Positions 1 through 36,250 of a stretch of 36,250 nucleotides of DNA are shown piece by piece (position 1 is the first letter of the stretch; the number at the start of each line of letters is the position of its first letter). The position numbers and the translations under genes were made by a program. The stretch comes from Rhodospirillales bacterium (GTDB lineage Bacteria > Pseudomonadota > Alphaproteobacteria > Rhodospirillales > Defluviicoccaceae), in contig REEP01000072.1 of the NCBI GenBank assembly GCA_007695045.1, forward strand, positions 1 through 36,250. The letters are read 5' to 3'. Below the pieces are notes generated by a model that was not told the origin of the DNA, ran no database searches, and saw nothing but the letters and a program-made list of their open reading frames with translations.

Positions 1-2
1 GA

Positions 3-95
3 CTGAAAGGCATCGTCCTCACCGACCCCGCAACCCGCCTCAACCTCCCCCTCCCTGAAGCCAACCGCCACCTCACCCGAGTGACGGCGTTGTGA
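3..95 (+). CDS. 3' end of an unidentified gene (partial)
   Basis: An open frame enters from the left edge and gives 30 residues ending HLTRVTAL before a TGA stop at 93-95. The codons are GC3-rich like the neighbouring genes, so this is probably the true C-terminus of a gene lying mostly outside the window. It ends 138 bp before my preferred drmD start and 6 bp before the first possible TTG, so it may be the preceding gene of the same operon. The fragment is too short to assign a family. Confidence 0.5.
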   Translation: MKGIVLTDPATRLNLPLPEANRHLTRVTAL

Positions 96-233
96 GGTCG
101 GTTGGCAGAGCCGGGTCCAAGCCGCATCATCCGTCCTCTTGATCCTGCCTGGTCCCGCGGTTTTTCCGCCAACCCTGGACCGGCAAACGAAAAGAGGGTA
201 CCCAAACGCTCCAGTGCTCTTAGGGGGGCCACG

Positions 234-3200
234 TTGAGCGCCACAGATCGAGCTGTTGCCGATGCACAGGCAGCAACAAAGATGCCGGAACTCGGCGATT
301 TCGTCGAGGTTCGGGCGCGACGATGGTTGGTCGAACGCATTGATGACAATCGGGACCAACTGACCGTCCTCATCCTCTCTTGCATAGATGATGATGCGCA
401 GGGCGAGCGCATCCCCGTGATCTGGGACACGGAGATCGCCGCACGGCTCCTGGATGACGACCCTTGGTCGGATATCGCCCGTGACGGCACCGATGACGCT
501 GACGTTTTTGCGGCGTTCTTGCGCACCCTCAAGTGGCGCACCGCCACCGCCGCCGACCGGAGTCTGTTTCAGGCCCCCTTCCGCGCCGGAATCCGACTGG
601 ATGCGTATCAGCTGGCGCCGCTGGACAAGGCGCTGCGGCTGCCGAGGGTCAATCTTCTGATCGCCGACGACGTCGGGCTCGGCAAGACGATCGAAGCCGG
701 CCTCGTCATGCGGGAGCTTCTTCTGCGCCGCCGCATCGACTTCATTCTCGTCGCCGCGCCGCCATCGATGACGCTGCAATGGCAGGACGAGCTGGAAGCG
801 AAGTTTGGGCTGTCGTTTCAGATCATCGACCGCGAGCGGCTGGCCGACCTTCGGCGGCTGCGCGGCTTCGGCGTCAATCCCTGGGCGACCGGCTCACGGT
901 TCATCATCTCACACCGGCTGCTTACCGACGAGACCTACGTCGCGGGCCTGCGGGACATCCTGGGTGAGTTCCGTCCCCGCGCACTTCTGATCCTGGACGA
1001 AGCCCACCACGCCGCGCCCGCCAGCGGCTCGCGCTACGCCGTCGACAGCCAGTTCACCAAGGCCATCCGCGACGTCGCCCAACGTTTCGAGCATCGTTTG
1101 TTTCTGACGGCGACGCCGCACAACGGGCACTCGAACAGCTTCTCGTCGCTCCTGGAGATGCTGGACCCCCAGCGCTTCACCCGCGGTGTTCCGGTTCGCC
1201 CGTCGGACAGAGACGCCGTCACCGTGCGGCGCCTGAAGGCGGATTTGCGCCGGCTGGGCGAGAGCTTTCCCGAGCGCATCGTCGAGCCGATCGTGCTGAG
1301 CGGGCTGCCGGAGACCACACCGGAGCTGGCGTTGGCTCGGAAGCTGGCGGATTACGAAGAACTGCGCGAACAACGCATCTCCAGCTTGGCCCGATCCGAG
1401 GCCGCCCAGGCGAGGCTGATCTTCTCCGGTCTTCAACAACGGCTGCTGTCGTCGATCGCGGCGTTCGCGAAAACGTTGTCGGTCCATCGACGCACGCTCG
1501 CCAAGCTGGTCGACAAGGCGGACAGTGCCGAGAAAGGCATCAAGGAAGCCGCCGAGGCCTTCGCGCGGAGCGGGGGAGAGTTGGAGGAACAATCCTCTGA
1601 AGATGACGGCACCGACACCGAAGCGCAGATCGACGCGGATGAGGAGGCGGCGGCCGAACAGGCCTCGCTCTTCGGTGCCGTCGGTGCGAAGACTGCAGCG
1701 TTGCGTACCGAGCTGGCCGCCGTGGACGACATGCTCGCGATCGCCGAAAGAGCGGCGACACAACCGGACGCACGCGTGCGCTGGCTCATAGGTTGGATCC
1801 GCGCCGAACTTGTCGACGGCGACCGGTGGAACGACCGCCGCCTCATCGTCTTCACGGAATGGGAAGACACCCGGCGCTGGCTGGAGAAGCGCCTGCGCGA
1901 GGCCGTCGCCGACACCGACCGGGCCGATGACCGGATTGCCGTCTTTACGGGTGTTACCACCACCGACCGGCGCGAGGCCATCAAGCAGGCCTTCAACGCC
2001 GATCCGGCCGAGGCGCCGGTGCGCATCCTCATCTGCACGGACGCAGCGCGCGAGGGCATCAACCTGCAAACCCGGTGCTTCGATCTCATCCACTTCGACC
2101 TACCATGGAACCCGGCCCGCCTCGAACAGCGCAACGGTCGCATCGACCGCAAGCTGCAACCGGCACCGAAAGTGTTTTGCCGCTACTTCCGCTACGCTCA
2201 GCGTGAGGAAGACGTTGTTTTGGAAGCGCTGGTGCGAAAGACCGAGACCATCCAGCGACAGTTAGGTTCGGCGGGTCGGGTCATCTCTGAAGATATCACC
2301 CAACGGCTGACCGCCGGTGGCATCGCGCGCCACCGTGCCCGCGAGCTTGCCGACGAGATCACCGCGGAAGCCGATGACGAACGCTACCGTACGGCCCGTG
2401 AGGAGCTGGATGACGCGGACACCGAGCGCCTCGATAAGGTCAAGGCCGAGATCGACGCACTGCGCCGGGCACTTGAACGGGCCCGGGTGCGCGTCGGCGT
2501 CGAGCCGGGCGAGCTTCGCCATGTCGTCGAGATCGCGCTTAGCCGAGCGCGGTTCCCCTTGCAGGAGGCGAAAGGCGAACCGGCGGGGGCGGTCGAGACG
2601 TTCGTCATCGACCCGCAGCACCCTGCCTTCGCCCGCGATGCCGCCTGGCAGGATGCCTTCGACGATCTCCGCGCCCGCCGCCGCGGGCGGCGCGAGCGGG
2701 TGAACGAGTGGCGGCGCACGGCGCCGCCCCGCCCCATCGCCTTCGAGCCGCCGGTGCTGCCGGGCGGCCGCGACGCCGATCATGTGGTCCAGGTACACCT
2801 CGAACACCGGCTTGTGCGGCGCCTGCTCGGGCGGTTCCTCAGCCAGGGTTTCCAGAGCGGCCTCAACCGTGCCTGCGTCATTCTCGGGCCGGGCGCCCAA
2901 CCCCGCGTCGTCCTGCTCGGGCGAATCGCGCTGTACGGTCCCGGCGCCTCCCGGCTGCACGAGGAGATCCTGCCGGTGACCGCGCTGTGGACGGAGGCCG
3001 GCCGCGGCACGAAACCGTTGCGCGCGCTCGGCCGCACCGGCGAGGAGACGACGCTCGACCAGTTGGAAGCGGCGCTCACCGGCGGCCGGCGCCCGTCCGA
3101 TGCCGTGGTCAGCCGGGCCCTCTCCTTTGCCCGCCAGGACGTTGCCGACCTGTTGCCGGCATTGCAGGAGCGAGCCGAGGACGCCATCGCCAAGGCCGCG

Positions 3201-3500
3201 AAGCAGCTTGAAGAACGCGGCCTGCAGGAAGCGGCCTCGCTGGAAGATCTGCTCCATAAGCAGCGCCAGCGCATCTCCAAGGCGGAAGCCGGTTTTGACG
3301 ACCGGCAGCTCGAATTGCCCGGCATCGCAGAGGCCGAGCGCCGACAGAAGCGTGCCGACCGAATGCACTGGCGGCATCGCCTCGCGCGCATCGAACAGGA
3401 ACTCGTGGAGGAACCCGCCAGGGTCCTGGCCTCCTACCAAGTCCGTGCCCGGCGGCTGGAGCCGGTCGGCCTCGTCTATCTCTGGCCGGTCACGGGGTGA
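234..3500 (+). CDS. drmD: DISARM helicase DrmD (SNF2-type)
   Basis: Large superfamily 2 helicase of the SNF2 type, the DrmD component of class 1 DISARM, a defence system that restricts incoming phage DNA. The N-terminal part contains the PELGDFVEVRARRWLVE stretch. Walker A is DDVGLGKT at about residues 145-152, the DEAH box (LDEAHHAA) is near 255, and motifs V and VI (EGINLQTR, QRNGRIDR) lie near 605-640. A long charged, coiled-coil-prone segment separates the helicase lobes, and the C-terminal third is DrmD-specific. The frame is open from TTG 102, but I prefer TTG 234 because AGGGGGG sits 5 nt upstream; ATG 282 is the other choice. The last bases overlap drmMI as GTGA, so translation is probably coupled. 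Family call is firm, start is not. Confidence 0.88.
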   Translation: MSATDRAVADAQAATKMPELGDFVEVRARRWLVERIDDNRDQLTVLILSCIDDDAQGERIPVIWDTEIAARLLDDDPWSDIARDGTDDADVFAAFLRTLKWRTATAADRSLFQAPFRAGIRLDAYQLAPLDKALRLPRVNLLIADDVGLGKTIEAGLVMRELLLRRRIDFILVAAPPSMTLQWQDELEAKFGLSFQIIDRERLADLRRLRGFGVNPWATGSRFIISHRLLTDETYVAGLRDILGEFRPRALLILDEAHHAAPASGSRYAVDSQFTKAIRDVAQRFEHRLFLTATPHNGHSNSFSSLLEMLDPQRFTRGVPVRPSDRDAVTVRRLKADLRRLGESFPERIVEPIVLSGLPETTPELALARKLADYEELREQRISSLARSEAAQARLIFSGLQQRLLSSIAAFAKTLSVHRRTLAKLVDKADSAEKGIKEAAEAFARSGGELEEQSSEDDGTDTEAQIDADEEAAAEQASLFGAVGAKTAALRTELAAVDDMLAIAERAATQPDARVRWLIGWIRAELVDGDRWNDRRLIVFTEWEDTRRWLEKRLREAVADTDRADDRIAVFTGVTTTDRREAIKQAFNADPAEAPVRILICTDAAREGINLQTRCFDLIHFDLPWNPARLEQRNGRIDRKLQPAPKVFCRYFRYAQREEDVVLEALVRKTETIQRQLGSAGRVISEDITQRLTAGGIARHRARELADEITAEADDERYRTAREELDDADTERLDKVKAEIDALRRALERARVRVGVEPGELRHVVEIALSRARFPLQEAKGEPAGAVETFVIDPQHPAFARDAAWQDAFDDLRARRRGRRERVNEWRRTAPPRPIAFEPPVLPGGRDADHVVQVHLEHRLVRRLLGRFLSQGFQSGLNRACVILGPGAQPRVVLLGRIALYGPGASRLHEEILPVTALWTEAGRGTKPLRALGRTGEETTLDQLEAALTGGRRPSDAVVSRALSFARQDVADLLPALQERAEDAIAKAAKQLEERGLQEAASLEDLLHKQRQRISKAEAGFDDRQLELPGIAEAERRQKRADRMHWRHRLARIEQELVEEPARVLASYQVRARRLEPVGLVYLWPVTG

Positions 3501-6500
3501 GCATGCCGGACATCTCCGAGAGCATCGTCCGCGACCCCGACCTGGAGTGGCTCGATCACGTCCGGCCCACCGGCCTGGTGCTGTCGCCGACGGTGATCAA
3601 GGAGCGGACGCTCGTCCCCGAGCGGCAGACACAGGCCGACACGGCCCAGGTGGGCGAACTGCTCGGTCCGGACGACCGGCCGGCCCTCGCCGATCCGTGG
3701 GCATTCATCGAGACCGTGCTCGGCTGGGACGCGCGTTACGTCGCCGGTGCGCCGGGTGGCCCGACGCTCCCGGAGGAACTCACCATCGCGGTGCCGGAGC
3801 ACGAGACGGTTCTCGCGCCTGACTGGGCGGTACAGGGCTTCGATGCCGACGCGCCGTGGCAGCTTCTGGTGCAGCTGGAACCGCCCGGTGTCGATCCCGA
3901 CAAGCGCGGTGCCGCCGAGGGCTGGGAGGCGACGCCGCACCAGCGGTTCGAGCGGCTGCTGCGCGAGACCCGCGTTTTCGCGGGAGTGATGATCAGCGAT
4001 CGCGACCTGCGGCTCGTCTACGCGCCGCGTGGCGAGACCTCCGGCTGGCTGGCGTTCCCGTTGGGCTCGCTCGCCACCGTCGCCGGCCGGCCGATGCTGG
4101 CCGGGCTCAAGCTGGCCCTCGGGGCCTTCCGGCTGTTCAACGCACCGGCCGAGCAGCGGCTGCGCGCTCTGCTCAAGGAGAGCCGCGAGGCCCAGGCCGC
4201 CGTCTCCACCGCTCTCGCCGAACAGGTTTTGGGCGCGTTGCACGAACTGCTGCGTGGTTTCCAGGCGGCCGAACCCGACTCCATCGGTGCGCTTGCGCGC
4301 CGTGATCCGCACCACCTCTACGAGGGGCTGCTGTCTGTCCTGATGCGCCTCGTCTTCGTGCTGTATGCCGAGGACCGGGACCTGATCCCGTCGCGCACCG
4401 ACGCCAAGGCCCGCAAGCTCTACGACGACGGCTATTCGGTGCGCGGCCTCTACGCCAAGCTGAGCGAGGATGCCGCCCTCAACCCCGACACCATGGACGA
4501 GCGCCACGGCGGCTGGGGCCGGCTGCTGGCGCTGTTCCGGTTGATCCACAAGGGGCATCCGAGCGGCTTCGTCATCGGCCGGCGCGGCAAGCTGTTCGAT
4601 CCCGACGTGTTCCCGTTCCTCGAAGGCCGCGCGGCGGCGAGCGAGCCGCCACGCGTCGCGAAGCTCACCGACGGCTGCGTGCTGCGCGTCCTCGAAGACC
4701 TGATGACGGTGCGGGAGCCGCGAACCAGGGTGCGCCAGCGCCTCTCCTACCGCACCCTTGACGTCGAGCAGATCGGCTCGGTCTACGAGACGGTCATGGG
4801 CTTCACCATCGAGGTGGCGCCGGGCCGCGTGCTCGCCATCCGCGCCGGCAAGAACAACCGGACGCCGGTGTTCGCCGACCTGGACGCGCTCGCCCGCCTC
4901 AGGCCCGCCGAACGGCCAAAGTATCTGAAGGAGGCGTGTCACCGCGGCGGCCTCTCCCAGGGGGTCGAGAAGGCGGTCAAGGCGGCAGCCGATGCCGAGG
5001 GGATGGCGGCGGCGCTGGAGGCGATCGTCGACGAGCGTGGCGCCCCGGGAAAGGCGCCGCTCGGTGCCGGCACGCCGATCCTGCAACCGACCGAGGAGCG
5101 CCGGCGCACCGGCAGCCACTACACGCCGCGGGCGCTGACCGAGCCGATCGTCCGCCACGCGCTTCAGCCCGCCCTGGACCGGCTCGGGCCGGAGGCCCGG
5201 CCGGAGGCGATCCTCGACCTCAAGGTCTGCGATCCGGCCATGGGCTCCGGCGCGTTCCTGGTCGAGGCCTGCCGGCAGATCGCGGAGCGCTTGGTCAGGG
5301 CCTGGGCGCACTGGCCGGAGACGCGGCCCGCGATCCCCGCCGACGAGGACGAGGAGCTACACGCCCGCCGGCTGATCGCCATGCGCTGCCTTTATGGCGT
5401 CGACAGGAACCCCATGGCGGCCGACCTCGGCCGCCTGTCCCTGTGGCTGGCGACGCTGGCGCGCGACCACGAATTCACCTTCCTCGATCACGCCATCAAG
5501 AGCGGCGACAGCCTCGTCGGCCTCGATGTCAAGCAGGTCGAGGCGCTGCATTGGGACGCGACCCAGGCCGACGTCGATCTCGGCCTGATGCGCGGCTTGG
5601 TGAAGGCGCGGCTGGAGAAGGTCGATGCCGAGCGCCGCCGCATCCGCGAGGCGGTCGAGGACGCCACCGAGGAGGATTTACGGCCGATCCTCAAGCGGGC
5701 GGAGAAGGCGCTGGAAGACCCCAAGCTGATCGGTGATGCCGTGATCGCCGCGTTCTTCGCGGCCGACAGACCGAGAGCACGCGAGGCCGAGCGGGTGAAG
5801 GTGCGCGCCGCCATCGAACAGGGCACGAGCCTTGATTGGCAGGATCGGGTGCGGCCGCTGACCGCGCCGCTCCGCGCCGGCAGCCAGCCGGTCACGCCGT
5901 TCCACTGGCCGGTCGAGTTTCCCGAGGTGTTCGACCGGGCCAACCCCGGCTTTGACGCGGTGATCGGCAACCCGCCGTTCGCCGGCAAGAACACGATCAT
6001 CGCCGCCAACCCGGAGCACTATCTCGACTGGATGCAGACGCTGCACGCGGGCGCCCACGGCAACGCCGACCTGGTCGCCCACTTCTTTCGCCGCGCCTTC
6101 GCCCTGTTGCGGCAGGGCGGGTGCCTCGGCCTGATCGCCACCAACACGTTGCGCCAGGGCGACACCCGTGCGACCGGCCTGCGGCCGATCCGGCGGGCGG
6201 GCGGGACGATCCTCCATGCCGAACGGCGCATCAAGTGGCCGGGGGAGGCCGCCGTCGTCATCAGCACCGTGCATATCCACAAGGGGCCGATCCAAGGGCC
6301 GTTCGTGCTGGATGGTCGGGAGGTGGAGCGCATCACCGCGTATCTGTTCCACGCCGGCAGCGACGACGATCCTGCAACCCTCGTCGCCAATGCCGACAAG
6401 AGTTTTCAGGGAAGCATCGTTCTCGGCATGGGCTTCACCTTCGACGATTCCAACACCCGGGGCGTGGCGAGCCCGCTTGCCGAAATGCACCGGCTGATCG

Positions 6501-7489
6501 CGAAGGATCCGCGCAATGCCGAGCGCATTTTCCCCTACATCGGCGGCGAGGAGGTCAACACCAGCCCCACCCACGCCCACCACCGCTGGGTCATCAACTT
6601 CGAGGACTTCCCGCTCGAACGCGCCGATTTGGGCGCCCTGTGGGACGAGGCGGACGGGAGGCAGCGGCGCGAGTGGCTGCGGACCGGCATCGTCCCCCTC
6701 GACTACCCCGAGCCGGTCGCCGCCGACTGGCCCGACCTGTTCGCGATCGTGCGAGAGAGGGTGAAACCCGACAGGACTCGTCTTCCGCCTCACAACAATT
6801 GGAACCGTACGGTCGCAGCACGATGGTGGCTGTTCGGTGCGTTCAGGCGCGAGCTTTCATGTGCCATCGCGCCGCTCGACCGTGTGCTGGCGATCGCCCG
6901 AGTGGGGCAGTATGGGTTGTTCTGCTTTCTCCCAAAAGGGATCGTCTATTCTGAGCAACTCGTCGTGCAGGCCCTACAAACCAACGCCGCGTTCGCCGCG
7001 CTGCAATGCCGCGTGCACGAAGTCTGGGCGCGGTTCTTCGCGTCTTCGATGAAAGATGACCTGCGCTATACGCCCTCCGACTGCTTCGAGACGTTCCCGT
7101 TCCCCGAGGGCTTCGAGAGCGATGCGCGGTTGGAGGCGGCGGGTGAGGCGTACTACCGCTTCCGCGCCGAGCTGATGGTGGCGCGGGACAAGGGGCTGAC
7201 CAAGACCTACAACCTGTTCCATGATCGAGGGGTGCGCGACGACGACATTCGCCGTCTGCGCGAGTTGCACGCTGAGATGGACCGCGCCGTGCTCCGCGCT
7301 TACGGCTGGCACGACCTCGCCGAGCGCGCCGGAGCCGCCTTCCTCGACGAGGCGACTGAAGACGAGTTCGCCTACCAGGGCCGCCTGTTCTGGCCGTCCG
7401 ACGTCCGCGACGAAGTCCTCGCCCGCCTCCTCGCCCTCAACGCCACCCGCCACGCGGAGGAAGTCCGCGCCGCTTCATCCCGCCGATGA
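3497..7489 (+). CDS. drmMI: DISARM adenine methyltransferase DrmMI
   Basis: A 1330-residue N6-adenine DNA methyltransferase of the Eco57I-like type. In class 1 DISARM this enzyme marks host DNA as self. The AdoMet-binding motif I is DPAMGSGAFLVE at about 579-590, and the catalytic motif IV is NPPF at about 825-828. A preceding NRTPVFADL / RRTGSHYTPR region is typical of large type II/III-like methylases with fused specificity regions. The C-terminal 400 residues, with FETFPFPEG near 1200, look like a target-recognition region. Start is GTG 3497, overlapping the drmD stop; an in-frame ATG follows at 3503. No endonuclease motif was recognised, as expected for DISARM. Confidence 0.87.
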   Translation: MSMPDISESIVRDPDLEWLDHVRPTGLVLSPTVIKERTLVPERQTQADTAQVGELLGPDDRPALADPWAFIETVLGWDARYVAGAPGGPTLPEELTIAVPEHETVLAPDWAVQGFDADAPWQLLVQLEPPGVDPDKRGAAEGWEATPHQRFERLLRETRVFAGVMISDRDLRLVYAPRGETSGWLAFPLGSLATVAGRPMLAGLKLALGAFRLFNAPAEQRLRALLKESREAQAAVSTALAEQVLGALHELLRGFQAAEPDSIGALARRDPHHLYEGLLSVLMRLVFVLYAEDRDLIPSRTDAKARKLYDDGYSVRGLYAKLSEDAALNPDTMDERHGGWGRLLALFRLIHKGHPSGFVIGRRGKLFDPDVFPFLEGRAAASEPPRVAKLTDGCVLRVLEDLMTVREPRTRVRQRLSYRTLDVEQIGSVYETVMGFTIEVAPGRVLAIRAGKNNRTPVFADLDALARLRPAERPKYLKEACHRGGLSQGVEKAVKAAADAEGMAAALEAIVDERGAPGKAPLGAGTPILQPTEERRRTGSHYTPRALTEPIVRHALQPALDRLGPEARPEAILDLKVCDPAMGSGAFLVEACRQIAERLVRAWAHWPETRPAIPADEDEELHARRLIAMRCLYGVDRNPMAADLGRLSLWLATLARDHEFTFLDHAIKSGDSLVGLDVKQVEALHWDATQADVDLGLMRGLVKARLEKVDAERRRIREAVEDATEEDLRPILKRAEKALEDPKLIGDAVIAAFFAADRPRAREAERVKVRAAIEQGTSLDWQDRVRPLTAPLRAGSQPVTPFHWPVEFPEVFDRANPGFDAVIGNPPFAGKNTIIAANPEHYLDWMQTLHAGAHGNADLVAHFFRRAFALLRQGGCLGLIATNTLRQGDTRATGLRPIRRAGGTILHAERRIKWPGEAAVVISTVHIHKGPIQGPFVLDGREVERITAYLFHAGSDDDPATLVANADKSFQGSIVLGMGFTFDDSNTRGVASPLAEMHRLIAKDPRNAERIFPYIGGEEVNTSPTHAHHRWVINFEDFPLERADLGALWDEADGRQRREWLRTGIVPLDYPEPVAADWPDLFAIVRERVKPDRTRLPPHNNWNRTVAARWWLFGAFRRELSCAIAPLDRVLAIARVGQYGLFCFLPKGIVYSEQLVVQALQTNAAFAALQCRVHEVWARFFASSMKDDLRYTPSDCFETFPFPEGFESDARLEAAGEAYYRFRAELMVARDKGLTKTYNLFHDRGVRDDDIRRLRELHAEMDRAVLRAYGWHDLAERAGAAFLDEATEDEFAYQGRLFWPSDVRDEVLARLLALNATRHAEEVRAASSRR

Positions 7490-7529
7490 GAAGCGGGCGG
7501 GCACCCGTTGCGGAGCGTCCGCCGCGGCG

Positions 7530-7544
7530 TTACCCTTCAGGTAA
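7530..7544. promoter_or_regulatory. Palindromic operator candidate upstream of higA
   Basis: The sequence reads TTACC, five bases, GGTAA: a perfect 5-bp inverted repeat 123 bp before the HigA start and just ahead of the toxin remnant. Antitoxins of the HigA family usually bind such palindromes in their own promoter. The overlap with the promoter is inferred, not seen. Confidence 0.35.
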
Positions 7545-7564
7545 TACGTTGCCGGCGCAGGATG

Positions 7565-7651
7565 ATGATCCTCTTGTTCGCGAGCAGGAAGCTCGAAAAG
7601 CAGCTCTCGGACGAGGCGCAGACTCGCCGGGCATTCGGCGACCGGCGGCGG
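7565..7651 (+). pseudogene. Truncated RelE/HigB-type toxin remnant
   Basis: From the ATG at 7565 the frame encodes about 29 residues, MILLFASRKLEKQLSDEAQ followed by TRRAFGDRR. This resembles the N-terminus of small killer toxins of the RelE/HigB group, whose usual length is about 90-100 residues. After residue 29 the resemblance stops and the frame runs uselessly through the following antitoxin gene, so about two thirds of the toxin is missing. The intact antitoxin begins 17 bp downstream, matching the toxin-then-antitoxin order of higBA. The family assignment rests on a short segment only. Confidence 0.45.
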
Positions 7652-7667
7652 CGGGAGGGAGAGACCG

Positions 7668-7958
7668 ATGAGGGCGGGATTGCAGGAGGACCGGGGTTGG
7701 TCGCCCAGCTGGGCGACGCATCCCGGCGAGCATCTGGCGGAGCAGATCGAAGCCCGCGGCTGGTCGCAGGCGCAACTGGCGCGCGCGGCTGGACTCACGC
7801 CGAAGCTGGTCAGCACGATCATCGCTGGCCGCAATCCGGTGACGCCGGAAACGGCCATCAAGCTCGAGCGCGTGCTCGGCCTGAAGGCGGAAATCTGGGC
7901 GCGACTGCAGTGGAACTGGGACCTGACCGTGGCCCGCGCCCGTGAAAGGTCGCAGTGA
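7668..7958 (+). CDS. higA: HigA-family antitoxin, XRE helix-turn-helix
   Basis: A 96-residue protein of HigA type, a DNA-binding antitoxin that neutralises and represses its toxin. The family opening WATHPGEHLAEQIEARG is followed by the helix-turn-helix WSQAQLARAAGLTPKLVSTI and the characteristic GRNPVTPETAIKLERVLG block at about residues 50-70. ATG 7668 follows a purine-rich GGGAGGGAGAG site. The cognate toxin upstream is truncated, so this looks like an orphan antitoxin. It may persist as a local repressor or as an anti-addiction remnant. Confidence 0.8.
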   Translation: MRAGLQEDRGWSPSWATHPGEHLAEQIEARGWSQAQLARAAGLTPKLVSTIIAGRNPVTPETAIKLERVLGLKAEIWARLQWNWDLTVARARERSQ

Positions 7959-8000
7959 TCGACGCGTCCTTCGATTGCCTCATTGCACGAATTAGGCCCC

Positions 8001-8207
8001 ATGCGCATCCTGATCCCTGAGTGTGTGCGCGAGAGGATGAAGTGTTTGCCTGAAACCGGCATGGGCTATCAGATCGTCGATATCAATCTGAGCAACGGCC
8101 GCCGATTGCGCCGCGTCGTGCTTTGCAACAGCGTCGAGGTAGACGACTCCGAGGGCGCGCTCAGGGGTGCCGAGATCGTCGATGGCGAGCTTTCCGAAGG
8201 CAATTAG
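8001..8207 (+). CDS. Small conserved-looking protein of unknown function
   Basis: A 68-residue soluble protein starting at ATG 8001 (an in-frame TTG lies at 7983). The sequence contains VRERMKCLPETGMGYQIVDI and later SEGALRGAEIVDGEL. It has normal GC3 coding bias and sits 42 bp after higA. It resembles short uncharacterised proteins that I have seen annotated as hypothetical, but I cannot name a family or function. Confidence 0.5.
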   Translation: MRILIPECVRERMKCLPETGMGYQIVDINLSNGRRLRRVVLCNSVEVDDSEGALRGAEIVDGELSEGN

Positions 8208-8224
8208 TGCTCGGCAGCGTTGTG

Positions 8225-8247
8225 AGCGGAGGGAGCTTAACTCCGCT
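8225..8247. repeat. Inverted repeat, possible terminator
   Basis: AGCGGAG and CTCCGCT form a 7-bp stem with a 9-nt loop, followed by TTAATAGG rather than a clear T-run. It lies between the small 8001 gene and the AT-rich membrane gene, where GC content drops sharply. It could end the upstream transcript, or it could mark the junction of the AT-rich insertion. Confidence 0.3.
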
Positions 8248-8283
8248 TAATAGGACACACTGACCTGAACAGGATACCAACGC

Positions 8284-9333
8284 ATGCCCTCGGATCATAC
8301 AGCGCCCGCCACAAACCCTACAACATCGCCAGAAGAACAATGCCAAAAGAACGGCAATAACAAGACAGCCAGAAAACAAAAAATAGGGCGTACTTTAATC
8401 GCATTTGTATTATTTTTTGTCTTTGCAATTGCATTATATTATATATACATGGTTGTTTTCCACAGCGCATACATCCCGAACGCTATAATAGGCGTAATAT
8501 CAGCTGACAAAGGACCTGCCTGCCATTTTATTTTCCCGTTTTCCGGAATTAGTTTTATTATCGGATTCGCTGTGTGTTTGATATGGGCGATATATTTATA
8601 TGTCGGGCTTCGTCAGGAGGTTGAATCAGACGGGGTGACTACAGCAAAAAAAAATCGAGCCTATGACCGGCCAGTGTGGGAAGTGGTTCAGAAGAAAAGC
8701 AGGACAAAGCCAAATCAAAGAAATCCTGATCCCTCAAACACAAATAACGACGATCCTCTTTCTTTTCATCAACTTGCCCAGACCCACAAGGATTGGTCAC
8801 AGTTATGGTTTACTATATCAATCACGATATTTCTGGGGGGCGTGATATTTGCAGTATTTAATTTAGGTGTATTTCTTTGTATTGACCAAAGCTTGAACAA
8901 AATTAGCACAAATTGGTCGATCGCGATACTAAAATTGGCCCCCAATGTATTTGTTTATACATTATTTTTCATCGCTTGGAGGTGGTCCGCAAGACATTTC
9001 CGAGCGCATTGGCATAATTTCATCAGCAACGCCTATCGACATCGTGCATTGTGGCGCTATGAAGAGATTCAACGCAAATTGATTGAGCTCTCAGCTGACG
9101 TTGGTTTCGATGCTACCAAGCCGACTAGTTCTGACCCTTATATGCGGGATATCTCTTCGAAAATTCGTGAACAGGCGGCTGCCACAATTCTTGAACTTTA
9201 TCGACAATCTGGTGTACTTCTTTTGCTCCCTGGCGACTCGTCGTATCTCGAATCTGGCCAAGACGAACGTACCGGAGAGCAAATCGTTCGAATCGAGGAA
9301 ATCATCAGATCCAGTCTTACCAAAGGACCATAG
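8284..9333 (+). CDS. Four-helix membrane protein of unknown function, AT-rich
   Basis: A 349-residue integral membrane protein. Hydrophobic segments lie at about 37-58, 85-108, 174-200 and 216-236, followed by a charged, probably cytosolic, helical C-terminal domain (AHWHNFISNAYRHRALWRYE and onward). The N-terminal 35 residues are polar. I do not recognise the family. Its base composition is strikingly AT-rich, with many AAA/ATA/TTT codons, unlike every neighbour, which points to recent transfer. It sits inside the DISARM cluster, and defence islands often carry membrane proteins that disrupt the envelope on infection, so an effector role is possible but is inference only. ATG 8284 has AGGA about 9 nt upstream. 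Confidence 0.75.
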   Translation: MPSDHTAPATNPTTSPEEQCQKNGNNKTARKQKIGRTLIAFVLFFVFAIALYYIYMVVFHSAYIPNAIIGVISADKGPACHFIFPFSGISFIIGFAVCLIWAIYLYVGLRQEVESDGVTTAKKNRAYDRPVWEVVQKKSRTKPNQRNPDPSNTNNDDPLSFHQLAQTHKDWSQLWFTISITIFLGGVIFAVFNLGVFLCIDQSLNKISTNWSIAILKLAPNVFVYTLFFIAWRWSARHFRAHWHNFISNAYRHRALWRYEEIQRKLIELSADVGFDATKPTSSDPYMRDISSKIREQAAATILELYRQSGVLLLLPGDSSYLESGQDERTGEQIVRIEEIIRSSLTKGP

Positions 9334-9335
9334 AC

Positions 9336-9470
9336 GAAGGTAAACTCCTTGGCGGCGGCGCGTCTGCACGTAACTATCTCCTGCGGGCATTCGTCGATGG
9401 TGACCGCGCGCCACCGGAGATCGTGACCGCCTATCGCACCAGCAAGCGCGCCAAGTATCGGAGGCCTTGA
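9336..9470 (+). pseudogene. 3' remnant of a DUF4258-type gene
   Basis: Immediately after the AT-rich gene a different frame (codons in phase with the TGA at 9468-9470) gives about 40 residues, including ARNYLLRAFVDGDRAPPEIV and the ending AYRTSKRAKYRRP. That ending resembles the C-terminus of DUF4258 proteins, which are commonly encoded just before DUF2283 genes. The DUF2283 start codon follows directly. The 5' part and start codon are missing, replaced by AT-rich DNA, so the gene seems to have been cut by the insertion that brought the membrane protein. Confidence 0.5.
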
Positions 9471-9668
9471 ATGAACGTCACGTATGATCCGCACACCGAT
9501 ACGCTGTCGATCGTGCTGTCGCCTCGCGCGGTGGCCGAAAGCGACGAGGACAAACCGGGCGTCATCCTCGACTACGACGCCGACGGCCGGCTGGTCGGCC
9601 TGGAGATCCTCGACGCCTCCAAAACCATGCCGGACCCCGCCAGCGTCAACCTGAAGGTCGCCTCTTAG
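9471..9668 (+). CDS. DUF2283 family protein
   Basis: A 65-residue protein with the DUF2283 pattern: MNVTYDPHTDTLSIVL at the start, a DEDKPGVILDYDADG centre and GLEILDASK after it. Proteins of this family are small and usually paired with a DUF4258 gene, a presumed toxin-antitoxin-like pair of unproven role. ATG 9471 directly follows the TGA of the truncated DUF4258 remnant, so the partner here is broken. Confidence 0.8.
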   Translation: MNVTYDPHTDTLSIVLSPRAVAESDEDKPGVILDYDADGRLVGLEILDASKTMPDPASVNLKVAS

Positions 9669-9693
9669 GCGCGCGTCCGCTGGATCTGTGCTC

Positions 9694-9725
9694 GCAAGAA
9701 AATCTTGCATTCTGCGTTTTGCAAG
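9694..9725. promoter_or_regulatory. Overlapping operator palindromes before the XRE-ImmA gene
   Basis: Three copies of a GCAAG/CTTGC half-site occur in 32 bp. GCAAGA-AAA-TCTTGC (9694-9708) is a perfect 6-bp inverted repeat, and CTTGCA-N10-TGCAAG (9704-9709 and 9720-9725) is a second one sharing the middle half-site. The cluster lies 27-58 bp before the ATG of an XRE-type regulator. Autoregulation by that protein is the natural reading. A TTATAT stretch at 9727-9732 could be a -10 element. Confidence 0.5.
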
Positions 9726-9751
9726 GTTATATGGCTGGGCAGGAGGCAGCC

Positions 9752-10858
9752 ATGAACACCCAGCTTATCGGTGCGCGGATCAAGGCGGTGCGCGAGGAGC
9801 GGAAGCTCTCGCAGGATGAGGTCGCGCGCCTGTTCGGCTTCAAGGATCGGCAGACGGTGTCGGCGATCGAAACCGGCGAACGTCGCGTCTCGGCCGAGGA
9901 ACTGCTGCGCGCCGTCGAGGCCCTGGGCAAGCCGCTGGATTTCTTCACCGATCCCTTCCGGCTCGTGGGCGAGGGCCGCTTCTCCTGGCGCCATACCAAC
10001 GTCAAGGCCGCGCACCTCGCCGGCTACGAACGCAATGCCGGCCGCTGGATCGCCGCCTTCCGGGAGATCGCGCCCACGGTGGGACGAAAGGCGCCGCTGC
10101 TGCGCCGCGCCCTCGGTCTCACCAGGCGATCCAGCTTCGAGGACGCGATGGCGGCGGGCGAGCGCTTCGTCGCCGAGTTCGGGCTCGGTGCCGTGCCGGC
10201 GGCGCGTCTGGCAGAGGTGATGGAACGGGAGCTCGGCATCCTGGTGCTGATGGTCGATGCCATCGAGGGCATCTCCGGCGCCGCCTGCCGCCTGCCGGAA
10301 CTGGACGCGGTGTTGATCAACCGTCACGAGGTGATCGGCCGGCGCCACTTCGACCTGGCGCATGAGCTGTTCCACATCCTCACGTGGGACGCCATGCCGC
10401 CGGAACACGCCGAGGCCGCGGTGGAGACCGGCGGCAATCGCGTCGAACAACTCGCCAACAACTTCGCCTCGGCTCTGCTGATGCCGCGTGATGCGCTTGT
10501 GCCGCAGTCCGCGTGGGCGGACCTCGACGACGAGGCTCTGATCGCAAAGCTCAACGCCACGGCCGACACCCTGGAGGTGACGGCAACGGCGCTGAAATGG
10601 CGCCTCGTGGCGCTCGGCGCGCTCAAGCCGGCGCGCGCCCGCTCGGTCCCGGACGCGGCGCTCCGCTACAACGGCCGCGAGGCCGGGGAGCCGAACCCGC
10701 CGCCGCTGTTCTCCCGTCCGTTCATCGAGGTGATCGGCCTCGCCATTCGGGAGGGACGTGTCTCCGTGCGCCGCGCCGCCGACCTATTGAGCCTGACCAT
10801 CGACGACCTGGAAGACCTGTTCGCCGCGCACGGGGTCGAAACCCCGTTCGATCTGTGA
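9752..10858 (+). CDS. XRE regulator fused to ImmA/IrrE metallopeptidase
   Basis: A 368-residue two-domain protein. The N-terminal helix-turn-helix lies at about residues 5-60 (LSQDEVARLFGFKDRQTVSA). The C-terminal ImmA/IrrE (COG2856) zinc peptidase domain has HELFH at 204-208 and the following EQLANNFASALLMP segment that supplies the third ligand and family signature. Such proteins bind their own promoter and can cleave a repressor or antitoxin. ATG 9752 has AGGAGG 6 nt upstream; an in-frame TTG at 9719 is less likely. The gene begins a run of four closely spaced or overlapping genes: itself, PIN-like, drmA and drmB. It may therefore control the DISARM helicases. Confidence 0.85.
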   Translation: MNTQLIGARIKAVREERKLSQDEVARLFGFKDRQTVSAIETGERRVSAEELLRAVEALGKPLDFFTDPFRLVGEGRFSWRHTNVKAAHLAGYERNAGRWIAAFREIAPTVGRKAPLLRRALGLTRRSSFEDAMAAGERFVAEFGLGAVPAARLAEVMERELGILVLMVDAIEGISGAACRLPELDAVLINRHEVIGRRHFDLAHELFHILTWDAMPPEHAEAAVETGGNRVEQLANNFASALLMPRDALVPQSAWADLDDEALIAKLNATADTLEVTATALKWRLVALGALKPARARSVPDAALRYNGREAGEPNPPPLFSRPFIEVIGLAIREGRVSVRRAADLLSLTIDDLEDLFAAHGVETPFDL

Positions 10859-10865
10859 ATCGGGG

Positions 10866-11381
10866 ATGGTCCGCCACACCGGCCCGATCCTGGTCGACAC
10901 CATGGTCATCCTTGAGTGCCACCGGATCGGCGCGTGGCGGGCGCTCGCCGGCGGCTACGGCGTGGAGACGGTGGAGGACTGCGTGACCGAGACCCAGACC
11001 GGCTTCCAGCGGCGGCGGCGTGAACAGCAGATCGATGCCCCGGCGTTGCGCGCATCGCTGGCGGGCGTTCACGCGGTGGACGACGCCCAGCGCGCCGCAA
11101 TCTTGGTCCAGACCCTCGATCTCGCCGTCGATGAAGGCGAGCGGTCGCTCTGGGCCCACGCGGCGGCCCGGTCCGATGGCTGGATCCTCTGCGGTCCCGA
11201 CACATCGAGCCTGCGCCTCGGCGTGCGCCTGGGCTTCCGCGATCGGCTCGTCGCGCTGGAGGGACTGCTCGCCGATGTCGGCTACCGGCCGAAGACGGCG
11301 CTCAAGCGCCACTACACGCGCGACTGGCTTCGGCAGACGCTGGTGGAGATCGAACGGCTCGAAGGGATGGGACGGCCATGA
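10866..11381 (+). CDS. PIN-like domain protein
   Basis: A 171-residue protein that opens with a PIN-type strand, PILVDTMVILECH, with Asp11 and a nearby Glu17. Further acidic positions follow (ETVEDCVTET, DEGERSLWAHA, CGPDTSSLRLG), matching the four-acid metal centre expected of PIN RNases. The pairing with an XRE-ImmA gene 7 bp upstream is a known toxin-antitoxin-like arrangement. Its stop overlaps the drmA start as ATGA, so it is translationally coupled to DISARM. RNase activity and toxicity are predictions only. Confidence 0.62.
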   Translation: MVRHTGPILVDTMVILECHRIGAWRALAGGYGVETVEDCVTETQTGFQRRRREQQIDAPALRASLAGVHAVDDAQRAAILVQTLDLAVDEGERSLWAHAAARSDGWILCGPDTSSLRLGVRLGFRDRLVALEGLLADVGYRPKTALKRHYTRDWLRQTLVEIERLEGMGRP

Positions 11382-14300
11382 CGACCTCCGCCGAAGTCCG
11401 TGCCCGCCTCGTCGACATGCTGCGGCGGGACCTGGTCGGGCCGTTGCCACCGGACGTCGCCCCGGGCGATGCCGACCTGCAGACCGAGCGCCTCGCCGAG
11501 GCCCCGTCGTCCTGGTACCTGACCGGCTTCATCGCGCCGGTGGAGGAAGGTCCTGGGGCGGTGGACGATGACCCCGACCAACAGGAGGAGGTTGAAACCG
11601 ATGCAGCCGAACTGGCTGACAGCGCGGCCTCCGAGGCGACTGACGACGATGCCCCGCCGGAGACGCCGGCAACCCGCCGCCGTTATCTGCCGTCATCCAT
11701 TGGCTTGACCGTGCTGGTGCCGGAGGCGGTCGATGCCGTCGATGTGCGGGTGACCTGGGGCGACTACGTCACCGAACCGCCGCTGCCGCCAAGCGTGCTC
11801 ACGTCCGAGGATGCGGAGACGCCGCGCGTTCACTGGGTGCGTCGGCCGCGGGAGCGGGTGGTACCGGTGCCGGTGCCGAGGATGGGTAAGGGCTCGACGA
11901 ATCTCGTTCCCGACAGCGCTCCCGAACAGCGGCCCGGCGGCGCTCTTGAGCTTCAGGCCCATGCACGCGTGTTCCATCTCGAGGAACCCGGAGAACTGCC
12001 GCGTACGGTGCGTGCGCTCAGCGTCTTCGTGGTCAATCGCCGTCGGCCGGCCCGCCGCCGCTACGCCGACGTCGCCTTCGCCTTCCAGGTCCGGATCGAG
12101 GTGACATGCGACTCAGGTCTGGTGCCACGGCGCGATCTGTCGGGCTATCGTTCCAACGACGATGACCTGCGCATCGCCGATCTGCACTATCGCCACGAAG
12201 CCGAGTACGCCGTTGGCCGCAATACCTCCGGCGGCTGGGACGCACCGGCTCCCGACGGCCGGGTCCGCCGTGCCTGGACCGACCCGATGCCGGTGGCCGA
12301 GGTCGAACGGGTGGCCCCCAACGATACCATCGACGGCGTCGAGTTCGGCATGGAGGCGCTGGCCGAACGGGCAGCGGCCGGTGGCGCGCCGCTCGCGGAA
12401 GCGCTCGCCGACCTCCCGCAACAATACGGCGCCTGGATCGAGAAGCAGCGGGATCTCGGGGCCGGCCTGCCGGACCGCCGCCGCGAGACCGCCCTGGGCC
12501 TGATCAAGGCCATGGAGACGGCGCAGGCGCGCATCGCCCGCGGCATCGATTTGCTGCGGACGGACGAAACCGCGCGCACGGCCTTCCGCATCATGAACCT
12601 CGCGGTCGCCCGGGCAGCGCGGCGGCGGTTTGCGGTGGAGCGCGGTGTCGCCCCCGAGGCGATCACGCCCCTGCGTTGGCGTCCGTTCCAGCTCGCCTTC
12701 ATTCTGCTCAATCTCGCCGGTCTGACCGACAAAGGCCATGACGAGCGGGAACTGGTCGACTTGCTGTTCTTCCCCACCGGTGGCGGCAAGACCGAGGCCT
12801 ATCTCGGCCTCGCCGCGTTCGCCATCGCCCTCAGGCGGCTGTCGGCAGGCGGCGTGCTCGGTGCCGGTGTCACCGTCATCATGCGCTACACCCTGCGTCT
12901 GCTGACGCTTGACCAGCTGTCGCGTGCCACCGGGGTGGTCTGTGCCTTGGAACTGATGCGCACCGATCCGCAGTTCGTGCGAGCAAACGGATCGCGACTG
13001 CTTGGGGACTGGCCGATCGAAATCGGCCTTTGGGTCGGGTCGGACGCCTCACCCAACGTGTTGGGCGGCCGTGGCAACAGCGGTGATCACACCGCCGTCA
13101 CCCGCATACGGCGCTATCGCAGGAACAGGACCAACGCACCGGCGCCACTGAAGGCCTGCCCCTGGTGCGGAACTGCTTTCTCACCGCAGTCGTTCGCCTG
13201 CGTGCCGAGCGAGCATGCACCCAAGAACATGACCATCACATGCGCCAACCCCGCCTGCGATTTCACACGCGACCGGCCGCTGCCGATGCTGACCGTTGAT
13301 GAGGTGATCTATCGCCGGTTGCCCGCTTTTCTGATCGCGACCGTCGACAAGTTCGCCGGCCTGCCCTGGGTCGGACAGGCGGGGGCCTTCTTCGGGCACG
13401 TCGATCGGTGCGACGGCGATGGTTTCTATGGCGCTGCCGAGCCGGGGGCGGGGACGCCGCTGTTCAATGACCATGTTCTCGACCCACCCGACTTGATCAT
13501 CCAGGACGAACTTCATCTGATCTCGGGACCGCTCGGCACCGTCGTTGGCCTGTATGAAACGGCCATTGATCGGCTGTGCACCCGTCACGCCGGCAGCGGG
13601 CGCATCCGCCCCAAGATCGTCGCCTCGACCGCGACCGTGCGCCGCGCTCAAGCGCAGATCCGAGCCTTGTTTGATCGCGCCAGCACTGAAGTCTTTCCGC
13701 CTCCCGGGATCGAGCGGACCGACAGCTGGTTCGCCAAGACGGAGCCGTCAGACCGCAGCCCTGCGCGCCTTTACCTTGGGCTTGCGGCGCAGGGACGCGG
13801 CCCCAAGCTCGTCTTCTTGCGCGGCCTGACGACGCTCATGGCGGCAGCGCATGCGATCTATACCGCCAGCGGCGGTGCCGAGGCCGCGGCCAACCCGGCC
13901 GATCCCTACATGACGGCGCTGTGCTACTTCAACGCATTGCGGGAGTTGGGCGGCGCCCGCCGCATTGTCGAGGACGAGGTGCGCGATCGCGCCGGCCGCT
14001 ACGGCACCAGCCGGCGACGGGTCGAGCCACCGGACCGGGTGTTCGTCGACCGGCAGATCGGCGACCCCCTGGAACTGACCTCCCGCGTCTCCACCGATGA
14101 CGTGGCCGCCGCCAAGGCGCGCCTGGATACGGCGTTCCACGGCGAGACATCGAACCAGGTCGACGTGGGCCTCGCCACCAACATGATTTCTGTCGGCCTG
14201 GACATTCAGCGCCTTGGCCTGATGGTCGTACAGGGCCAACCCAAGACCGCGGCCGAGTATATCCAGGCGACGAGCCGCGTCGGCCGCGCCGCCGAAAAGC

Positions 14301-14863
14301 CGGGTCTCGTCGTCACCGTGCTCAACCTGCATAAACCGCGCGACCGAACGCACTATGAGTCGTTCCGTCTCTTCCACCGCACGTTCTATCGCTCGGTTGA
14401 GGCGACGAGTGTGACGCCGTGGTCGGCGCGCGCGCTCGACCGCGCCCTCGCCGCGGTTGTGGTGGCGCTGGCCCGCCACCTGCGACCGGAACTGACCCCG
14501 GAAAAGGCGGTGCAACGGCTGTGCGACATACCCGGCTACCAGGACGAGGTGACCGAGGCCATTGCATCCCGCGCGGCCAACGAGGCGGTGGTCGGCGGCC
14601 AAGTCGCCTTGCAACGCTATGTCGAGGGGTTGCTCGATGACTGGGGGGCCGTGGTGGATGATCTCGCGCCCCGGCTCGCCTATGGCGACCGTCGCGAAGG
14701 TCAGCAACTGTTGCACACGCCGCTGAACCCTGCTTTGCCCAATCTGTCGGATCAGCATCGGCGGTTCGTTGCCGCCCGTTCGATGCGAGACGTCGAGCCC
14801 AACGTGGTTCTGCGCGTTCGCGATCCGGATGGCCATCGCTTCAGTGCCGAGGATGTCTCATGA
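11378..14863 (+). CDS. drmA: DISARM helicase DrmA
   Basis: A 1161-residue superfamily 2 helicase of the DrmA family, a core DISARM component acting with DrmB on DNA. The Walker A is PTGGGKTEAY at about 466-475. The motif II box is DELH (IIQDELHLISGP) at about 709-712, SATVRRA is near 750, and motifs V/VI (ATNMISVGLD, YIQATSRVGR) lie at about 933-968. A zinc-ribbon-like cluster (CPWCGT and CANPACDF) is inserted between motifs I and II at about 594-632. Coupled by ATGA overlaps to the PIN-like gene before it and drmB after it. Confidence 0.9.
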   Translation: MTTSAEVRARLVDMLRRDLVGPLPPDVAPGDADLQTERLAEAPSSWYLTGFIAPVEEGPGAVDDDPDQQEEVETDAAELADSAASEATDDDAPPETPATRRRYLPSSIGLTVLVPEAVDAVDVRVTWGDYVTEPPLPPSVLTSEDAETPRVHWVRRPRERVVPVPVPRMGKGSTNLVPDSAPEQRPGGALELQAHARVFHLEEPGELPRTVRALSVFVVNRRRPARRRYADVAFAFQVRIEVTCDSGLVPRRDLSGYRSNDDDLRIADLHYRHEAEYAVGRNTSGGWDAPAPDGRVRRAWTDPMPVAEVERVAPNDTIDGVEFGMEALAERAAAGGAPLAEALADLPQQYGAWIEKQRDLGAGLPDRRRETALGLIKAMETAQARIARGIDLLRTDETARTAFRIMNLAVARAARRRFAVERGVAPEAITPLRWRPFQLAFILLNLAGLTDKGHDERELVDLLFFPTGGGKTEAYLGLAAFAIALRRLSAGGVLGAGVTVIMRYTLRLLTLDQLSRATGVVCALELMRTDPQFVRANGSRLLGDWPIEIGLWVGSDASPNVLGGRGNSGDHTAVTRIRRYRRNRTNAPAPLKACPWCGTAFSPQSFACVPSEHAPKNMTITCANPACDFTRDRPLPMLTVDEVIYRRLPAFLIATVDKFAGLPWVGQAGAFFGHVDRCDGDGFYGAAEPGAGTPLFNDHVLDPPDLIIQDELHLISGPLGTVVGLYETAIDRLCTRHAGSGRIRPKIVASTATVRRAQAQIRALFDRASTEVFPPPGIERTDSWFAKTEPSDRSPARLYLGLAAQGRGPKLVFLRGLTTLMAAAHAIYTASGGAEAAANPADPYMTALCYFNALRELGGARRIVEDEVRDRAGRYGTSRRRVEPPDRVFVDRQIGDPLELTSRVSTDDVAAAKARLDTAFHGETSNQVDVGLATNMISVGLDIQRLGLMVVQGQPKTAAEYIQATSRVGRAAEKPGLVVTVLNLHKPRDRTHYESFRLFHRTFYRSVEATSVTPWSARALDRALAAVVVALARHLRPELTPEKAVQRLCDIPGYQDEVTEAIASRAANEAVVGGQVALQRYVEGLLDDWGAVVDDLAPRLAYGDRREGQQLLHTPLNPALPNLSDQHRRFVAARSMRDVEPNVVLRVRDPDGHRFSAEDVS

Positions 14864-16749
14864 CCAAGCGAACGGTTCAGCGGCAAAGTCAATTGATCAC
14901 GACCTTCGGCCCAGGCGCCATGGTGGACCTGCCCCAGCGCTCTGTTCTGATTGGCGGGCTGGATCGATGGTTTGCCCCGAAGGACACCTACACGCAGATC
15001 GACGAGCCGTCGCTGGCCCGCTACCTGGAGAGCTGGTTGCGCGAACGGAAGCGGCTAGAGGACGGGCAGACACTTCGTCTGTTGACACCCCCGGTGGCAT
15101 CCGGATCGCGGACCGGAGAGCTTCCAGGCGTTGACGTCACAGTTTTTCCGACCTGGTTCGTCTGCGACCGTGTGGAAACGCTCAGGATCGACGACCGGGA
15201 ACGGCGGGGCCGGCGTCTGGTCCGCTGGCGGGATCTGGACCCCGCCGGCGGTCGGCGACGCTACCACCACGAAGACGGGAAGAAGGTTGAGGTCACACCG
15301 CTCCGGTTTGTCGGTGCATGCGTCCATGGGCATCTCCAGGACATCGACTGGCGACGACTCCTGCATCATGGTGAGCCCTGCCAGGAGCCGATGTGGCTCG
15401 TTGAGGAAGGGACCAGCGCCAGCTTGGCCGACCTTGAGATCGTCTGCGGCTGCACGAGGTCGCTGTCGTTGCGCGAGGCGACCAAGCCTGGGCGGTTAGG
15501 AAAGTGCCTGGGGCGGCAGCCGTGGCTTGCCCCTGATGCGAGTGAGGATTGCACCGAGAATCTGAGGCTTATGGCCCGTTCAGCTACCAACGCCTACTTT
15601 CCGCAGACCGTGAGTGTGATCTCGTTGCCGGTGGAGGAAGATGCGCTTGAGGTGGCGGCACGGCGCCACTTTGCCGATCTTTGCAAGGCAGAGACTGTCG
15701 CCGACGTGGGGCAAGCACGCCGGTTCAACAGTGCACTCCGCATGGATCTGGAGGGGTATTCCGACGCTGAGGTCTTCGAGCGGCTGAAGCTGGTCAACGA
15801 TCAACTCCAGCGCGACGCATCGACCAATCCGCGGCTCTTGGAGTTCGACGTACTCGGCAGCGGCCGTGACAAGATCGGAGCCAACGAACCCGACGCCCGG
15901 CTTTATGCCGAAACGCTCCGACGCGAAGACTGGGTCGATACGACGTCCGTCAATCTTGACGCCATTCGCGGCGTCGTGGCCGTGCATCGGTTGCGGGAAG
16001 TGATCTGTCTCTATGGTTTTACCCGGGTTGAGCCGGCGCCGTCAGCAGCCGACAGCGAGGTCGAGGACATTCAACTCGCCGTCAGAGGCGCTCCAATCGC
16101 TCAGCACGCGGACTGGTTGCCGGCCATTGAACAGTTCGGCGAGGGCATCTTCATCCACTTCGACCCTGCGGCTGTGGAGGCTTGGCTATCCAAGTCGGCG
16201 GTTGTTGAAAGGGTCGATCGTTTACAAAAGGCCTTTTCGGCTTACAGACGCAAATATCCAGGCTCGGCCGAGCAGCATTTTCCAGGTGGTGCCTACATTT
16301 TTTTGCACAGCCTTACGCACGCCTTGATGACTGAGATCGCACTCGACTGTGGCTATCCGGCCAGTTCGCTCAAGGAGCGCATTTATTCATTTCCAGCGTC
16401 ACCAGGGTCCCTGGCGCGCTACGGCATCCTGATCTACACGGCGGCGACCGGCGCACAGGGCACCCTTGGAGGGCTCGTCGCCCGCGTAAAGGCGTTGGCC
16501 CCAACCTTCGATCAGGCTCTGGAGCGGCTCGCCCTGTGTTCGAACGATCCTGTGTGCGCCGATCACGAGCCCGGCCAGGCCGTCGACGAACGCGCGCTCC
16601 TCGGCGCCGCGTGCCACGGCTGCCTGCTGATTGCGGAGACCAGCTGCGAGCGCCGCAACAACTTCCTTGATCGCGCTTTGCTGATCGAGACCATGGCCGG
16701 CAACGGAAGCAATTTTTTTGCCGAAAAACCTGCCTGCGATCGCAAGTGA
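14860..16749 (+). CDS. drmB: DISARM protein DrmB (DUF1998)
   Basis: A 629-residue DrmB, the DUF1998-containing partner of DrmA. The opening ITTFGPGAMVDLP is the family start, and CVHGHLQDIDWR near 150 corresponds to the conserved GHL-W element. The C-terminal DUF1998 region shows SLTHALMTEIA, ARYGILIYTAATGAQGTLGG and a cysteine set (CSNDPVC, CHGCL, TSCE) followed by NNFLDR, which probably binds zinc. It is usually followed by drmC (phospholipase D fold), but here 570 bp without a recognisable gene comes next. Start ATG 14860 overlaps the drmA stop. Confidence 0.9.
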   Translation: MTKRTVQRQSQLITTFGPGAMVDLPQRSVLIGGLDRWFAPKDTYTQIDEPSLARYLESWLRERKRLEDGQTLRLLTPPVASGSRTGELPGVDVTVFPTWFVCDRVETLRIDDRERRGRRLVRWRDLDPAGGRRRYHHEDGKKVEVTPLRFVGACVHGHLQDIDWRRLLHHGEPCQEPMWLVEEGTSASLADLEIVCGCTRSLSLREATKPGRLGKCLGRQPWLAPDASEDCTENLRLMARSATNAYFPQTVSVISLPVEEDALEVAARRHFADLCKAETVADVGQARRFNSALRMDLEGYSDAEVFERLKLVNDQLQRDASTNPRLLEFDVLGSGRDKIGANEPDARLYAETLRREDWVDTTSVNLDAIRGVVAVHRLREVICLYGFTRVEPAPSAADSEVEDIQLAVRGAPIAQHADWLPAIEQFGEGIFIHFDPAAVEAWLSKSAVVERVDRLQKAFSAYRRKYPGSAEQHFPGGAYIFLHSLTHALMTEIALDCGYPASSLKERIYSFPASPGSLARYGILIYTAATGAQGTLGGLVARVKALAPTFDQALERLALCSNDPVCADHEPGQAVDERALLGAACHGCLLIAETSCERRNNFLDRALLIETMAGNGSNFFAEKPACDRK

Positions 16750-17318
16750 CTGTCAACCTATGGCCCGCCCCGTCTGCAAGAGGTTTCTGCAATCCGACCC
16801 TTCAATCCGCTTCAACGTATCCGGCCTCGGAGCGGAACTCCCTGCCAAGATGGAGATACGCGCGAAGTGCTCCTGATAACCGACCCGGCCTTGAAAAGCC
16901 GTTGACAACGGTCAGGTCTGCGCGCCGCCGTTGAACTGTCGGGCCATCTCATGTCTACCGCTTACAGACATTGCAGACCGCTGCCGCATTCGTGGGTCTC
17001 GGCAGACGATCGGGCTCAGGCACTGATCCCGTCATCGTCGTCTCTGCGTACCGATGCTCGCTGCTATCGTTAATCCATGCACGAAGCCTGGAGCAATGTT
17101 GAAGCCGTCGCGCGCGATCTGTGCGAGCGTCATTTGCGCGCAGTTGACACAGGCAGCAGGGGGAAGTAGGCACGCGACGCCGCCGGTCAGATGAAAACTT
17201 GGCACTTGAATTCATCGACTTCGCCTGCTTTCTTGGCGCCGGTTCCGTTGCACGATGCCGAGCGAGGTTCCGGCAATGGTTTGCGGCGACCACGAAAGGC
17301 ATACCCCCGGTGGTTCCG
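16750..17318. other. Intergenic region between DISARM and the CorA gene
   Basis: Spacer of about 570 bp with no convincing gene. It holds CCGTTG-A-CAACGG (16899-16911), the nested inverted repeats listed separately, and a possible 30-codon ORF at 17077-17169 (MHEAWSNVEAVARDLCERHL...) with no recognisable relatives. The CorA frame is open back to a TTG at 17199. Transcription of CorA probably starts here, but I see no strong promoter. Confidence 0.4.
16915..16979. repeat. Nested inverted repeats downstream of drmB
   Basis: GGTCTGC (16915-16921) pairs with GCAGACC (16973-16979). Inside it ATGTCT (16951-16956) pairs with AGACAT (16966-16971) around a 9-nt loop. The transcript could fold into a long stem with an internal hairpin. 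No T-run follows, so a Rho-independent terminator is unlikely; a dispersed palindromic element is an alternative. Confidence 0.35.
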
Positions 17319-19115
17319 ATGTCTCTGCCCGCTTCCCAGATCCCGGTTTCGCTGTTCCGACAAATCCTGGTGGTGCCGTTCGCGATCCGGGCGCGGCGGG
17401 AGGGCAAAGAGGTCAAGAGCGGCGAGGAGCTTGTGGACAGTCTCTGCCACATCCTCGACAGGCAGCAACCGCCCCGGCTGTGGCATGCGGTTGATGACCC
17501 GCTCCGGCATCTGCCGGAGGATCAGAGCGCCGCGGGTGTCGGGCTCCTCGATGCCTACCAGGAATTCGTTTATTTCGAGCCCTTTGTGCAGCGGTTCCTC
17601 TATGCCCGACCAGCCGATAACGGCGGCCGAAGCCCGGTTCGCCTCTACCAGCGCCGCGATGTGGCCGCCCTCGACTTCGCCGTTCCGGGCGATTCTGATC
17701 CTGAGAGCTGGCCCCGCTATCGTCTCAGGGTCGAGCGGGTCAGTCTCTACCTGTTCGATACCGGCAATGCGCTGTTCGCCGTCGAGTTCGCCTTCGATGC
17801 TGCGCTGGCGCAGCGGGCCAACGAGGCCGACCCGGCCCCGCGTTACCGCGACGCCGTGACCCTGGCCGATGTCCTCAGCATCATCGAGAGCGTGCGGCGA
17901 AGCTATCCGCCGTTCTTCGAAGAAAAGAAAGGCATCCTGAGCACACGGTACCCGGCCGGTCTGACCTGGCTCACGGACCCGGAAGCGCCGACGGCGTTCG
18001 ACGCGACAGCGGGCCATGAGGCGACCGCCTATATTGGGCATGTGTTCAACCGCCGCTGCTCGCCGATGCACCCGGCGTGGCAGGAACTGCTGAGACCGGT
18101 TGGTGGCGCCGGACTTCCTCTCGAAGGTTACGACTGCGACGGCGCGGTGGTGCTGGCGCAGACCGGTGATGACCGGGCGGCCAGTTTTGTCAGCCTCGCG
18201 GTGCCGGATCCGTTTACGATCAGCCGACCGGACTGGGTACGTCTCTGTTTCGCCGATACCGTGGGCAGTCACGACGATCTTCCCTACAGCGAAGACTTTC
18301 TCGCGCGGTTCGAGGGTGAGCACTGCTACGACCGATTCTGGGAACCCGGAAAGACCGCAGGCGACGAGAACGGACGGCAGGTGAAGCGGCCGCCATCGGC
18401 GTGGAAAAATGCCCGCTATCTCATTTGCGGGTATGCCCTGACTGCAGTCGGCAAATGGGACGGAGAACCCAAGAACGAGAAGAATTTCAACTACTTCCGT
18501 GACGTGGTGCAGGGGCACCTGCGCCGCCACTATTTCCAGTTGTTCCTGATCAGCCATTTTCACAAGGTCGCGTTACTAACGCTCTCCGATCGGCTGTCGC
18601 AGGCGCTGGCCCGCCAACCGGAGGAGGCTTTCGCAAACACCGTACGGGTGATCCAGCAGGACATCCTGCGGTTTACCAACCGCTACTGGTTCGAGGAAAT
18701 TTCGGCGCAGTTGCAGGGTCAGGAGTTGTTCCGGCTGATGCGCAGCCATCTCCGCAATCGCGAGATGTACGATCAGCTCAGCCGAGAGGTCAGCGAGACC
18801 AGCGCTTTTCTCAATAACGCGGAACAGCGCCGGGTCGCGCTCGGCACCGAGCGCCTCAACAAGATCGCGTATCCCGGTTTGATCGCCGCAGCGGTCACCG
18901 GCTTCTTCGGCATGAATTTCTTCGAGGCGGACACCCTCCGCGACCAGCCCCTTTTGTGGCTTGTGCTGGCGGCGGCGCTGGCGGTGTTGGTCTTCCTTGG
19001 TGTCCATACCTGGTTCGACCGGCTGCAAGGCCGGCTGCAGCGCGTTCCCGGCGACCGCGTCTGGTGGGGCGCGCTCGCTGTGCTCGGCGTCTCCGCATTG
19101 CTGCTGCTGATCTGA
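17319..19115 (+). CDS. CorA-family membrane protein, putative type III CRISPR effector
   Basis: A 598-residue protein with a large soluble N-terminal domain, a helical stalk (about 440-515) and a C-terminal membrane region. The first transmembrane helix ends in GFFGMNFF at about 528-535, which carries the GMN signature of CorA magnesium channels. Further helices follow at about 544-566 and 582-597. CorA homologues in type III CRISPR loci are established membrane effectors; the Bacteroides fragilis one is activated by SAM-AMP made by Cas10. This gene converges on cas6 with a 15-bp gap. Start is uncertain: ATG 17319 opens the SQIPVSLFRQILVVPF segment; the frame is open to TTG 17199. Effector function is inferred from family and location. 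Confidence 0.75.
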   Translation: MSLPASQIPVSLFRQILVVPFAIRARREGKEVKSGEELVDSLCHILDRQQPPRLWHAVDDPLRHLPEDQSAAGVGLLDAYQEFVYFEPFVQRFLYARPADNGGRSPVRLYQRRDVAALDFAVPGDSDPESWPRYRLRVERVSLYLFDTGNALFAVEFAFDAALAQRANEADPAPRYRDAVTLADVLSIIESVRRSYPPFFEEKKGILSTRYPAGLTWLTDPEAPTAFDATAGHEATAYIGHVFNRRCSPMHPAWQELLRPVGGAGLPLEGYDCDGAVVLAQTGDDRAASFVSLAVPDPFTISRPDWVRLCFADTVGSHDDLPYSEDFLARFEGEHCYDRFWEPGKTAGDENGRQVKRPPSAWKNARYLICGYALTAVGKWDGEPKNEKNFNYFRDVVQGHLRRHYFQLFLISHFHKVALLTLSDRLSQALARQPEEAFANTVRVIQQDILRFTNRYWFEEISAQLQGQELFRLMRSHLRNREMYDQLSREVSETSAFLNNAEQRRVALGTERLNKIAYPGLIAAAVTGFFGMNFFEADTLRDQPLLWLVLAAALAVLVFLGVHTWFDRLQGRLQRVPGDRVWWGALAVLGVSALLLLI

Positions 19116-19130
19116 TGCGGGTGGCCCCGG

Positions 19131-20060
19131 CTACCAGCCCAGCATTTCATAGGCGCCGAAGCCGAGCGCCGTGCGGGCGCCGGCGTGCGCCGTTTCGCCG
19201 AGCACGAACAGCGGCATCAGCGCTCGCAGCGGACCCTCGACGGAAAACCGGCCGAGAACGCCGGCGAAGCGAATGGGCCGCCCGGGTTGTGCCGACGAAA
19301 AACGGCGTAACGTGTAGCCCGTCGAGTCGATCCAACCGATCGACAACTGTTTGGACAGCTCCCGCCACGCGCTCCAGTCGGTCTCGATCCGCACCCCTTG
19401 CCAGCGGGCGAGGCCGCTCAACCGGTTGACAAGCGACATGACGAGCTGGTCGATGTCATTCGCCAGCGGGCCGTTGGCCCGGAGGCAGAGGGGCGTCTTC
19501 AGGCGGATGACCAGCCGGTCCGGCACCGCCTCGGTCACGTCGACCGTTTCACTGCGGCCCCAGTACAGGTCCCGCACCGGCCACGGCCGCCGCTGGGCGC
19601 CGCCTTCCCGCAGCGGCAACCCGTTGGCGAGCGCAGCCATCATGGCATCCCGGGCCTCCTTGCGCCAGAAGCCGGCGCAGCCGAACAGCGTCAGCGTCAC
19701 CCGCAGTGTCTCGCCGCTGCCGTCGAGATCGATGACGAACGGCCGGGGCACCGGCAGCTTCGGCGTCACCCAGGCATGGGTGCGAAAGTACACGTCGCGT
19801 GCCGTCGGCCGGCCGAACGGATCGTCGCCGTCGGCGCCACCGGCCTCCCCCTGACGCAGCAGTTGCTGCCCCCAGGCGCCCCGCAAGGCAACCGGCAGCC
19901 ACGGGCCTTCTTCGAGCCCGCGCGGCCGCTCGCACTCGAAAACCAGAAGGGTACGCTGCCAGTGCAGCGGCAGTGCGGCGAAATCGAGGCTGAGCACCGG
20001 GTTTTCCAGCCGTTCCCGCAGCAGCGGATGGCCATCCCCGCGATCATAAGGCGCGCTCAC
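19131..20060 (-). CDS. cas6: Cas6 pre-crRNA endoribonuclease (RAMP)
   Basis: A 309-residue RAMP-fold protein of the Cas6 type found in type III loci, which cuts crRNA precursors within the repeats. The C-terminal part shows the expected order: FAGVLGRFSVEGPLRALMPL, then LGETAHAGARTALGFGAYEM, whose glycine-rich loop and histidine match Cas6 proteins. The middle contains YWGRSETVDV and an NRLSGLARWQG segment. Start is GTG at 20060, overlapping the cas2 stop as GTGA. It is the last gene of the RT-cas1, cas2, cas6 operon. Here Cas6 is separate, not fused to the reverse transcriptase as in some relatives. Confidence 0.82.
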   Translation of the reverse strand: MSAPYDRGDGHPLLRERLENPVLSLDFAALPLHWQRTLLVFECERPRGLEEGPWLPVALRGAWGQQLLRQGEAGGADGDDPFGRPTARDVYFRTHAWVTPKLPVPRPFVIDLDGSGETLRVTLTLFGCAGFWRKEARDAMMAALANGLPLREGGAQRRPWPVRDLYWGRSETVDVTEAVPDRLVIRLKTPLCLRANGPLANDIDQLVMSLVNRLSGLARWQGVRIETDWSAWRELSKQLSIGWIDSTGYTLRRFSSAQPGRPIRFAGVLGRFSVEGPLRALMPLFVLGETAHAGARTALGFGAYEMLGW

Positions 20061-20347
20061 AACAGCCAGAAGCCCTGCTGTTCCGGTAGCGGCGCCCCGC
20101 CGATCCGCCGGCAGGCGGCGAGCAGGCCATCGGGCAGGGTATAGACGCGAAGCTTGTCTTCACGGGTGAGCAGCGGCTGCAGTCGCGCCATCACCGCGTC
20201 GAGTTCCCGGTCGGTGAGCCGGCCCTCGAACACGCTGAGCTGAACCCGTACCGCCACCTCCTCCAGAATGTCCGCGACCTTGCTCCGCATCCGGTTGGAG
20301 ACCACGTCGTAGGCGAAAACCCGCACCCAGCGCTTTTGCTTGGCCAT
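20057..20347 (-). CDS. cas2: CRISPR-associated Cas2
   Basis: A 96-residue Cas2, the structural partner of Cas1 in spacer integration. It opens MAKQKRWVRVFAYDVVSN, with Asp in the first strand, and continues with RVQLSVFEGRLTDRELD and a C-terminal TREDKLRVYTLP strand, the normal Cas2 layout and length. ATG 20347 starts 2 bp after the RT-Cas1 stop, and the gene overlaps cas6 by 4 bp, so the three form a tight adaptation-processing operon. Confidence 0.88.
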   Translation of the reverse strand: MAKQKRWVRVFAYDVVSNRMRSKVADILEEVAVRVQLSVFEGRLTDRELDAVMARLQPLLTREDKLRVYTLPDGLLAACRRIGGAPLPEQQGFWLL

Positions 20348-20349
20348 GG

Positions 20350-22482
20350 TCAGTAGTCCATCAGGTACGGTCGGTAACGCTCCGCGCCGACCATGTGACG
20401 GGCGTAGGCGTTGACCTGTTCCTGCATCAGGCCGCGCCACGTCGTTTCCGCCTTGCACCGTCGGCTGCGCACCCGGCTGTCGAGCTTTGCCTCGTAGCCA
20501 CGGATCACCGCCGTCCGTCCCTCGCGGCTCAGGCGCACGCCCTCGTCGTCCCGAGCGAAGAAATGCGCGGTGCGCAGGTGGCGCTTGTTGAACAGGCTTA
20601 CCGCTAGCCCCTCGCTCAAAGGTGCCCGGAATTCCTCCATCAAATCATAAACCGCACCGTCGTGGTCGTCGCGGGAGCCATGGAGAACGGCGAGACCGGG
20701 GTGGAGGTCGCGGCGCAGGATCAGCGTATAAAGATCGCGCGCCAACATCGATGCGAGCCAGGAGATGACCGCGTTGGCTGCATCCTTCGGCGGCTGGCGG
20801 GTGCGTTCGGTCAGCCGCCAGCCGTGCTTCAGGCAGCCGCCCAGCCCCGGCCAGTAGCGGGCGGTCGCGGCCCCCTCATACCCCATCAGTTCGTTCACCG
20901 CCCGCGCCGCCAGCGTCCGCCGGCTCAGCTTCGCAATCGCCTCGGCGGCTTCCGTCACGCTGGCGACGCCGGCCTCCCGGTTGAGCCGCTTCAGCTGCAC
21001 CTGCTGGTTGCGCAGTCGGCCCTGGACGATGATCCGCGCCAGCTCGAGCCTTCGGAGCTCGTCCAACGCGCACGCCGCCTGTGCCAGGTGCAGATCGGCC
21101 CGCCGCGCCAGCCGCGGCGTGATGCAGCCAACCTGCTCGCCGAAGCCGTTGACCATCGCCACCGGCACCCGCCAAGCCATTGCTTGGCGGATCGCGGCGT
21201 CGGAGATGCCGACGTGGGGGCCAATCTCGATCCGATCCACCTGCCCCGGCGGGATTGCCAACAGCTCCGCCTCGCCATCGACAACGATGAACGCCTCGTT
21301 GCGGAGATCCACCCGCAGGCCGCCCTCCATCACATAGAGCGGACACAGGATCGGCGAGAACCGCCCCGGCGGCTCGGCGCCGAGCGCGGCCCTGAAATCC
21401 GGCTCGATCGCCAGATCCGGCTCGATCGGGATCCTCTCGGGCGCGGTTCCTTCACCCCACGCCGGCGCGTCTGCCGGCACGCTGGCTGGCGGGGTCACGC
21501 CCATCGTTGCGGCCGACGTCGTCGGCGATGCGGAATCCGGCGCAATCGCGGCCTCCGCGGCCTCGATGTCGGGCGACGGAAAACGCATCGGCTCGGTCTC
21601 GCCTGCCGGCTCCATGTCGTCGTCGCTCTTCATCACCAGCGAGCGGAAGAACAGATGGCCGAGGAAGCGGAACCCCTCCTGGAAGCTTACGATCCGGGTC
21701 TTCTCCGGATGCAGCTCCAGGCCTTTCTCTGCCAGCAACGCCGCCATCCGTTCCAGCGCGCCTTCCGCACGCGCCTCGCTGCGGCACAGGATGACGAAGT
21801 CGTCGCCGTAGCGCACCAGGTGCACGCCGGCAGCGCCGATCTCGTCGTCGACCTCGTCGAGATAGAGGTTGGCGAGCAGCGGGGAGATCGGCGAGCCCTG
21901 CGGCAGGCCGAGCCCGTCTTCGCTGAAGCCGTCGAGCCACAACCCGACCAGGTCGACCAGCCGCGCATCATCGGTAACCGCCGCGAGGTGCTTCAGCAGC
22001 GGTGCATGCGGCACCCGGTCGAAGAAGGTGCGGATGTCGCCGTCCACCACCCAGTGATAGCCGTCGCGATAGAGGCTTCCGACCCGGCGCACCGCCATCG
22101 CCACCGAACGGCCGGGGCGATAGCCATAGCTGGCGTCATCGAATTCCGGCTCGAGGACCTCGCCCAGCACCAGAGCCGTTGCCGCCTGGGCCACCCGGTC
22201 GACGACACAGGGGATTGACAGCCGCCGTTCGCCGCCGCCTGGCTTGGCGATCAGCAGCGACCGGTACGGCCCCGGCCGGTAGCTGCCGGACAACAGCTCC
22301 TGGCGCAGCCGTTCGAGGCGGGCCCCCGCGCGTGCTGCGAACGCGGCGATCGTCTCGCCGTCGCCGCCGGGTGCGCCCTTGTTGCCGCGCACCCGGCTCC
22401 ACGCGGTTGCAAGCGTCGCGGGGTGGCAGATCCGCTCGAACAGCGACGGCGGATTGTGATTCCTCCGTGGAAACACTATCAT
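20350..22482 (-). CDS. cas1: Reverse transcriptase-Cas1 fusion
   Basis: A 710-residue fusion. The N-terminal reverse transcriptase (about 15-300) is of the group II intron-like type: LFERICHPATLATAW, YRPGRSVAMAV, DGDIRTFFDRV, LPQGSPISPLLANLYLD and the catalytic YGDD at 225-228. A proline/alanine/glutamate-rich linker (about 305-385) leads to Cas1. The Cas1 catalytic residues appear as Glu536 (MGYEGAATARYW), His601 (AVLHGSRDD) and Glu616 (YDLMEEFR). In Marinomonas such a fusion acquires spacers from RNA. ATG 22482 is chosen; an in-frame ATG 22536 is possible. It reads away from the short array next door. Confidence 0.92.
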   Translation of the reverse strand: MIVFPRRNHNPPSLFERICHPATLATAWSRVRGNKGAPGGDGETIAAFAARAGARLERLRQELLSGSYRPGPYRSLLIAKPGGGERRLSIPCVVDRVAQAATALVLGEVLEPEFDDASYGYRPGRSVAMAVRRVGSLYRDGYHWVVDGDIRTFFDRVPHAPLLKHLAAVTDDARLVDLVGLWLDGFSEDGLGLPQGSPISPLLANLYLDEVDDEIGAAGVHLVRYGDDFVILCRSEARAEGALERMAALLAEKGLELHPEKTRIVSFQEGFRFLGHLFFRSLVMKSDDDMEPAGETEPMRFPSPDIEAAEAAIAPDSASPTTSAATMGVTPPASVPADAPAWGEGTAPERIPIEPDLAIEPDFRAALGAEPPGRFSPILCPLYVMEGGLRVDLRNEAFIVVDGEAELLAIPPGQVDRIEIGPHVGISDAAIRQAMAWRVPVAMVNGFGEQVGCITPRLARRADLHLAQAACALDELRRLELARIIVQGRLRNQQVQLKRLNREAGVASVTEAAEAIAKLSRRTLAARAVNELMGYEGAATARYWPGLGGCLKHGWRLTERTRQPPKDAANAVISWLASMLARDLYTLILRRDLHPGLAVLHGSRDDHDGAVYDLMEEFRAPLSEGLAVSLFNKRHLRTAHFFARDDEGVRLSREGRTAVIRGYEAKLDSRVRSRRCKAETTWRGLMQEQVNAYARHMVGAERYRPYLMDY

Positions 22483-22605
22483 GCTGTTATAAAGATCAAA
22501 TTCAGCACATTCCGACTTTATGAGAACGATTATCATCTAAGAAGGGTTCATCCGTGGAAAATAGCTCGAAAATCGCTTCTTGCCTAGGGACTTCCGAGGG
22601 GGTAG
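22483..22605 (+). promoter_or_regulatory. Probable leader of CRISPR array 1
   Basis: This stretch is less GC-rich than its surroundings and separates the RT-cas1 start from the first repeat. The degenerate repeat sits at the far (right) end of the array, which places the leader here and makes the array transcribed rightward, divergent from RT-cas1. It probably holds both promoters, but I cannot identify convincing -35/-10 pairs. Confidence 0.5.
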
Positions 22606-22918
22606 GCTGCAGACACTCACTGGCCGCACCAGTGGTGAAGACAGTGACGACAGTCCACCAACCAAAACGGAGAGCTGCAGACACTCACTGGCCGCACCAG
22701 TGGTGAAGACATCTCGCATTTCCTTCTTGTTGTAAAGAACATGCTGCAGACACTCACTGGCCGCACCAGTGGTGAAGACTTCTTGACGTGCGAGAGATCG
22801 GCTCCGTCGAGTTTGCTGCAGACACTCACTGGCCGCACCAGTGGTGAAGACATTGTCGGTGATCATACCGAACCCTCCTTTGCTGCAGACACTCACTGGC
22901 CGCACCAGTTGTGCAGAC
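22606..22918 (+). CRISPR. CRISPR array 1: five 37-bp repeats, four spacers
   Basis: Repeats start at 22606, 22674, 22743, 22815 and 22882; spacers are 30-35 bp. The repeat begins GCTGCAGACACT, has a CACTGG-CCGCA-CCAGTG hairpin and ends in GTGAAGAC, an 8-nt tail just after the stem as expected for a Cas6-generated 5' handle. The first four repeats are identical. The last has two substitutions (CCAGTTGTGCAGAC instead of CCAGTGGTGAAGAC), marking the leader-distal end. The array is next to RT-cas1 and most likely belongs to the type III system here. Confidence 0.95.
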
Positions 22919-23221
22919 GTCCTCGAAAGGACTTCGCCTTCGGGGTGGGGCCAAAGAGCGCGCGCCCGCTTGAGGCATCGACTCTGTCGTTATTGCCGGG
23001 CCCCGGGCCGGCAATGCACGGCCTCTCCGCCGCTATTGTGGTGGACCCGCGGGTCGAGCCCGCCGGTGACAAAGCGGGCACTCAGCGCCGGGGCGAACGG
23101 GATGAGCCTTTCATGAATTTCGCTCTTTTGTTTTGGAAATACTCCGACCACTTACCGGACGCGTCCGCCCATGGCGGGCAGCCGCGGCGGCAGCGTGTTC
23201 GTCGCGCTGGGGTCGGGAGGG
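22919..23221. other. Intergenic region after array 1
   Basis: No convincing gene in this roughly 300-bp stretch. ATTGCCGG and CCGGCAAT (22992-23015) form a strong GC-rich hairpin around GCCCCGGG without a T-run. The following GTGGACCCGCGGGTC text resembles palindromic intergenic elements scattered in alphaproteobacterial genomes, which I cannot verify. The minus-strand cas10 operon ends at its right edge. Confidence 0.35.
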
Positions 23222-24013
23222 TCAGTCGGAAAGGCGGGTAATCAGTGCAGCGATCAGCCGGGCGCGGTCGGCCCCCGGCGGCAGCAGCGCGCCCCAGAAG
23301 CCACGGTCCGGAAGCGCGCCGCCGAACCAACTTCCGGGAACGGCGGCGGCCAGCCTGGCCACGCTGGTGCCGTCGCCGAAGAAGGCCAGCTTGGTCGGCA
23401 TCTCGACCAGAAGCGCATCATACCCGGGGCCGCCGAGTGCCGGTTCGATCAGGTCGGCGACCGCGGTCGAACGGTCCTGCGGCACCACAACCCAGGTGAG
23501 GTGGCCGATTACCCGTCGTGCCGCGATCGCCTTGCGGGCGGAATCCTCATCGGCAGCTTTTACCCCCTGGGCGGCGCGGTCGCGGGCGCGGATCACGCGG
23601 ATCTCCTCGTCAGCGGCCCCGAATGCTCGCATCGCTGCGATGTGGCCCTTGTCGTTGGCGGCGATCAGCGCCAGCTCCCGCGTCCACTCGCCGGCCGGCC
23701 GGCCGAGCAGCGCGAAGACCTGCTCCAGCGACGTCGGCCGGTCCGCCCCGGCCCGGGAACCGTGGTGATCGACGACGATGGTGCGCTCCCGGTCGAAGGC
23801 GTCCGCCGGCAGATCGTCGGTCAGCTCGATCAGCACCGGGGTATCGCCGCGGCCGAGGACGCCCGCGATCTCGTCCCGGTAATCCGAAACCTTCGCACCC
23901 CACGCCAGGCGCTTGTCGGTGAACCGGCCGGAGGCGTGGCGCTCCAGCAGCTCCCGGATCGCCGCCATCTCCAGATCGGCCCCGCCGAGGAAGAAGTGGT
24001 GGGTGGAGGTCAG
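23222..24013 (-). CDS. DHH-motif phosphoesterase-like protein, last gene of the cas10 operon
   Basis: About 263 residues. TIVVDHHGS (DHH at 82-84) resembles motif III of DHH phosphoesterases (RecJ, nanoRNase, cyclic-dinucleotide phosphodiesterases). LIELTDD at 61-67 could be motif II and ANDKGH at 119-124 a later metal-binding motif. The N-terminal FFLGGADLEM replaces the usual HxNPDxD motif, and a GSWFGGALPDRGFWG segment near the end may be a substrate loop. In Bacteroides fragilis a DHH-family enzyme (NrN) degrades the SAM-AMP signal that opens CorA. With a CorA gene in this locus, a similar off-switch role is likely but unproven. Start is uncertain: CTG 24013 has GGAGG 5 nt upstream and overlaps the preceding stop as CTGA; ATG 24133 would overlap by 124 bp. 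Confidence 0.65.
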   Translation of the reverse strand: MTSTHHFFLGGADLEMAAIRELLERHASGRFTDKRLAWGAKVSDYRDEIAGVLGRGDTPVLIELTDDLPADAFDRERTIVVDHHGSRAGADRPTSLEQVFALLGRPAGEWTRELALIAANDKGHIAAMRAFGAADEEIRVIRARDRAAQGVKAADEDSARKAIAARRVIGHLTWVVVPQDRSTAVADLIEPALGGPGYDALLVEMPTKLAFFGDGTSVARLAAAVPGSWFGGALPDRGFWGALLPPGADRARLIAALITRLSD

Positions 24014-26490
24014 CGGGGCCTCCGGTTGCGCTTCAAGGTCGGCAACGCCGATGTCCCTCGGTCGAGTCGCAGAAGCTGTTGTTGCTTGGCGTGGGTGCCT
24101 TTGCGGATGTGCTCGGCGTTGTTGGCGAACCATTTGAAGGTCTCCAGTTCCGCCCTCTCCGGTTCAGTGCCATCCCATTGATCAGCGGCGAGGGGCGTAT
24201 GCACCGGATGCGCCGGCAGGGTGGCCTTCCCGATGGCCAGCAGCGCGGTCAACGCATCGGGATAGGCGGCCCTGAGCCACGCGGCGCACGCCGTGGCCCG
24301 GTCAGAACAGCTCTTGCCGGGTGCGGCCGAGCCGGCCTCAGTCTTCTCCCGCTGGTAGAGACCCGGCCAGTGGTCTGGGACGACGCCCGACGACAGCACG
24401 ATGTCGCTGTAGCGCCTTGCCGTGAACAGATCGGTGGTGGTGCCGTAGCGTTCGCCCCGGTCGACGAGGCAGAGTGCCTGGGGCTCCAGGTGAACGGTGC
24501 CGAGGCCGATCCCCTTGCCCATGCCGAGCTTGTGGCAAAACGTTTCGGACGGTTGCAACGCGAAGCACAGCAGGCCCAGCTCCGCCTCGCTCAGGTTGTC
24601 GAAGTCGATGTGGAACCAGAAGGTTGCCCCGTCTTTTATGGGTCTGACGGCGTTTTTCAACCTGGCCTGGTTTTTCTCGTCATCCGTTCCGAGCTTGAGC
24701 TTTGTCGCCCAGGGCTCACCATGAGGGTTATGATGGAGGTAGAACTTGCGCCCCTGGGGACGATGCTTGCCCAGGTGGAGCGTATGCTTGGCGATCGGTT
24801 TATTTGGGGTGCCCTTGTCATAGAAGTAAAGCTGGGGCGAGGGTGGCTTGGGTGAGCCCAAGGTCTTGAGGCGCACCATGCCGTTGACCCGGTCGGCGTC
24901 TTCCCGGGGCAGGCCCTCGCCCGGCTTCGGTACCTGCTCGCCGGGCAGAAAGCTCTTTTCCTTGGCGTCGTCACCAGCCGCCGTTTCCAGGCGGCCGGTC
25001 GAGACCCGCACCCGGCCGGCATAGGCCACGTGCGGGTTCTGTCGGTTCGGCTTGCCGTCGGCACTCACGAACCCGAACAGCCACTCCGCCGGCGAGATCG
25101 TTTCCCGCTTCGAATCGAACGGCAGCAACTCCTTGTCGATCGGCCGGAAGAAATCGGCGAGCGAGGCGATGTGCGCATCCGGCTCGTCTCCTTTCGGGGC
25201 CTTCTCGACCAGACCGCGCCAGATCGCGGAGAACGAGATCGCGGAGACGACGGGCTCCCCATCGTCGCCCGCCTCGACCTCGAAATAGACGAGTTGGCCT
25301 TCGCGCAAACGGACCCGATGCTCATCATCTCGGTCCTGCTCCATCTGAGCATCGGAAACGAACGGGAGGTAAGGCTTCCGTTCGCGAAGACTGGCCTCAT
25401 GGCTGCCCTCGGCACTCCGCTCGTTGGCCAACGCGGCAAACGTTTGGAGAGCCTGACGCTTGATGGGCAGTGTCGAACGCTCTCGGGCGGACTTGGGGAA
25501 CGGTATGAACAACTCATGTGCCTTTGTCTTCGACATGTCGCGGTCCTCTCCGCCAAGGACGCGCAAGAAACCCGGAACGAATGAGTCATATGCCGCTTGG
25601 TTCTTTCGATTGGTCATGCCCGTGGCGTTGAGGATCTGGCCAGAAGCAGGCTCTTGTGCAACGACGATATTACCCTTTGTGCGAGGGCGAAACGCCCATG
25701 TGATCGTGCCATCCGTTCCGATCGGACCACCCTCACTGATTTTCATGTGAAAGCAGGTGTCATGCCGAGGAACTGGCAAAACGTTCTCATCCAAGATCGA
25801 GAGGTTTTCCATAAACTCCTGGTATCCGAAACATCGATCGCGGCCGCCGATCTTCAGATACTCCCCAACATAGCAACGCACATTTGCGTACTCAGAAAAA
25901 GCTTTGAGCCATAGTTCATGGTTTCTGCGAAAGAGAACCCGCGATGTGCCATTGTCGAATTCGAAATAGGGCAGGACGAGCGGCCGCAGCCTGTATCGCG
26001 ACCAACGGTCACCCTTGACTTCTTCGATCCTTCCGATCGCCGACAGCGCTTTTGGCATCGGCTGGCGGTAAGAGACCGGCTTCTTGTTGTGAAACACCCG
26101 CATTGCCGACTGGCTCACCGCTTCGACGATCGACGAGAGCATGCCCCGCAGGCTGGTCGCCGGGATCGCGGGCTCGCCGTTGAACCTGTAGGGCTCGACG
26201 ATGGTGTAGTCGTCCTTGCCCTTGCCGTCCTTGTCCTGCTCTCCGCCGACCACGAGCGGCGTCTTGGTGGTCAGCTTGACGATGATCCGGCCGCTCAACG
26301 CAGCCCGGTCAAAGTGCGCGTGGCTGTATCGGCCCGAAACTCCGTCCTTGCGAAAGTCAGCCGCCAATCGGCCGGCATGTCGAACCGGACCGCTTCCGGT
26401 CACACTTTCCTGATCGCGAAGGACATCTTGGTCTGATGGCTTGGCCACGGGCACGAAGTGATAGGGATTGTAGAATTCGTCAGCCGGCAT
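24010..26490 (-). CDS. RAMP protein of the TIGR03986 type
   Basis: An 826-residue type III effector subunit. It opens ADEFYNPYHFVPV, the hallmark of the TIGR03986 CRISPR-associated RAMP family. It continues with a Cas7-like domain: GRIIVKLTTKTPLVVGGE, then IPATSLRGMLSSIVEAV near 115-135. The C-terminal region contains FCHKLGMGKGIGLGTVHLEP near 670-690, the glycine-rich RAMP loop. Subunits of this kind line crRNA and bind target RNA. ATG 26490 overlaps the preceding RAMP stop by 11 bp; upstream in-frame ATGs at 26547 and 26586 are less likely. Confidence 0.82.
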   Translation of the reverse strand: MPADEFYNPYHFVPVAKPSDQDVLRDQESVTGSGPVRHAGRLAADFRKDGVSGRYSHAHFDRAALSGRIIVKLTTKTPLVVGGEQDKDGKGKDDYTIVEPYRFNGEPAIPATSLRGMLSSIVEAVSQSAMRVFHNKKPVSYRQPMPKALSAIGRIEEVKGDRWSRYRLRPLVLPYFEFDNGTSRVLFRRNHELWLKAFSEYANVRCYVGEYLKIGGRDRCFGYQEFMENLSILDENVLPVPRHDTCFHMKISEGGPIGTDGTITWAFRPRTKGNIVVAQEPASGQILNATGMTNRKNQAAYDSFVPGFLRVLGGEDRDMSKTKAHELFIPFPKSARERSTLPIKRQALQTFAALANERSAEGSHEASLRERKPYLPFVSDAQMEQDRDDEHRVRLREGQLVYFEVEAGDDGEPVVSAISFSAIWRGLVEKAPKGDEPDAHIASLADFFRPIDKELLPFDSKRETISPAEWLFGFVSADGKPNRQNPHVAYAGRVRVSTGRLETAAGDDAKEKSFLPGEQVPKPGEGLPREDADRVNGMVRLKTLGSPKPPSPQLYFYDKGTPNKPIAKHTLHLGKHRPQGRKFYLHHNPHGEPWATKLKLGTDDEKNQARLKNAVRPIKDGATFWFHIDFDNLSEAELGLLCFALQPSETFCHKLGMGKGIGLGTVHLEPQALCLVDRGERYGTTTDLFTARRYSDIVLSSGVVPDHWPGLYQREKTEAGSAAPGKSCSDRATACAAWLRAAYPDALTALLAIGKATLPAHPVHTPLAADQWDGTEPERAELETFKWFANNAEHIRKGTHAKQQQLLRLDRGTSALPTLKRNRRPR

Positions 26491-28204
26491 TCCCGGGCTC
26501 CTTGCCGGCGCGGAAGGCTGCGAGGGCCTCGGCGATGGCGTTGCCATAGAGGGCTTTCGCCGCTTGTTTTTTCTGGTCATGGTCAAGGTTCCCTCCGGGC
26601 AGTTCCAGTCTGTGCGGGAGCATGCCCGGGAAGATTGCTTGCAGCGCGGCCGCTGGCCCGATCACGGGCGGGCCCACAATCACTGCCGTGCAGGCGCCGA
26701 AGCCCTTGGCGGCGCCGAAGCCGAAGGTGACGTCGCCCTCGACCAGATCACGCAGCACCAAGGCCATCAGGCCCAGCGCCGGCTTGGCAAACTGCGGGGT
26801 CCACGGCTCTTCCCGGTGATCCTCTCCCGGCAGCGGGTCGGATATCCGCCGCGGGCTCACGCGCAGGAGGAGGCAGCCGGTCAGGACCGGCGCTTCGGCC
26901 ATCCGGGCCTTGAACTTGGCCCCGTCCGCGGCGCCGCCGGTGAAGCGGTCAATGGCGACGAACTCCTGTTCAGCGAAGGTCTTCTCCGGCTCCTTCGGCA
27001 ACTCGTGCTCGGTGAAATCGCTGACCGTCAGCATCCCCCGCCAGCCGCCCACACCGAACAGCCACTCGACCGCGTTGCGGGGCGAGGGTCCTGGGGATGG
27101 ATCGTGCTGGCGGTGCTCGCCGCCCACACCGAACAGCCACTCGACCGCGTTGCGGGGCGTGCCATCGCGGCTCTCCTCCGGTGACGCTAGCGCATCTTCC
27201 CCGTGCACCGTGCGGTAAATCCGCTCCGCCTGCGCCCTCAGCGCACCCTTGACCGAGCTTCCGGGCAGCAACGGCCGGCCATTCTGATCGCGCATCGGCT
27301 CGAAGTCCGGGTGCTGGCTACCTGACGTCTTGTGTTTCACCCACGCCGGATGGTTGACCAGGAAAGGGCCGGAAAAAGCAAGCCGCAGGTCGAGTGCCAG
27401 CCAGCCCGGTCGGTCCGCACCCGCCAGCAACCGGTTGGCCCGAGCAGTAAGCGCGCCGCGGTCGCAGGCGGTAGCGGGATCGTCGACGATGGCCTCCCGC
27501 CACGGTCGGGGCTTCGGTTGGCTGAGCCAGCGGTAGACGGCGCCGACATCCATCCGGCGCACGCTGTGCAAGCGCCACTTGGTGCGACCGGGACCATGGC
27601 TCCCCCCGCCACCCAGCGCGATGGGCACGTCGCCTCCGCCGGCGTTGAAACCGTCGAACGCCGCCAGCAGCAACGCGACCTCATGGGGGGTGAGTGAATC
27701 CCCCGCGACCTCGACTTGAAACGCGGTTGTGGCGGGCACCTGCTCGCCTTGAAACAACCTCTCGACGGCAGCAGTGCGCGTCTCGCGGTTGATCGCCGTC
27801 CGCCCGACCAGCAACGGCGGCACCGCCGAAAACGGCCCATCGAACCCTGGAAGCTCGGCAATGAAGGCATCGAGAAACTCAGCCTTGCCACCGCGGCCGG
27901 CCTGCTTCGTGGGATCCTGTTTCCACTGCCGCGGTTCATGCCCGAAGATGCTCTCGATGCTGGCTTTCTCGTTGGGGAGGCGCTCAATCAACCATGACCT
28001 CAGCACCCCTTTGAGACTGGAGCCGAGGATGACGGGCAGGCCATCGCAGTCGCGGTGGACCAGGGCCACCTCGGCCGTCTCGTCTGCTGCGTCGCGGGCG
28101 CCTTTCACTTTCCGCGGTTCGCTGAAACCGGTGCGCAGTTGCAGCGCCGAGTTGAGGGTGAGCGCGCCCCTGATCAACCAACGGTCCTTGAACGGGACGG
28201 TCAT
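26480..28204 (-). CDS. RAMP protein with two Cas7-like domains
   Basis: A 574-residue type III effector subunit with two RAMP units. Unit 1 runs from LIRGALTLNSALQLRTGF through ILGSSLKGVLRSWL to the glycine-rich ALGGGGSHGPGRTKW. Unit 2 starts at LDLRLAFSGPFLVNHPAW, has LLPGSSVKGALRAQAERIY, and ends with DVTFGFGAAKGFGACTAVIV. The fusion resembles tandem Cas7 backbone proteins (Csm3/Cmr4-like), but the exact subtype name cannot be given. ATG 28204 overlaps the previous stop as ATGA. A perfect 41-bp repeat inside unit 2 duplicates the PRNAVEWLFGVGG peptide. Confidence 0.8.
   Translation of the reverse strand: MTVPFKDRWLIRGALTLNSALQLRTGFSEPRKVKGARDAADETAEVALVHRDCDGLPVILGSSLKGVLRSWLIERLPNEKASIESIFGHEPRQWKQDPTKQAGRGGKAEFLDAFIAELPGFDGPFSAVPPLLVGRTAINRETRTAAVERLFQGEQVPATTAFQVEVAGDSLTPHEVALLLAAFDGFNAGGGDVPIALGGGGSHGPGRTKWRLHSVRRMDVGAVYRWLSQPKPRPWREAIVDDPATACDRGALTARANRLLAGADRPGWLALDLRLAFSGPFLVNHPAWVKHKTSGSQHPDFEPMRDQNGRPLLPGSSVKGALRAQAERIYRTVHGEDALASPEESRDGTPRNAVEWLFGVGGEHRQHDPSPGPSPRNAVEWLFGVGGWRGMLTVSDFTEHELPKEPEKTFAEQEFVAIDRFTGGAADGAKFKARMAEAPVLTGCLLLRVSPRRISDPLPGEDHREEPWTPQFAKPALGLMALVLRDLVEGDVTFGFGAAKGFGACTAVIVGPPVIGPAAALQAIFPGMLPHRLELPGGNLDHDQKKQAAKALYGNAIAEALAAFRAGKEPGNAG
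27044..27159. repeat. 41-bp direct repeat inside the RAMP gene
   Basis: Identical copies lie at 27044-27084 and 27119-27159, offset by 75 bp, so the reading frame is kept. The encoded peptide PRNAVEWLFGVGG appears twice with a 12-residue EHRQHDPSPGPS linker between. It looks like a recent in-frame duplication, variable between strains if slippage-prone. Confidence 0.9.
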
Positions 28205-30237
28205 GGGGCCGCCCCCGTGGCTCCCCGAAGCAGCCGGAGATCGCAGGTGCGGTGCACCGCCATGTTGATCGCCACCTCGCCGTAGCCGTTCTGGCGGATG
28301 TATGGGCACTGCGCCCACAACGAGGCATCGCGACAGGTCTCACCAGGCGCTCGCCGCAACTCATGATGGTCCAGCACCGACTCCGGCAGGCTCAGGCCCT
28401 GTTCCAGCCAACCCCGCAAGGTCTTTGCCACGTCGGCACCCCGGTCGGTCGCTCCCAGCACGAACACGCTGCCGGCCTCGGTCAACAGCCAAGGCAGGTA
28501 GGTGCCGTTACCGGCAAACCGCTGCAGGAAAAAGGCACCGCCAGCGAGTCGCTGGCGAGCGAAATAGCGTACCAGTTCGACGCGGCCGCCGGAGAGGTTG
28601 GCAAAGGCGCGCCGGTAGGCGCGCTCGAGCTTGTCCTGCCCGCTGCCAGCCCCCAGAAGATCAAGGTTGGAGCACAGCAAAGCTGGCGTCTGCAGGGTGA
28701 CAACAAAATGGCCATCGAGCGGCGCCAGGGATTCTGCCGCCGCCGGCGTCGCTGCCTCGGCCGGCACCGCCATGAGCCCCATCTGCGCCAACGCGTGGGT
28801 CTTGCCGATGCCGCTGATAAGACCTTGCGTCAACTCTATAAGATCGTCCAGCACCCCCCCGCGCTGGTCAGCCGAAACGTCGGCAAGGTCGATCTCGCCC
28901 ACCCACAGGTGCTGATCGGGCAGGACCAGTTCGTTGGCGAACAGCTGTTCGGGGGCGCCGGCGCGCAGGTGCTGGTCCATCGACGTGCGCAAGCGGAGTG
29001 CCCGCGGAGGTTCACTCAGACCGAACAGGGCATTGGCCCGGGCAAAGTCATCGCCCTTCCAGTCGTGCACGAAGCGGGGGGCGGACGCCTTGCCCGACCG
29101 CTGATGGGGATCCGCTGGCGGCGGCGCGGTGTCATCGATCAGTTTCGGCCCTTCGCAGAGGGCGACATCGAACAGCCCGCCCTTTCGGCCAGCCACCAGG
29201 GACAGCGGCCACACTCGTGGCCGCGGCGGCCATCCGCGCAACGGCGGCGTCGGTGCCAGCGCGCCTTCCAACGGCGGATCTGCGCCGAAGGCGACCGGCC
29301 AAGAGCCGGGTGCAGCCGCAATCGGCACCGGCACTGCATGCAGGAAGCGGAGGGCGTCGAACCAGCGGCGAAGATATCGGAAGCGCGCATCAGCCGGATC
29401 CGCACTGACCGCGGCTCCCGCCGGGAGCCCGAGGGCCGCGGCCATTTGGTTGGCCAGTGCACCCTTGATCGCTGCGCCAGGTACCGAGCTCTCACTTTCA
29501 AAGACGTTATTGCTGCGTGGCGCGGCAGAGATGCAAAACGGCTCCAGGAAGCGCAGCACCAAGCGGAGGCGAGCGCACGCCGGACTACTCGGATCTTCCG
29601 TCGGAGAGGCAGACGCGTGCGTCTGGGGTGCGCGTGCGTCCTCCCGTTGGAGCTCGACACCGAGAGTCCGGCCGAAGCCGATGGTGCGCTCGCCGCCGAA
29701 CTGCGGCACCCAGTTCAGCCCGCGCTCGATCGCATCGGCGATCACATCCGCTTCGGAGTCCTTTGCAAGAATGGTCACCCGTCCGGTGAACGCAACCGCC
29801 GCGCGGCTCGCGAACGGGGTCTCCAGCACGGCCAGGGCTCGCTCCTTGGCGGCGCCCGTGGACAGCTCTATGGCGACGCGGCCGCGCGTGGCGGCAACGG
29901 CTCCCGGCACCGTCGCAAACAGGTCACCGATAAAGACCGAGCCGCGCCGCTGACCCTCACCCTCGTCAGGGCGGCCGAGCCATTGGCCGATACGGGCGAC
30001 GGAAGCGGGCCCGGAAATGCTCGTTCCCTCCCGTCGCGCGGCGCAGCGTGCGGCGCGCACGCACTCGTTCAGCTCGGCCCACGCTTGGCGTAACTTGCCC
30101 TGGACATGGCTGCCGGCGAGCATCGGTGTTCCATCGGCGGCGCGGGCCACCGGCGCATCCACACCATAACCGCCGATCGCGGTCGATCGGGTCAGCACCG
30201 GGCCTTGAACGGTCAGCGTCAGGCGGTAGGTGCGCAT
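28201..30237 (-). CDS. RAMP protein with two RAMP domains, next to cas10
   Basis: A 678-residue type III effector subunit. Domain 1 opens MRTYRLTLTVQGPVLTRS, has MLAGSHVQGKLRQAW near 55, and a glycine-rich FGGERTIGFGRTLGVEL near 190. Domain 2 shows RLVLRFLEPFCISAAP, then VPGAAIKGALANQMA near 270 and GLISGIGKTHALAQMGL near 500. Its position directly after cas10 suggests a Csm4/Cmr3-like cap fused to another RAMP unit; this is inference. ATG 30237 lies 19 bp inside the end of cas10, indicating coupling; an upstream in-frame start at 30309 is less likely. Confidence 0.78.
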   Translation of the reverse strand: MRTYRLTLTVQGPVLTRSTAIGGYGVDAPVARAADGTPMLAGSHVQGKLRQAWAELNECVRAARCAARREGTSISGPASVARIGQWLGRPDEGEGQRRGSVFIGDLFATVPGAVAATRGRVAIELSTGAAKERALAVLETPFASRAAVAFTGRVTILAKDSEADVIADAIERGLNWVPQFGGERTIGFGRTLGVELQREDARAPQTHASASPTEDPSSPACARLRLVLRFLEPFCISAAPRSNNVFESESSVPGAAIKGALANQMAAALGLPAGAAVSADPADARFRYLRRWFDALRFLHAVPVPIAAAPGSWPVAFGADPPLEGALAPTPPLRGWPPRPRVWPLSLVAGRKGGLFDVALCEGPKLIDDTAPPPADPHQRSGKASAPRFVHDWKGDDFARANALFGLSEPPRALRLRTSMDQHLRAGAPEQLFANELVLPDQHLWVGEIDLADVSADQRGGVLDDLIELTQGLISGIGKTHALAQMGLMAVPAEAATPAAAESLAPLDGHFVVTLQTPALLCSNLDLLGAGSGQDKLERAYRRAFANLSGGRVELVRYFARQRLAGGAFFLQRFAGNGTYLPWLLTEAGSVFVLGATDRGADVAKTLRGWLEQGLSLPESVLDHHELRRAPGETCRDASLWAQCPYIRQNGYGEVAINMAVHRTCDLRLLRGATGAAP

Positions 30238-31943
30238 GCGCTGCCCCCTGCCGCCGTAGTTGGCTTCCGCGGAACCAGAAAGTCCCACAGGTCGTCGAGG
30301 TGCAGCCACAGCGCCGGGCCGTCGCCGAAACAGCGGTGCAGGGCGGCAACCTGATCCTGCAAGCCGTCGGCCTTCAGGTCCGCAAGCAATGCCTTCTCCA
30401 GCGCCTCCGCCTCGCCGCCGGCGCCGCGCTCGTGCAGGGTCAGCGCCAGGCGTTTGACCTGACGGCGGGCCATACGCGGCCCCATTTCGGGGTTTAAGCT
30501 TGCCATCGCTTCCGGCACGCCCGCCATCGTCGCTCCGTCAATCAGCATCTCCTCCGGCCGCATGCCGGCCGGGCACCGGCTCCGGCGAAAACCGTCGAGG
30601 TCACGGCCGATGTGATCGAAGGATTCAAGCACCTGATAGGCGAGCAGGCTGCGGCCGCGGTCGACCTTCTTGGCATGTTCGGCGAGGTCGCGGGCGAGAC
30701 GGTGAATTCGGGTGATCGGCGCATCGTGATGGCAGAAGACGAGGCCGGCGGCATGATGCAGCTGACATTCCCCCTTGCTGCCCCGAAGTCGCCAGCCGTC
30801 GTCCGCGCGTGGCCGGCCGCTGTCCGGATCGAGCCCGAGAGTTTCCGCAAAAAAGGTGCTGGCCAGGGTCCAACCGAATGATGCCGGCACCACCCAAGTG
30901 CCGTCGTCGCCGGCCCAGATGAGCGTCTCCAGGCGCAGTCGGCATTTTCGTTTATCGTCGCCGTTCGGCCTCACCCCGACGTCGCACGCCGCCAGCCGGT
31001 CGACAACGGCGGCGAGGAGGCGGTCGCGCCAGCCGCGAAGTCGCTCATCATAGCATCGCTGACATTCATGAGGGTCGCCGCTGATGTCGGGTTCGAAGTC
31101 ACCGCGCACCGCCGTGTCCTGGATGCGACTGAAGGCGTTGCCGTCGGCATAGAACACCGCGATCTTGCCGGAAAGCGGAAAACCCTTGTCCCCCGGGCCT
31201 GCAATCTCTTCGAAGTTCCGAGCATAATCGTCAAAGCGTTGGTCAGGAAGGGAGGTGCCGGCGCGCTTGAGGACCTCGGCGTACAAGTCGAACTTGCGTC
31301 GGAGGCCGTAGCCCCGGCGGAGGAAGACCGACCGGCTAATCGATCGCACTTCTCCCTTGATGGGCTCCTGCTTAAGCGAGCCGGGGCGAACAAAATCAAA
31401 GCTGCAGACGCGATCACGGGCCGAACGGCCATCGGCCCTTTCTGCCTTCACTGGGACCAGAGTGGGCGCCTGCATCTGCCGCCATCGGTTGGCGGCGATC
31501 ACGTTCTCGCGGGCGGTAATGAACGCCTCGGCGTCCTCACCGGTACCCTGCACGATGTCGACCACGAAGGTCGCAAAGCGAGCGCGAGCGAGAATGCGTC
31601 GGTGCTGAGTGTCAAGCTTGGCGTCCTTCAGGTCTTTCTGGCCGCGGCCATCTAGCCAGCCGGCAACAGTGGCACACACCTTCTGCAGCAGCGGCGGCTC
31701 GGTCCAGGTCAGGCGGAACAGACCGATCGAAGCGCCCTCGCTGAGAGTCTGGACGTCTTTCAGCGTCCCGATCGGGGAGGTCGGTGACGACGCCTGGCAC
31801 CGTTCCAGCATCGCCTTCACCGCCTTGATGGCGTCGAGATGCAGGAAGCTGCCACCGCGGACGGTGCTCAAGTCATTGGTGTCGGTGACCGAGGCGTCGA
31901 AGTTGACACCCTCGATCCGCAGCAAGGCGATGGTCTCTGGCAT
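30219..31943 (-). CDS. cas10: Cas10 without HD domain, AGDD active site
   Basis: A 574-residue large subunit of the type III complex. It opens MPETIALLRIEGVNFDA and DTNDLSTVRGGS. The first palm contains AVFYADGNAFSRI (Asp267), followed by a CQRCYDER zinc-type pair. The second palm contains LIWAGDDGTWVVP (AGDD at 344-347), in place of the usual GGDD. I see no HD nuclease dyad at the N-terminus, and the protein is shorter than typical Cas10 (about 700-1000). Both metal-binding Asp residues are kept, so nucleotide signal synthesis is plausible. Start ATG 31943 chosen because earlier residues overlap a pseudogene and look non-coding; first gene of the effector operon. Confidence 0.82.
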   Translation of the reverse strand: MPETIALLRIEGVNFDASVTDTNDLSTVRGGSFLHLDAIKAVKAMLERCQASSPTSPIGTLKDVQTLSEGASIGLFRLTWTEPPLLQKVCATVAGWLDGRGQKDLKDAKLDTQHRRILARARFATFVVDIVQGTGEDAEAFITARENVIAANRWRQMQAPTLVPVKAERADGRSARDRVCSFDFVRPGSLKQEPIKGEVRSISRSVFLRRGYGLRRKFDLYAEVLKRAGTSLPDQRFDDYARNFEEIAGPGDKGFPLSGKIAVFYADGNAFSRIQDTAVRGDFEPDISGDPHECQRCYDERLRGWRDRLLAAVVDRLAACDVGVRPNGDDKRKCRLRLETLIWAGDDGTWVVPASFGWTLASTFFAETLGLDPDSGRPRADDGWRLRGSKGECQLHHAAGLVFCHHDAPITRIHRLARDLAEHAKKVDRGRSLLAYQVLESFDHIGRDLDGFRRSRCPAGMRPEEMLIDGATMAGVPEAMASLNPEMGPRMARRQVKRLALTLHERGAGGEAEALEKALLADLKADGLQDQVAALHRCFGDGPALWLHLDDLWDFLVPRKPTTAAGGSACAPTA

Positions 31944-31998
31944 CTCCCCCCGACTCCGCAGCAGACCCGCGTTCCGCGCTTCTCGATTTTTTTCGCTG

Positions 31999-32028
31999 AT
32001 CGTACAGGGCGACTGCTCAGAATGGCAA
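31999..32028 (-). promoter_or_regulatory. Possible sigma70 promoter of the cas10 operon
   Basis: On the minus strand TTGCCA and TACGAT are separated by 18 bp and lie about 55 bp before the cas10 ATG. The match is moderate and untested. Confidence 0.28.
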
Positions 32029-32136
32029 GAGCACTGCCGCATCATCCCCACGCGCCGCTGCGCACGCCCGGCGCAAGAAGAGTAAGCCCCGGCGGCTGGA
32101 TCGTCCGAAATGGCCGAACGCCTTACAGAGCAATGT

Positions 32137-32412
32137 TCACAACCCCAGCGAGAAGAAACTGGGCGGGGCATTGTTGACGATGGCACCGCCGCCCTGGCGC
32201 TCCGTAACCGGCAGCACGTGCCGGCGGGTGAGGTAGACGCTCTTGAGGTTGACCCGCATCACCTCATCCCAGGTACCCTCGTCGATCTCCAGCGGGCCAC
32301 CCACCTGGGCGATGCCGACGCTGGTGATGAGGCTGATGATCCGCCCAAACGCCGCCAGCCAGGCCCGAACCGCATCCGCATCGCCGACGTCGGCCGCGAA
32401 CGTCCGGCAGGG
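32137..32412 (-). pseudogene. Short-chain dehydrogenase fragment
   Basis: About 90 residues of an SDR oxidoreductase are readable: GIAQVGGPLEIDEGTWDEVM, then RVNLKSVYLTRRHVLP and ERQGGGAIVNNA, ending in an abnormal PPSFFSLGL and TGA. The N-terminal nucleotide-binding glycine motif and the catalytic YxxxK half are missing, and the expected VNN strand is altered. It sits between cas10 and array 2 and is unrelated to defence, so it is probably a scar of recombination at the locus edge. Confidence 0.7.
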
Positions 32413-32450
32413 GCCCTGGCTACTGTGGACTTACAAGGCCGAAAACTCTG

Positions 32451-35400
32451 GCTTCAATGAGGCCGCGGCATTACTGCCGCGGATATGTCTGACGTTCCGC
32501 TTCCGTACCCCCCGCCAACCCCCCGCTTCAATGAGGCCGCGGCATTACTGCCGCGGATATGGAAGTAACATTGAGACAGGAAATCCCGCAACTAAGTGCT
32601 TCAATGAGGCCGCGGCATTACTGCCGCGGATATGGCGCCAACCCCTCCGGCACGAACCCCAAGCGCCTCGCGCTTCAATGAGGCCGCGGCATTACTGCCG
32701 CGGATATGGTCGCGGCGCCACATCACCTCGCCCACCGACCACCCCCGCTTCAATGAGGCCGCGGCATTACTGCCGCGGATATGAAGGGGGCGCGATTGGT
32801 GCTCATTACGCACTCTTGATTTCGCTTCAATGAGGCCGCGGCATTACTGCCGCGGATATGCGGCATGGGCTGGGCGCTGACCGAGGAGCGGGTAACCGCT
32901 TCAATGAGGCCGCGGCATTACTGCCGCGGATATGCAAGGGCCGCCAGGACACCCTCGACAACTCCGCCGGCTTCAATGAGGCCGCGGCATTACTGCCGCG
33001 GATATGCGCCACGGTCTCCCCCTCCAGGTGCCCCAGCCCGGAGCTTCAATGAGGCCGCGGCATTACTGCCGCGGATATGGTTCCATCTGAATTAAACGAT
33101 ACACCGCGTCCAGTACCTGGCTTCAATGAGGCCGCGGCATTACTGCCGCGGATATGGGCCATTGATAGATACTATCAATGGCCCCATGTTACGTGCTTCA
33201 ATGAGGCCGCGGCATTACTGCCGCGGATATGGCGTACATGAAGGGGGCAAACCTGCGAGGGGCGTACATGCTTCAATGAGGCCGCGGCATTACTGCCGCG
33301 GATATGTTAGAAAAGGTCTCATTAATATGGGCTTACCAGCAGAGCTTCAATGAGGCCGCGGCATTACTGCCGCAGATATGGTATTGTCACAACGCCTTAC
33401 TAACCGCCTATTGATGTGGCTTCAATGAGGCCGCGGCATTACTGCCGCGGATATGTTGAGCGACTGGACGCCGCATCGCTGGCGGCGCGAATGCTTCAAT
33501 GAGGCCGCGGCATTACTGCCGCGGATATGGTTGCGTTTTGCCTGATGGCGCTTAAGATTGCGCGGTTGCTTCAATGAGGCCGCGGCATTACTGCCGCGGA
33601 TATGAACCGGCTCGCCCGAACTGACCACCCGCAAATACGGCACGCTTCAATGAGGCCGCGGCATTACTGCCGCGGATATGAAGCCACGAAAATCTGGGGG
33701 CTGGTCGGGATACAAGCTTCAATGAGGCCGCGGCATTACTGCCGCGGATATGTCCAACGTTTCACAGACATTCGCTTCGAAACAGGAGACGCTTCAATGA
33801 GGCCGCGGCATTACTGCCGCGGATATGAACAATGTCTACCTTCCCACTATCCTCTGACCAAGAGGCTTCAATGAGGCCGCGGCATTACTGCCGCGGATAT
33901 GACGCCCGTCCGGCCGACACCGGCCCGCCCGATGCCCGAGCTTCAATGAGGCCGCGGCATTACTGCCGCGGATATGACCCAAGCGCCGCGCATCATTGAT
34001 GGTCGGTTCGTTCTGGCTTCAATGAGGCCGCGGCATTACTGCCGCGGATATGGGCGGCTTGGTGAAGCCAGCTACGAGTACATCGCCATGCTTCAATGAG
34101 GCCGCGGCATTACTGCCGCGGATATGCGGGGAGTTCGTCATCGAGGGCTCGGCGGACGGCGGGTGCTTCAATGAGGCCGCGGCATTACTGCCGCGGATAT
34201 GACTACCGCTCGATCCCGGTGCCACGTCCAGTCATTCCCGCTTCAATGAGGCCGCGGCATTACTGCCGCGGATATGTCGGCACCAGCATCGGCGGCACCG
34301 CCCTCACGGTAGGGCTTCAATGAGGCCGCGGCATTACTGCCGCGGATATGCTTCATGACCCCCCTGGGGGCGGCATCGCACTTTGGGCTTCAATGAGGCC
34401 GCGGCATTACTGCCGCGGATATGCGCCGCTACAGCACCACACCTCGTGCGCCGCCATAGCGCTTCAATGAGGCCGCGGCATTACTGCCGCGGATATGGGC
34501 GTTGATGGAAGGTGATCGCGTTGTCATAGCTGAGGCTTCAATGAGGCCGCGGCATTACTGCCGCGGATATGGGTGAACACAACTCACTTCGGAGTCGCCG
34601 AAGTGATCGCTTCAATGAGGCCGCGGCATTACTGCCGCGGATATGGTTGGTTCTGGTGACGAGCGGATAATTGAGGGCATAGGCTTCAATGAGGCCGCGG
34701 CATTACTGCCGCGGATATGCGCGTCTTGATCGCCGCCTACCGACAGGTCTACGCCGAGGCGCTTCAATGAGGCCGCGGCATTACTGCCGCGGATATGAGG
34801 ATGGCCCGGCCCGTGGCTTGTCGTGGCATCCGGGCTTCAATGAGGCCGCGGCATTACTGCCGCGGATATGATGCCGTCAGTTGGGCGGGCTCGCTTTGGA
34901 TCGCTCAGCTTCAATGAGGCCGCGGCATTACTGCCGCGGATATGGCGCCGCACAGCAACCAGGAGGAAATAATGGCACGAAGCTTCAATGAGGCCGCGGC
35001 ATTACTGCCGCGGATATGTCCTTCCCGTTTTCACCGTCGCGGCCAGGGACGCCGGCTGCTTCAATGAGGCCGCGGCATTACTGCCGCGGATATGTGGTAG
35101 ATATAAGTAGGTCCTTTTATGAATTTCACATATGCTTCAATGAGGCCGCGGCATTACTGCCGCGGATATGTTCTGCTGATGCACGTCCAGTTTCATCAGC
35201 ATCAAACAGCTTCAATGAGGCCGCGGCATTACTGCCGCGGATATGCTCGCCGACCTTGACCACTTCGCACATTGTGCCGTTGTGCTTCAATGAGGCCGCG
35301 GCATTACTGCCGCGGATATGCGGCGTCAGATGTGGATTATCCACACTGAAAATAACCGGCTTCAATGAGGCCGCGGCATTACTGCCGCGGATATGTTGTG

Positions 35401-35840
35401 CCTATGCCCGGACCGGCATTGATCGCTTGCGTGCTTCAATGAGGCCGCGGCATTACTGCCGCGGATATGGTTATACTCAGTTGACTGGTGCAGATACTTA
35501 CTACATGCTTCAATGAGGCCGCGGCATTACTGCCGCGGATATGACGTTGACCATGAAGAGCCTTATCCTCATCATCTTGCAGCTTCAATGAGGCCGCGGC
35601 ATTACTGCCGCGGATATGGCTGGAGTAGATGGGAGAGGTAGGCGGTCACCTGGGCGCTTCAATGAGGCCGCGGCATTACTGCCGCGGATATGTGGTGTTT
35701 TATGAGTTTTTTCTTCCCAGCACACTTTAGCTTCAATGAGGCCGCGGCATTACTGCCGCGGATATGTTTCCGCCGTCATTCACTGAGCTAGCAGCATTAG
35801 CTCGCTTCAATGAGGCCGCGGCATTACTGCCGCGGATATG
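32451..35840 (-). CRISPR. CRISPR array 2: 46 repeats of 37 bp, 45 spacers
   Basis: Regular units of 72-77 bp, with the first repeat at 32451-32487 and the last at 35804-35840. On the minus strand the repeat begins CATATCCGCGGCAGTAATG, contains a perfect 8-bp stem (CCGCGGCA/TGCCGCGG) with a 4-nt loop, and ends in ATTGAAGC, close to the common ATTGAAAC handle. This indicates leftward transcription. All repeats are identical except the one at 33344-33380 (CCGCAGATATG). The repeat shares no similarity with array 1. The nearest adaptation gene is the partial cas2 to the right, so ownership by a second system is likely. Confidence 0.96.
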
Positions 35841-36089
35841 AGCCTGCTCGCAAGCCCTGTCAGCATAAGCGGATTTGGCGCCCCTTGCGAGCGCTGAATG
35901 ACGAGCGTCCGGTATCGCCCCCGCGGTCGCCGTCCGAAGTCATCCACGATATCCAACAGCATTGCCACGTCAGTACCTTAGCACAATGCGAGCGGTGCGG
36001 GGAGATCCGTCGCCACTGGAGCGCTCGCCCGACCGCGGCGAGCCCTGCCGTACCATGGTTTCCCACCGTCCCCGTGTCACAGCGACCGA
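35841..36089 (-). promoter_or_regulatory. Probable leader of array 2
   Basis: The roughly 250 bp between the second cas2 stop and the first repeat of array 2 (reading leftward) has no convincing gene. GCTCGCAAG (35846-35854) and CTTGCGAGC (35884-35892) form a perfect 9-bp inverted repeat starting 5 bp from the array edge. On the minus strand a TATGCT hexamer between the arms could be a -10 element. Leader identity follows from repeat orientation and cas2 position. Confidence 0.5.
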
Positions 36090-36250
36090 TCAGACGATGA
36101 TGGCTTCCCGGCGCACCTGCGCATACGCCTTGCCGATGCTTTCCACCCGCAACTCTACGCGATCGACGGTGCCGAGGTCGAGGATCAGGACATGATCCTG
36201 GTTGTGGTTCACCACCTCGCGGATTGCCGCCACCAGCTCCACCCGGCGCC
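36090..36250 (-). CDS. cas2: Second Cas2, C-terminal part (runs off the window)
   Basis: The minus-strand frame entering from the right edge gives about 52 residues ending at TGA 36092-36090: RRVELVAAIREVVNHNQDHV, then LILDLGTVDRVELRVESIG and KAYAQVRREAIIV. The DQVLxxDLG strand followed by ESIGKAY and a hydrophobic end matches Cas2 C-termini of the type found beside type I and III arrays. It differs completely from the cas2 at 20057-20347. It implies a second adaptation module to the right, transcribed towards array 2. Confidence 0.65.
   Translation of the reverse strand, partial: RRVELVAAIREVVNHNQDHVLILDLGTVDRVELRVESIGKAYAQVRREAIIV

Follow-up and report, generated by a model that had tools for sequence, protein, structure and literature searches.

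A CRISPR locus with RT-Cas1 and Cas10 genes

The window, by which we mean the whole stretch of DNA analysed, is an entire contig of 36,250 bases from a genome with an estimated completeness of 97.6%. It carries two CRISPR arrays and a group of cas genes (Table 1), with RT-Cas1, Cas2 and Cas6 to the left of array 1 and a DHH-family protein, three RAMP-type subunits, Cas10 and array 2 to its right. RT and Cas1 share one open reading frame that has no inner stop and, with Cas2 alongside, make up an RT-Cas1 adaptation module. The YGDD box is kept in the RT part, and the true start of the protein may lie downstream of 22536. The effector genes are of type III, combining Cas10 with Cas5- and Cas7-like RAMP subunits: PADLOC models match four of them and Pfam RAMP models three. 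III-D models of PADLOC are the best matches for the Csm4/Cas5-like and Cas7-like genes; for Cas10 a generic model scores best, and the Csx10/Cas5_IIId models match window genes only at 0.0006 or worse. NCBIfam assigned neither Cas10 nor the Cas5-like gene to a subtype, and no NCBIfam model matched Cas10 at 0.01. Judged by these model matches, the locus is type III-D-like, with RT-Cas1, Cas2 and Cas6 beside array 1.

Table 1 Arrays, spacers and cas genes of the window
Feature	Coordinates	Strand	Description
Cas6	19131..20060	-	Pfam 4e-10, PADLOC 2.8e-48
Cas2	20057..20458	-	Pfam 3.8e-13
RT-Cas1 fusion	20350..22536	-	Pfam RVT_1 2e-37, Cas1 1.7e-64
Putative leader of array 1	22481..22605	+	AT-rich, GC 0.42; ends CGAGGGGGTAG before the first repeat
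CRISPR array 1	22606..22918	+	four spacers between five 37-nt repeats GCTGCAGACACTCACTGGCCGCACCAGTGGTGAAGAC, of which the final one is degenerate
Spacer 1	22643..22673	+	strand ambiguous; antisense log-odds 0.41
Spacer 2	22711..22742	+	leans antisense; log-odds 1.73
Spacer 3	22780..22814	+	complement translates KLDGADLSHVK, pentapeptide-repeat-like; log-odds 0.21
Spacer 4	22852..22881	+	complement AAAGGAGGGTTCGGTATGATCACCGACAAT, with GGAGG, 7 nt, ATG; log-odds 0.69
DHH-family CRISPR-associated protein, CorA-associated type	23222..24133	-	PADLOC C3a116 1.7e-64, DHH_CorA 1.4e-38
TIGR03986-family RAMP effector subunit	24010..26586	-	NCBIfam 257.6 bits (cut-off 161.35)
Cas7-like subunit, III-D type	26480..28318	-	two RAMP stretches; Pfam RAMPs 2.2e-31, PADLOC Cas7_IIId 6.5e-44
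Csm4/Cas5-like subunit, III-D type	28201..30309	-	PADLOC PDLC01408 (CAS-III-D) 1.8e-73
Cas10	30219..32186	-	PADLOC Cas10 4.3e-27; AGDD box
CRISPR array 2	32451..35840	- (transcribed strand, by repeat)	46 repeats, 45 spacers

A gRAMP effector of type III-E or III-I was considered for the TIGR03986-family gene and rejected, as its 135.3 bits for III-E and 28 for III-I fall short of the model cut-offs of 700 and 800, respectively; the separate subunits and the presence of Cas10 also speak against a single fused Cas7-11. No CorA was named among the scanned ORFs of the window, although the DHH protein near Cas10 is of the CorA-associated type. Beside the CRISPR locus, DISARM-like drmD, drmMI, drmA and drmB genes occupy 102-16749, a stretch that also holds an HTH-peptidase gene of RmrA/capP-like type (9719-10858). 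The gap between array 2 and cas10 (32160-32430) resembles, by eye, part of a short-chain dehydrogenase gene on the - strand.

Array 1 lies exactly where the original prediction had placed it. It is a real CRISPR array, with regular, near-identical repeats starting at 22606, 22674, 22743, 22815 and 22882 (the last with two mismatches) and unique spacers of 30-35 nt. A 29-nt part of its repeat, sought with up to two mismatches, occurs nowhere else in the 11 genomes of the family, its own included. The prediction had also put the leader at the left. The degenerate rightmost repeat, the AT-rich DNA at the left (GC 0.42 in the 125 bases preceding the array, compared with 0.64-0.67 beyond it) and a conserved leader end bear this out, the array 1 crRNAs therefore most likely equalling the + strand. 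Similar leader ends stand at the same place in Tistrella mobilis, in genome G172 and in Azospirillum lipoferum, where the array likewise diverges from RT-Cas1 and has a degenerate repeat at its far end.

These relatives share much of the locus. In Tistrella plasmid pTM1 (NC_017957.2) and in G172, the RT part is 58% and 57% identical to that of the window and the Cas1 part 43%; the array sits in the same divergent position with antisense-leaning spacers, whereas the repeat sequence differs. The effector subunits near RT-Cas1 and Cas2 in pTM1 are the same as those in the window. Cas6, however, adjoins the effector genes in Tistrella and Cas2 in the window, and no DISARM gene is annotated in 36 kb of Tistrella, unlike in the window. 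Plasmid AZO_p2 of A. lipoferum 4B encodes an RT-Cas1 with about 51% identity across 85% of the query and matches the window in array placement and in the order of RT-Cas1, Cas2 and Cas6, but its effector is III-B (Cmr) by annotation and its repeat ends GATTGAAAC. Passages of the study of Marinomonas mediterranea MMB-1 (PMC5576922) describe a comparable combination of RT-Cas1 adaptation, a Cas10-type effector and a need for antisense spacers; the effector there is III-B, and acquisition was measured, whereas for the window it is presumed. The III-D RT-Cas1 system of Vibrio vulnificus likewise joins RT-Cas1 to a III-D effector, according to a review (PMC9048733).

Read on the - strand, the array 2 repeat ends ATTGAAGC. 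Another contig of the same genome (C128) has an array with this repeat before III-B cmr and csx1 genes, and because a degenerate repeat stands at the matching end of that array, we take the - strand to be the transcribed strand of array 2. In the relative G002, similar repeats follow I-G cas3, cas8, cas5/6 and cas4-cas1 genes. Given these other cas types near its repeat, array 2 is probably not filled by RT-Cas1 alone. One repeat family is thus found beside I-G, III-B and III-D-like genes (window 32451-35840; L092 18-2054; L094 454-4222). Among the array 2 spacers, 33157-33194 holds a perfect hairpin, GGCCATTGATAG-ATA-CTATCAATGGCC, and 35321-35358 contains the palindrome TGTGGATTATCCACA, which we take to resemble a DnaA box pair.

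Coding strand and origin of the array 1 spacers

Coding strands were estimated with a codon-usage likelihood model. Its training material was long open frames from phages, plasmids and the window, with arrays masked, and it was tested on 36-nt gene pieces by leaving one group out. Accuracy on these pieces was 63-67% in GC-rich groups and 69-86% in others. Test pieces that were all antisense were estimated at 0.71-0.89 in GC-rich groups and 0.86-1.00 in others, instead of 1, and the model therefore errs low. Model versions differ in their training sets, so that single values shift. Array DNA in the training sets was rejected as a cause of bias, as masking left the estimates equal within 0.01.

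The model called all four array 1 spacers antisense, each weakly and spacer 3 almost undecided (Table 1); another training set gave log-odds of 0.46, 1.82, 0.08 and 1.48 for spacers 1-4. For array 1 alone the antisense estimate is 1.00, with an interval of 0.24-1.00, and four spacers alone decide nothing on orientation. The open codons that had been offered as a sign of coding carry no information and were discarded as antisense evidence: each of the four spacers has an open frame on either strand, and none on just one. The other two motifs quoted, GGAGG-N7-ATG in the complement of spacer 4 and KLDGADLSHVK in the translated complement of spacer 3, are present as described. Against a phage and plasmid background, the probability that at least one of four spacers has a Shine-Dalgarno-like motif followed by ATG on a given strand is 0.10 for a loose motif, 0.04 for a strict one and 0.06 for the strict motif with ATG or GTG. 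Spacer 3 has its best site in genome G358, where 23 of 35 letters agree, which is not significant; the site lies in the same strand and frame as a pentapeptide-repeat coding sequence. We presume that both the spacer 3 complement and this site encode a pentapeptide-repeat motif, a reading that the site backs a little.

Searches for protospacers of array 1 in phage, plasmid, IMG/VR, family and class collections returned nothing beyond the array itself and matches at chance level. Among phage records, 18 matched at E values of 1 to 4, and the 21-23-nt matches all span a repeat-spacer border; plasmid records gave none at E up to 10. The IMG/VR scan, which used short exact cores (for spacer 3 a single degenerate one) that diverged protospacers would escape, returned 19 contigs with best whole-spacer identities of 22/31, 22/32, 24/35 and 22/30 for spacers 1-4, taken as chance. 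Within the family (11 genomes, its own included) the best match outside the array had E = 0.06. Across 385 genomes of the class, four besides its own reached E of at most 0.01 per genome, about the number expected by chance, and the sites inspected agreed at 23/35 (spacer 3), 21/32 (spacer 2) and 21/30 letters (spacer 4). This absence fits passages of a report on Arthrospira, in which nearly all RT-linked spacers are without a known source (PMC5513706). Array 2 had no match to phages at E up to 1, and its strong matches to plasmids, family and class were judged, from their spread over the repeats, to be related arrays.

Antisense bias in RT-linked and RT-less arrays

We compared spacer orientation across hand-picked loci, with 11 plasmid records used from the 60 listed of 85 matched. 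'RT-linked' was defined by neighbourhood and includes G257, which has a stand-alone RT gene and whose set pools at least two arrays, and Microcystis, in which the RT has a gene of its own; second cas1 genes also occur at the Anabaena pANACY.01, Allocoleopsis and Microcystis loci. 'RT-less' refers to the locus, since the Gloeothece and Anabaena strains in this set carry RT-Cas1 on another plasmid. We assigned orientation by how the repeats ended and where degenerate ones stood, with the least certainty for Allocoleopsis. Joints exceeding 60 nt were excluded, and spacers that recur in Picosynechococcus PCC 7002 were counted once (79 distinct spacers from 89 repeats). The G270, G450 and G528 loci were left out, and the stretches of G043 examined held no CRISPR-like family.

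Antisense spacers predominated with and without RT. Six RT-linked alphaproteobacterial arrays from four loci, array 1 included, had 22 of 27 spacers antisense, as codon evidence for crRNA-transcript complementarity (estimate 1.00, 0.74-1.00; sign test P = 0.0015). Estimates were 0.85 (0.73-0.95) for nine cyanobacterial arrays beside RT-Cas1 or a separate RT (91/134), 0.76 (0.51-0.96) for the III-D-like G257 set (52/84) and 0.85 (0.75-0.94) for all RT-linked sets pooled (n = 245). Six arrays of RT-less III-B loci reached 0.73 (0.65-0.80; 161 of 250 distinct spacers), and four arrays with array-2-type repeats 0.62 (0.47-0.76; 85/146). A model-free count of spacers open only on the complement versus only on the crRNA strand agrees in direction: 11 versus 2 of 134 in the RT-linked cyanobacterial set, 22 versus 11 of 250 in the RT-less set, 1 versus 0 of 146 in the array-2-type set and none in the GC-rich RT-linked sets. 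The antisense bias is thus general for these type III arrays and, as RT-less III-B arrays show it too, does not need RT.

Whether RT adds to this bias bears on a different account, in which orientation is set at capture: RT-Cas1 would copy mRNA and integrate the copy so that crRNAs are antisense, giving a bias beyond what selection alone produces. The pooled RT-linked arrays do exceed the RT-less III-B arrays (likelihood ratio 3.67, P = 0.055; without G257 4.60, P = 0.032), an array bootstrap gives 0.77-0.91 versus 0.68-0.78, and the RT-linked alphaproteobacterial arrays exceed array-2-type arrays of similar GC (likelihood ratio 5.69, P = 0.017). Under selection, moreover, the newest spacers should be less biased than older ones, and no such gradient appears in either class (RT-linked 0.86 in the newest third and 0.82 in the oldest; RT-less 0.68 and 0.66). 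These differences are borderline, however, and come from hand-picked loci. Within cyanobacteria the likelihood ratio is 2.95 (P = 0.086), falling to 0.88 (P = 0.35) for true RT-Cas1 fusions (82 spacers, 0.81), the excess stemming from Microcystis with its separate RT gene. The Marinomonas study likewise describes RT-Cas1 inserting spacers in either orientation, and after interference had been eliminated the antisense bias was only moderate (PMC5576922). A further bias with RT is therefore borderline, and we consider an orientation set at capture unlikely.

The antisense look of array 1 could also be chance, with some of its four spacers perhaps from non-coding DNA. The low log-odds of each spacer, the frames open on both strands and the lack of protospacer matches in the collections searched would suit this, but the five other arrays of the RT-Cas1 group, with the window excluded, have 18 of 23 spacers antisense (1.00, 0.68-1.00), which makes chance improbable. 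The claim that array 1 spacers are antisense is supported insofar as all four calls and the RT-linked arrays of relatives agree, each call in array 1 being weak.

The 45 spacers of array 2 have no overall bias (0.54, 0.29-0.78), and spacer 33232-33269 reads AYMKGANLRGAY, also antisense to the presumed crRNA. A sense tendency marks the 11 newest spacers, those nearest the leader (0.09, 0.00-0.43), and an antisense tendency the remaining 34 (0.89, 0.57-1.00); with the cut picked post hoc, permutation P was 0.0003 and 0.0001 in two runs, and Spearman P was 0.004. The C128, G002 and G006 arrays have no significant age gradient individually.

The original prediction had further proposed RNA-derived capture near transcript starts. 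By eye, RT-linked arrays seemed rich in translation starts, an impression that the formal count did not uphold as a feature linked to RT. Among 36-nt pieces of ten phage and plasmid stretches, 2.6% per strand carry the loose Shine-Dalgarno-plus-ATG motif. On spacer complements it was found in 1 of 4 array 1 spacers, 3/27 RT-linked alphaproteobacterial spacers with array 1 included (P = 0.033 over background), 6/84 in G257 (P = 0.023), 4/134 RT-linked cyanobacterial, 17/250 RT-less III-B (P = 0.0004) and 5/146 array-2-type spacers; the counts on the crRNA strand were 0 (array 1), 2/27, 0/84, 2/134, 6/250 and 1/146. Azospirillum accounts for two of the three alphaproteobacterial cases, and spacer 4 is the third. 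The motif is no more frequent in RT-linked arrays than in the rest (13/245 versus 22/396, Fisher P = 1.0; strict motif 5/245 versus 9/396). The excess is not tied to RT and may reflect the targets themselves or the choice of background. Capture from RNA near transcript or translation starts, to which GGAGG-N7-ATG in the spacer 4 complement and the above-background counts in the alphaproteobacterial and G257 sets had pointed, is highly improbable given these counts and the antisense bias of RT-less III-B arrays; spacer 4 lies over a translation start most simply as a chance draw from coding DNA.

Selection and RT as possible sources of the orientation

We think it probable that array 1 belongs to an RT-Cas1/Cas2 module serving the Cas10-containing III-D-like effector, and that its antisense orientation arises mainly because only transcript-complementary spacers work, so that the working ones are kept. 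The array would be transcribed rightward from its leader, Cas6 would cut the repeats, and the crRNAs would guide the Cas10 complex to complementary invader transcripts; acquisition of spacers from RNA by RT-Cas1 would make at most a modest contribution to orientation. That all four effector subunits recur close to RT-Cas1 in Tistrella mobilis supports this assignment of array 1.

Published work describes a range of bias in type III systems. Spacers favour the coding strand at about 65% (PMC8482600), and the RT-less type III system of Thermus takes spacers from both strands without selection and acquires a strong bias through it (PMC7515739). A review reports RT-active type III systems without strand bias outside rRNA genes, citing the V. 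vulnificus III-D system (PMC9048733). The selection already known from type III systems, which favours spacers complementary to transcripts, is enough to explain the orientation, and a modest RT contribution to the bias is possible. Array 1 is likely to be largely ordinary in this respect, its spacers being antisense as expected of a type III system, and antisense spacers alone are no sign of RNA capture.

At the present sample size the RT difference is borderline, and several times more spacers would be needed to separate 0.85 from 0.73. Comparing RT-linked with RT-less arrays, and newest with oldest spacers, tests orientation on natural arrays without protospacers. Type III systems need transcript-complementary spacers, and the question at stake is whether RT-Cas1 supplies that orientation. 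It is doubtful that RT-linked type III arrays in nature have their spacer orientation set at the moment of RNA copying, leaving nearly all spacers antisense, the newest included (0.85-1.00), unlike the moderate bias measured in Marinomonas. If they did, the alphaproteobacterial RT-Cas1 lineage would orient its cDNA during integration.
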